A stretch of 64,000 nucleotides of DNA from Sphaerolaimus hirsutus. Its lineage: Eukaryota; Nematoda; Chromadorea; Monhysterida; Sphaerolaimidae. The notes beneath the pieces are model-generated. The model had not been told where the DNA came from and searched no databases. It was given only the letters and a program-made list of their open reading frames with translations. The translations under genes were made by a program, and so were the position numbers. Of this stretch, positions 1-64,000 are shown one piece after another. Location: the NCBI GenBank assembly GCA_964036195.1, contig OZ038457.1:3382635-3446634 (forward strand), given 5' to 3'. How positions within the stretch are numbered: position 1 is the first letter of the stretch; the number at the start of each line of letters is the position of its first letter.

Positions 1-13
1 AGGTGAGAATTCA

Positions 14-1051
14 ATGAGTAATAGTGCCACAGAAAGCAGTGCCACAAGGCACAATGCTGAGGCACCAGCAGCAAGTGCTGCTAGAAGCAACAATGGCCAG
101 GTAGATATGGTCAAGTGCATGTGCACTTTCATGGAAAACATGATGGAAAAACAAAATCAGATGATGCAAATGTTGACAGAAAAACTGTGCAGCAATCAGT
201 CAAGTGGCACACCTGTGACAAATCCCACTGACTTGACAGGTGACACAGGGTACACACCTGACCAAAGGCGTTTGTGGACGCCACTATTGAATGACAAATT
301 TTCCACATTTGATGGGGAGGATGCCCTGAAATTCAAACTGTGGATGGGTGACTTAAAAGCCAGGATTAGGCTCACAGGAGCACCTGATGAATTTTCAGTC
401 ATCCATGTGCGTAAATGCCTGAGTGGCAGGGCTCTGCGCCAATTTGAACATCTACCTGATGAAGACAGACAGACTTTTGAACAAGTCTGTGCATTTTTGG
501 AATTGCAGTATGGTGATCACTTTGCCACACAAAATGCAATGAACAAGTTGATCACAATCAAACAGTCTGCACAGGAGCATGTCCGTGATTACGGCTTGCT
601 AGTGGAAAGTTTAGTGCACCAGGCACTACCTGACACAAATACCACAGCGCTGAAAGTGCAGTTGAAGCACTATTTCATGGGTGGCTTGTACAACAAGTCC
701 ATGCAGAATGCATTGTATGCACTGCCAACCTATGAGTTAATGACATTCAAGGAGTTGGTTGAAAATGCTGAAAGGCTGGAATTTGCTGAAAAGCGAGTGA
801 AAGTGCATGCACCAAGCGCACAGAAATTTTGTGCAATGCATGGCACTCACACACATTCCACTGAGGAATGTGATATTACAAAAAACCAAGCCAAGCAAAT
901 TGCAAATGACAAGCTGGCACAGCAAAATGGCAGACCTGGAGCAAATTGCTTCAATAGATCCAAGCATTGGAATGCCAATTGCTTCCCGCCAAAGGTGCAG
1001 CAACCTGCTGCAGGTGCTGAAAACAGACAAGTGTACCAGAAAAAGTGGTGA
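14..1051 (+). CDS. Gag-like protein of Ty3/gypsy element
   Basis: A 345-residue open frame begins at the first ATG after the leader. The N-terminal part is polar, followed by a Met-rich helical stretch (about residues 31-60). A capsid-like region follows, starting at FDGEDALKFKLW, which is typical of the retrotransposon gag family. Near residue 272 there is a nucleocapsid-like C-x2-H-x3-H-x5-C cluster (CAMHGTHTHSTEEC) rather than a classical CCHC knuckle. Pol lies in a different frame that overlaps the gag end, so Pol would need programmed frameshifting. The frame itself is intact. Confidence 0.85.
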   Translation: MSNSATESSATRHNAEAPAASAARSNNGQVDMVKCMCTFMENMMEKQNQMMQMLTEKLCSNQSSGTPVTNPTDLTGDTGYTPDQRRLWTPLLNDKFSTFDGEDALKFKLWMGDLKARIRLTGAPDEFSVIHVRKCLSGRALRQFEHLPDEDRQTFEQVCAFLELQYGDHFATQNAMNKLITIKQSAQEHVRDYGLLVESLVHQALPDTNTTALKVQLKHYFMGGLYNKSMQNALYALPTYELMTFKELVENAERLEFAEKRVKVHAPSAQKFCAMHGTHTHSTEECDITKNQAKQIANDKLAQQNGRPGANCFNRSKHWNANCFPPKVQQPAAGAENRQVYQKKW

Positions 1052-1526
1052 AGTTTTCACAAATCTGTCACACATGACACACAGGACTGCTGGTTGTCAA
1101 AAAGGGACAATTTCAACAAGCAACCCTGTGAAAAAAAAATGGACAAGGTCCAAGGTGCACAATATTGATTGTGACCAGGAGGGTGAACCTCCTAATGCTG
1201 TGAATCGGGTGCAGCATGTGGCACTGCCACAAAAAGTGCAAATGAAGCCAAAAACTGGCTCAAAGGTCAATCAGCCATGTGCCTATTTGAATGGCACACA
1301 ATTTGACACCTGTCGCCCGGACAGTGGTGCTGATGTGACTGTGGTGACCGAAAATGTGGTCAAAAGGCTTGGCTTGATGCCAAGGCCCACCAAGCACAAA
1401 TTGCTTGCTGCCAATCAGACGCCGATTGACACAAAAGGGTGCGTAGACATCCAAATTGAATATGCAGGTGGCACAGCCATGCACACATGTCAAATTTCAA
1501 ATGACATTGACTATTATGTCCTGTAG
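807..1526 (+). pseudogene. Pol N-terminal part with aspartic protease (ends in a premature stop)
   Basis: Retropepsin domain. The active-site motif D-S-G-A-D lies at about 1320-1334, preceded by a hydrophobic strand and followed by a second hydrophobic segment. The frame overlaps the last quarter of gag. It ends at a TAG (1524-1526), but the same frame continues immediately with GQDVMPKLG, the usual end of the protease region, so the stop is a nonsense mutation and not the natural end. The true N-terminus of Pol is unclear; the ATG at 807 is only the first one in the frame. Confidence 0.8.
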
Positions 1527-2171
1527 GGACAGGATGTGATGCCAAAATTGGGCATTTACATGAGAGCTGCAGATGGCAGTAACCTTTTACCAGAGGCCAG
1601 AAATGTGCCTGTCACCAGTGACATTCAAAGGCAGTTGATCAAACACTGCAAATTGGAGAGTGATGACCAGTCAACACTGGTAATATTTTCTGATAAACAG
1701 GGCCAGCCAATGCATGCTGCCCATGTGCCACTGCACAAAAATGAGCCCCCAACTGAAGTGCTCATAGGCAAAGTGCAAACTTTGGACAAAAGTGAATGGG
1801 CAAAAATGCTCAATATTGGCAACTGCACAGATGCAGAAAAAGCCAGGTTAGTTGATGCACTGTTTGAGCTGCGCCATGCTTTTAGCTCCATGTACAAAAC
1901 AGATGCATGCCAAAATGTTGATGAAATTGGATGCACAGATGTGGAGCATGAAATTGACACAGGTGACACCCTGCCATTCAGAGTCCCACCAAGGCGCATT
2001 CCACTTAGACTGCGCCCAGAAGTAGAAAAAATGCTCAAGGACTTGCTTGACCAAGGGTGCATTGTGCCATCAAATAGCAATTACAGCAGTGCTTTTGTGC
2101 TAGTGAAAAAGAAAGATGGCTCATGGAGATTCTGTGTGGATTTCCGCCAGTTGAATTTGAACACAGCGTGA
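1527..2171 (+). pseudogene. Pol: protease-RT linker and start of reverse transcriptase
   Basis: This continues the protease frame after the premature stop. It includes the RT fingers motif KKDGSWRFCVDFRQLN (about 2110-2156), characteristic of Ty3/gypsy RTs. The frame hits a stop at 2169-2171, but the sequence that should follow (DSYPLPRVDD) is found in another frame straight after, so there is a small indel near 2160-2170. Confidence 0.85.
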
Positions 2172-3142
2172 CAGCTATCCATTGCCTCGCGTGGATGACA
2201 TGCTGGATCTGTGGGCTGGGAGAAAATTTTTCTCCACCATGGATATAAAATGTGGATATTACAACATCCGCATCAAAAAGGAAGATCAGCATAAAACTGC
2301 ATTTACCGCATTGGACCAGTTGTTTGAATGGAAGCGCATGCCATTTGGGCTGCATTCAGCTCTGGCTACTTTCCAAAGAGCCATCAACAACATGCTGATT
2401 GAACATCAAGGCTATTGCAGAGCCTACTTAGATGACATCATTGTGGCATCTACCACACTTGAGGAGCACATTGCTCACCTGAAGGCAGTGATTGCAACCA
2501 CATGCAAAGCTGGATTGAGACTGAATCCACGCAAGTGCCATTTTCTGAAATACACAATTCAGTATTTAGGGCATGTCATCAGTGGTGATGGAATCCATGT
2601 GGATCCAGACAAAGCCACAGCTATTCAAAGTTACCCATTGCCTGCCACCAAGAAAGAAGGCATTTCATTCATGGGACTTGTCAGCTACATGCGGCGTTTT
2701 CACCACAACCTATCCCATAGGTTAGCACCATTGCGCAAATTTTTCCAAGCTGCTGAAAGCAGTAAGGCACAATTGAAATGGACACCTGAGTTGGAGAAAT
2801 TATTCAGGCAAATTTGCACTGAGATGGGTGATCCAAGGGCATTAACAATGCCTGTGCCAGGAAATGACTATGTGATTACCACTGATGCTAGTGCTGATGG
2901 ACTAGGTGCTATGTTAGAGCAGAAAAATGAACAAGGCAAGTTGCAGCCAATTGCTTTTGCTAGTTGTGTGACTGCACCTGCGGAAAAGCGCTATTGTGCC
3001 ACTGAGTTGGAAGCGCGTGCAGTTGTTTATGCACTTCAAACTTTCAGGGCATACATCACTGGAGAAAAAGTGACAGTGTTTACTGATCACCACCCCCTGA
3101 CACAGCTGTTTCAGAAAAATAGCCCATCCCATAGGCTGTACC
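2172..3142 (+). pseudogene. Pol: reverse transcriptase palm and RNase H
   Basis: The catalytic YLDDI box of the RT lies at about 2425-2439. The RNase H domain follows, with TDASADGLGAML at about 2881, the central Glu in ATELEARAVVYAL and the last Asp in VFTDHHPL. A second indel near 3135-3145 throws the frame off at SHRLYR; the expected continuation LQQFDVKLCYKPG is found in the next frame. The catalytic residues themselves are present. Confidence 0.88.
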
Positions 3143-4411
3143 GTGTTGCAACAGTTTGATGTGAAATTGTGCTATAAGCCAGGAATAAAAAATCTAGTGG
3201 CTGATGCTCTTTCAAGGGCACCTGCAGGCACAGTTCCTGTTCGCATGGGGGAAAATGACTCCATTGACCAACCAGAAGTCACACTTGATACAGTGTGCAA
3301 CATCAACTTCATCAGTGTGTCACACATGTTAGCCAAATTGGCTACACCACAGGTAAGTGCTGTGAACAACATTGCATTAGCAAGTGACAAAGAGCGCAAA
3401 GACATGTTGCGCTGGCACCATGAAGGGCGCTGGGCAGCACATGCAAGTGCTCAGAAAACATACCAGCGCCTGAGACCATTCTATGGTCATGGAACATGGC
3501 CCACACTTGCAGCGGATGTGCAAGAATATTGCAAAAACTGCAACACATGCAAGCAGCAATCAAATTGCTATGAGGTGCTGCCATTGATGCCAAGGCCACC
3601 TCCTGACCAGCCGCGTTGGCGCTGGCACATGGACTTTTCCACGTTCATGCCAAACAGTTACAAAGGGCCAAAGTATTGCCTTGTTGCAATTGATGCTATG
3701 TTGCGTTTAATCGAGGCAAGGCACTGCAATGCAACTGATGCAAAAAGTGCAGTTAAACTGTACAATGAAATTGTTGCTAGACATGGGGTTCCAGAAGAAA
3801 TCGTGACTGACAGTGGGACACATTTTAAGTGCCGTGAATTTGAGTTAGCTTTGCAGAAAAACCAGACAGTTCTGCATGTGACCACACCTGGTTCCAAAAC
3901 CAGCAATGGCATCTGTGAAAGAGCCATACGCACACTGCAAGATGTGCTGTCCAAGAAAAGAGCTGATGACCACCGAGCCTGGCACCTGATCCTGCCTGAT
4001 GCAGTGGCTGCCTACAATGCTACAGAGCATTCTGCAACAGGTGTGTCACCATTTGAAGCTCATTATGGCTCAAAGCGTGCAACAACTGGGCATGAGTTTG
4101 AAGTTGCACCACCACTTGTCAAATTTTGGCAGATGATCAATGAAAAAGTGGCAAATGCCCAAAAGAAAGCAGCAAACTCTGCTTATGTCACAAATCCCAC
4201 CACCAAGTTCAAAATAGGTGATACCATTTTTGTGAAGGATACACCTGCCATGGGAAGTTGCAAAGCAAAATTGGACTTGCCCAATTCCAAAGAAGGTAAA
4301 ATTGTTTCATTCCCATCTCCCAAGGCTGCAACCATCAAATTTAGTAATGGTAAAGTGCGTGTTGTCCCCATTAACATGCTGCAGCCCCGTTCTTTAGGTT
4401 CAGGTACTTAG
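3143..4411 (+). CDS. Pol: end of RNase H connection and integrase
   Basis: The open frame starts in the RT-RNase H tail (NLVADALSRAP). An integrase zinc-binding HHCC module comes next, with the two cysteines in CKNCNTC at about 3535-3555. The catalytic core has its first Asp in WHMDFSTFM (about 3631), its second in IVTDSGTHF (about 3805) and its Glu in GICERAIRTLQ (about 3918), the DD(35)E arrangement. The C-terminal part (IGDTIFVKDT through GKIVSFPSPKAATIK) resembles the GPY/F-like DNA-binding module of Ty3/gypsy integrases. As a fragment of a broken pol it lacks its own start. Confidence 0.85.
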   Translation: MLQQFDVKLCYKPGIKNLVADALSRAPAGTVPVRMGENDSIDQPEVTLDTVCNINFISVSHMLAKLATPQVSAVNNIALASDKERKDMLRWHHEGRWAAHASAQKTYQRLRPFYGHGTWPTLAADVQEYCKNCNTCKQQSNCYEVLPLMPRPPPDQPRWRWHMDFSTFMPNSYKGPKYCLVAIDAMLRLIEARHCNATDAKSAVKLYNEIVARHGVPEEIVTDSGTHFKCREFELALQKNQTVLHVTTPGSKTSNGICERAIRTLQDVLSKKRADDHRAWHLILPDAVAAYNATEHSATGVSPFEAHYGSKRATTGHEFEVAPPLVKFWQMINEKVANAQKKAANSAYVTNPTTKFKIGDTIFVKDTPAMGSCKAKLDLPNSKEGKIVSFPSPKAATIKFSNGKVRVVPINMLQPRSLGSGT

Positions 4412-4713
4412 GAGAGGATCAACAGGAGACCAGTCCAGGAACTTTAGGATCAAAACAGGTGATTTTGTGATTTAATGTAGTTTAGGTATTTGAGGCCAAA
4501 TACTTCCTGCACCCCCCGAGGAGTTAGCAGTGACTTCCAGTGATAAAAGTGATCCTAGGCATAAAGCATTGAATTAACAAAAAGTTCATCTAGTGATACG
4601 TGTGTGATCCTCTTTCCCATTTCGTTGTTTAAATAGTTGACAGCTGAGCCCCACAAGGCATCAGCAGCAACCCAAGCAGCCAATGAATCAGCAACCACCA
4701 ACCAGCTCTACCA
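4412..4713 (+). other. 3' noncoding tail of the retrotransposon, probable 3' LTR
   Basis: There are about 300 noncoding bases after the integrase stop. A purine-rich stretch just after the stop (about 4411-4431) could be the polypurine tract. The remainder is where a 3' LTR should lie, but without the 5' LTR in the window its borders cannot be fixed. Confidence 0.45.
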
Positions 4714-5045
4714 ACTTTACACACCGTGGAGGTACATGGAAGCACATTACCTCAATATTATATACTACAGCAACATATGACGGCTTATTAACCCATGGTA
4801 GCACATAGAAATGGATACTTTGATACTAAAAATGCCACAAAACCAATTAAAACAACCACCAATGTCAATTTGTGTGTGAAATTGCGCGCTTGCGCGCAAA
4901 AATTTTGCAAAATACCTAGTGCTTAGTACTAAAAATTTCTGTCGATGTTTTTAAAAAAAAAAACATTTCGGATGTCATGTTTTTAAAAATAAAAAAAACG
5001 TTTTTTTAATAAAAAACGTTTTAAAAAAAACATCTGCCAACCCTA
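4714..5045. mobile_element. Partial hAT-type element, TAGGGTTGG family
   Basis: The right part matches the intact element at 60534-61218, including the GCGCGCTTGCGCGC palindrome at about 4884 and the CCAACCCTA terminus ending at 5045. The left part is replaced by the retrotransposon. The right flank (CTCAGATG) corresponds to the empty site TTCAGATG near 49306 in the other ATP8B copy. Confidence 0.8.
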
Positions 5046-5419
5046 CTCAGATGACATTCCGCCGTACATTTTTCCGGAGGAAACACTCCATCATGACGTG
5101 ATCACTTTCGTCGCCATCACGCCTTCCATAAGTTCTCGGCTGGCCGTCTGCCAGCCAAAGACATAACTCCTATCTGTTTGTAGAGTATCGCGTCTGCCGA
5201 GTATACCATATGCTATCGAATAAGTTTCCGGGGGTTATTTTTAAGTCAGAAAATTTTTATTCAATGCTTCATTCCTTTACTTATATATTTTACAAGCATT
5301 TTTAGAGTCCAGAAGTTTTCGCATACCAAACACTAACTCCAGGCAAAAAGGGAGTTATTCAAAGCCCCCTTTGTCTGTTTATTCCTACCCCCCACCCCCA
5401 AAAAAAGACCCCCACCCAC

Positions 5420-5693
5420 CAGCGATTTTACCCCCATCAGCCTCATTATGCATAATAACCCTCACATCATCAGTGGCGCCAACAACAGGGTCTCGGGGCA
5501 AAAATAATTGAAAATATTGTCCGGTTGTCCATTCCCAAACCCCAGCCAAAACGGTGCAAACTATGCACATTGCCAAAAGAAAAATCACGATTCCAATTAT
5601 CAAGACATTTAGGAAGCGGTCCAGGGAAGTCCGTTTGAAGGCGGCAGTGCCGCTGTTTTGCATCAATTTTGTGTCCGTGCCGGCGAACACCAC
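5420..5693 (-). CDS. ATP8B: ATP8B gene B exon: TM3 and loop
   Basis: The 274-nt exon starts [15 protein letters not shown] and [11 protein letters not shown], then a hydrophobic TM3 segment and the TM3-TM4 loop ([14 protein letters not shown]). It differs from 50123-50396 at eight positions, all synonymous by my reading. The donor GTGGGTGGGGG is G-rich. Confidence 0.95.
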
Positions 5694-8600
5694 CTGTGTT
5701 GGAATTGTCAATGGTATTTTGGATTGGAGGGTGTGATAGGGTGCGGTACGGTAAATGGTTACGGTACGGTAAATCTCGAAAATAGTGTTGAACGGTAAAC
5801 GACCGAATGTTATAATAAGGAAACACAGATATAGCTGATTTCAACAATTTTGTTAGACAAACATAGGACCGAGCCGGGTCACCATTAGTGTTCCAAAAAT
5901 GGAAAATTTTGGAATAAATAAGCAAATCAAATACATTTAATTCCACAAAATCTCTCAAAAACAAGCATAACCAAATCTCTCTAAAAAAAGCTATTAAAAA
6001 ATAAATAATATTTTTTCAGACATTTTTTTCATCTACCGTGTGTAAATACTGTAAAGCCAACATCCAATCCACTACCCCTATCAACCTTCAACCCCCCAAC
6101 CCCCCCCCCCCCCCCCCGCGCACTGACCAATCCATAGCACCACCTGGTGTTCCTGAGCACGCAGCCGCGCAGCAGCACCGACTCGACGTCGAGGGGCACG
6201 CGCACGTCGCCCCACCGCAGCTGGCCGTCGAACGTGGACAGCCGGTTGTTGGGCGCCTCGCATTCTACCTGGGGGTGGAGGGGGGGGGGGGGGAGGGTTG
6301 ATTAGGCTTTATGAAGGTGAAGGGGAGAAGGAGACAAATCGCTAAGAATAAACTAGAAATAGCCAAAAAAGTTAAAATAGCTTCAAAAATATATATGACC
6401 AGGTAAAAGCCAAAAATAGCGATTTGAAAAAGAAAATTGGCTAAATTGAGCGATTTTTAGCTAGCTGGTTGCCCAAGGGTGTCAAAAAAAATTTATACGG
6501 AAAACGGAAGAAAAATTTTTTGCACTTGCCGGAAAAATTTCAGCAGCCGGGAAACGGAAAACAACGCCGAAAATTGAGCCGGAAAATGAAAAAAAAGCGG
6601 AAAAACTGAAAATTAAGCCGGAAAACAGAAAAATTGAAAATTTAGCCGGAAAACGGAAAATGAGCCGGAAAAATGGAAACGGAAAAAAATTTAGTGGCCG
6701 TGAAACGGAACGAAAAACGGGGAAAAAAATTCAGCGGCCGGAAAACGGAACGGAAACTTGACACTCTACGCTGCCCCCCCCCCATCATTGGAGAGCAGTG
6801 GACCGGCAATCTCTTATACCTCACAAACTCGAACCCGCGACGCGCCCCTCCAACCTCGCCATTGAACTTAGACAGCTGGACCAGATCGTCTCCGAGGAGC
6901 TCCGCAGTTTCCGTGGGCGATTGGCGCGCCTTAAGGTTCGTCTCTCCGTCCAATTCTGCGGTTTCCACGTAGCACAGACCGCATGGCTCCGAGCTGCGGT
7001 TTTTAGATGTGACGAGATTTTATTTAAAATTAGGGATTAAGGTCTCCGGATCGGGATCGGAATTTTGACCGAAGTTCTAGTATTGAGGGTTTTTTTCTAC
7101 AATTTTACAAAACAAATATCTAAAAATACACTTGAATGTCAGAAAAGTTGTATAAAAGCACACTGGACGTTTCAGTTCACATTTTGTAGTGAAAGTCATT
7201 TTTCCTATTTTACCATTTCCACTAATTCTTCCGGGATCGGGATGGGGGCCATAGGATCGGGATCCGTCTGAACCCTAAACCCCCGTTCCGAACCCTACAT
7301 AAAAATCACATCACCCCCCCCCCCCAACCAACCTACTAAGCAACAACAAATCGGCGGCGACAAAGTTGTCGCTCTGCAGTCGTATAATGTCGCCGACGCG
7401 AATGTCCTGCCACCGCTGCTGCTGCAGTTCGCCGCCGCGGACAACGTCCGTTTGTCGATTGTTTACCTGGTTGTCGCTGCGGCGGCGTTGCTGTGGGGGG
7501 GTGGGGGTATTTGAGGGGACTTGTTGGTTTGTTTGTTGTTGTTGTTGTTTGGGGGGGGGCGAGATCGGGGAGGTAAATATTTTTTAAATCAGTAAAAAAA
7601 CACTAGAAAAGTGATTGTCGTTCCTTTTGTTAGGGTTTGTATTTTTACTTTTGCATATTACTTTGCACATCAGTAATACAACGTTATCTAGCGATTTTTA
7701 TGAATATAAATTGAATACCGTAAATCCTCGAATAACTCCCCCTCAAGTCTGACGAAAAAATAACTCTCCCCTCTTGAATAACTCCCCCCTCTGGGTGAAA
7801 AATATCCTACAAAATTTACAAAAATGATCGATGAAAATACAAAATAATGTTAACGTATAGCAGCGACAGCAGATACATAACGTGTACGCATTGTATATAC
7901 ACTGTTTTATTGTTGTTGAACTGTTAAATACCTGGATTACATTAGTTAACAGAATGCATTCATACAATGAATTTCTGAGGAAAAACTCCCCCCCCCCCTT
8001 GAATAACTCCCCTCAAAACTCTGACGAAAAAGAACTCCCCTGGGGACTTATTAGAGGATATACGGTATTTTCCTCTACCTAAATTGTTTGTCAACCCTAG
8101 GTGGTGGTGACCCAGCTCTTTTATGGAGGCTTGATCAAAGAGTGTATAGGGTTTTTCCTTATGTTACTCAATACGTCAACCTGGGGTCAATTCTGCAAGT
8201 AGACAAGCGATAAGAATTAAGCGGTATGTGATAATTGAAGTTTATGAGTAGAATTTGTGTGATAAGTTATTACTACTCATCACATTTCTTATAGCTTGCG
8301 AAATTGGAATTGGGCCCAAGTTCGAGTAAATGCAACACTGACGACATCACGATTAAAATGTAACGATGCACCTACGGTGCGTCAATAATTATAACTGAAT
8401 ATCGGTGACACAACCACGAAAATTCACTGTACAGGAAATCACAATGAAAATGCGGCATGGCGAACCTAACACTTTTTGGACCCCGTTCACAGATTTTCTG
8501 TGATGACAGAAAGTTAAAACACATAAATCTCCCTTTTGTGATGAAAATGGAAAATTTGACGTGTCAACGCTGCCGATGAAAATTATATTCAACGCGGACC

Positions 8601-11600
8601 CGCGCAATGTGCCCAAACAATGTTTACAACAAATTTCGAAAAATAAAAAAAAATTCATTAAAAATCAAAATTTTCCAAAAATGATCAGTTGGGCGCATTG
8701 CGCCGGATCAGTTCTGCCGACTGTCAACTATAAGCAAAAATACACAAGTTTAATTCCCCATTTTCACCAGAAAAAAGTCGCCTATATGATGTAGCCCTAC
8801 TAGTCATCTAAAGCCACCAGCCATGTATTTCTACCTGCTGCACGTAGGGTTCAAACGGGATCCCGATCCCGATCCCGGATCCCGTGAAATTCCGGGATTT
8901 ACCAGTCCCGATCCCGATCCCGAAACCCAAATCCCGATCCCGATCCCGAAATCCAAAAATACCAATCCCGATTCCGATCCCGAGAAACTCCCAAGTCCGG
9001 GATCCCGATCCCGGAAAAATTAGTGGAAATTATAAAAAGTGAAATAATGACGTTTTTGCATGCAAAAAAGTGGATGCAAACCCCCAGTGTCAATTTTATG
9101 CCACTTTTCTGGCATCCAACAGTGTTTTGAGACCTTTATGAACAACTGTGAATGCCAGAAAAATGGCCAAAATCTCTATCCCTAGAACCCAATCCCGATC
9201 CCGGAAAATGCCAATGCCAATCCCGATCCCGTGACCCCAATCCCGGCCAATCCCGATCCCGATCTCGAAATCTCAAAAAACCAATCCCGATCCCGATCCC
9301 GAAATCCCAAAAAGTGAATCCCCATCCCGATCCCGAAAACTCAATCCCGTTTGAACCTTAGCTGCACGTCTATACCCAGTAGTCATCTTTGTCCCAAATT
9401 GGGGGGGCATAGATAACTAGTGTGGGGGGATGAGCAGTATAGGGTGAGAGTTTGAGTGTTCATGCACTCACTTTGGTACCAATGCCATTGGATGCCTGGC
9501 ATTCTTGTAGCGACTATTATAGCCACTTTTATCATCAAGTCAGTTCACACTGTATAAAAATAAGTTTTTTTTAAATGATCATTGAAAAAAAATCCAACCT
9601 ATACTCTCCTAATCATGTAAACTGGCTGCACTAAGCCTCCATGCCATGCTAATACTCCCACTAGTCATCTATGCCCCCTCCAAATTAGAGGCGTAGATGA
9701 CTAGTGTGTATATGTAAATATACAAGTAGTAAAATGTAGAAATGTGACAGGTGGGTGTACAGAACTTGCAGGTCTACATTTCTAGCGGGTATAGATGACT
9801 ACCGGCACAGGCCCTTTACAACTCAAATTTCTGTCACCACAAAAAACCCCGCATGAACACCTTTCTACATTGGAACCACACACACACTGGATGTGAACTG
9901 GATTTTAGGTAGCAGAAGCATTTTCAAGAGCACATACAGCAATGTTGAAGGGTAATCAATCTTGCAATGTGCAAGAGCATGGTTTGCAACCCATCAACTA
10001 AAATTTTAATGAGAACCAATCCGTGCAGTTGACATCCAATTACACCCAATATCAACTGGGCTGACTGGTTTTCATTAAGATTTTACACGGGTCTACATGA
10101 CTGGCAGGTCTACATTTTTAGCGGGTATAGACGGCTACAGGCAAAGGCCCTTTACAACTCAACTTTCTGTCACCACAAAAAACCACGTGAACACCTTTCT
10201 ACATTGGAACCACACACACACTGGATGTGAACTGGATTTTGGTAGCAGAAGCATTTTCAAGTGCACATACAGCAATGTAAAAAAGGAATCAATATTGTCA
10301 TGTGCATGAGCATGGTTTCGCAACCCATCAACTAAAATCTTGATGAGAACCAATCCGTGCAGTTGACATCCAATTACACCCAATGTCAACTGGGCTGACT
10401 GGTTTTCATTAACATTTTAGTCAATGGGTTGCGAAATCATGCCCATGCACAAAGAAATATTGATTCCCTCTCGACATTGCAGAAATATTGGTTCCCTCTC
10501 CACTCAACATACATGCGCACTCGAAAATTGCTCTGCTACCTAAATTGAACTAAAATAGAGTTGACAAGAAAACCAGTTGACATCAAGCGTGTGTCTCCGT
10601 CAACTCTCAACAAACCACATCATCGGCTGCGTCCTTGCCGGCGCTCACGGCCAACACGAACAGGAGGGGTAGGGCGGTCGACCACACCGGGTAGGGCGAG
10701 ATTTGGGGCACTGCCTATGCGTAGGGTGCAGGGCTGGCAGGGCGGAGGGAAACAGACGAGGGCATTTGGGCGCTTTTGAGGCACTTGGGTGTGTTTGAGT
10801 GGGTTGGTGTGTTTGTGAAGTGGTTGTATACTCGGCGGATATCGCACTTAGTATGGAAACATACCATGACCCATCTGAATAATGAACTAAAAATTATAAA
10901 CTTTTTCATCATAATATTTCGTTTTTACCATGGAGTTATTGATTACGAAATCTATCACGATTTTATTCATGAAATTATGGTAGGATTCTGCAGATACTTT
11001 GCGCTCCGTCGAGTATACTACTTCTCAAACTTGAAACAACTCAAAACTGAAATGTCATTTCAAATTTTCGAAACTATTGAAAAGGTTCAGATTCTGGGAA
11101 TGACACTTCTGATATTTACACACCTAATAAATAAATACATAAAATGTATATTCACTTAATGAGCCACTTTACACAACTGATGCAAAACAAGGAGCTCTCC
11201 AAAAAGCGTTAAAAAAAGGTGCAAACAAAGAAGGGACAACACAAAGTTTGACATCGCTGAGCTAAAAAATACTAAATATATAATATACACAGGGACGGAC
11301 AGTCGGGCGGGAAACGGTACGGTAATTACCGGTAATTTACCACGATAAAAATAGCTGTAAACGGCACTCTAAGTTTTGCATATTTACCGGTAATAAACCA
11401 TGGGGCCGGTAAAATTCCCACCACAACGGACAGTGCATTGAACTACAGAAATATCTAAAATCGCTTTAAAAAAATAAAAAACCACAATCATACGAAAAAA
11501 TCCCATTTAATCAAGCCTCCAAAGCATTGCAATAAAACGCCAATAAAGTCACCCGCCCGCAAGGGATGCAAGAATGAAATTTATAATACCAACAAACACC

Positions 11601-14600
11601 GCCGTGGCGCTTTTACACAACTTCCTAAAACACTAAATAACCGTACTTAAACCTTAATAACCCCCCCCCCCCAAAAAAAAAAAAATCCAGAAAAAACCCG
11701 CACCATATCGTCGACTGCATCTTTAGCAGCGGTGACTGCCAAAACGAAGAACAGCGGCAGGATCGTGGTCACCGGCGACAGCGGCGAAATTTGCGGTATC
11801 AGCTGAGATTGGCCCATTTTTTAATTAGATGTCTAATTAATTTGACTGTACACCAGTGACTTTTCACACCTTGCACGGGTGCTTCAGCTGGAAGAGTGCC
11901 AATGATATTTAATATGTGCGATTTTCATATAAATATGACGTAATTTCATAGCTTTTTAAAATTTTACGTTAACGTATTCACAACAATGAATTTTTTTTCA
12001 TTTATGACAGAGATGACATGATTTAATTACCATTGGCACGCTTCCAACGTGAGACATAAGTAACTGCGCGTGCAGTTGCAGAGTGTTATGTCACCAGTAG
12101 GGTTGGCCGATGTTTTTTTTAACGTTTTTTTTTTTTTTTAAACGTTGTTTTTTGAAAAAAACATGACGTCCGAAATGTTTTTTTTTTAAAAAACATCGAC
12201 CGAAATTTTTAGTACTAAGCACTAGGTATTTTGTAAAATTTTTGCGCGCAAGCGCGCAATTTCACACACAAATTGACATTGGTGGTTGTTTTCATTGGTT
12301 TTGTGGCATTTTTAGTATCAAAGTATCCATTTCTATGTGCTACCATGGGTTAATAAGCCGTCATATGCTGCTGTACTATATAATATTGAGGTAATATGCT
12401 TCCATGTACCTCCACAGGGTGTAACTTCACTCCCAAAGTAACAAGCTCCTTTTATAACCTTGTTAGATCACCATTTCGTGCCAAGCTTTACCTGAAGTCA
12501 CGAACATTCGACTATAAGGCGATATACAAACATATGTCGACGAAAAATGGATATTTTTGACACAAATCACCACTTATAATGCTATCCCATGTCTCCACAG
12601 CCATTATATGGTCATATATAACATCACAGAGTGTTGCCACTGTCTGATATACCCAGGGCCGTATCCAGGGGGGGGCGGGGGGGGCTGCAGCCCCCCCCCT
12701 CCCGGGGCGAGACCAGAAAGTGACCGGAAAATGCGACTTTTTCAACGTCAGCGTAAAAAATTTTGCGCGCAAGCGCGCATTCTTCACCATACATAAAGGT
12801 ATTATCATCTGATTTGCTCCATGTGGCCGCAAATCGTTGTAAATACACTCAATGTTGTGCTTTTTGCTGTTTTGTATGTATATTTACATACATATACAGC
12901 GTTCCATGGCGCTGACGCCAACGCCAATAGCGCCATGGCGTGGCGCCTACTAATGGCGCCAGCGCCATTCCGCCACTATTTAGCGAAAATTTTAGGGGGG
13001 GGGGGCTGAGCCCCCCCCCCTCGCCGGCCGCCGTAAACAAGCAGCCCCCCCCGCTCAAAAATCCTGGATACGTCCCTGGATATACCTATATATGTTGACA
13101 CAAGGTCATATCTGGGAGCTTTTAAAAAAAAAACGTTTTTTATTTAAAAAAAAACGTTTTTTTTTAAAAAAAACATCGAGTTAAAAAAAACGTTTTTTTT
13201 CCAACCCTAGTCACCAGTGTATTTATGTGTATATATTTGGCGGGTTAATAGAGGTTTTCCCGAGTTAGTTTAAAGGGGTGAGTTTATAGCAGGGGTCTAT
13301 GGGGCGTATATCGACAAATGTGACAAATATTTCAAGATGTGAAAAAGCGAATATGTTAAATCGGAACTGAAATGTGACTAGTTGGCAATCCTAGTCGTTA
13401 TTTATATACATACATTTCAATCGGGGGTCTCCAGGATTTTGACCCTCGCGGGGGTTGGATTTTCACGCCACCCCCTTTAAAAATCTAAAAGTTCGTGCAG
13501 CATCGATCTGTTTGCAGTAGCCGAGAAAAATGAAGGTTGTGAAATTCGTAGGTAAAGCATTGCTATCATTTACCCAGACAGGACGATTTTTGACAGGATC
13601 ATAAACGGAGAAACTGCAGTAGGGTTGGCAAGCGATTTTTTTTAAGCGATTTTTTTTAAAAAAATTTCGATTTTTTTTTTAAAAATCGCAGCACCCGTAC
13701 CGATTTTTTTTTAAAAAAATCGCTGGCAAAAAATTTTGGTACTCAAGCACTAGGTAAAATGCAAAAATTTTGCGCGCGAGCGCGCACTTTCATGCAAACA
13801 ATCCACAAGTTGCTTTTTTCATGGCTTTGACAACCAATTTGGGGGGTGTAGTACCCATTTATGTGTGCTTTGAAGTGTGTAAGGTAGGCTGTGAATTATT
13901 TTAGGAAGTATTCATAGTTATGCTTTGTGTTGTCACATCAAACATTTATGCAAAATGCATCCATGTTCACTTCCAATATCATTTATATTTTGTTCTGAGC
14001 AAGAACATGCTATTTCTGCAAATAAAATTGCAAACTGTCGATGAAGTGTGATTCACGTCACAAATATAACAATTTAATTACATTTACACTTAAAAATAAC
14101 TGACTTTCAAGCTTTTCCGAAGCTCTACTGTACTTATATTAGCACAGAAAGTATAAGTGTGCACTCCCTACCAATTTACATGGCTTTTATTACCCCCAGA
14201 GGCGATTTTAGGCAGAAATGGGGCTAATTTTGACCCCAGCGATTTTTATTTAAAAAAATCGGGGTCGTTAAAAAAAATCGATTTTTTTCCAACCCTAAAC
14301 TGCAGATTACATTTACTGCATAGAAACACTTATCTACTTTTTTAATAGTCACTAATTTCCTGTCAGTGTAAATAACTTCAAAATGACCATTAAATCTTGC
14401 CGAAAAAGTAACAAATATTAGTATTATCCGCATTGCAAGATGATTAAGCATGTTAATTTTATAAGAATAATCATCAACCCCTATCAAATGCAAAAAAGTG
14501 CCAAAAATTGTGCTAAAAATGTGTAAAGTGACAAAAACACAGACAAGTGCATAGTGCCGTGCATTTACATGAATTCAAAAATCTGCACCGACCTGTAATA

Positions 14601-15119
14601 TCATCAGCACTAAAAAATAAAAATTGGCCAGCCTCTGAAACTGCTCGAATAAATTTTTGGGCACAAAACTGATCGCATTGTATTTTGATGTTCTGATGTA
14701 ATTGTCCTGCGATTGAAAAAGGGCGATTTTGAAGGTGAAAATTGGCAACAGACATCGACAATCATATGTGATCTGTGAGACCAAAATATCGAACAACGGG
14801 CCCATTTGAATATCCTATATTGATGTCGAAACGTAATATCGCTGCAACAGTACAGAAACAATGCAAAAAGTGCACTGTCACCGGCGGGAATCGAACACAC
14901 GGCTTCCAGTGACGCGCGGCCGTGGATCAGCAGCGCGTATCACTATTCGAGGCTTATATTTTGCACCGAGCTCGTCACAATTCAAAATCCAGCCCTTCCG
15001 AGAGCCCCTTACTATGTATTTTCAAATTCAACACAAAAACGCCCGACAAATATCAACTCACAGCATAATTTCTCGCCTCATTGAAAGCACTATCATTAGC
15101 CCGAACTTTCCGGTGTTCC
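5420..15119 (-). CDS. ATP8B: ATP8B-type phospholipid flippase, gene B, 5' part (8 exons)
   Basis: This is the N-terminal half of a P4-ATPase that moves phospholipids from the outer to the cytoplasmic leaflet. Exons from 5' to 3' are 15062-15119, 14593-14706, then 11704-11802 or 10616-10714, then 7333-7490, 6855-6993, 6128-6268 and 5420-5693. They encode the pre-TM1 segment, TM1, TM2 (two versions), the actuator domain with DGETNLK, and TM3 to the start of TM4. All splice phases agree. The remaining exons must lie left of the window, past the retrotransposon; the first coding exon with the start codon was not found. By my count no amino acid differs from gene A across the shared exons. It may be a real tandem paralogue or an uncollapsed second haplotype. 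Confidence 0.9.
6128..6268 (-). CDS. ATP8B: ATP8B gene B exon: actuator-TM3 linker
   Basis: The 141-nt exon (47 codons, phase 0) begins [17 protein letters not shown] and includes [16 protein letters not shown], the conserved block before TM3. Two synonymous differences from 51789-51929. Both intron ends flanking it are homopolymer C or G tracts. Confidence 0.95.
6475..6768. mobile_element. Degenerate TAGGGTGTCAAA-type element with AAAACGG repeats
   Basis: Starts AAGGGTGTCAAA and ends TTGACACTCTA, with arms of repeated CGGAAAACGGAAA-type units. Flanking 8-mers are only partly alike (6 of 8). It is absent from the matching intron of gene A. Related to 24133-24794. Confidence 0.7.
6855..6993 (-). 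CDS. ATP8B: ATP8B gene B exon: actuator domain with DGET
   Basis: The 139-nt exon holds [22 protein letters not shown] is the dephosphorylation loop of P4-ATPases. Acceptor CCGCAG, donor GTTGGA. Four synonymous differences from 52543-52681. Confidence 0.95.
7333..7490 (-). CDS. ATP8B: ATP8B gene B exon: actuator domain, first part
   Basis: The 158-nt exon contains [17 protein letters not shown] and [10 protein letters not shown], typical of the actuator domain after TM2. The acceptor is CCCCACAG after a C-rich tract; the donor is GTTGGT, compared with GTCAGT in gene A. Four synonymous differences from 53034-53191. Confidence 0.95.
7716..8067. mobile_element. Palindromic element, TACCGTA(A/T)(A/T)TCCTCGAA family
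   Basis: The ends TACCGTAAATCCTCGAATAA and GAGGATATACGGTA are inverted repeats. The arms hold C-rich AATAACTCCCC units. The orthologous element in gene A (53424-55865) is broken up by three later insertions. Confidence 0.75.
8845..9360. mobile_element. hAT-type element with GGGATC arrays
   Basis: Termini TAGGGTTCAAACGGGA and CCCGTTTGAACCTTA, flanked by the exact 8-bp duplication GCTGCACG. The gene A copy has the unoccupied site near 56632. The arms are arrays of the hexamer CCCGAT. No transposase is present. Confidence 0.92.
9760..10420. repeat. Tandem duplication of about 320 bp in ATP8B intron
   Basis: Two adjacent units, each running from CAGGTCTACATTT through a TAGCAGAAGCA block to TCAACTGGGCTGACTGG. 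The same doubled arrangement occurs in gene A (about 57015-58385), so it predates the gene duplication; the gene A copy is interrupted by an element at 57242. Confidence 0.8.
10616..10714 (-). CDS. ATP8B: ATP8B gene B exon 3b: TM2, alternative version b
   Basis: A second 99-nt exon (33 codons) with the same phases, reading [20 protein letters not shown] and ending KDAADDV. Acceptor CGCATAG, donor GTTTGT. Length, phase and content match exon 3a, so the two are natural alternatives; splicing in both would duplicate TM2. One synonymous difference from 58576-58674 shows it is kept intact in both gene copies. Confidence 0.88.
10827..11017. mobile_element. TA-flanked palindromic MITE (191 bp)
   Basis: Inverted termini TATACTCGGCGGA and TCCGTCGAGTATA with long complementary arms centred near 10920. 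The TA at both ends fits a Tc1/mariner-like target. Shared with gene A (58769-58963), so inserted before the duplication. Another copy is at 42809-43002. Confidence 0.8.
11704..11802 (-). CDS. ATP8B: ATP8B gene B exon 3a: TM2, version a
   Basis: A 99-nt exon (33 codons) in phase 0 at both ends, with [20 protein letters not shown] and ending KDAVDDM. Acceptor TCTCAG, donor GTGCGG. This version follows the usual ATP8 consensus around TM2. It shares 20 of 33 residues with exon 3b. It differs from 59658-59756 by two synonymous changes. Confidence 0.92.
11851..12097. repeat. Dispersed repeat with TTGGCACGCTTCCA arm
   Basis: Begins near CACCAGTGAC and carries inverted blocks GGAAGAGTGCCAA and TTGGCACGCTTCCA around an AT-rich centre. 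Other copies: 59804-60480 (interrupted) and a diverged one at 28770-29020. Confidence 0.7.
12098..13209. mobile_element. hAT-type element, TAGGGTTGG family, AACGTTTTT arms, with nested insertion
   Basis: TAGGGTTGG ... CCAACCCTA with exact 8-bp duplication GTCACCAG. Arms are AAAACGTTTTTTT palindromes. Another transposon (12654-13078) sits inside. The gene A copy lacks it: the corresponding site near 60470 is unduplicated. Confidence 0.92.
12654..13078. mobile_element. hAT-type element, CAGGGCCGTATCCAGG family, nested
   Basis: Termini CAGGGCCGTATCCAGG and CCTGGATACGTCCCTG with exact 8-bp duplication GATATACC. Contains GGCGCC-type repeats, the GCGCGCAAGCGCGC palindrome and G/C homopolymers next to the termini. 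Confidence 0.9.
13620..14297. mobile_element. hAT-type element, TAGGGTTGG family, GCGATTTTT arms
   Basis: TAGGGTTGG ... CCAACCCTA flanked by exact 8-bp AACTGCAG. Arms carry AAGCGATTTTTTT units instead of AACGTT. Absent from gene A, where the site near 62540 is unoccupied. Confidence 0.92.
14593..14706 (-). CDS. ATP8B: ATP8B gene B exon: TM1
   Basis: The 114-nt exon encodes 38 residues including [18 protein letters not shown] and [12 protein letters not shown], the P4-ATPase signature leading into TM1. Splice sites are ATCGCAG and GTCGGT, both in phase 0. It differs from 62849-62962 at two sites, both synonymous. Confidence 0.95.
15062..15119 (-). CDS. ATP8B: ATP8B gene B exon: segment just before TM1
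   Basis: This 58-nt exon reads 1 nt plus 19 codons. It holds [17 protein letters not shown], the conserved R-x-V-x-A-N-D ... F-N block that precedes TM1 in P4-ATPases. The acceptor is CGCACAG, the donor GTGAGT, and it ends in phase 0, matching the next exon. The equivalent exon of gene A would lie beyond the right edge. Confidence 0.85.
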
Positions 15120-17924
15120 CTGTGCGGCAGGGCAGTTCTAGACCTTTTTGAAGGTAGACATTTGTCCAATAAACCCATTTTTGATGTCTAATTAGTTGAG
15201 ATTGGGGATTGTATTTAATTGGTTAGCTGGAATGAGACAAATTTGGAGGGTGAAACATTCTGACTGCGTAGGTGGGAGATTTTTTGATAGTACAGGGTGT
15301 GCGAAAAATTGTGGGACCTGAAAAGTTAAAAATTTTCGATTAATTATGAAAGTTTATAATTGGTCGTGATATTTATAGATGGAGAACGTAAAGTGGCAAC
15401 ATAACATAAAACTTTGTCTCTACTTTGACAGTTTTTTTTACATACTTTTGTTCTGTGCTGGTGACTTCTATCAAACAAATCAAATTTTTCATGACGCTAT
15501 TTAGTTTTTCAAGCCAGAAAATAGAAGGAATAAAATTGACAGTAACTGTGAATTTTGATGAATTCTTTCACAAGTGGATGTTTAGTTTCACGTTTTCAGC
15601 TGCATGACATGATTTCATTTTAAAAAAAAGAAACGAATTAAACGTCACAATTTTGTCCCTAACGCTGTTAACCATCCTTTACAGAATACAAAAAGCATTA
15701 ATAAGCATTAAAAGCATTCCAATTAACAGCACTGAATAGATATAAAATTACTGCAACTAAGTAAATTTCTTATCGCAACCCACGCCACATGTAAAGTTGC
15801 CATTAACAGCACAACGATGCCACAAAAAAACCTAACATTAAATTAGAAAAAATTCCAGACAAAAAAAAACGTATGACGCACTGAAAGCACGCTGACTCAA
15901 CGTTTTGTAGAAAGTAAAACGAAAAAGTTTGGTGACATAAACGTTTGCAGCTTAAAATGACTGTGCTTGTGTAAACTTTTTGCCCATGTGCATGATTTCT
16001 GTACTAATTTCACTGCACATTTTACGGGGACTGTTACCGTAATTTGGTGAATAACGTCCAGTAACAAATTCTGGGCTAGATAATTCCATATTATACCCAA
16101 TATACTCGAATTAAAAATCCATTAAACATTCGGTCCCATGCAAAATGGTAAAGATTTCCATGCAAACTTGCATTCCGTAGGCTATAATTATTCTAATTTA
16201 CATATCAAACTGTGTAAACACACTGACAGTGTGTAATGCAAAATTACATCAGATAGACAGAGGAATTATGCTTAAAAAAACTTGACGAACAAACATAAAA
16301 TATTGGTGAAAAGCGCTACGTCGTCTGAATATTGATGGAAAAAATGTTCAAATGACCAAATGTAACAATGAAACTGACATTGTGTAATATTGATTTATTT
16401 ATTTATGTAGAATAGTTTGTGATTGAAATCTTAAAGACCTGTGGATTTGGTCACTTTTAAGCTCGACAAAATGCTATTTTTTACGATTTCAACCTTAAGC
16501 CTAAGCCTAAGCTTAAGCCGTGATATCCCATACTTGATTCAGACACGTGGAAACCAAGAACAATTGAAACGCATGATGATTTCGATAGATCAAAACCATG
16601 CATGCTTCAATTGAGCAGAATTAGTAATGGGCTTAATTTTAGGCTTTCTACAGTGCAGAACAAGAAATGCAGGAGTGGTGGCTAAAAAAAAAACTAATTA
16701 GTACAGAATATGTTAATTTTTCATTTTTCATCAGTTTGTATTAATAATGCAGCACAAAACAAGAAATAAATTTTCATTCAAGTAAATAAATGGTTAATCA
16801 ACTGCGGCTGGTAGACTGCTATAATAAAAACACCTCAACATTTCTCCTCAGTCAAACAATTTATGAAACCCCAATTATCTATAAATTAATTTCTCACAAT
16901 AATTACATAAATGTTTACTAAAATCTATAGTTTGTGACTATTCAGAAATGCAACGCAATTTATCGACAAAAGGTTGAAGAAAAACAAATAATATCCGCGG
17001 AAAAAATATACAACCAAACGGTCACTATTGGGGGAACCAATTAAAAATAGTTAGGAAAGGAAGTTCCGAAAATACAAAAACAGTTCATTGTTTTCGGCAC
17101 AAAAACAACTGGAGGATCAAATACAAAAGGAGTAAACGCAGCGGGACAGAGATACTCTTCACACGCAATCACTCTAAGCTTTTTCAGAAAGAAAATACAG
17201 AATTTGGACGAGTGCCAAGGTTAATAAAAATCGGATACAAGCACCCGTAGCGGAAAGGCACCACAAAAAGCAGCAGAAAAATATAAAAATCCGCGAGAAG
17301 CTTATACAATAGGATTAAGGTGGTAGGCGGGATAGATAGCCGTCAGCCCACAATTGGTTACTTCCTGTTTACAGTCAACAGGATACCCGAGAATTTTTTC
17401 TTTTTGTGTCATTTGACTAGCAATGCTTAGGCTCCGCATAAACCTGGGACACAGGCGATCATTATTGATAAATCTGGAAATTCGAGAGTAAAAATTGAGA
17501 ATTGTGTCAGAGTTGAGCTTGATTTTCATTATAATGTTAAGTATCTGAAAAATAAGAATGAAATTGAGCCCTAAATTTTACTGAGTAATCCTCAGACAGA
17601 GACAACCACAGCCGCGAAGCACGTTTATAATAAAAAGATGTACTGACCCACTTGTATCAAATTGCCGGCTATGAGTCTATTTGCGTTCCGGAAACGTTAA
17701 TCGCAGATCGATCGTTTATATAATTTGATTGCAAAACACATCGGACGTGCGGAATATTTCCCGATAATTTTTCCGTTCACGAAGAACGTTCGATACAGGA
17801 AAACGTATAGAAAAAGCATCACATCAATAAACCAATAAAAATAAATATAATTGGCAACTGGCCAAGATTGATTTCTTTCGCAAAACAGACACCTGATTTC
17901 AACTACTCTGGATATTTCGGCAGA
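15120..17924. other. Region between gene B and RNASEK; no further gene supported
   Basis: AT-rich, with only short frames that match nothing I know. It must hold the start of gene B (first coding exon and promoter, minus strand) and the RNASEK promoter, because the two genes are divergent. A TATATAAT-like stretch near 17716 lies about 200 bases before the RNASEK start. I could not identify the ATP8B start codon. Confidence 0.5.
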
Positions 17925-17995
17925 ATGGCTCTACCTGGCGCACTTTCGAACTTCAAAGTGTGTCCAATGTGCGGACCAAAGGCTTCCATATTCTG
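17925..17995 (+). CDS. RNASEK: RNASEK exon 1
   Basis: Starts MALPGALSNFKVCPMCGPKA. It ends with two bases (TG) of a codon completed to Cys by exon 2. Donor GTGAGT. Confidence 0.9.
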
Positions 17996-19651
17996 GTGAG
18001 TTACATATTGTACATAAATTGACATTGTTTGTGGGGTGCGTGCGTGCGTGTCTATGTGGAAGAAAAGTATTGAAGAGGGGGGGGGGGGATTATTTTCATT
18101 TCTTTGAATGGCTAGGCTGTATGTTTTTTGTCAAATCTTTTTCGATATTGGCCGTGCGAAACTGGAAATTACTCCTGTATTCTGAACTAAGTATTTTTAT
18201 TTTACTTACGGCCAAAATTTTAAGGGTGAGCAGTAAAAGTGTTAAGAAAATTGAGTTTGGAAGTGAAAGAGAAATGACAAGTAATTGTCAGGATCGAAAC
18301 TCTATAATCCCCACATTTTTCACTTTCATGTATAGGGTTGGCAAGCGATTTTTTTTAAGCGGTTTTTTTAAAAAAAAATTCCGATTTAAAAAAAAAAAAT
18401 CGCAGCCCCTGCGCCGATTTTTTTTTTTAAAAAATCGCTGGGGAAAAAATTTAGTACTCATGCACTAGGTAAAATGCAAAAAATTTGCGCGCATGCACGC
18501 AGTTTCATGCAAGCAATCCACTAGTTGTTTTGTTTCATGGCTTTTACAAGCAATTTTGTGGTGTAGCACCCACTTTTGTGTGCTTTTAAGCATGTAAGGT
18601 AGGCTGTGAATCATTGGGGGTAGTATACATTGTTTTGCTATGTGTTTTCTTATCAAACATGAATGGAAATGCAGTCATGTTCACTTCAAAAATGATTTTA
18701 CTGTGTTCTCAGTGAAAACAAGCAATTTCTGCAAACAAAATTGCTAATGGTCGATGAAATTTGATTCACGCAGCAAATACAACAATTTTATTACTTTTAA
18801 ACTTCAAAATAATTGACTTTTAAGCTTTTCCACAACTGTACAGTACTTATATTACCACAGAAAGAATAACTGTACACTACCTATCAATTTACATGGTTTT
18901 TATTACCCTCAGAGGCGATTTTCGAGTGAAATGGGACTAATTACGACCCCAGCGATTATTATTTAAAAAAATCGATTTTTTTTAAAAAAATCGATAAAAA
19001 AAAAATCGGGGTCGTTAAAAAAATCTATTTTTTTCCAACCCTATTCATGTATCCTCTTCCACTAATTTCACTTCAATTTAGTCAAACTTCTTTTTCTGGC
19101 ATTCAGCCAATTTCACGTTTTTACAAAAACATTTCAGCATGATGATCAGCGTGTGGGGCATCATTTTTCTCGGTATTCTGGGCGGCTTTTTCTACTGGAA
19201 CGCACTGACATTGTATGAAGAGTTGAAATATCATAAAGTCGGTGCAGAGTGGAATAATGCCGAAGTGAAAGCCGCATATAGGTTCGTTGTGTTTTTTTGT
19301 TTTTGTATTTGAGTGGCACTTTTTTGTGGAAAATTTAAGTGTCAGTTTCAAGTGTCAAAAATCAAATTTAAGTTTCAGTCTGAAAAAATTTGAATGTAAC
19401 TCTTTGACTTAGTATCGGTGTCAGTCTCAAAAAGCCAGTCTCATTTGATCCCTAGTTTTTACCTTTTCGAAAAATTTATTTTATTCAACTGCACTGTCAA
19501 ATGAAATGAAAACATCATTTGAAGTGTAAACTAAAAAATGACAATTCTCAGATCAAACGCGTACAACTGCTGGATAGCTGCCGTGCTGTACATAATTACA
19601 TTGGTGATTACGTACTTCCAAAACCGTTGGAACACTTCTAGTCCTATTTGA
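17925..19651 (+). CDS. RNASEK: Ribonuclease kappa (3 exons), complete
   Basis: Exons 17925-17995, 19138-19281 and 19552-19651 join in frame with GT-AG introns to give about 104 residues; the family is about 100. RNase kappa is a small two-span membrane protein known as an endoribonuclease and a V-ATPase-associated factor needed for endocytosis. Visible family features are the N-terminal CPMCGPKAS (Cys-Gly-Pro-Lys), the first span SVWGIIFLGILGGFFYW, the loop, the block YNCWIAAVLY and the second span ending in FQNRW. The ATG at 17925 gives the expected N-terminus. Intron 1 holds a 711-bp hAT-type element and a G-run near 18075. An AATAAA lies near 19877. Confidence 0.92.
18333..19043. mobile_element. 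hAT-type element in RNASEK intron 1
   Basis: TAGGGTTGG ... CCAACCCTA with exact 8-bp duplication TTCATGTA. Arms use the GCGATTTTT unit as at 13620-14297. The internal GCGCGC palindrome at about 18486 is slightly decayed. Confidence 0.92.
19138..19281 (+). CDS. RNASEK: RNASEK exon 2: first membrane span
   Basis: Acceptor ATTTCAG. Encodes ISVWGIIFLGILGGFFYWNA and the following polar loop up to Arg, split over the next intron. Donor GTTCGT is weaker than average. Confidence 0.9.
19552..19651 (+). CDS. RNASEK: RNASEK exon 3: second membrane span and stop
   Basis: Acceptor TTCTCAG. Encodes SNAYNCWIAAVLY, a hydrophobic span and FQNRWNTSSPI before the TGA at 19649-19651. Confidence 0.9.
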
Positions 19652-20612
19652 ATTGTTTTCAGCATTATTATTTCTTGCTTCCCATTTTCGCTTTTGTGCA
19701 GTTTCATGTTTTCAGTAGAAAACTTCGTCTAAATGTGATATTTCTTTTGAGTAGATTTTTTTACAAATTGTAGAGTTTTCTGTTTCAACATTCCTTCCAA
19801 GAAAGGTTGTATATTACTTCAAGCATAAATACAAAATACTTACATATAAATACACACAATCGTATTTGATTCCTTGAAAATAAATAGAAATTAGGTCGCT
19901 TAATGAGCAATTTATTCTTTAAACAGTTGCTATTTAAGTGATTTAAATGGAATTTTGGTCTCCCATAAATAGCAAGTCGCATTTCCGAAGTTGGAATTCG
20001 TAGATACCTGAAAATATTCTGGGAGTTGTTCAATATACCTACATGCACATACAGTACATTCAATGTACATTTCACACCATTTAGGTACACGCCCAATACG
20101 GGGTCAAGTGGGGGTATTTCGATGGGGGTATTTGTTGCCCAGCTCACTCAGACCTGGGGGCAGTCCCGCACCGTGTAAAATGTTGAGTAAAATGTCATGT
20201 AAAATGTTTTATCAATTTGTCAAATCTCATGCAAGATATCATACTCAGTGATCATTTACTATTGTGTGTCTTATGTAAATGACAAATGAAAGTTCAATTC
20301 ATGGAACATTTATATTTATGTCACACTATCACTCTGTCAAATTAATCATCTTTTTGTGGTTGAATGTTAGTGCAAATAGGTATCCAATAAAAAATGGCTA
20401 AAGCCAACAAAAAGTGGACGCTGCAGCCAAACATCTGTATGCTTTTTGAATGCACAAAAGTGATATATCATATACCATGCCATTTTCTAATTGAGCTATC
20501 AAAAGATGTATATCAAGGCAAATGTATACAAATCTAATAATATAGGCTATCAACACAGCAAACTGCATCACAAGAAACAGTTTACCAAACTTTTGCATGG
20601 CAGCGTGAGCTT
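19652..20612. other. Downstream of RNASEK; no gene seen
   Basis: AT-rich sequence with the RNASEK 3' untranslated region at its start. A half copy of a GGGGGCAGTCCC...TGTAAAATG foldback element begins near 20155. No convincing coding exon on either strand. Confidence 0.5.
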
Positions 20613-20812
20613 NNNNNNNNNNNNNNNNNNNNNNNNNNNNNNNNNNNNNNNNNNNNNNNNNNNNNNNNNNNNNNNNNNNNNNNNNNNNNNNNNNNNNNNN
20701 NNNNNNNNNNNNNNNNNNNNNNNNNNNNNNNNNNNNNNNNNNNNNNNNNNNNNNNNNNNNNNNNNNNNNNNNNNNNNNNNNNNNNNNNNNNNNNNNNNNN
20801 NNNNNNNNNNNN
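20613..20812. other. Assembly gap, 200 N
   Basis: Exactly 200 consecutive N. The round number suggests a placeholder gap rather than a measured length. Confidence 0.98.
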
Positions 20813-21130
20813 TTTCAATCTATAAAAAAACTATCCTCTAACTCAAGGCAACAAAGGTTTGGGACGAAAATGCATCTAGCTTGTCATATCCAAACCTGTC
20901 ACAAAAACAATAGAAAAGTGGGAATCATGAACAGATGTCCGCACCGGCGGTAATTTCGCATGATGCATGCATAAATAAGTGTCTACTATTTACTTTTACC
21001 TGCGCCTATAAAGCCAGTTTAGCTCATGTGAACACATGCACAGCTGTCTCTGTTTGTAGATAAATAAATACATAGTTGTAGCATTTAGTCATCTAAATAT
21101 CTTATCCTAAATAATATGTGGGGAGAAGGG

Positions 21131-21686
21131 TAGGGTTCAAACGGGACTGACTTTTCGGGATCGGGATCGGGGTTCCGGGGCCTGGATCGGGATTGGGGAC
21201 CGGGATTGGCATTTTTTCGGGATCGGGATTGGGATTTTTGAAAAAGTTCTCATATTGCAAAATTTACTCTAATTTACCACCAAAATGGTGTTAAAACATG
21301 CACGAATGCCAGAAAAGTGTCATAAATTGGACATTGGAGGTTGCTGGTCACATTCCTTAGCACAAAAATGTTTTTGAAAAAAGGTGGCAAATTTTCCGGG
21401 ATCAGGATGGGAATTGAGTAAAAAAATTCGGGATCGGGATTGGGATTTCAAAAGTTTCGGGATCGGGATTGGGATTTCAAAAGTTTCGGGATCGGGATTC
21501 GTTTTTTGAGATTTCGGGATCGGGATCGGGATTGAGGTTTCGGGATCGGGACCACAAAATCCCGAAATTTCTCGGGATTCGTTTTTTGAGATTTCGGGAT
21601 CGGGATCGGGATTGAGGTTTCGGGATCCGGACCACAAAATCCCGAAATTTCTCGGGATTCGGAATCGGGATCCCGTTTGAACCCTA
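21131..21686. mobile_element. hAT-type element with GGGATC arrays
   Basis: TAGGGTTCAAACGGGA ... CCCGTTTGAACCCTA with exact 8-bp duplication GAGAAGGG. Contains an internal duplicated block of about 95 bp (near 21495-21660). Confidence 0.9.
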
Positions 21687-21835
21687 GAGAAGGGTGGGAC
21701 ATTGATGAAAATGCGTGTAATATTGCGTGCGATAAAGCTTATGCAATTTTTATAGGTACTTTTTAAAACAAAGAAATTTGAATATGGATTACAACCAGCT
21801 GTCATTGCGTCCGGTTGGTGACGGTCACGAACAGG

Positions 21836-22120
21836 GTGCGGCAATTTCGACGTACGCTCTAGATTTCGAATGACTTGTCACTGGGTGGTCGGATTAACGT
21901 CACATTTTAGGTCAACATAAACAACTAAATAGGAAAGAATCCCTGACAATATGGCTGCGATACGCCACGAGGGCACGCGTGAACGAGTGGAGCTATCGCA
22001 GCCATATTTTCAGGGATCCTTTCCTTTTTAGTTGTTTATGTTGACCTGAAATTTGACGTGAATCCGACCACCCAGTGACAAGTTATTCGAAATCTAGAGC
22101 GTACGTCTAAATTGCCGCAC
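21836..22120. repeat. Long palindrome, 285 bp
   Basis: The left arm from GTGCGGCAATTT mirrors the right arm ending AAATTGCCGCAC. Arms are about 125 bases with roughly ten mismatches around a short centre near 21970. Likely a foldback transposon. Confidence 0.85.
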
Positions 22121-22503
22121 CGTGTACGTTTGCCGCTTTACAGGGCATTTCACGTGAAGTTTGACGCTTTGCATAACATTTTACAGGGCATTTACAGGGT
22201 CTGGGATTGTTCCCTGTATGCGGTGCGGGAACGTACATCACATTTACACCAATTAATTTACTACTTGTCCTTTATTACTTTAGACAAATGTGTATGACCT
22301 TTGACAATTTACCTTACGTACACCTTACAGGGTGCGGGACGCGCAGCAGGGGGCAGTCGGAGCGCAGAAAAATGTCAAGTAAAATGAAAGAAAATCTGCA
22401 CAAAATGAAAGACAATTTCACAGTGAATCTTTTACACTTTACGTAACAATTTTACACTTGACACACTTGTACGACTGCGACCAGAGAACCCACCACTACA
22501 AAA

Positions 22504-22802
22504 ATATAAACACCTTCCCGGTCACGTCCGGCAGCCATTTTTTGATGTTACTTCTTATATCCTATCCCCAGTTCTAGAGCGCCCCAGAAGCTGAAACTTG
22601 GGGGAGATATTGGCGCAACCCCCCTCTACTTCGCATGAATTGGGGGGGTCGCCGCGACCCCCCCAATTCATGCGAAGTAGAGGGGGGTTGCGACAATATC
22701 TCCCCCAACTTTCAGCCTCTGGGGCGCTCTAGAACTGGGGATAGGATATAAGAAGTAACATCAAAAAATGGCTGCCGGACGTGACCGGGAAGGTGTTTAT
22801 AT
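22504..22802. repeat. Long palindrome, 299 bp, near perfect
   Basis: Arms from ATATAAACACCTTCCCGG to its mirror GGAAGGTGTTTATAT, with only a few mismatches and a small GTCGCCGCGAC centre near 22650. No open frame. Likely a recent foldback element. Confidence 0.88.
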
Positions 22803-23003
22803 AGAAAACCACTGACCAGTCGCCAAGCCAAAATGTCCAAAAGAGCTCCAAAAACGGTTCACATTGTACAAAAAGGACTCTTTAAGAACTGCCAATCAGT
22901 CACACCTGTAAAAGGAAAGACATTTTGATAAAAATAATATAGGTCAGAAATTGAAAAGCGCACAGTTTGTTGATGGATGAGTTTCGGCTTGATGAAATAC
23001 AGT

Positions 23004-23439
23004 TACCGTATTTCCTCAAATTACCCCCGGGGGGTTTATTTTTTCAGCGTGGACATTTTAGGGGGGGGGGTAAACGAGGGGGGGTATTTCGAGGGGGGGT
23101 TTATTATTTCGCCGGAAATTTTTTGAAATCCCAGTACTAAATCGTTGTTTGTAACGTACACAGACGTCGGAAAATGAAAGAAAACCCGCTATTTATAAGA
23201 CTCTATAGACTTATATATTTAAGTACGTAGACGGTATAAAACCTGTTCAAACATAACACAGTCATTGTTTTTTACGTGTGTTCTGCGTTTCCCGGAGCTT
23301 TTGTCATCTACGTTCTAGATACACTGAATTTGGGGGGGGGGTATTTCGAGGGGGGGGGTTAATAAACTCATAGTGTCCATTTTGAGGGGGGGGGGGTTAT
23401 TTCGAGGGGAACCGGGGGGTATTTCGAGGAAATACGGTA
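23004..23439. mobile_element. Palindromic element, TACCGTATTTCCTC family
   Basis: Termini TACCGTATTTCCTC and GAGGAAATACGGTA. The arms contain repeated GGGGGTATTTCGAGG units and poly-G runs. Confidence 0.82.
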
Positions 23440-23910
23440 TACTATTTTCAAGCGGCAGTTTTGCATTTACCAGAATAGCATTTTACCTGGCTATATACCT
23501 GTATCTAGCTAATAGTTTTGTCATTTTAGGATTTGCTAGGCATGGATGATCAAAAATAGACCAGAAAAATAGAAAATAATCGAAATTTACAAACTATCTG
23601 AATGTAAAATGTGATATCCTCAAAGTCAAACGACCCGAGTACTTAATTGTTTTTTAATATTTAGGGTTTTTTTAGTCCGTGAAACTTTCGGTCAAAAGTA
23701 CACTTGAATAAGTCGGATGGAACTGGAAGGAGCATGCGGGTTTTATTTTGATAAATTGAGATGCCAATTTTTGAACGTAAATCATAAATTGCGTGACATC
23801 AGACACCCGCTTAAACGGTGGAAACTCCCAGCCAGTGATGAAAAAGCGCCAAAAAAGGGCGCCAGGCGCCATTGGGAAACCGGGCGCCAAGCGCCAAGGA
23901 CGCCATAGGC

Positions 23911-24064
23911 CCCCCACACGCTAGTTGACATCGACACAAATGTCAACTGGTTCCTATCCCAATTCAAAGCTCGCTGGCGAGCCAACGAACGACCTTCAAA
24001 TGGAAGCGTGGAATTGGGATCGGAACCAGTTGACATTTGTGTCGATGTCAACTAGCGTGTGAGG
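23911..24064. mobile_element. Foldback MITE, CACACGCTAGTTGACATCG family
   Basis: Inverted arms CACGCTAGTTGACATCGAC ... GTCGATGTCAACTAGCGTG. A second copy is at 43773-43929. Confidence 0.82.
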
Positions 24065-24132
24065 GGACATAGAAACAGGGCATCAAACAAACAGAAAACG
24101 CACATGAGCTATTCTATTTTCAGCCACGCACC

Positions 24133-24794
24133 TAGGGTGTCAAAACAAATTTTTTACGGAAAACGGAAACGGAAACGGAAAATTTTTTCCAGCGGCCGGA
24201 AAACGGAACGGAAAACGGAAAAAAAATTGCACTTGGCGGAAAACGGAAACGGAAACGGAAAAAAAATTTCAGCGGCCGGAAAACGGAAAAAGAGGCCGGA
24301 AAAACGGAAACGGAAAAATCAAATTTGCATGGAAATGGAAAAAACTTGCTGAAATTTTGCCGGAAAATGGATAAAATTTGCTGAAATTTTGCTGGAAGTG
24401 GAAAAATTTTGCAGTAATTTTGCTAGACACAGAAAATTTTTTTACATCATTGACAATCTGCATGAATTATTACCAGTTTGGCTGATCAGAAAACAGAAAG
24501 TTGAGCCAGAAAAAGGTAAAATGAGGTGGAAAAATGGAATAGTGAGACGGAAAATGGAAAAAAGGCGGAAAAACTGGAAATTGAGGCGGAAAACGGAAAA
24601 AGGCGGAAAAACTGAAAATTGAGCCGGAAAACGGAAAATGAAGCGGAAAAACGGAAACGGAAAAAAAAGTTGCCGGAAAACGGAACGGAAAACGGAAAAA
24701 AAATTTCAGCAGCCGGAAAACGGAACGGAAAACGGAAAAAATTTGCCTGCGGAAAACGGAAACGGAAAACGGAAAACGGAAATTTGACACCCTA
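24133..24794. mobile_element. hAT-type element with AAAACGG arrays
   Basis: TAGGGTGTCAAA ... TTTGACACCCTA with exact 8-bp duplication CACGCACC. Both arms are packed with CGGAAAACGGAAA units, in opposite senses, around a diverged centre near 24450. Confidence 0.92.
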
Positions 24795-25258
24795 CACGCA
24801 CCTGCATACCCTGTCGCGAATCAATAAATATCAGCTCAAGCGGTTCAAATACCCAGTTTTATTCTACGATTTGAGGGCCATTGTATTTAAAGTGGCACAG
24901 ATGACAAAAATAGATATTTTTGAATAATAAAAAATCAGTCAACTAGTTTTAGTAAATAATCAAAATCTGAAATGGAAAGAGGGTCAGAAAAATTACATTT
25001 CACCTTGAATAAGCCCCCCTCCAAAAAAATAAATCACAACTGCCACCAGAGTGAGAAAACGGTCCCCAGGAAGATTTTCAAAGTAGCCATTTTAGCAGTG
25101 ATGTTTGATATTTTTGACCATAATTGTTGTTTCCGTAAAAAGATCATTGTGGTTCAAAAATCAGCCACAAATTTTTTCCCAAAATCTCATGCAAAAAAAT
25201 CGACACATCCTCTGAACTCTGATAAAAAAAGTCCTGTCTTACATGGTGCGGGACTGGC

Positions 25259-26021
25259 TAGGGTGGCAGAATTTACCGTACCGTACCGTACCGTACCGCA
25301 TTTTTGGGAAATTTACTGTACCGTACCGTTTACCACACTTTTAGAAATTTACCGTACCGTACCGCGTACCGCATTTTCCAAAATTTACCGCACCGTACCG
25401 CGTACCGCACTCATTTACCGCCGAAAATGCGGTAAATTTTTCTCAGATTGACCGTAAATATGGCAATTTATTGATGCAAATAAATGTGGTTTTCTGAAAA
25501 AAATTTGCGCGCAAGCGCGCAACTTTCACAACATTGTTTTCCTGTTTGAAGCCCTTCCATTTCTGCATGCATAATTGCTATAATTCATGATTAACATTAC
25601 TATAATGTGCTTTATAAAATCAAACCATGCGCTTCAAGACGCTCTCAAGGTGTGAAATATCACCCTCAATGTATTTACTTTCTATTCTGAGCTTTTTTGT
25701 TGCAGTGATAGGTTTGATGTATGGTCATATACTCATTTTCAACTATTTTCAGCTACTTTTAGCAATTTTTCACCCACTTTTTGCAACCTTTTCTCCATTT
25801 CTTCCTTCTACACAATAAATAAGCCCCTACATAGTTCCGCATTGATACATTTCTGACATTGGAAATTTACCGTACCGTACCACGTACCGCACTTTTCAGA
25901 TTTACCGTACCGTACCGTTTACCGCAAAATTGAAGATTTACCGTACCGTACCGTTTACCGCAAAATGGGAAATTTACCGTACCGTACGGTTTACCGCAAG
26001 GCCGTACCGTCTGCCACCCTA
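25259..26021. mobile_element. Element with TACCG arrays, TAGGGTGGCAGA termini
   Basis: TAGGGTGGCAGA ... TCTGCCACCCTA. The arms are arrays of TACCG. The centre has the GCGCGCAAGCGCGC palindrome at about 25507. The flanks share only CTGGC, so the target duplication is not clean. Confidence 0.82.
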
Positions 26022-27694
26022 CTGGCCCTCGTTTCAACTGTAAATTCTTTTCTCAAAAACGTCAACCAAACATAAAAACGCGGCGACAAAATGTCAACTC
26101 AATCAATTAACCAAATTGAACACCGGTATCTGGCTGCAACGCCTGTCAGCCAGTCTGCATTTCGAGTGGAAAAGCATTAGCTAGGCGGATGAAATGTTAA
26201 TGAATACCGTACACTCTTGAATAGGATCCCCGGGGAGGTACAAGTCGATGGACTTCTCTTGTCACTATACAGTTTCGTTTCACTATACTTATGTCTCAAA
26301 TTCGATTACTTATGTCTTATATTCTAATTTGAACGTACTGATTCCGTTTGGTTAACGGTAAATTTTATAAGTCAGACCTTTTAATGAGAGCAGATCATAA
26401 AGGTGTCTTTTTGGCTCAGTGCCAACATTTTGAAATGATTTCAAAGCGGTGCACGTTAATGATGATGTGTGTTTTGATGGACTGTTCAATTACATGGAAT
26501 TGTCTAGTGAAAAAGTCAGTTGACATATTTATGGGTGTGTGCTTTCAATAATCTGAATATTTTTTGTTATGTATGGGGTATTATTCAAGCTGGGGGCGGT
26601 GATTTTCCCTGATTTCACTGGCAACGTAAGTTATGATTTCTTGTCGAAGTCTCACACAAGTCTATTGGGAATCTATTCAACACAGAAAATCTACACACAG
26701 GGAATCTATTCAACAACATACGGTATCAATACTTTATGAAAACAATTGACGCGAATACACCCTCAGGTGCAACTTTATTGGTCCATTTTGGCATGTTGCC
26801 AGCAATCACATGGATACTTACCTACATACAAAAGCTATTGGTAAGCAATATTTGCATTATCATATCATTTTACACGGATAAAGATATTTGTTTACCTAGC
26901 TAACTGCACTATCTACAAAATACAACATAGTTTTATGGTAGCTGAAATAGAATACATCACATGCTAGAAATTGAAGATTGTGCACATGCTTCTAAATATA
27001 TTCAAATTGGAACAAAATCCAATTAAGTTTTCTGAAAATATTCCAGACACACAAGGGATCTGCATAAATTACTGGGGGAAAAACCACTATTCAGATGCAA
27101 AAACGTTACTGAAAGTAATTTTTAATCAGGGAGAAGCATGTGCATCAACCAAAAAAATCACACGAAAAACGGAAATACCTAAAGTAAATAGAAGTTCTAA
27201 GCATACCTAGACATAGAATTGGGCTCTCTAAAAAACAAAATGAACAATACAAACGACAGTTTTGCGAATCCCCCTTTGCAAACACAAAATATAATCAAAT
27301 AACATAATATTTATCTGGCTTGTTATTCCGCAAAATGGAGCAAAAGTATAGAATGATGCACATTGAAAATTGCCCTGTCTCATGCAATTTACAGCGACAG
27401 AAGGGGAACTCAGAAATAACACAATACACTGAAAAGTATACAATATACTCAACATACATATTTATGTATATGATAGCTGCGCTGCGCGTAACGATGGCAA
27501 ACAAAAATTCGATTTTTTCTTTAAATTTTCGAATTTTTGTGTTTAAAATTTTTTTATTTCACCACTAGAAAAACAGTGTGAACCGTTTTTCCCAGTATTT
27601 TTCGTTGAAAATGAATATTAAATGCAGAAATGCAATTCAAAACAGCAATTTCACATCGATCTATTTGTAGTGGTAGAGCGAAAAATGTTCAGGT
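26022..27694. other. AT-rich intergenic sequence; nothing recognised
   Basis: Short frames only, none with known motifs or plausible splice partners. No transposon termini recognised. Confidence 0.4.
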
Positions 27695-27898
27695 GGCAAT
27701 CCCAAGCCCTGTAAAGTGTAAAGTAAAGTGTCAAATGTAAAGTCAAATGCAAAGTAAAGTGTCAAATGTAAAGTCAAATGCAAAGTAAAGTGTCAATTGT
27801 CATGCAAAGTTCAGTAATAAAATCTTTTCTTTTTTGTTTTGATTGACACTTTACTTTACATTTGACACTTAACACTTAACAGGGCTTGGGATTGCCCC
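27695..27898. mobile_element. Foldback MITE, GGCAATCCCAAGCCCTG family
   Basis: Inverted ends GGCAATCCCAAGCCCTGT and ACAGGGCTTGGGATTGCC, with TGTCAAATG units inside. Related to 36276-36468, 37943-38131 and 45424-45638. Confidence 0.8.
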
Positions 27899-28769
27899 CT
27901 GATGGTCTGCGATAACGGTTTGAAAAGCAGCAAAACACAAAGATTTATTCAGAACTCAGAAAAATTCGAAAACTAAGCTCGAAAACTATTTTAGAACAAA
28001 ATTAGAAAAACGAGAAATCATTTTAGAAAAAAACAAAAACATAAAATTCAAAAAAAAATTTCCGGAATGTTTGCCATCGTTAGCTATGCGCCCATAGCAG
28101 ACCATGTGCTCTTGATAATCAGAATAAAAATTGATACATGGAACAAGGAACAAGTTTTTAGAAACATGAATACATACATAAATACTTGCATCATGAATAC
28201 ATACAAAATATTTACATGCATACAAGTTTTTTTAAATTGTGACCATGAATAAATAAGTATAGGAAGATATGAAATTGGTAGCAAAAAATCCAAAATACAC
28301 CTGGGCAAAATTTATGATAGAGAAAAACAAACTCCTTGCCAGAAAAATATAAAATACATGTTTTCATCAAATCAGTTTTCGTTGAATAGCTCCCAATATA
28401 ATGGTCAAAAAAACTCCTTTGATCCAGACATGATAAAATAAAATATTCATGGTCAAAACATGAATCTAGACTAAAACATAAATAGGTTTGTTACATAAAT
28501 CAAGCACATATTCATAGTAATTACATGCATTTATCACAATATTCTAATGCAAATACAGCTAACAAAGCTAATTGAAATTGACAAACTATATCTACTTGTC
28601 TTGACGTGTCAGACTTTTTTGACATATCCCTAATGAAATCGATCAGAAGTTTATCATAGACATACATGAATATAATATTCATGGACAAATGTATTTTGGA
28701 TACAATGACGCTGCATTTATTCTCGCTCTGAATTGTCATTTTTTTACTGGAAACTCAACCCGATGACGT

Positions 28770-29020
28770 AAACTCCAGTGTTTCTACACCTTGCACGCGC
28801 GGTTCACGCTGGAAGCGTGCCAAAGACATTTAACGCACGCGATTTCGCGAAAAAGTCAAAAAAATTCATTACTGTTATAACGTTTTACGTTAACGTATTC
28901 ACAACAGTGAGGCGTCACATATTTTAACAAGAATCGCATCCTTAAATTATATTTGGCAAGTTTCCAACATGATACATAAGTCAGCGCGTGTGCAGAGTAT
29001 CAATTCCACCGGTATAAGCA
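28770..29020. repeat. Diverged copy of TTGGCACGCTTCCA repeat
   Basis: Resembles 11851-12097: ACCTTGCACGCGC, GGAAGCGTGCCAAA, the central TTTTACGTTAACGTATTCAC and the mirror TTGGCAAGTTTCCAACATG. Confidence 0.65.
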
Positions 29021-32000
29021 AGTGTGCAGACAGTTACATAGGGAAAAACACGGCTGCAATGCCATGCTCCAAATGAAATCACGAAACATCGAAATACAAA
29101 TCGGAAATATCAAACTGGGCGCATCGAATTAGATGAAAATCTAAATCAGGCAAAAAGTCGGGATTTTCCTTTGCAAAGCATCCAAATAAGATGTTAGGTA
29201 ATGTTCCTACGCAGACTAGTTTTCATATGATAACCGAAATTTTCAAAATTGATAGATCCGAAATTATCAGCAAATCTAAATTACATTAAAAGTCTGACCG
29301 TCAAGCATAGAGATAATGCAACCAATAAAAAGTTTTTAAATGAATACTAACAGACTAGGGTTGGAAATCCAGCGAAGAAAACCTGATGACTAAAAAATGA
29401 CAAAAAAGTAAATATTTAGCCGCCTGCAGTAAATTCCATGTGCAACAAATGGGTAGGCGCATACAAGGACGTATCCAAGTGTGAGCAAAAGTGGGTGTCC
29501 AAAAATTGTAAAATTTCAAAAATTTTAAGCGTAAATGTATATGTAGTACACTTAACGAATTTATGTAGAGGGTTGTTTACACTTCCGAGCTTACAATAAT
29601 TTAAACATTTCAGTTCTACTTCGACGTTGGTTTTGGGCGATTCGGTGGGCGAACAACGTGGCGTTGACGTTTTCGGCTACGTCGCTGCGCTACGTCGGCA
29701 ACGTGGCAAAGTGCATTTCCGTTTTTCCGGTGCCCCATTGTGTTATGTGTGTCTTTTTGGCCAAGGAAAGGATTGGAGGTATTGAGGATCTGACACAAAG
29801 TTGACGCTGTGATGTAAATAGTTGTTTTTATTTGTTTAGAATATTTTTTAAAATTAGGTAGTTTTTTTTTAAGAAAGTGAGACAAGTGAATTGGCGACAA
29901 TTTTAATTGTGACAGTTTAATTTAAAAGTATTTTTTCTATTTCTACTAGCGGTTTAGATTGCATAACAAAGTTTCAGTTATTTTCTCTAAGTAAAAAGAG
30001 TGACGCTGCAGTTACGTGTCGTAGTGCGTGAATGGTCAGTGATAACTGAGGGCACATGGGTTGAATTTTGACTAACTTTCGCTGCATTTTTTGAAGTGAG
30101 GGCCGTGGTTATTGATCTAGTATGTACTGTGCATTCCTGCATTTCCGGAATGGGAAACAAAAGTTAATTTACAAGCGATTTTACAAAGGTACACTGATTA
30201 TAGAGGTGCGATGATGATTGGTGTTGAAAATGAGAGGTAATTAAAAGAATCGAGTCTAACTCGACAGGCATGATCGCATGTCTAAATGCCTACTCCCTTG
30301 GCTTGTTGTGAGAACAGCCCAGTCCGCCGATCTCATCGAAACAAGCACCCATACAGTGACAAGTGTACTTATTTTTGAGTGAATTGAGCAGTTCGGTATT
30401 TTCGGGGTGTGGTTTTTGCACAGTGCGTATGGGATCAGAAAGCCGTGGCTGACTAATTAACATTCTGGTAGCAGAATGAGTGGTGTAGCAGCAAGAGTGG
30501 TCATTTTCGTGATAAGTGCCTTCGGTAGTTAATGGCTGTTGCGTTTCGGCATGTGGCAGTGGATTCACTTGAGTTTGTTTTTAGTTTTAAACTTCAAAAA
30601 GTCATGCAATCTAAACATGCATTTAAGCTACAAAGATTGAAATTTATAAACTTTCAAGTTGCCAATCATTTGCGTTCGTATTTCTATTAAGCGTTATACC
30701 GACTTCATATTCATTTTAACTTTAGGTTTGGTAGGGAATAGGTAAAACTCGAGTATGTTAATTTTTATTTGATTTTACGTTTGCAACTTCGCTATTTTTT
30801 ATCTACCTAATCCTAGATAGATTTTTTTGTATTTCCCTTTCCCCTAGAAAACTGATAACTTGACATTTGGATATTTAGGAATTTATGCAAATTTCGTGGT
30901 TGATCTTTATTATACAAAGAGATGAAATAATAAGCCGCTTGTTTTTCCTGTTTTTTCCCCGAATATTTTGATAAGTGTAAAGGTGATCTGATTTGAGTGC
31001 GTATTTATTTTATCACTCTGGTGGAATTTCCGCTAAGAGTCTTTAAAACGGTACCATAATTCATTTTTTCCTTGACAGTCAGTGTGAAAGTTAATTTCGT
31101 TCGCCTTACCGGTATCCTAATCTTATCATGGATTATCCCACTTACGACATTTTTTCGTTGTGCATTAATAATACGTGTGCTTCTTACGCTTTGGATATCA
31201 ACGTCATTTTCGTTTATTATACGCTCTTTTTGCTGATGGGATTATTGTTCGCGTGCTTATTTGTTTCGCTAATTGCTGTGTGTTTCCCCGTTCGTGGAGG
31301 TGGTTTTGGGATTTCGGTAGAGTTCGCTGAGTAAAATTTGAATCGCCCGCCATTTTTTTCGCGCTAAAACAAGTTTTTACAGTATCTCGTGTGTTTTTCC
31401 TGTTCTTTTTATTCTTGTCGCATTCGTTCATTTTCTCATTTTTCTATTTTTATCCTTGCTTTTGTTCCCAACCCGATTTTTGGATTTTTGGCGCGTGAAT
31501 TCTTTGTGTTTTTGTGTAGTTGATCGACGTATCCTGTAAACTGACGCCGTGAATAATTTTAGGTATGCCCGTTTTAAAATTCCGTGTGTCCGTAAAGTCG
31601 TTTGTAAGCATGCTTCTCGTGGTATGTGGAAGTGTTGTCTGGACTTGGCTTATGTTGTTGCGTATAAAAGCGTACCGTAATTTAGAGTAGGGGTCGATTC
31701 AGTCGAAATTGCTTCGGTTTCATTTTCTTGGAGTTTTTTCGAAGGTTTTGTGCCGCTGGTTAGAAACTCGCTCTCAGTGTGTTCCCTGTGTTCTATCTGA
31801 ATGTGTGAATTCTGAGTCTAAAAATCGCCTAAAATAAAATCTCTTCTAAAAACTTCGGACCCCTTGGTGTAAATTAGACATTCAACTAATTGCTGGTGCG
31901 TTGATAAAAACGCCATTCGCTAAAAAGCTAACTTAATTGACGTAGCGTACACCTGTGATATTCACTTCGGTGAATTCACCATTGTGCGTTGCGAATTCAA

Positions 32001-32100
32001 TCGGTAGTCGCTTTTCCGTTGCCTTACTTTGTTGCTCATCCAACGAGTAGGTGTGAGATCGGTAAAACTTGGCAGTTTGCCATAGTGGAATTTGGTTGAG
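29021..32100. other. About 3 kb without recognised gene or inverted-repeat element
   Basis: Lower repeat content than its surroundings. A TATAAAAG at about 31665 and an AATAAA at about 31834 are 170 bases apart, and TGGTGCGTTGAT follows at about 31892, which could be an LTR-type promoter, poly(A) signal and primer site; I saw no second LTR or retroviral frame. A 62-residue GC-rich frame near 29620-29810 matches nothing I know. Confidence 0.3.
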
Positions 32101-32146
32101 TAAAAAGTAGCCGGTGAAAATTCATGACACAAGGAAGGAGGGGGGG

Positions 32147-32460
32147 TTGAAGCCTTTGCGTAAATTTTTTTGAGCAAGCGTGCATTTTTCCACAACACAC
32201 AGATTATTATCAGCGGATCGTTCCCTGTATTAATATTTATATTCATGTTTATTTACATACACATTTATACAGCGGTTCCTGGCGCTAGCGCCAACATCAA
32301 TGGCGCCATTGCACGGCGCCTACGAATGGCGCCAGCGCCATGGCGCTATTCATTACTGTGCAAATAAATAGAAAAAAATTTAGGGGGGGGGCTTGGGGGC
32401 CCCCCATTCGCCTTACTCGGTAAACAAACAGCCCCCGCTGAAAAATCCTGGATACGTCCC
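32147..32460. mobile_element. Decayed CAGGG...GTATCC family element
   Basis: The right end CCTGGATACGTCCCT and the GGCGCC-rich centre match 49542-49977. The left terminus is missing. Confidence 0.65.
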
Positions 32461-32892
32461 TCCCTGGGCGCATATATTTATGAACAAAACTCATGTTCAG
32501 CTAAATAGGGCGTGATGATATGCTAAATAATTGTAAAATCACAGAGAAAATTACAAAACTTTAGCTGCAATGTGATCTAGTTATTTTATTGTAAGCAAGC
32601 TCAAACACTTTTATGTGCATGTAAATATGTAAAACTCCCAAAGCTGAAAAAAAACAGAAACAGTAAGATTTTGCAAAGTTAAGTTCGTAGGAACATGTAA
32701 ACGTAGGAGCCGAAGTACGCACTAAATTCTCGATATTTTATGCAAAAAAAATCAAATAAATTCGATAAGCACAAAAATCTGACCACCAAACACCATGCTG
32801 TTGACGGAATAACTTTTTTCTGCTAGGTAATATTGTAAAAAGCCAATCGAATGAAATGAATAAAGGAAGAAACGGATGGAGTGTCACGTCTT

Positions 32893-33145
32893 GGGGCCCA
32901 TTTCCTTACTTTGTCAAGTTACAAGTAAAATTGTCAAGTGACAAGTGAATTGTCAAGTGACAAGTTGATTGTCAAGTAACATGGAATGTTACAAATCGCA
33001 TGTCAAGTGTAAGTGTCAAGAACATATTAATAAATCTAGCAGCCACCAAATTTTTCAAAACGAAATCTTTGGTGAAAACTATTTACAATGTTTCTCAGTC
33101 CTTGACACTCGTCCTGTAATTTGACAAGGAATGGAATTGGCTCCA
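32893..33145. mobile_element. Foldback element with TTGTCAAGTGACAAG units
   Basis: Ends GGGCCCATTTCCTTACTTTG and its imperfect mirror at 33115-33145. Arms contain repeated TGTCAAG and TGACAAG units. Confidence 0.55.
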
Positions 33146-33227
33146 GATTATGTATGCATGTATACTCTGATTCAAGCATGTTAACAAAACTTCAAGCCTT
33201 GGTTTTATAAAAGCATTGCATCACGAT

Positions 33228-33389
33228 TAGTGATGTAAAAGCGCCATGGCGCTGGCGCCTGGCGCTAGCGCCATGGCGCTTTTGGCGCTGGGCGCCATTT
33301 TCCTGTGGCGCCATTGGCGCTCGCATGCCAGAAGCGCCATGGCGCTTTTGGCGCTTGGCGCCAAAAGTCTGGCGCGTTTTACATCACTA
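33228..33389. mobile_element. hAT-type mini-element with GGCGCC arrays
   Basis: TAGTGATGTAAAAGCGCC ... GGCGCGTTTTACATCACTA, 162 bp, with exact 8-bp duplication ATCACGAT. The interior is almost entirely GGCGCC/GGCGCT repeats. Relatives: 52306-52456 and a half copy near 23835. Confidence 0.9.
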
Positions 33390-34070
33390 ATCACGATGCT
33401 TGCACTGGGCAAGACAAGCCTTGACTTTGAAATCCCATGTCTAACAAATTGTGTTTGCATGTATTCTATTTGGGTTGACAAATTGACTACTGAAATACGA
33501 GAGATTTAGAAATTCCATTCGATAAAACTTTGCGACTTTGAAAGTTGACTGGTCTTGGTCAATTATCGATAAAGTACCTAGTCAGTGTGTTTATAAATTT
33601 TTTCAATCTCTACAATTTTCAAATTTTTCTACAATGTCAATTTTTAAATTTGTTGGTGTCTGCTTAAATTGCCTCACCCTGTATTTACATTAATCTGCCG
33701 AGACAGACAAACAAGGCAATTTCCCTACAGCCAGACATCCGTTAGAATTATTTTCTAATGAATATGGTTTATCTGGCCATAATTTTAGTGATGGAAAACC
33801 AGCGGTAGAAAATATTTTGAAAAGCGTTATTTCAAAAGGTGCGCCAGACAAGGCAAGATGTCCAAAATTTCAGGACCCCAAGCAAAAAAACATCGACATA
33901 ATACGAAAATATGGCTACAACAAAAAAAACAACAAAAATTGGTGCCGAGCAAAAATAAATAGGTAAATACCTAGTTCCATGGTTCCATTCCTAACGATGG
34001 CTTGGAGTAGATTTACGATCCTTAAATTGCATTTACAGCTTAAATTTAACTAACACCTTATTCTACAGCT

Positions 34071-34421
34071 TACCGAACATACTCGAATAATTCCCCCGCC
34101 TTGAATAATTCACCCCCCTCTTAGACGAGTGAGGAAAAAATAAACCCCCTTCCAATAGCCCCCCCCCCCCCCCCCTTTGGGCATATGATAAAGTTTTTGC
34201 ATCCAATTTGAACAAAAATTGCACGTTTTTTAGTAAATAAAGCATAGGTATTTGATGAAATCAGTTAATTGAAACCTGCTTAAATTTTTTTTGACGAAAT
34301 CATAATCCCCCTTGAATAATCCCCCCCTCCCTCGAATAGTTACCTCCTCAAAGTCTGAAAAAATAATTCCCTGGGGGAATGTTTTGAGTATATATATATT
34401 TATATATATACACACGGTATA
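34071..34421. mobile_element. Decayed TACCG...CTCGAATAA element
   Basis: Similar layout to 7716-8067, with CTCGAATAATTCCCCC units facing each other. The termini are eroded. Confidence 0.5.
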
Positions 34422-35322
34422 TTGACAAAACAAAAATCAAATAGGCATTCCACATATGGCGGGGAAAAAATAGCAACGACCCCAGACAGTAATTTTACAA
34501 GCATGAATGCACAGAACTTGCAGACTGGAACAATCTATTTTAGACTGAGTGAGACTGACAGCTAGAGCTGGATGCAATCCCAAATCTGTCAAGTGACAAC
34601 AAAGAGACAAGTTGCAATTTACTTGTCAATTGTCAAATGCAGTAGAATTTTTGCTTTAAATTCATTTTGGGCTGCCACTCTCGAAGTTGTGACATTGAAT
34701 CATAAAGCTAGTCTGACAAGCTGAGAACTAAAATTTCCAGTAACTGTTAGTCAGGAATTTAAAACTACTCATGCCACTTTAAAACTTTGACTTTTCTTTG
34801 AAATTTCTTTTGTCATTTGACGGACCATTTGTAAATTTAAACCGTTTAAATTTAACCTTTGTTAAAACACTTGACATAACATGACTGTTCACCGGAAATT
34901 TGTCAACCCCCATTAACTACATAACATTCAACATGGTGCGGAATCGACAACTTATGTCAATGCAAGTAAAGTAATTATAAATGGTAAGTCGAGTGACAAG
35001 TAAAGTGACAAGTAAAAAATGCCTAGGTTTGATACTTCCCTGTCACATAAGCCATATGTTTTGGTCACTTTAATTACCACTAGTTTCCTCATGATTTTAC
35101 TTGTCACTTTTTTTACATTCGGAATCCGTATCTGATGAAAAGGCTCATACAATTAATAGTTTTATGTAAAATAATAGTTTGTTTCGGGCACATTCTTCAC
35201 GGGGGCAGATATCATAGCAGTATTTAGATCATGATGATTTTGGCAAAGTTTAACAAACCTAAAAAATTCTCAGCGGAAGCACGCCTTTTTATAAATTAAA
35301 GATGGACTACCTAAATTGAAGA
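34422..35322. other. Intergenic AT-rich sequence
   Basis: GTGACAAGTAAA-type units near 34580-35110 suggest decayed foldback elements. No gene seen. Confidence 0.35.
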
Positions 35323-35499
35323 TACCTTATTTCCTCGAAATACCCCCAGGGGTTTACCCGGATCACAGACCGCATCTTTTGTCATTTACGTTCTCTTTAC
35401 ACTCATTGGCGGGGGGTATTTCAAGGGGGTTTATAAATTCAAAGTGTTCGTTTTGAGGGGGGGGGGTATTTCGAGGGGGTATTTCGAGGATATACGGTA
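35323..35499. mobile_element. Short TACCTTATTTCCTCGAAA element
   Basis: TACCTTATTTCCTCGAAATA ... TATTTCGAGGATATACGGTA, a short member of the family at 23004-23439. Confidence 0.7.
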
Positions 35500-36181
35500 T
35501 TCTCATTCTTATGCTGTAGCGGATGACAAATGTGTTTGTATCAAAATTAAGCCGAAAGGTAACTAAACACGGATAAACGTAAAAACATGCAACCATATAG
35601 GTATTTTCAACTCAATGTCATGTGTCTAAAATATTTTTAAAAAACAGGCCCACTAAAGTGATTTGTTGAAAAACTGAAGATTTTTAATCGCTGCAGAGCC
35701 GCCAATGATCAGCCTCGTAGTTTTCTCAAAATGCACATTTTATTAGAACACTTAACATTTTTTGTTTAACATTTTGAGAACGTGAGAAATACAATAGGTA
35801 CTGTCCCAGATTGTGTGTAAATGAAGGGATGTATATACTTTGAGTGTGATCGTTAAGTAAAGGTGTGGGATTTTACAAGCCAGCACGTTTTTTCCATGGC
35901 ATTTAAATATTACACCGGTGGTATAAAAATACACTTTTATATGATAAATAAAAAAACGCTTAAATTAATTTAAAATTTAAATATTTTCATATAAAATACA
36001 CTTTTATATGAAAAATAAAAAAAAAATTAAAAGTTCCTCCATTAAACACACAATCCGGCACAAAAACCAACCAAGCGACATGACAATCCAGCACCTTGAA
36101 AAACTCCACGCCAAAAATCATCACAGAAAAATTTCCATCCAAAAAAATCCACAATAAAAAAAAACACAAAAAATTCAAAAC

Positions 36182-36246
36182 CTAGCAAAACCGTCCACAC
36201 TTCCCTGGCTCATATCTGGACTGGAACTGCCCACTGGAGGCAGGGG
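36182..36246 (-). CDS. ATP8B: Candidate last coding exon of ATP8B gene A
   Basis: The exon at 37188 ends in phase 1 with a donor, so one more coding exon is needed. Here an acceptor (CCGCAG) opens a frame in the right phase of 21 codons including the TAG stop (APASSGQFQSRYEPGK then CGRFC). The pyrimidine tract is poor and other acceptors a few bases away give different tails, so the choice is uncertain. Confidence 0.3.
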
Positions 36247-36275
36247 CTGCGGTGCTACCATCGCATTGACACTCT

Positions 36276-36468
36276 GGGGCACTCACAGACCCTGTAAAAT
36301 GCCCTGGAAAATGTCAAATGTCAAGCAAAGTGTCAAATGTCATGTAAAATGCCCTGGAAAATGGCCAACGTACGTTTGCCATTTTCCAGGGCATTTTACA
36401 CGACTTTTGACACTTTGCTTGACATTTGACACTTTCCAGGGCATTTTAAAGGGTCCGAAAGTGGCACC
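36276..36468. mobile_element. Foldback MITE, CAGACCCTGTAAAATG family
   Basis: Inverted arms around a GCCAACGTACGTTTGCC centre near 36370, with TGTCAAATGTCAAG units. It lies just 5' of the candidate terminal exon of gene A. Confidence 0.82.
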
Positions 36469-36569
36469 TGACTGAGTATCTGTCTGCCCTGCGGCGGCAG
36501 CGCCATGCCAGTTGGCAGAGCGCCAACTGCCAACGCGGTGCCGGCTAGTTGAGAGGTGGCGTGCTCTCG

Positions 36570-37187
36570 CTGCGGAGACGAGGGGGTGTCGCTGCCGCCA
36601 GAGTGCGTCAGGCCCCGCGCCAAGTGCCACAGTTTGCCGCGGACTGGTGGGGGGGGGGGTTGTTCGAGGTTGGGGTTGATTTTGTTTGGGGTGGGGCTAA
36701 AGCAGTGAGGCAAACGGTACTGAAAGCTAAAATTTTTTACGTTGTGCTAAACGGTACGGCAAATGTCATGAATCTGCGGTACACGGTAAATTCCGCCACC
36801 GGTAAATGCTTATAGAACATTCAGCCATCTTTCCATTAACCTAGAATAAATATTAAAACACGTTGACGACAGACAGTAAACAACAGGCTTTTGTCCTCCC
36901 CCCGTTAAATACTTTTTGAAGTTCAAATTTTAACAGGGTGGATTGGTTGTTTTTGTAATCAGTCACGTTGGTTTGTTTGAAGGGGCCAAATCCACAAACT
37001 TTCAAGTAACCCGCCCGCATTGATATCGAAAAGTTTCAGTGGACGAAGGTTCTCCAATTCTACTAGCCGCTCGACAACGAGTTTTTAAATTTTCCGCATG
37101 AAAAACGCCACGGCGTCAAAATCTTATCGCTTCCACAACACACCACCAAAAATACCCAAACACCAAAAAAACCCTCAAAAAACCCAC
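36570..37187. other. Last intron of gene A (in part)
   Basis: Contains GGTACGGTAAA-type remnants at 36705-36800 and G-runs. No other exon identified. Confidence 0.4.
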
Positions 37188-37466
37188 CGATCAAATCTCC
37201 AAATCCATGCTGATGCGAGAAAGCATATCCCGACCTAAGCGACCCCTTCCTGGACCTAAGTAGGGCGCCCACAGGCCCCCTACGAGTGGTAAGGGGCTTA
37301 AGGGGCAGTTCAAAGCCCACGCCGCCTTTCCGTTTCGTTTTCAGGTGCCGCTGCAGTTGGTGTTGCGTAAGGCGCAATTTGTCCGACATGGTAGGGTTCA
37401 AGTCCATCCAGAAATAGCGCAGACCGTACACGGGTAACAATAGCATTACTAGGGTTAGCAGGATGC
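37188..37466 (-). CDS. ATP8B: ATP8B gene A exon: TM10 and cytoplasmic tail
   Basis: 279 nt. The hydrophobic [18 protein letters not shown] is the end of TM10, followed by a basic tail and [15 protein letters not shown], the ATP8B tail motif. Acceptor CCCCCAG, donor GTGGGT, so at least one more coding exon follows. Confidence 0.9.
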
Positions 37467-40400
37467 CTGGGGGAGGTGGGAATGGGGTTTACACAGGTAG
37501 ATTTGATTAAGAAGAGTACTTAAAGTGACAATGTACGTTTTTGTTTTCGTGGTAAAGTTGTCAAGATCTGGTGAAAATTCGGCATGTGGAGAAGTAATCT
37601 TTTTACTACTCATTTCATTCCTCATCGGGAGAATATTTGGGCAACATCCTTTCCGAATTTTCACAAAAATCATAATTTCACACCTTAACTTAAAAAACTT
37701 GGTGAATATTAGCCTAAGCGTGTTATACAAGCCTACTTCTAGACATGGATATCCACACGTTGCATCCCACCAAATACGCGCTTCAATCTATTTAGTCAAT
37801 TAACCAAAAATCCCCCCCCCCCCCCCCCAAACCCACACAGCCAATAAGTGGGCGTGGCCATAACTCTCAACGCAGCGCCATAATTAGCGCCGCTGGAACC
37901 CTTGGCGACCAGCGAGTACGGCAACACCTCGTAGTACACCAGGGGGCAGTCCCAGACCCTGTACAATGCCCTGTAAAATGTCAAATGTCAAGCAAAGTGT
38001 CAAAAGTCACGTAAAATGCGCTGGAAAATGGCAAACGTACGTTTGCCATTTTCCAGCGCATTTTACATGACTTTTGACACTTTGCTTGACATTTGACATT
38101 TTACACGGCATTTTACAGGGTCTGGGATTGGCACCAGCACGAATATAACGTACAGCGCCAAACTGGTCCAGATTGTAAAGTGGTTGTAAAGCGTCCAATA
38201 TGCGGTGTCCAAACAGATTTGGGCCGAAACGACCACAACTAGACACGAGAATATTGTGAAGGCTAGCGATGCGTAATCGCCTGAAAGTTTGATGTGGTTT
38301 TTTTTTGGGGGGGGCGGGTTCGGGTGGTAAGATGGGTCACTTTTTTATCTGAATTGACATAATACCAAGTGAACTTGTCAAAAGTATTTTCAATCATAAA
38401 ATTTCTCAATGCGGTTATTGTCACTAGGGTTGGCCGATGTTTTTTTAAAAACGTTTTTTATTAAAAAAAACGTTGTTTTTTTTATAAAAAAACATGACGT
38501 CCGAAATGTTTTTTTTTAAAAAAAACATCGACCGAAATTTTTAGTACTAACCACTAGGTATTTTGATAAATTTTTGCGCGCAAGCGCGCAATTTCACACA
38601 CAAATTGACATTGGTGGTTGTTTTCATTGGTTTTGTGGCATTTTTAGTATCAAAGTATCCATTTATATATGCTACCATGGGTTAATAAGCCGTCATATGT
38701 CAGTGTAGTATATAATATTGAGGTAATGTGCTTCCATGTACCTCCACAGTGTGTAACTTCACTCCCAAAGTAACAACCTCCTTTTATAACCTTGTTTCAT
38801 CACTATTCCGTGCCAAACTTTACCTGAAGTCACGAACATTCGACTATAAGGCGATATACAAACGATATGTCGACAAAAAATTGATATTTTTGACACAAAT
38901 CACCACTTATAATGCTATCCCATGGCTCCACAGACATTATATGGTCATATATAACATCACAGAGTATTGCCACTGTCTGATATGTTGACACAAGGTCATA
39001 TCTGGGAGCTTTTAAAAAAAAACGTTTTTTTTAAAAAAAACATCGAGTTAAAAAAAACGTTTTTTTTCCAACCCTAATTGTCACATGAGCTACCACTTGC
39101 AACTTCATTACCAATTATAATTTTTCTTGTCACTCGCCCACTTGCGGTATATTTATATATTGTCTCAAATATGTTCAGCATTATGATTGGGCACTTATAT
39201 TTTTGCAACCCTACTTTTGCATATGCAAATGTACTAGCTTCCTTCAAAAAAAAATAAAAACGCACCCAAATCTTGACCATCCGCGTTAACTTGATCATAA
39301 AAAGCGCCATAGGGTATAAAAAATAAGACCAATGAACTTGCAACACCATGGATAACTGAGTACATAAATATTCTCATATTGAAATACACGTTGAATTGAC
39401 CGGGAATGTATAGCGGTGGGAATCTGAGAATTGGGTAAAAAAAGAATTATTTAGAAGTCTAACATTAAAAAAACGAATACTAAGTATACTTTGTAAGCAA
39501 AATAATAAGGAACACATGAACATTTTAGAGACATTTTCACTCCTTCTTTCAAGCCCAAAACTGAAACTTGATTTTTTATTTACTGTCATCTAAATTTCAA
39601 CAACAGACATTGGACCAAAGTGGGACCGAATTTTAAAAACAAAAAGTCAATTTTTAGAAATGAAAACAATTATTATTTTCTCCTGCCCTATACCCAACTT
39701 GATTCTATTTAAAACAAGAAGCCTCAATCTGTCGATCCAAATTCCCATAATTTTAAATAAAAAACATGCCAAATTTTAACAAAAATTTGAAAAAACCCAG
39801 CAAACCTTAGGCTGTATTCACTGGTGACATCCTGGTCAAAAAAAGCCATCGTGAGTACAGGCCACGATGTAAATATCACGTTGTATGTGGCTATCAAAGC
39901 TGGATCATAAATAGTCTGCAAATGAATGATTGGTTTTTAAAATGAATTTTTCTGTAAAAAAACTACTACCGTATTTCTTCTAATAGAAGAGCGCCGTTCT
40001 ATTTTTTTTCCTACCGTTCTATTGGAGGTGCTGTTCTATTGGAGGTGCCGTTCTATTAGAGGCTGCCGTTCATTTTTTCACCAATATTTTGCACAAATTG
40101 TTCATTTGAACATGGTGTTTTTTATGGAACATGAACAACATTTTTATATCAGGGCATCAATTCAAACAAAACCAATGTTTAAACAACTATAAATTATAGT
40201 TCTGAAGAACTTGGATTTTCTCACCACCATATTTTAGCGTTATGTGTTTTGACACTCGTCCAACGTAATTTCTACCTGTCGTTTGCCGTTTTATTGGAGG
40301 CTGCCGTTCTATTGGTTTTGCGAATGCAAAAACGTGCCAAAACCTGCCGTTCTATTGGAGGTGCCGTTCTATTGGAGGTATGCCGTTCTATTAGAAGAAA

Positions 40401-43400
40401 TACGGTATTTACAGACTGTGATCAAAAACGAAAAAGTAAAAACTTAAAAAACACAAAAAGCAACCAAAAAATTACCTGCGCAGAGTAGCCGCAGAAAAAC
40501 GAATACCAAAAATGAGCCAGCGTGAATGCGAAATTTTTGTAGAAAAAATAGCGAAGGAATTTTGACATTCTGAGATATGACCATCGGCCGTGGACCAGCA
40601 GCAATCTCTCGAGAAATCGAAATTGCGCTATGCTGAAATCCGACGCCAATACAGCCTGTAAAGTCATGTTGAGATACACTTTGAATCGAGTCAAATGATT
40701 CAATTATAACGTATTTAACCCAGGAGTTGTTAAAAGTACCGACCGTGTTTCAAAGTATACGTAAACGTAAATTATTTCTTTTTACGCACCTCATGAGTAC
40801 AGAAAACGTAAAGTAAAATATTTTAATTTTACTCAAGAGCACTTTTCCCAGGAAAACGCAAAGTAAAATATTTTACTTTTACTCAAGCACTTACCCCAGG
40901 AAAACGCAAACGTGAGTATTTCAAAGAAATTTTGCCCAAATTTTCACTAAAATCATAAATTTTCATACATGTTGCCCATTCTCACCTCAATTCACTAGTC
41001 CATGTGCTTCTTTGTATATTTTCAGCCATGTTAATACCCAAACAATGAATTTTTGTGAAATTCCCAGACCAGTTTCAAAAAGGCCCTCACAACTTATCCA
41101 CCCGCAAAATGGGCACCTAGCCAAAAAACCCGCACCTGCATGCCTTCCTGGCCGGAAATGCCCACCCCAATATGAGCGCTCTTAATCATGGAGACATCAT
41201 TGGCCCCATCCCCGATCGCCAACGTAACGGCCTTTTTGTTGCGCTTGACCAACTCGACTACGAGCGCCTTTTGCAGCGGCGTGACGCGGCAGCACAAAAC
41301 GGCCTTGCAGCGGCACGCCACGTCGAGAAACAGCATCTGAGTGTGATGGGTGGGGTTGAAACGGGTTCGTGATCCCGATTCGGAATCTTGAAAAGGTTCG
41401 GGTTTTGTGGTCCCGGTCCCGATCTTGGAAACTAAAAAAAACAAAACAATATTGATCCCGAAAAGTCGATCCCCCGTTTGAACCATAGCGATGTGGGATT
41501 TTGATTGGTCGGCAGTTTAATTGAAGTAAAGCGGTATAATCACAAGAGTTTTGGAAAAATTTTGGACGCCCGATTCATTTTTGAGCAAATGTTCCGCCCT
41601 TTTCAGTGCCTGCTGAATGGTTAGGTTCAGTTCGGCATTCCACGATTAATAATAAAATTTACAGTTTTTGCATTTAACAATACAGTTTACAGTTTTTTTT
41701 TACACATTTTCAACTTCAAAATATATAATCCCTGAAAAAAAATCCTTCAAATCTACCCGGAACAAAAAATCCCCCCCAAACCTCCAAATCGGGACACAGC
41801 GCATGTATCAAACTGTGTCCACTAATGACCAATCCGTAGTCACTGGAGGCGGCGATCGCAGCCAATCCGTCGGCGCTGCCGCCCGCGTCCAACGTGTCGC
41901 TGGTGGTCGACTCGGCGTCGCACATTGCTGATGATGTGGCTGGGGGGGGGTATTTAAGGGGTAAGGGTAGGGGGGTATCCCATTGTGCCTGTACACTGTG
42001 CCACACACACTATTCAGTTTCCAATTTTTCCAACTGCTAGAGATTTTAAATGCTGATAGATCAGCTTTTAACGCATGACAATTTACCGGAATTAGTTGAT
42101 AGTGTTGATGTACTTAGTAGATAAAACATTTTCATTCCGACAAAATCAAAGTTTGAAGCTAATTCGACACTTCTCAAAATACTGACATTCCGATCGGGGG
42201 GGGGGGGGTATTTGAGGTGGGGGCTTCAGGTTGTGGCGGACTTGACATATTTCTTATCATCTGGTGACACCTTATCACATTTTCTTATCATCCCACTTCA
42301 TGTAAGACGCCGGTCAAATTTGTAAATTTACCTGCCTGGTAAACTTTCCTTCGCATTCTACAGTTGATACGTGTCATCCGAAATTTTACATTCTATTTAC
42401 ATGGGTACAAATTCCCCGCGCTATTGGCTACAGTCCAGGGCCAGGGCAATTCAAACAAAAAACCCCACCCCTAAAAAAATCACACCATGATGCCTCAACG
42501 ACGCGGTCGACCCGGGTCGACTAGCCAATCTCGACTGAGTGAGGGAACCCCCGCCGCCCGGCACGAAGTCGACCAGGGAGGCGCCGTTGTTGTTCAAGCT
42601 GCCGCTGGCGGCCGCCAGGCGCTGCTGATTCTGCTGCGCCTTATATAGGGCGCGACGGGTCGCCTGTGGGCGGAGTCGAGTTGAGAGTGGGCGGAGTTTT
42701 AGGTGGTTATCAGGACTTATTTTTGATGGTTTGATTTATTTTGATTATTTGCCAAGCCTGCGCCAAACAGCTGAGACTCGCTCTGCAAGTGCGCAGAACC
42801 ATTATGTGTATACTCGGCGGACACCATACCTAGTATGGAAACCTACCGTTATTTAATGAATATAATATTATGATAAATTTCGAAATTAATTATTCCATCG
42901 TAAAAACGAAATAATATGATAAAAAAACTGTATAATTTTTGGTTCTTCATTCATATGGGTTATGGTAGGTTTTCATACTAAGTGTGCTGTCCGTCGAGTA
43001 TACATATTTCTACCCTCAATTCGCCTCCGTACAAATCCCAAAAAATCAAACTTTCACAAAAAATTGGCACTCATCCAACCCGCGCAACAAACCCACTTTC
43101 AACTGAATCTCCACATCCCTCAGATCTTCCCCATCGATCACGAACACCTCGGCCATGGTGTCCGTGAGCAAACGACACGAATAGCCTATATTAATGGCTG
43201 TTTCCTGTTTGTCGCCGGTCAACACCCACAGTTTGATGTTCGCCGCCGCCAAATTGGCTATGGCCTCTGGCACGCCGTCTTGCAGTCTGGGGGGGGGGGG
43301 GGGTTATTCGGGATTGGAAGGTTTGAGGATTGTGAGTAGGAGTTAAACGGGACAAGATTTTCGGACCTTTTGAAGATTTTCGGACATTTTGAATTTACTG

Positions 43401-46400
43401 AAGAGGCGCACTGAATTTTTGTTCCGCGTTCGGATTTTTTTTCACTCCGCACTGGGGCGATGGCATTTTTCAGTGTTTCGTAAAATGGATAAATAGTTTG
43501 GGGAAGGGGGAACAGGGGAACAATGGAGTCATATGGTTTGATCTGGTGGGAATTTGTTGGACTTAATGCCATTCGCACACGATTATAATGTGAATATTTG
43601 TTCAAGTAAGTTTGCGTCCGGGAGATTTTTTGTTCCGCACGAAAAACCGTTCGGATCAGGAAACAACCGTTTCAATGTCCTGTGCGTCAATATCGAGCGT
43701 AAATTGAGTATCGGAAACATACGATAACAAGATATCAATACCAAAAAGTAATAGTCAACCCCAACCTATGGGCCCACACACGCTAGTTGACATCGACACC
43801 AAATGTCAACTGGTTCCGATCCAGATTCAAAGCTTGCTGACGAGCCGATGAACGACGTTCAAATGCAAGCTTTGAATTGGGAATGGAACCAGTCGACATT
43901 TGGTGTCAATGTCAACTAGCGTGTGTGGGGCCTTTGTATCAATAAAAAAACCCGCCCCCAAAAAACTCACTTATCCTCAATAGCAGTGGCGCCCAGAAGC
44001 TCCAAACCCGTCTCAATTTCCTCATAAACCTCATCCAACCTTTCCCGCCGATCTTCCAACGCGCAGGCGGCGTCCCTTTCTTTTTCCCGCCACGCGTCAA
44101 ATTCCGCCTGCGGCACTATTCGGTGCGCCACGCACAACGTGCGCAGACCGTCGCCGGCGAATCTACGGTACGGTAAACTTTGGACATTTACCGGAGATTT
44201 GATTCCGGTTAGAATGGTGGTAGTTAGAGGGACGGTAATTTGTGGCCGTTTACCGGAAAACAAGCCCAAGCCTATGCATGATTCCTGGGGGTAGGGTTCA
44301 AACGGGATCCCGATCCCGATCCCGGATCCCGTGAAATTCCGGGATTTAGCAGTCCCGATCCCGAAACCCCAATCCCGATCCCGATCCCGATCCCGAAATC
44401 CAAAAATACCAATCCCGATCCCGATCCCGAAAACTTTCAAATCCCGATCCCGATCCCAAGAATCTCCCAAGTCCGGGATCCCGATCCCGGAAGAAATACT
44501 GGAAATTATAAAAAGTGAAAAAATGACATTTTTGCGTGCAAAAATGTGAACGCAAACCCCCAGCGTCCATTTTATGTCGCTTTTCTGGCATCCAACAGAG
44601 TTCTGAGACCTTTATGAACAACTGTGAATGCCAGAACAGTGACGAAAGTCTCTATCCCTAGACCCCAATCCCGATCCCGAAAAAATGCCAATCCCGATCC
44701 CGATCCCGATCCCGTGACCCCAATCCCGGCCAATCCCGATCCCGATCCCGAAATCTCAAAATACCAATCCCGATCCCGATCCCGATCCCGAAACCCCAAT
44801 CCCGATCCCGATCCCGAAATCTCAAAAAGTGAATCCCGATCCCGATCCCGAAAAGTCAATCCCGTTTGAACCCTACCTGGGGGTGAGTGGGATCATGTAT
44901 TTTTGCATTCCACAATAGGTAAAAAAATCCATAATATTTAGTTAAAATAAAGTGATGAGAAAAGGCGGTTCTTTTTCTGATGTGACATCGTATTTAGATT
45001 TCACTGTAAAGTGTGCGGTCAGTAGCCCGCCATACAGCATACGATCCGGTAAACATACAACCAGGCAAACACAACCCATTCAACCAACCCCAAAATCACC
45101 CCCCCCCACCGTACCGATCCAAATGGGCCACCGTAATCGGCTTTACGGTAGCCGAACTCCTTTCATTCAACCTCTCCAGCACCACCGTATCAGCCCCCTT
45201 GCAGTAGAGCTCGATGGGGCCGGCGGGGGTGGTCGCGTCGGCGGCGCGGCGCACCAAGACGGACATGCGCTTGCGCACGTTCGTGAAGTCTAGGATGGCT
45301 AGCAGTTCGTAGGTCTCTTCGCAGCCGGCGACCTGCGAGGTTTGGAGGGGGGGGGGTATTTGAGGTGGGGGGTTAGGTTAGGCTTCAGGTTGTGGTGGAC
45401 TTGACGCTTTTCTTTATCACCTAGTGCCAGTTCCTGGCAGTGTAAAGTGTACAGTCTAATGTCATGACGAATGTCATGCAAATTTGTCAATTGTCATGCA
45501 GTGTCAAGTCAGTGTCAAGTCAGTGTCGATTGTCATGCAAAGTTCAGTAATAAAATATTTTCGTTTTGTTTTGATTGGCATAATTTTAAATGACATTTGA
45601 CACTTGACCAAACACTTTACAGGGCCCGCAAACTGCCCTATGACGCACCACGCACACACAAAATGCCAATTCCGAACGAACCCTTCCAGAGTTTCCGTCA
45701 AAAAGTCACTCACCTCAATAGTGATACTTTTCGGCGACCTATTTTTGAACACATATCCAAAACACCTGGCCGCGCTAGTCAACGCAGCCTCATCAGGGCT
45801 CTGTGCCAAATAAGCCAACTGGTCCTCCTTCATTTCGGGCATTACGGTATGGCAAAATGCCAAAAGGCGCCAAAATTTGTCAACTGCGGGCCGGGCGGCG
45901 CGCGTGTCGTCAACTAGAGACTGGTCGGGCCAAGTGAAACCTTTTTCGTGCCACGGATTCCAAGAAAAGTCTACTTGTCCGGCGCTGGTCGTCGCGCCGC
46001 TATTGGTGGCCACCTGAAAGTGGGCGGGGCTTAATGTGAAACTTCCCGTGATTTGTGTTCTGCAACAAAAGCCTCGCGGTCGGATTTGATCGAAATTTCT
46101 GTGATAAAGTGCACACTGAACGATAAAAATTGGCCAGGGAGGAATATTTCATGCGAGAGCATGGCTTAGAAAGTTTTCGTAAAAAGGCGGTAAAAGGCTT
46201 AAAAAGGTAAAAAGTCGGAAATAATATTAATGCTTGACAACACTTTTTAAACACAATCAAGTGCTCGACTATTCATTTCACAGCGACCTCATTGGCAAAT
46301 TGTTAAATCTACTAGTGATGGCACTTCAGTGAGGTTTCATATATTTTGTAGGTTTTTTTTAGGTTTTATAGGTGTGCAGTGACCAAATAGGTGAATAAAA

Positions 46401-49400
46401 ATATAGCGGTGCTAAATATATTGAAATGATTGCATAGATGAGGCATCTACTTCTAAAAGTCCATAAGTCGAAAAAGTACATATTGCACAGATTGCATTTT
46501 AAGGTTCAACTTTCATTTTTTCAGTGATAGCTGTCCAATATTTCTGGACTCGCTGATATTTTAGGTGCCGCAAACTTTGTTTTAATAAGGGTACAATTTT
46601 CTGAATCTGCTCTCAATATTACTGAGAGCAACGCCATTTTCAGAAAAGATGCAGAAAAATTCCAGCACGAAGTAAATAAGTCCATCAAACAAAAGTAGAC
46701 TTATTGACTTCTTGTTGAAATTGCTTATGGACTTAACTCTCAGCTGTAATCATTTTTTGGTGTAAATTTGCTGTAAAATGGTGTTAAGAGGTCAAAATTA
46801 TTTTGGAAAATGGCAATAAATGAGTGGGACCACTTCTAGATAAATGTTCTGAATTTAACTCAATTTTGCCGATTTTGGACTTATCGACTTTTGGCAGTGG
46901 AGACACCACAAATAAATATTATACGCGTTGAAGGGAACCTGAACTAAAACATAAAAAAAATTTTCTACATGGCTGGCAGATGCATAAGCAGCGTTCATGC
47001 TATATAAAAATGGGAGACAACATTATTAAAAGAAGATAGATCACTTAGATACATTATTGGGGATAATCGTAATGAAAATATTCATTCATTTACAAGTACT
47101 TTGGCAGATGCAAAAACAACTGTGTTCAATCGTAACTGCCCGAATCTCATATGGGAAAAGTTGTGCACCAAATTTTCCAAGGTGAGCAACCTAATGCGGT
47201 ACGAAAATATCGTTTTTAATCAGATGGTACATGGTAAATACATTAAATTTTTCAAAATGGACTTTTCCGGTTTCCGTTCATTACTGTTCCGCATATGCGA
47301 ATAAATGTGCTCGCATGCGAAAAGACTAGAAACGAGACAACAACAAAAATGTAAAATGTAAAACGAAAATACTCAACGCACTGGCCTCAACTGGTACGAA
47401 TCGTCCAGTGTGAAACGGACACGTGCCTGCACCCACACACGAAAATTCATGTGCATATCTTTAAAAAAAATGGGTTTCAGTCTGGGGTTGCCAAGCTAAC
47501 AGACCCAAAAATAATTCAGCTATCTATATCCCCAAAATGCTCCAGCTATCTACATATCTATCCTATATTTCTCAGTTATCTCCCGAGGCGGACATTTTGG
47601 ATTAGATTACCATGTCATACCTTTTGACCGATCTTCACCTTCAAAAAAAGTAAATAGTTCATGTGCCTATTGCCTATTTTATGCTAATTTTGGCTATATC
47701 TGCATACGCTAGTTCCCACATTTTCCCTCTTTTCTCCCTTCTACACCTTGAAATAGCCAATATATTACCCCCCCCCCTCCCCCAAACCGCCCCCCCACAA
47801 AATTTAAGCTATCTATCCCTCTTTTTCGAGCGATTTTTGGTCTAGTCAACCCTCTGGGGGGTCAAACTCTAGAACACCCCTCCTAATGACCCCCCCTCAC
47901 AAAATTTTTCTATGCGAGCAGGGAGGGTACATTTCATCTACCTTGATAAACCCAGGCTTCAGAGGAACGCATATCGGTGGTGATAAGGATAATAAATTGA
48001 GATAGTTGTGTAGAATGTAGTCTATTTACAATTACAGGAAAACGATACACTATTCTAAAGGTTAGACAATCTCAAATATTTCTTTTACAAACGAATACAC
48101 ATTTCCATATTTATTTACAAGCGATTCCACTAAGGAGACAAGCTAATTTCGCTGAGCATCATTTTAATTCCCCTATATTAAATAGAGCAATCGTGCAAAT
48201 TGTAAAGAACAAATACCTAGATGATGATTTCATAAGGATCACCTTAAAAAGGTAAATCCACAATAACACTGTCAAATATAAAAACACCCAAAAATAAAAA
48301 AACCTTCCAACCTGCTCACTATTGCCACTAGCGGTGGACGTGGCGTAGCCGTACAGCCTGCCGTCGATGCTGCACTTGTTGAAGGTCATCACATTCTGCG
48401 TCAATGTGCCCGTCTTGTCGCTGAAGATGTATTGCACCTGGAAAATGGAGATGGGGAGAGTGTGATTTCAAAAACTGTTTTTAAAAGGGTTTGGATTTTA
48501 AAATACCGAGCTTTAAGATTTTTCGAATTGTGAATTTCAAAATCATTTTTGCCTGTATTTTTCGTAATGGCGAACACCCATTCGCACTTGTATAATCGTT
48601 GACCCAAAGAGTTAGTTATCCACCCCTAAATTTTCCTGAGACATAAATATGGAGTTTTTCGAATACCCCCCCCCTCCTTCCAGACAAACACCATACAAAT
48701 CACCATACAAACACCATCACTTTTAAAGCAAAAAATTTTACCATCCAAAACCCCCCTGGCTCCAGCTATCAAATCAAATCCCCCCGGGCTCCAGCTATCC
48801 AATCAAACCCTCAAATGCCCCCCCAATTAACCTGTCCCAACTCCTCATTAAGGGTAGTGGTCCTGGATTTTGCCGCAGTATCTGACACGGGGTCGTACAT
48901 TTCCGCGTCCCAATTTATCCACCAGGAATGCATAAAACGGATCACTTCCACGCTGGGATGGATTTGGGGGTGATTTTTTTTTTGGGGGGGGGGGATTTTC
49001 GAGGGAGAAGGGCGACTTTGATTCTTTGGCAAATGTTGATGGGGGACTTATATTGATAATTTAAATTGTCAGTTTGTTTTGTTACACTCCAATTCTGACA
49101 TACCTGACATATAGGGAAATTGGCACGACTGTGTTCAGCAAAATCGCATACGAGAAGAACATCAAACCAGCTATGGCTGATATTTGACCTGCGTGTGTAA
49201 TGATAGGCACCTTACTAAAGAAAACTAGGTATTTTTAGACCGAGATGTATTTGTAATAAAATAAAAAATAAAATGCATGCATGCAGAATCTGATAAAGTA
49301 TGAGATTCAGATGACATTACGCCGTACATTTTTCCGGAGGAAACACTCGATCATGACGTGATCACTTTCGTCGCCGTCACGCCTTCCATAAGTTCTCGGC

Positions 49401-52400
49401 TGGCCGTCTGCCAGCCAAAGACATAACTCCTATCTGTTTGCAGAGTATCGTGTCTGCCGAGTATACCATATGCTATCGAATAATTTTCCGGGGGTTATTT
49501 TTAAGTCAGAAAATTTTTATTCAATGCTTCATTCCTTTACGCAGGGCCGTATCCAGGGGGGGGCGGGGGGGGGCTGCAGCCCCCCCCCCTCCCGGGCTGA
49601 AACAAAAAAGTGACCGGAAAATGGCACTTTTTCAACGTCAGCGTAAAAAAATTTTGCGCGCAAGCGCGCATTTTTCACCAAACGTGATGTATTATCTACA
49701 GATTTGTTCCCTGTGGCCGAAATCGTTACAAACATGCTCAATTGTGTGCTGTTTGCTGTATTTGTATGTATATTTACATACATATACAGCGTTCCAAGGC
49801 GCTGGCGCCAACGCCAATGGCGCCATGGCGTTGCGCCTACTAATGGCGCCAGCGCCATGGCGCCATTCCGCCCCTGTATACGTAAAATTTTAGGGGGGGG
49901 GGGCTGAGCCCCCCCCGCTCGCCGGCCTCAGTAAACAAACAGCCCCCCCCCGCTCAAAAATCCTGGATACGTCCCTGCCTTTACGTATATATTTTACAAG
50001 CATTTTGAGAGTCCAGAAGTTTTCGCATACCAAACACTAACTCCAGGCAAAGAGATAGTTATTCAAAACCCCCTTTGTCTGTTTATTCCTACCTTCCCAC
50101 CCCAAAAAAGACCCCCACCCACCAGCGATTTTACCCCCATCAGCCTCATTATGCATAATAACCCTCACATCATCAGTGGCACCCACAACAGGATCCCGGG
50201 GCAAAAATAATTGAAAATATTGTCCGGTTGTCCATTCCCAAACTCCAGCCAAAACGGTGCAAACTATGCACATTGCCAAAAGAAAAATCACGATTCCGAT
50301 TATCAAGACATTTAGGAAGCGGTCCAGGGAAGTCCGTTTGAATGCGGCGGTGCCGCTGTTTTGCATCAATTTTGTGTCCGTGCCGGCGAACACCACCTGT
50401 GTTGGAATTGTCAATGGTATATAGCGACAATTTTGTTAGACAAGCATTAGGGTTCAAACGGGACCGCGGTCCCGGTACATGGTTCGGCAAATAGTCGGGA
50501 CTGGGGCGGTCCCGGTCCCGGTCCCGATGCCCCAGTCCCGGTCCCGGTCCCGACAATCGAAAAAAGCCAGTCCCGGTCCCGGTCCCGACCACCCGGTCCC
50601 GGTCCCGGTCCCGGAAGTTTGTAGTGGTCCCGATAATGGATGGAAAAAATGTGTTTTTTTTTCATCCAGTCTACAAAATTTTTCCCACGCTTCTAACTAT
50701 AGTCACGAGGCAACAAATACAGGTATATTAAGCTAGCCGTAGTACTTTTTGACGTTATGGATAGCATTTAAAGTGTTGATTTCTGCCGCAAAATCCATTT
50801 CTGACGACCCAGTCCCAGTCCCGGTCCCGACAAATCCCAGTCCCGGGTCCGACACCCCAGTCCCGGTCCCGGTCCCGACAATTGAAAAATGCCAGTCCCG
50901 GTCCCGGTCCCGACACCCCAGTCCCGGTCCCGGTCCCGACATTAGAAAATTTTTGGTCCCGGTCCCGGTCCGGAAAACTGGTCCCGTTTGAACCCTAACA
51001 AGCATAGGACTGAGCCGGGTAGGATTGGAAAAAAATCAGACGTCAGTGTCTGTCAATGTTACGTGTCAGACAATGTATTGTTATGTCTATTGTGGTCATA
51101 TTATGACTGTGGAGGATAGCATTATAGGCAGTGATTTCTTTCAAAAATATCTATTTTTACCTCGACTAGTTACGTATATCGCCTTTTGTCGAACATTCGT
51201 GACTTCAAGTGAAGTTCAGCATGGAATAGTGCTTAAAAAATGTTGTACAATAAGGCTAATACATTGACAGTGATGTTACACACTCTAGAAGTATGTGGGA
51301 GCACATTGACAAGATATTATATACTACACTAGCATATCACGGCTTATTATTACACGGTAGCATGAATAAATGGAAGCTTTTACACTAAAATTGCTCCAAA
51401 AACAATTAAAACAATCACCAATGGTATCGTGTATGAGAAATTGCGCGCTTGCGCGCAAAAAAATAGCAAAATACCTAGTGCAAGTCTACCAGAAAATTTG
51501 CCTTTTGATGTTTTTAAATTTAAATCAGTTTACACCCTTTGATTTTTTTTAAATCAGATTTTTTTTATAAAAAAATCAGTTAAAAAAGCAAGTGCCAACC
51601 CTAGAGCCGGGTCACCATTAGTGTTCAAAAATGGAAACCAAATCTCTCTAAAAAGAGCTATTAAAAAATAAATAATATTTTTTCAGATCATACGCCACGT
51701 CATCTACCGTGTCTAAATACTGACCACATCCAATCCACTACCCTTATCAACCTTCAACCCCCCTAACCCCCCCCCCCCCCGCACTGACCAATCCATAGCA
51801 CCACCTGGTGTTCCTGAGCACGCAGCCGCGCAGCAGCACCGACTCAACGTCGAGCGGCACGCGCACGTCGCCCCACCGCAGCTGGCCGTCGAACGTGGAC
51901 AGCCGGTTGTTGGGCGCCTCGCATTCTACCTGGGGGTGGAGGGGGGGGGGGGGGTAGATTGGGGTTGGGTTTACGATATCGATGGTCGATTTTTTTGTGA
52001 AACTCGATATTTGATATCGATAAATTGTATCGATCCCGAAACGTCGATCACTACTCCAACTAGGGTTGGGCAAATATAGTTTGAGTGCTATAACGATTAT
52101 CGACAAATACTACAGCTGGGGCAAAATTTGGCGATTTTGAGCAAAAATTAGGAGAAAATCCATCAAAAATTGCTCCACAGCTTTAGATAGCTGAGCAATT
52201 CGGACGGGGGTGTGGGGAATAGTGGCCAAAAAATTCCTCGGGACAGATAGACAGCTGACCGATTTGAGGTGGACTTGCCACCTCCCCATTGGCAAGCCCT
52301 GAACTAGTGATGGAAACAGCGCCAGGACTTTCGCGCCAAGAGCCAATGGCGAGAGAAAAATGGCGCCACATCAAATAGGCTCCAAGCGCCAAAAGGGCCA

Positions 52401-55400
52401 CGGCGCTATTTCCTCTGGCGCTAGCGCCAAGAGCCAGAGCAATGGGGCTTTTCCATCGCCTCCCTTGACCATCAAAATCCGACAAGGTATCTCTTTATAC
52501 ACACCACCTCAGAAACTCGAACCCGCGACGCGCCCCTCCAACCTCGCCATTGAACTTTGACAGCTGCACCAGATCGTCTCCGAGGAGCTCCGCAGTTTCG
52601 GTGGGCGATTGGCGCGCCTTAAGGTTCGTCTCTCCGTCCAATTCTGCGGTTTCCACGTAGCACAGACCGCACGGCTCCGAGCTGAGGTTTTTAGATGTGA
52701 CGAGATTTTATTTAAATAAAATTAGGGTTAGGGTCCAGGGATCGGGGTTAGGGTCTAGGGATCGGGATTAGGGTGTCGGGATCGGGATCGGAATTTTGAC
52801 CAAAGTTCTACAATTGAGAGTTTTTTCACAAAAAGGTCTAAAATTACACTTGAATGCCATAAATGCCATAAAAGCATACTGGACGTTTCAGTTCACATTT
52901 TGCAGTGAGTCATTTTTCACTTTTTATCATTTCCACTATTTCTTCAGGGATCGGGAATGGGGCTTTGGGATCGGGATCCGCGTGAACCTACATCTGCACA
53001 AAAATCACATAACCCCCCCCCCCTCAAACTGACCTACTAAGCAACAACAAATCGGCGGCGACAAAGTTGTCGCTCTGCAGTCGAATGATGTCGCCGACGC
53101 GAATGTCCTGCCACCGCTGCTGCTGCAGTTCGCCGCCGCGCACGACGTCCGTTTGTCGATTGTTTACCTGGTTGTCGCTGCGGCGGCGTTGCTGTTTGGG
53201 GGGGGGGTATTTGAGGGAACTTGTTGGTTTGTTTGTTGTTGTTGTTGTTGTTTTTGGGGGGGGGGGGGCGAGATCGGGGAGGTAAATATTTTTTAAATCA
53301 GTAAAAAACACTAGAAAGGTGATTGCCGTCCCTTTTGTTAGGGTTTGTGTTTATGCTTTTGCATATTACTTTGCACATCAGTAACACAACGTTAGCTAGC
53401 GATTTTTATGAATATAAATTTAATACCGTATATCCTCGAATAACTCCCCCCTCAAAAAGTCTGACGAAAAAATCACTCTCCCCTCTTAAATAACCCCCCC
53501 CCCTAGGGTTGGGGAACCGAACCGACCCGAACCGAACCGAACCGAGAACCGAGTACTATTTTGGAACCGAGAACCGAGAACCGGAACCGAGCTTGAGAAC
53601 CGAACCGGAACCGAGAACCGGCACTTATACCCGGAACCGAAGTAAATACCCGAAAGAACCGAAATTTTTTAGGAATCTTTAAGTTTTTAAACAGCGTTTT
53701 TTCAACACCTACATCTAACCCTTTAAACAGCAGCTGAACATCTTGGTGCATGTTCAGAATTGCAAAATTCATCTGTTTGCAAAATGATTGTGCGGGAGCG
53801 TGTAATTTCACATATACTCCAGCGACATTACACCTTACAATGAAATCTACCATATCCCACCCTGAATAAAAGAACCAACATAAAAAAATTTCATCATATT
53901 TATCAAATTGCTTTGATAAATATGATGAAATTTTTTTATGTATGTTCGTTTATTCAGATGGGATATGGTAGATTTCATTGTAAGGTGTAATGTCGCTGCA
54001 GTATACACATTATCACTGGTAGTAGTTTTCATTGGTATTGTGGCAGTTTTAACCGTAGTTGGCAAAAGTTATTTACGTTTGTACTCAAAATAATACGCGT
54101 ACTCATCCGCGTACTACATAAATACATTTACGTTTCCTCCAGAAAAAATACCAGTACTCATTTACTCGTGTACTATTTGAAAGTACGCGAGTACAGAAAA
54201 CGTATACCGTATTTCCTCGAAATACCCCCCGGGGGTGATTGTTTCATAGTGGTCCCGAGAGGGGGGGGTTAAACGAGGGGGGGGGGGGTATTTCGAGGGG
54301 GGGTTATTATTTCACAAGAAGATTTTTGAAAACCAAGTACGAAATTGTCGTCTGAAACGTACGCAGACGTCGAAAAATGCAACAAAAACCGCCATTTATA
54401 AGGTTCTGTAGACTAATATTAGTATGTAGGTGGTATGTACACTGTTCTAACGTGACACCGACATTGTTTGAACGTGTGTTCTGTAGTACAGAACACAAAC
54501 TACAGTTATTGTCATGTACGTTCCCTTTACACTCAATTTGGGGGGGGGGGTATTTCGAGGGGGGTGATTGTTTCGTAGTGGTCTCGAGAGGGGGGGGTCA
54601 AACGAGGGGGGGGGGGTATTTCGAGGGGGGGGGTATTTCGAGGAAATACGGTATGTTTGCTTTTACAGTTTTTTAAATACCAGTATTATTATAACAACTT
54701 TGATTTCTGCATTCTACCATGAAATAATAAGCTGTGATATGCTCCTGTAGTATGAAATATCCAACCAATGTACTTACATGTAAACTTGGGTATATTGTTT
54801 TTCTGTTGTTCAGCCGATTATTACCCGATACCCGGTTATTTTATTACCCGGAACCGAAATTTTGATCATTTTAGAACCGAAAGAACCGAACCGGAACCGA
54901 GTTAAAGAACCGAACCGAGAACCGGAACCGAAAATTTTCAGGAACCGAGACCCGATACCCGAACCGAAATCTTTTGGAACCGAGAACCGAGAACCGGAAC
55001 CGAAAATTTTGAAATTCCCAACCCTACCCCCCCCCCTCTGGGAGAAAAATATCCTACAAAATTTACAAAAATGATCGATGAAAATACAAAATAATGTTAA
55101 CGTATAGCAGCGACAGCTAGGGTTCAAACGGGATCCCGATCCCGATCCCGGATCCCGTGAAATTCCGGGATTTACCAGTCCCGATCCCGAAACCCCAATC
55201 CCGATCCCGATCCCGAAATCTCAAAAATACCAATCCCGATCCCGATCCCGAAAGTTTTCAAATCCCGATCCCGAGAAACTCCCAAGTCCGGGATCCCGAT
55301 CCCGGAAAAATTAGTGGAAATTATAAAAAATGAAATAATGACGTTTTTGCATGCAAAAAAGTGGATGCAAACCCCCAGCGTCAATTTTATGCCACTTTTC

Positions 55401-58400
55401 TGGCATCCAACAGTGTTTTGAGACCTTTATGAACAACTGTGAATGCCAGAAAAATGGCCAAAATCTCTATCCCTAGAACCCAATCCCGATCCCGGAAAAA
55501 TGCCTATCCCAATCCCGATCCCGATCCCGTGACCCCAATCCCGGCCAATCCCGATCCCGATCCCGAAATCTCAAATTACCAATCCCGATCCCGATCCCGA
55601 TCCCGAAATCTCAAAAAGTGAATCCCGATCCCGATCCCGATCCCGAAAAGTCAATCCCGTTTGAACCCTAGCGACAGCAGATACATTACGTGTACGCAGT
55701 GTATACACACTGTTTTGTTGTTGTTGTACTGTTAAATACCTGGATTACATGAGTTAACAGAATGCATTCATACAATGAATTAAGTCAAGTTAAGCCCCTT
55801 GAATAACTCCCCTCAAAACTCTGACGAAAAAATAACCCTGGGGACTTTTTCGAGGATATACGGTATTTTCCTCTACCTAAATTGTTTGTCAACCCTAGGT
55901 GGTGGTGACCCAGCTCTTTTATGGAGGCTTGATCAAAGAGTGTATAGGGTTTTTCCTTATGTTACTCAATACGTCAACCTGGGGTCAATTCTGCAAGTAG
56001 ACAAGCGGTAAGAATTAAGCGGTATGTGATAATTGAAGTTTATGAGTAGAATTTGTGTGAGAAGTAATTACTACTCATCACATTTCTTATAGCTTGCGAA
56101 ATTGGAATTGGGCCCAAGTTCGAGTAAATGCAACACTGACGACATCACGATTAAAATGTAACGATGCACTTACGGTGCGTCAATAATTATAACTGAATAT
56201 CGGTGACACAACCACGAAAATTCACTGTACAGCAAATCACAATGAAAATGCGGCATGACGAACCTGACACTTTTTGGCCCCCGTTCACAGATTTTCTGTG
56301 ATGACAGAAAGTTAAAACACATAAACCTCCCTTTTGTGATGAAAATGGAAAATTTGAGGTGTCAACGCTGCCGATGAAAATTATATTCAACGCGGACCCG
56401 CGCAATGTGCCCAAACAATGTTTACAACAAATTTCGAAGAAAAAAAATTCATAAAAAATCAAAATTTTCCAAAAATGATCAGTTGGGCGCATTGTGCCGG
56501 GTCAGTGTCTGCCGACTGTCAACTATAGGCAAAAATACACAAGTTTAATTCCCCATTTTCACCAGAAAAAAGTCGCCTATATGATGTAGCCCTACTAGTC
56601 ATCTAAAGCCACCAGTCATGTATTTCTACCTGCTGCACGTCTGCACCCAGTAGTCATCTTTGTCCCAAATGGGGGGGGGGGCATAGATGACTAGTGTGGG
56701 GGGATGAGCAGTATAGGGTGAGAGTGTGCATGCACTCACTTTGGTACCAATGCCATTGGATGCCTGGCATTCTGTAGCGACTATTATAGCCACTTTTATC
56801 ATCAAGTCAGTTCATACTGTGTAAAAATAAGTTTTTTTAATGATCATTGAAAAAAATTCCAACCTATACTCTCCTAATCATGTAAACTGGCTGCGCTAAT
56901 CCTCCATGCCATGCTAATACTCCCACTAGTCATCTATGCCCCCTCCCAATTAGCGGCATAGATGACTAGTATGTATATGTAAATATATGAGTAGCAAAAT
57001 GTAAAAATGAGACAGGTGGGTCTACATGACTGGCAGGTCTACATTTTTAGTGGGTATAGACGACTACAGGCAAAGGCCCGTTAAACCTCAAATTTCTGTC
57101 ACCACAAAAAAACCCGCATGAACACCTTTCTACATTGGAACCACACACACACTAGATGTGAACTGGATTTTAGGTAGCAGAAGCATTTTCAAGAGCACAT
57201 ACAGCAATGTTGAAGAGTAATCAATATTGCAATGTGCAAGATAGGGATGGCCAGCGCTTTTTTTCAAGCGCTTTTTTTTTTAAACGCCACTTTTTTTTAA
57301 AAAAAGCGCAAGTGTCCCAGCGCTTTTTTAAAAAAAAAGCGCTGGCAAAAAATTTTGTACTTGTGCACTAGGTATTTTGTAATTTTTTCGCGCGCGAGCG
57401 CGCAATTTCACGTGCAAATTGCCATTGGTGGTTGTTTTCATTGGTTTTGTGGCAATTTTAGTGCCATTGCTTATATTCCTCCATGGTATCATGTAATAAT
57501 AAGTTGTGATATGTCAGTCTAGTATAAAATATCTAGCCAATGTGCTCCCACATACTTCTACAGAGTGTAACATCACTGTCATGCATTAGCCTTCTCTTAC
57601 AACGTTATTTAAGCACTACTCCATGCCTATCTTCACTAGAAGTCATGAAACATACACAAACAGCGATATACATAACGAGTCAACATAAAATTGGATTTTT
57701 GTGGCAGAAATTAGGACTTATAATGCTATCTCATGATTACACAGCCATTCTATGGCTATATATCATCACAAGTACTACCACTTGTCTGATATACCTGTAT
57801 ATATTGACTCAGAACCCTATTTGGGAACTTTTTAGGTACCATCTTGACATTTTTTGAAAAAAAGCGAAAAAAGCGCGTTTTTTAATAAAAAAAGCGGGGT
57901 CGTTAAAAAAAAGCGCTTTTTTCCATCCCTAGTGCAAGAGCATGGTTTGCAACCCATCAACTAAAATTTTAATGAAAACCAATCCGTGCAGTTGACATCC
58001 AGTTACACCCAATGTCAACTGGGCTGACTGGTTTTCATCAAGATTTTACACGGGTCTACATGACTGGCAGGTCTACATTTTTAGCGGGTATAGATGACTA
58101 CCGGCACAGGCCCTTTACAACTCAAATTTCTGTCACCACAAAAGACCACGTGAACACCTTTCTACATTGGAACCACACACACACTGGATGTGAACTGGAT
58201 TTTAGGTAGCAGAAGCACTTTCAAGTGCACATACAGCAATGTTAAAGAGGAATCAATATTGTGATGTGCATGAGCATGGTTTCGCAACCCATCAACTAAA
58301 ATCTTGATGAGAACCAATCTGTGCAGTTGACATCCAATTACACCCAATGTCAACTGGGCTGACTGGTTTTCATGAACATTTTAGTCAATGGGTTGCGAAA

Positions 58401-61400
58401 TCATGCCCACGCACAAAGAAATATTGATTCCCTCTCGACATAGCAGAAATATTGGTTCCCTCTCCACTCAACATACATGTGCACTCGAAAACTGCCCTGC
58501 TAAATTGAACTAAAATAGAGTTGACAAGAAAAGCAGTTGACATCAAGCGTGTGTCTCCGTCAACTCTCAACAAACCACATCATCGGCTGCGTCCTTGCCG
58601 GCGCTCACGGCTAACACGAACAGGAGGGGTAGGGCGGTCGACCACACCGGGTAGGGCGAGATTTGGGGCACTGCCTATGCGTAGGGTGCAGGGCTGGCAG
58701 GGCGGAGGGAAACAGACGAGGGCATTTGGGCGCTTTTGAGGCACTTGGGTGTGTTTGTGGAGTGGCTGTATACTCGGCGGACATCGCACTTAGTATGGAA
58801 ACATATTTACCATGACCCATCTGAATCATGAACTAAAAATTATACACTTTTTCATCATAATATTTCGTTTTTACTATGGAGTTATTGATTACGAAATCTA
58901 TCACGGTTTTTTTCATGAAATTATGGTAGGATTCTGCATATACTTTGCGCTCCGTCGAGTATACTACTTCTCAAACTTGAAACAACTCAAAACTGAAATG
59001 TCATTTCAAATTTTCGAAACTTTTGAAAAGGTTCAGATTCTGGGAATGACACTTCTGATATTTACACAGCTAATAAATAAATACATTAAAATATATATTC
59101 ACTTAATGAGCCACTTTACACAACTGATGCAAAACAAGGAGCTCTCCAAAAAGCGTTAAAAAAGGTGCAAACAAACAAGGGACAACACAAAGTTTGACAT
59201 CGCTGAGCTAAATAATACTAAATATATAAAATACACAGGGACGGACAGTCGGGCGGGAAACGGTACGGTAATTACCGGTAATTTACCACGATAAAAATAG
59301 CTGTAAACGGCACTCTTAAGTTTTGCATATTTACCGGTAATTACCCTTAGGGACCGGTAAAATTCCCACCACAACGGACAGTGCATTGAACTACAGAAAT
59401 ATCTAAAATCGCTTTAAAAAGACAAAAACCACAATCATACGAAAAAATCCCATTTAATCAAGCCTCCAAAGCATTGCAATAAAACGCCAAAAAAGTCACC
59501 CGCCCGCAAGGGATGCAAGGATGAAATGTATTATACAAATAAATGCCGCCGTGGCGCTTTTGCAACACCCCCCAAAACACTAAATAACCACTTAAACCTA
59601 ACCCCCCCCCCCCCCCAAAAAAAAAACAAACAAAAAAACACCAGAAAAAACCCGCACCATATCGTCGACTGCATCTTTAGCAGCGGTGACTGCCAAAACG
59701 AAGAACAGTGGCAGGATCGTGGTCACCGGCGACAGCGGCGAAATTTGCGGTATTAGCTGAGATTGGCCCATTTTTTAATTAGATGTCTAATTAATTAGAC
59801 TGTACACCAGTGACTTTTCACACCTTGCACGCGTGCTTCAGTTGGAAGAGTGCCAATGATATTTAATATGTGCGATTTTCATATAAATATGACGTAATTC
59901 ACAGCTGTTTTAAAATTTTACGTTAACGTATTCACAACAATGAATTTTTTAAAATACTTTTATTACCATTGGCACGCTTCCAACGTGAGACATAAGTAAC
60001 TGCGCGTGCAGTTCAGGGACGTATCCAGGATTTTTGAGCGGGGGGGGGCTGCTTGTTTACTGAGGCCGGCGAGGGGGGGGGCTCAGCCGCCACACTCCCC
60101 CTTTAAATTTTCCCTACACAGAGGCTGAATGTCGTTTTGGCGCCAGCGCCATACATAGGCGTCACGCCATGGCGTCATTGGCGTTGGCGCTGGCGCTTAC
60201 AACCGCTGTATATGTATGTAAAAATACATAAATATAGTGCAGCAGGCTCAAAATTGAGTCCATTTCACATGGAGTTGGGACTAAAGCAACTGACTTACTG
60301 AAAATACCGCTTGTGTAGTGGAAAATGTGCCTCAAAAATTTTACAAACACCTCAAAAATTGACACCGAAAGTCGTATTTTCCTACATTTTTCATGTCTCA
60401 CCCGGAAGGGGGGGCTGCAGCCCCCCCGCCCCCCCCCTGGATACGGCCCCGGTGCAGTTGCAGAATTCGATGTCACTGGTGTATGTGTATATATTTGATG
60501 GGTTAATAGAGGTTTTCTCAAGTTAGTTTGGGGTAGGGTTGGAAAAAAAACGTTTTTTTTTTAACTCGATGTTTTTTTAAAAAAAAAAACGTTTTTTTTT
60601 TTTTAAAAACGTTTTTTTTTAAAAGCTCCCAGATATGACCTAGTGTCAACATATATAGGTATATCAGACACTGGCAATAATCTGTGATGTTAAATATGAC
60701 CATATAATGGCTGTGGAGCCATGGGATAGCATTATAAGTGGTGATTTGTGTCAAAAATATCCATTTTTCGTCGACATATCGTTCGTATATCGCCTTATAG
60801 TCGAATGTTTGTGACTTCAGGTAAAGTTTGGCACGGAATGGTGATCAAACAAGGTTATAAAAGGAGGTTGTTACTTTGGGAGTGAAGTTACACACTGTGG
60901 AGGTACATGGAAGCACATTACCTCAATATTATATATTACAGCAACATATGTCGGCTTATTCACCCATGGTAGCACATAGAAATGGATGTTTTGATACTAA
61001 AAATGCAACAAAACCAATGAAAACAACCACCAATGTCAATTTGTGTGTGAAATTGCGCGCTTGCGCGCAAAAATTTTGCAAAATACCTAGTGCTTAGTAC
61101 TAAAAATTTCAGCCGATGTTTTTTTAAAAAAAAAAACATTTCGGACGTCATGTTTTTTTTTATTTAAAAACGTTGTTTTTTTTAAAAAACGTTTAAAAAA
61201 AAACATCGGCCAACCCTAGTTTGGGGGTGAGTATATAGCAGGGGTCAACGGAGCGAATACCGACAAATGAGTCAAAAATTTCAAGATTGCAAAAGCTAAT
61301 ATGTTAAATCAGAACTGAAATGTGACTAGTTGACAATCCTCAGGGACGTAGCCAGGATTTTTGAGCGGTGGGGCGGATTGTACAGGGGTGGGCATTTTCA

Positions 61401-62962
61401 GTTACCGCTGGAAAAACGCGATAGCTTGAGCTATGGTTGAGCTATCACAGTGAAATTTTAACACAATAGAGTAGACTCCATAGGACACCTATTCTGAAGT
61501 TTGCAACCCAAACGGCCACATTTTGTGTGGGTTATGGAACACACAGTTTTTTTGTGTAATTTTGTGTCTTAACCCCCTTTATCTCGGGACTGGGGTACTG
61601 TTCGAGAAAAAAAAAAAATTTGGTCGTAGCCCCGACCCCAAACCCCAACATATTTACTCAAAGGGCATCAAAATCGGCCAATGTACGACAGATTGGGACG
61701 ACGCCAAAGCCAGTGACCCCCCCCCTCAAATGCCACCCTTGATTTATCCTATCGTGACGCCGAGTCACAAAATTACACTAAAAACTGTGTGTTCCACAAC
61801 TCACCCAAAATGTGGCCGTTTGGGTTGCAAACTTCAGAATAGGTGTCCTATTGAGTGTACTCTATTGTGTTAAAATTTCACTGTGATAGCTCAACCGTAG
61901 CTCAAGCTATCGCGTTTTTCCAGCGGTAACTGAAAATGCCCACCCCTGTATACGGAGCACAGCGAACGAAATTTAACCCCTGTCGTAAGGGAATGGCGCC
62001 ATGGCGCTGGCGCCATTCTTAGGCGTCACGCCATGGCGCCACTGGCGTTGGCATTGGCGCCAAAACAGCAGGATATATCTGTATTTTACAGACGTCTAGA
62101 GCGACATGGACAGGAATAGAATCCATCTTCACTGGCTTTGAAGCTGCGGAGACTGGTCAGCCGAAAATATACGTTACGTGAGGGGAAAATGCGCGCTTGC
62201 GCGCCAAAAATTTTCAAACAGTCGACAAATCGTCTTCTGGAAGTGTCATTTCTGGCACATTTTTTGGTCCAGCCCGAGAAGAGGGGGGGGGGCCGCCCCC
62301 CCTGGCTACGTCCTTGACAATCCTAGTCGCTATTTATATACATTTCAATCGGGGGTCACCAGGATTTTGACCCTCGCGGGGGGTAAATTTTTAACCACAC
62401 CCCCTAAATAATCTAAAAGTTCGTGCAGCATCGATCTGTTTGCAGTAGCCAGGAAAAATAAAGGTTGTGAAATTCGTAGGTAAAGCATTGCTATCATTTA
62501 CCCAGACAGGACGATTTTTGACAGGATCTAAAATGGCGAAACTGCCTTTACTGCAGAGAAACACTTATCTGCTTTTTAAATAGTCACTTATTTCCTGTCA
62601 GTGTAAATAACTTCAAAATGACCATTAAATCTTGCCGAAAAAGTGATTATATTAGTATTATCCGAAAAAATATTAGTATTATCCGCATTGCAAGATGATT
62701 AAGCATGTTAATTTTATTAGAATAATCATCAACCCCTATCAAATGCAAAAAAGTGCCAAAAATTGTGCTAAAAATGTGTAAAGTGACAAAAAACACAGAC
62801 AAGTGCATAGTGCCGTGCATTTACATGAATCCAAAAATCTGCACCGACCTGTAATATCATCAGCACTAAAAAATAAAAATTGGCCAGCCTCTGAAACTGC
62901 TCAAATAAATTTTTGGGCACAAAACTGATCGCATTGTATTTTGACGTTCTGATGTAATTGTC
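37188..62962 (-). CDS. ATP8B: ATP8B-type phospholipid flippase, gene A (TM1 to C-terminal tail)
   Basis: Exons from 5' to 3': 62849-62962; 59658-59756 or 58576-58674; 53034-53191; 52543-52681; 51789-51929; 50123-50396; 49104-49188; 48832-48952; 48312-48437; 45714-46013; 45115-45332; 43971-44162; 43097-43286; 42486-42663; 41782-41939; 41136-41336; 40476-40655; 39806-39915; 39266-39423; 37837-38280 (interrupted); 37188-37466. All phases agree and give about 1220 residues, close to human ATP8B1 (1251). Family landmarks are DGET, PISL in TM4, DKTGT (phosphorylated Asp), [20 protein letters not shown] and the tail [14 protein letters not shown], which places it with ATP8B. It would need a CDC50 partner and act at plasma or endosomal membranes. 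The 5' end is outside the window. A transposon in exon 37837-38280 introduces an in-frame stop unless spliced. Confidence 0.93.
37837..38280 (-). CDS. ATP8B: ATP8B gene A exon: TM8-TM9, interrupted by a MITE
   Basis: The upstream part (38138-38280) encodes [20 protein letters not shown] and TM9 up to VIFVLV; the downstream part (37837-37942) encodes [18 protein letters not shown] and the start of TM10. Removing the 189-bp element and one copy of its CACCAG duplication leaves 249 nt in perfect phase with both neighbouring exons. As it stands, an in-frame TAA occurs inside the element. Confidence 0.88.
37943..38131. mobile_element. Foldback MITE inside ATP8B coding exon
   Basis: Ends GGGGCAGTCCCAGACC and GGTCTGGGATTGG, arms with TGTCAAATGTCAAGC units meeting at CAAACGTACGTTTG near 38040. 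Flanked by the exact 6-bp duplication CACCAG (37937-37942 and 38132-38137). Confidence 0.9.
38425..39076. mobile_element. hAT-type element, TAGGGTTGG family, in gene A intron
   Basis: Exact 8-bp duplication ATTGTCAC. AACGTTTTT arms; the internal sequence closely matches 12098-13209 without its nested element. Confidence 0.92.
39266..39423 (-). CDS. ATP8B: ATP8B gene A exon: TM7
   Basis: 158 nt with [17 protein letters not shown] and a TM7 span ending FFIPYGAF; acceptor TTCTCAG, donor GTGCGT. The split Arg codon joins the preceding SLR motif. Confidence 0.93.
39806..39915 (-). CDS. ATP8B: ATP8B gene A exon: TM6
   Basis: 110 nt beginning [20 protein letters not shown] and containing the conserved [13 protein letters not shown] after TM6. 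Acceptor TTTGCAG, donor GTTTGC. Confidence 0.93.
39967..40407. mobile_element. Element with CCGTTCTATTGGAGG units
   Basis: Termini TACCGTATTTCTTCTAATAG and CTATTAGAAGAAATACGGTA. The arms carry repeated GCCGTTCTATTGGAGG units. It shares the TACCGTATTTC start with 23004-23439 but a different internal motif. Confidence 0.82.
40476..40655 (-). CDS. ATP8B: ATP8B gene A exon: TM5
   Basis: 180 nt, 60 codons, phase 0. [20 protein letters not shown] then [20 protein letters not shown], the highly conserved entry to TM5 with its Lys. Acceptor TTTACAG, donor GTAATT. Confidence 0.96.
41136..41336 (-). CDS. ATP8B: ATP8B gene A exon: P domain hinge
   Basis: 201 nt, 67 codons. Contains [19 protein letters not shown] and [20 protein letters not shown], the Mg-binding GDGAND motif, then ISGQEGMQ. 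Phase 0 at both ends. Confidence 0.96.
41351..41487. mobile_element. Decayed TAGGGTTCAAACGGG-type element
   Basis: Ends TGGGGTTGAAACGGG and CCCGTTTGAACCATA; very short and lacking a clean target duplication. Confidence 0.65.
41782..41939 (-). CDS. ATP8B: ATP8B gene A exon: N/P domain segment
   Basis: 158 nt. Low-complexity acidic stretch ([19 protein letters not shown]) then [20 protein letters not shown], equivalent to the ALIITG...L block of ATP8B proteins. The acceptor is preceded by nine C. Confidence 0.9.
42486..42663 (-). CDS. ATP8B: ATP8B gene A exon: variable N-domain insert
   Basis: 178 nt, phase 0 start. [20 protein letters not shown], a Gln/Ala-rich helix, then a flexible PGGGGS stretch. 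Poorly conserved region in the family, placed by splice phase and position. Confidence 0.82.
42809..43002. mobile_element. TA-flanked palindromic MITE (194 bp)
   Basis: TATACTCGGCGGA ... TGTCCGTCGAGTATA, same family as 10827-11017 but diverged in the centre. Confidence 0.8.
43097..43286 (-). CDS. ATP8B: ATP8B gene A exon: TGDK motif
   Basis: 190 nt. [20 protein letters not shown] then [24 protein letters not shown] is the ATP-binding hinge motif. The acceptor follows a run of about sixteen C. Confidence 0.96.
43773..43929. mobile_element. Foldback MITE, CACACGCTAGTTGACATCG family
   Basis: Inverted arms as at 23911-24064, within a gene A intron. Confidence 0.82.
43971..44162 (-). CDS. ATP8B: ATP8B gene A exon: N-domain end
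   Basis: 192 nt. [16 protein letters not shown] and [20 protein letters not shown], matching the conserved LRTLC and GATAIEDK blocks. Acceptor CCGTAG, donor GTGAGT. Confidence 0.95.
44292..44875. mobile_element. hAT-type element with GGGATC arrays
   Basis: TAGGGTTCAAACGGGA ... CCCGTTTGAACCCTA with exact 8-bp duplication CCTGGGGG. The internal non-array part matches 8845-9360 and 55118-55670. Confidence 0.93.
45115..45332 (-). CDS. ATP8B: ATP8B gene A exon: N domain with KGADT
   Basis: 218 nt. [20 protein letters not shown] and [16 protein letters not shown], the nucleotide-binding motif. The donor GTACGG is followed by a run of nine G. Confidence 0.96.
45424..45638. mobile_element. Foldback MITE, TGTCAAATG family
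   Basis: GCCAGTTCCTGGCAGTGTAA ... TTTACAGGGCCCGCAAACTG with mirrored TGTCATGCAAA units, in a 381-bp intron of gene A. Confidence 0.65.
45714..46013 (-). CDS. ATP8B: ATP8B gene A exon: N domain
   Basis: 300 nt, 100 codons, phase 0. [27 protein letters not shown], and [20 protein letters not shown] (SPDE motif of the nucleotide-binding domain). Confidence 0.96.
46014..48311. other. Large intron of gene A
   Basis: About 2.3 kb of mostly AT-rich sequence without recognised element termini, with C-runs near 47770-47800. No additional exon needed, as the neighbouring exons join in phase 0. Confidence 0.6.
48312..48437 (-). CDS. ATP8B: ATP8B gene A exon: phosphorylation motif
   Basis: 126 nt. [20 protein letters not shown] with the phosphorylated Asp in DKTGT, then SIDGRLYGY. 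Phase 0 at both ends. Confidence 0.97.
48832..48952 (-). CDS. ATP8B: ATP8B gene A exon: post-TM4 stalk
   Basis: 121 nt. [20 protein letters not shown] and [11 protein letters not shown] leading directly into the DKTGT exon. Acceptor ATCCCAG, donor GTTAAT followed by G8. Confidence 0.95.
49104..49188 (-). CDS. ATP8B: ATP8B gene A exon: TM4 with PISL
   Basis: 85 nt. [24 protein letters not shown] replaces the PEGL of ion pumps and marks P4-ATPases. The matching exon of gene B lies outside the window. Confidence 0.96.
49542..49977. mobile_element. hAT-type element, CAGGGCCGTATCCAGG family
   Basis: Exact 8-bp duplication CCTTTACG; empty site in gene B near 5275. GGCGCC-rich centre, G/C homopolymers near the termini. 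Confidence 0.93.
50123..50396 (-). CDS. ATP8B: ATP8B gene A exon: TM3 and loop
   Basis: 274 nt, same protein as gene B 5420-5693 ([28 protein letters not shown]3). Donor GTGGGTGGGGG. Confidence 0.96.
50448..50997. mobile_element. hAT-type element with GGGACC arrays (motif variant)
   Basis: TAGGGTTCAAACGGGA start and GTTTGAACCCTA end, exact 8-bp duplication ACAAGCAT, empty site in gene B near 5858. The array hexamer is CCCGGT throughout instead of the CCCGAT of its relatives. Confidence 0.92.
51020..51603. mobile_element. hAT-type element, TAGGATTGG variant, AAATCAG arms
   Basis: TAGGATTGG ... CCAACCCTA with exact 8-bp duplication GAGCCGGG; empty site in gene B near 5873. Arms carry AAATCAG units. 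Confidence 0.9.
51789..51929 (-). CDS. ATP8B: ATP8B gene A exon: actuator-TM3 linker
   Basis: 141 nt, 47 codons, [10 protein letters not shown] to TRWCYGL. Acceptor after a C14 tract; donor GTCAGTGC followed by a G14 tract. Confidence 0.95.
52306..52456. mobile_element. TAGTGATG...GGCGCC element, decayed
   Basis: TAGTGATGGAAACAGCGCC at the left and GGGGCTTTTCCATCGCC at the right. The GGCGCC units are partly degenerate. Absent from gene B. Confidence 0.65.
52543..52681 (-). CDS. ATP8B: ATP8B gene A exon: actuator domain with DGET
   Basis: 139 nt, [18 protein letters not shown]; acceptor CCTCAG, donor GTTGGA. Confidence 0.95.
53034..53191 (-). CDS. ATP8B: ATP8B gene A exon: actuator domain, first part
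   Basis: 158 nt starting [17 protein letters not shown], with VGDIIRL and [10 protein letters not shown]. Acceptor CAAACAG after C11, donor GTCAGTTTGA followed by G12. Confidence 0.95.
53813..54005. mobile_element. TA-flanked palindromic MITE (193 bp)
   Basis: TATACTCCAGCGACATTA ... TAATGTCGCTGCAGTATA with long mirrored arms around AAATTGCTTT near 53907. Same size class as 10827-11017. Confidence 0.85.
54205..54653. mobile_element. TACCGTATTTCCTCGAA element, nested
   Basis: TACCGTATTTCCTCGAAATA ... TATTTCGAGGAAATACGGTA, similar to 23004-23439. Confidence 0.85.
55118..55670. mobile_element. hAT-type element with GGGATC arrays
   Basis: Exact 8-bp duplication GCGACAGC; empty site in gene B near 7863. 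Closely similar to 8845-9360. Confidence 0.93.
57242..57931. mobile_element. hAT-type element, TAGGGATGG variant, AGCGCTTTTT arms
   Basis: TAGGGATGG ... CCATCCCTA with exact 8-bp duplication GTGCAAGA; empty site in gene B near 9968. Arms use AAGCGCTTTTTTT units. Confidence 0.92.
58576..58674 (-). CDS. ATP8B: ATP8B gene A exon 3b: TM2, alternative version b
   Basis: 99 nt, phase 0, [20 protein letters not shown]; same splice sites as 10616-10714 with one synonymous change. Lies about 1 kb downstream of exon 3a. Confidence 0.88.
58769..58963. mobile_element. TA-flanked palindromic MITE
   Basis: Orthologue of 10827-11017, sitting between exons 3a and 3b in both genes. Confidence 0.8.
59658..59756 (-). 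CDS. ATP8B: ATP8B gene A exon 3a: TM2, version a
   Basis: 99 nt, phase 0, [20 protein letters not shown]; two synonymous changes from 11704-11802. Donor GTGCGG with a G-run about 45 bases downstream. Confidence 0.92.
60014..60451. mobile_element. hAT-type element, CAGGGACGTATCCAGG family
   Basis: CAGGGACGTATCCAGG ... CCTGGATACGGCCCCG with exact 8-bp duplication GTGCAGTT. Absent from gene B. Confidence 0.92.
60534..61218. mobile_element. hAT-type element, TAGGGTTGG family, AACGTTTTT arms
   Basis: Exact 8-bp duplication GTTTGGGG. Opposite orientation to 12098-13209 and 38425-39076, with matching interior. Empty site in gene B near 13275. Confidence 0.92.
61341..62316. mobile_element. hAT-type element, CAGGGACGTAGCCAGG family, with foldback inside
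   Basis: CAGGGACGTAGCCAGG ... CTGGCTACGTCCTTG with exact 8-bp duplication ACAATCCT; empty site in gene B near 13390. The interior carries a second transposon at 61383-61948. Confidence 0.92.
61383..61948. mobile_element. Foldback element with TA target duplication
   Basis: Arms of about 190 bases (CAGGGGTGGGCATTTTCAG ... CTGAAAATGCCCACCCCTG) flanked by TA on both sides. The related element at 63368 shows the empty site GGATTGTATACGG. The centre (61570-61765) has no recognisable frame. Confidence 0.88.
62849..62962 (-). CDS. ATP8B: ATP8B gene A exon: TM1
   Basis: 114 nt, [18 protein letters not shown] then TM1. Acceptor ATCGCAG, phase 0. The preceding exon would be past the right edge. Confidence 0.95.
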
Positions 62963-63088
62963 CTGCGATAAAAAAAATGCGATTTAGAAGATGAAAATTG
63001 GCAACGGACAACATACGTGATCTATGAGACGAAAATCTTACGATATAGAACATGGAGCACATTGAATATCCTATATTGATGTTGAAAC

Positions 63089-63275
63089 TAGGGTTGGGAC
63101 GATATGACTTTTCGATATCGATATTAGATATTCGATATTTTTTTCTGAAACTCGATACTCGATATCGATACGATATGGACCCTCGATATCGACATTCGAT
63201 ATTCGATATTAAAAAATGCTCGATATTCGATATCGCTATTTCGATATTTTCGATATTTCGATATTTTCCTTTTGG
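63089..63275. mobile_element. Element with CGATAT arrays, TAGGGTTGGGACGATA terminus
   Basis: The left terminus TAGGGTTGGGACGATA is followed by arrays of CGATATCGATATT. The right end was not found before the window edge. Absent from gene B at the matching position near 14830. Confidence 0.6.
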
Positions 63276-63367
63276 TATAGCAGGGCATATCTCATTTGGC
63301 ATATTGCATTTGATCACAAACCCAACTGATCATCTCTACAAATTTAAATGGCACGCAATGATCAAAA

Positions 63368-64000
63368 CAGGGACGTAGCCAGGATTTTTGAGCGGGGGGG
63401 GGCGGATTGTATACGGAGCCCGGCGAACGGGGGGGGCCGCGCCCCCCCCTAAAATTTTACCCCTGTAGTGGGGGAATGGCGCCCTGGCGCTGGCGCCATT
63501 TGTAGGCGCCACGCCACTGGCGTTGGCATTGGCGCCAAAACAGCAGTATACGTCTGTATTTTACAGGCATATAGAACGACATGGACACGAATTCAGTCCA
63601 TTTTCACTGGCTTTGAGGCCGCGGAGACCGGTCAGCCAAAAATATATGTTGTGAAGGGAAAACGCGACAGATGTGGTAAGGAAAAGATGCCAGCCCCATT
63701 TATAGGTGCCATGCCATGGTGCCATTAATGTTTCCATGGTGTAAGTAGCTATTAAACATATTTACATATACTCTTATGCAAGGATGTACGCAGGGGGGGG
63801 GGCGGAGGGGCGGCCGCCCCCCCCCCGTTCTCGGGCCGGACAAAAAAATTTGCCGGAAATGGCACTTTTCTGAGGCGATTTTGTAGGCTCTTCTAATTTT
63901 TTTTTGCGGGCAAGCGCGCAAATGCCCGCCCAATGATTACTATGTATTTTTTCGGGGATCTAACAGCGTTAGAAAGGTACTCAACATGATTCCAGTACGA
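63368..64000. mobile_element. CAGGGACGTAGCCAGG family elements, compound and cut by window edge
   Basis: Starts CAGGGACGTAGCCAGG and follows 61341-62316 up to about 63665. A second left end (CAAGGATGTACGCAGG) begins near 63779 and runs to the window end with a GCAAGCGCGC motif at about 63909. Confidence 0.65.

Follow-up and report, generated by a model that had tools for sequence, protein, structure and literature searches.

The window analysed here is a stretch of 64,000 nucleotides of the nematode Sphaerolaimus hirsutus (contig OZ038457.1, positions 3,382,635 to 3,446,634 of the forward strand), and all coordinates are counted from its first letter. It holds a flippase gene with two versions of its third exon (gene A, exons 3a and 3b) and a second copy of that gene (gene B). 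The parts of gene A are as follows; the class labels T-like and W-like used for exon 3 were coined in the present analysis.

about 62962 to 37189, minus strand: gene A, a nearly complete gene for a P4-ATPase, probably of the ATP8B/TAT-2 type
62849..62962, minus strand: gene A exon 2 (TM1), 114 nt, phase 0 at its ends; by ungapped spacing, the Q that closes it is the counterpart of Drs2 Q237
59658..59756, minus strand: gene A exon 3a, of the T-like class (ISPLSPVTT), coding for the TM1-TM2 loop and TM2, 66 bits with the exon-3 profile
58576..58674, minus strand: gene A exon 3b, alternative version (ISPYPVWST), 48 bits with the exon-3 profile
53034..53191, minus strand: gene A exon 4, the first actuator-domain exon, starting in phase 0
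37189..52681, minus strand: gene A downstream exons (A domain, TM3-TM10, DKTGT, DGAND, C terminus)

In tblastn, the Trichinella (P0002) and Parascaris (P0003) proteins covered gene A in about 20 blocks, starting at TM1 and reaching almost to the C terminus. The joined protein scored 1150.6 bits on TIGR01652 (cut-off 431.25) and passed the cut-offs for PhoLip_ATPase_N and PhoLip_ATPase_C, and PISL, DKTGT, DGET and GDGAND, the defining motifs of P4-ATPases, were all present in its exons. Among the matches listed, the top database proteins were 60% identical to gene A and bore the names ATPase ID, IM and tat-2, while the best of the solved structures was ATPase IC (ATP8B1) with 176 bits, followed by 6k7g, which we take to be ATP8A1 (150), and ATP11C (127). 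A tree of gene A and 48 chosen proteins (49 rows, containing no P4-ATPase groups other than ATP8B/TAT-2-type relatives) placed gene A within Nematoda (SH-aLRT 100), adjoining Trichinella and Trichuris on a short branch (81).

The coordinates, lengths, phases, translations and flanking AG/GT that the sequence-only reading had given for 3a and 3b proved exact throughout, as did its count of 20 agreeing residues among 33. Each exon is 99 nt long, in phase 0 at both ends, with AG before and GT after it. The introns around the pair measure 3093, 983 and 5384 nt; the end of exon 2 and the start of exon 4 are both in phase 0, so that the splice sites are compatible, as judged by consensus and phase rather than by function. 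The donors of both exons are similar to donors picked elsewhere in gene A, namely GTGCGG (exon 17) and GTTTGG and GTTTGC (exons 16 and 19).

To the exon-3 profile, built from 160 distinct exon-3 peptides of relatives, 67 frames of the form AG-[99 nt open]-GT on both strands were submitted; the two exons of each gene copy scored 66, 66, 48 and 48 bits and the next frame 3.6. A six-frame scan with the same profile gave 63.7 and 48.1 bits, the next-best stretch reaching 8.5 (E 0.19). Scores so far above those of all other frames in the window rule out a chance open frame, and recognition of 3b by the profile rules out a stray fragment of some other gene. In tblastn with P0002 and P0003, no other exon found a second match within a gene copy.

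The two versions match at 61 of 99 nt, and 20 of the 38 differences lie at third codon positions; counted by codon position 1, 2 and 3, the matches number 23, 25 and 13, each out of 33. The NG86 estimates are dN 0.32 and dS 2.2, the latter being near saturation. Among the 15 columns that are at least 80% conserved in relatives, 3a keeps 14 and 3b keeps 13. The codon-position pattern, dN/dS and the conserved columns together point to coding constraint on both exons. At the same time, three residues of 3b (by column, Y8, V10 and G26) are absent from all 160 peptides of relatives, and the end branch of 3b in the tree of exon peptides (33 columns, 39 rows) is the longest of all (0.96).

An inverted repeat of about 600 nt with 72% identity (57324-57931 and 60534-61131) encloses both exons, and a related copy lies at 38423-39076; the arms of the enclosing repeat might anneal within the pre-mRNA so that the two exons are looped out, or they might be insertions of one transposon. 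A smaller inverted repeat (58236-58444) has 98-nt arms, 78% complementary, with a 13-nt loop, and is located downstream of the 3b donor, at a distance of about 130 nt. Altogether, 23 pairs of inverted repeats were found within 58000-60300, in a listing made without a control.

Gene B carries the same exon arrangement as gene A, its later exons falling outside the window:

14706-5481, minus strand: gene B
14593..14706, minus strand: gene B exon 2 (TM1)
11704..11802, minus strand: gene B exon 3a, 2 nt differences from gene A, both synonymous
10616..10714, minus strand: gene B exon 3b, 1 nt difference from gene A, synonymous
5481..7490, minus strand: gene B exon blocks 4 to 7 (7338-7490, 6852-6995, 6125-6271, 5481-5693)
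20613..20812: assembly gap of 200 N between gene copies A and B

Pieces of a retroelement lie at 801-4411 on the plus strand, roughly 1 kb downstream of the final gene B exon in the window. Spread over several frames, they include a gag-type protease (below the curated cut-off), a reverse transcriptase with RNase H, and the zinc-binding and core domains of an integrase, an order of domains that is presumably Ty3/gypsy-like.

Over the seven exon blocks common to both copies, 22 of 968 nt and none of 322 residues differ (19 of 770 nt in the five constitutive blocks), against 4.3% substitutions plus indels and insertions in the introns around exon 3. Exon 3b is preserved between A and B as well as its neighbour exons are. 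From the gene B pair, which had been said to differ by two and one synonymous changes only, as it indeed does, the sequence-only reading had concluded that both exons are under constraint; the synonymous-only part stands, but the argument is weak, for the comparison of 2/99 (3a) and 1/99 (3b) with the 4.3% in the nearby intron gave Fisher p values of 0.20 and 0.07 and, pooled, 0.03. Since the copies are too alike and possibly allelic, their conservation does not count as independent evidence for the pair. It may equally turn out to be right or wrong that A and B are two haplotypes of one gene, set side by side by the assembler, in which case the occurrence in both copies would be a single observation. 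Such an origin would fit the 200 N gap that separates them and their collinearity, with substitutions, indels and insertions in the introns and no codon with an amino-acid change, although the copies share their orientation within one scaffold; a recent tandem duplication is the possible alternative. The exon pair itself is intact under either view.

The sequence-only reading had also proposed a search for both exons in related species. Three protein searches, in which the best 120 of 7977, 777 and 876 matches were listed, yielded 317 different proteins from a database clustered at 90%, where isoforms may be hidden. The stretch between TM1 and the following exon was measurable in 316 of them (P0122 was missed by the pattern and resembles the standard form). 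Among these 316 listed relatives, it was 41 residues long in 309, 40, 49 and 57 in one each, and 74 in four, that is, exactly 33 residues or one exon more, in Plectus sambesii, Argonauta hians, Pinctada imbricata and Littorina saxatilis. Extra residues at exon borders were seen in Trichuris suis (P0004) after DDL and in Caenorhabditis brenneri (P0059) after ILQ; the 49- and 57-residue records seem to contain translated pieces of introns, i.e., prediction errors that would place introns at these borders. The records holding both exons (P0001, P0050, P0090 and P0120, one of them labelled isoform X1), which blur exclusivity at the level of annotation, are tentatively taken as gene-prediction errors. 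In Littorina, where P0120 is the third record and contains both exons, isoforms X1 (P0109) and X2 (P0118) are of equal length and differ at 15 positions, all inside the exon-3 unit, which at the level of annotation represents either-or use of this unit in another phylum. When the pairs of S. hirsutus and the four species are compared, columns 9, 11, 26 and 30 differ in 5 of 5, and these columns are also variable in the family.

The exons of many relatives fall into one of the two classes. The T-like motif (ISSLTPVTT and near variants) is found in most arthropod records, Trichinella, Trichuris, the annelid Owenia and echinoderms, and the W-like motif (ISSISWYST, LSWFTT) in rhabditid nematodes, vertebrates and some bivalves. 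The split is unclean, the mites P0045, P0067 and P0077 and the cricket P0058 having exons that are T-like except for a W at column 10 (LTW.TT), and 3b itself having V at column 10 and W at column 11. The 33-column tree of 39 chosen rows separated the two classes (97/89) and put 3a with the T-like and 3b with the W-like exons, but 21 of its 36 inner branches were open and 3 starred, and the fork holding 3b received 85/75. In AU tests, 3a and 3b as sisters were not rejected (p-AU 0.66), the sister tree even having the higher likelihood, nor were the within-species pairs of Argonauta (0.43), Pinctada (0.15) and Plectus (0.12); the Littorina pair (0.021) was the sole one to be rejected. Neither the 33-column tree nor the AU tests showed the pairs of different species to be one ancient pair. 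Because the AU test leaves the sisterhood of 3a and 3b standing, their origin within the nematode's own lineage appears quite possible. The presence of doubled exons in nematodes and molluscs suggests that the exon-3 segment is a recurrent or an old point of adjustment. That ATP8B flippases in several animal phyla have, or used to have, an ancient splice switch for the whole TM2 side of the lipid path from entry to exit gate, T-like versus W-like, which changes lipid preference and of which vertebrates, rhabditids and most arthropods each kept one class, would be the far-reaching version of this idea, and we regard it as unlikely.

As judged from the sequence, splicing quite probably picks one of the two exons, which would make 3a and 3b a tandem-duplicated, mutually exclusive pair in an ATP8B/TAT-2-type flippase gene. 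Either exon would be joined between the TM1 exon 2 and the first actuator-domain exon 4, and the products would be two pumps, the same save for the exoplasmic TM1-TM2 loop, which forms the entry gate, and TM2. A working pump could presumably use only one of them, because with a second TM2 all downstream parts of the protein would have inverted topology. The sequence-only reading had held that one exon must be chosen; there are indeed two real versions, and the Littorina isoforms differ only here, while exclusive and regulated use in S. hirsutus is a step that we infer. A frameshift as the cause of exclusivity is ruled out by the 99-nt length, which stays in frame, and steric hindrance in a very short intron is probably out as well, the intron measuring 983 nt. 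As neither of these, the second with some reserve, can enforce exclusivity, a trans-acting regulator or an RNA structure would be needed.

Two other fates of the pair have to be set against this arrangement. Some transcripts might include both exons, since their joint inclusion keeps the frame and four database proteins hold both; but the additional helix would be expected to leave the catalytic domains facing the wrong membrane side, and Littorina X1 and X2 as annotated carry one exon each, so we consider non-exclusive use very unlikely. Somewhat less remote, and still improbable, is the view that 3b, a product of exon duplication, sees little or no use and is drifting or decaying. Its divergence, with three residues unseen in the relatives' peptides, would accord with decay, as would the single T-like exon in the protein records (as distinct from genomes) of Trichinella and Trichuris and the constraint between A and B, which for 3b alone is no more than suggestive (p 0.07). 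A decaying exon would hardly be expected, however, to retain an open frame and intact AG/GT in both copies with no amino-acid change between them, 13 of the 15 conserved columns, and a dN as low as 0.32 against a dS of 2.2 from 3a. Either-or splicing remains the preferred reading.

Exon 3 was also located along the lipid path of the pump. Worm positions were numbered after Drs2 and Dnf1 from the coordinates of ungapped stretches in the structure matches, i.e., by spacing only. So counted, the last residue of exon 2 corresponds to Drs2 Q237, ATP11C Q79 and Dnf1 G230, the first residue of exon 3 to Drs2 Q238 and Dnf1 A231, and, allowing for a loop difference of one residue, ATP11C S91 and ATP11A E114 fall at exon 3 columns 13 and 31. 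A single 99-nt exon would span the TM2 side of the lipid path from the entry gate to the exit gate. In other flippases, recognition of PS is governed by the TM1 glutamine at the position of Drs2 Q237/ATP11C Q79 (PMC12723151, PMC12424579), and the headgroup first binds near G230 and A231 of Dnf1 (PMC11460456). The choline cavity of ATP8B1 is formed by residues of TM1 and TM2, and the size of its headgroup cavity is tied to TM1-TM2 placement (PMC10657443). PC is let through by ATP11C Q79E, via S91 and N352, and by ATP11A E114G near the exit site (PMC12723151).

Exons 3a and 3b differ at 13 columns: 1 (L or A), 2, 8 to 12, 14, 18, 24, 26, 30 and 33. The changes had been described as clustering right after PQISP, which holds for the 5 of 13 in the LSPVTT/YPVWST loop and fails for the other 8 (columns 1, 2, 14, 18, 24, 26, 30 and 33). 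A substrate switch is plausible; that the swap tunes the selection or turnover of lipid headgroups may be proposed tentatively, and we hold it to be rather doubtful. A change of lipid choice is doubtful because the glutamine is common to both forms, as are columns 13 and 31 (T13 and D31), and because 12 of the 13 exchanges are at columns conserved below 80% in the family. The evidence seems to us evenly poised on whether the exons are alternative with the substrate unchanged, the swap adjusting protein folding, pairing with CDC50, autoinhibition, the rate of turnover or how TM2 fits different membranes. The position of the PS-determining glutamine, one residue upstream of exon 3 and in the constitutive exon 2, agrees with an unchanged substrate, as do the T that both exons have, by count, at the ATP11C S91 column, the family variability of the exchanged columns, and the spacing of TM2 columns 14, 18, 26, 30 and 33, which may be roughly that of one helix face if column 24 is excepted. 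Yet column 1, right beside the glutamine and by spacing at the Dnf1 A231/Drs2 Q238 position, switches from L to A, five adjacent loop columns change together at the entry gate, which counts against a null effect, and in ATP8B1 the placement of TM1-TM2 is linked to the size of the headgroup cavity (PMC10657443).

The choice of lipids by P4-ATPases has so far been studied largely through mutants and structures. An either-or exon occurring in nature, which swaps loop and helix along the lipid path and leaves the remainder of the pump as it is, would offer matched pairs of pumps for direct assay. A literature search among titles and abstracts of open-licence papers gave, among the matches listed, no report of mutually exclusive exons for any P4-ATPase, and as far as this literature goes, the present gene would be the first case of splicing exchanging a segment of the transport path of a lipid flippase. 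A paper by Ding et al. (2000) is, to judge by its title, about isoforms of ATPase II and phospholipid specificity.

A close counterpart is found in Littorina saxatilis, where the ATPase ID-like isoforms X1 and X2 likewise swap a 33-residue unit between identical flanks. The exon order is reversed, however, in relation to the three molluscan two-exon proteins, which have the LTPLTT form second, whereas S. hirsutus has its T-like exon first. C. elegans TAT-2 (P0033) is also an ATP8B-type nematode flippase but has the W-like exon ISSISWYST, and splice variants of tat-2 are described as detected only at the first two and the penultimate exons (PMC2572054). The entry gate of ATP8B1, ATP11C, Drs2 and Dnf1 involves the same TM1-TM2 positions, by alignment or spacing, but there the specificity differs by point mutation or between paralogues, splicing going unmentioned in the relevant parts of these papers (PMC10657443, PMC12723151, PMC12424579, PMC11460456). 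Substitution of tandem duplicated exons is frequent in ion transporters and arose repeatedly in vertebrates, arthropods and nematodes, and the survey lists the plasma-membrane Ca2+ ATPase family (PMCA, mca-3); ATP8 and ATP11 terms give 0 matches each in its main text, where P4-ATPases apparently go unnamed (PMC9741552). As in the events of that survey, adjacent homologous exons would be swapped by splicing in S. hirsutus, but the swapped unit here would be the transmembrane wall of a lipid path.
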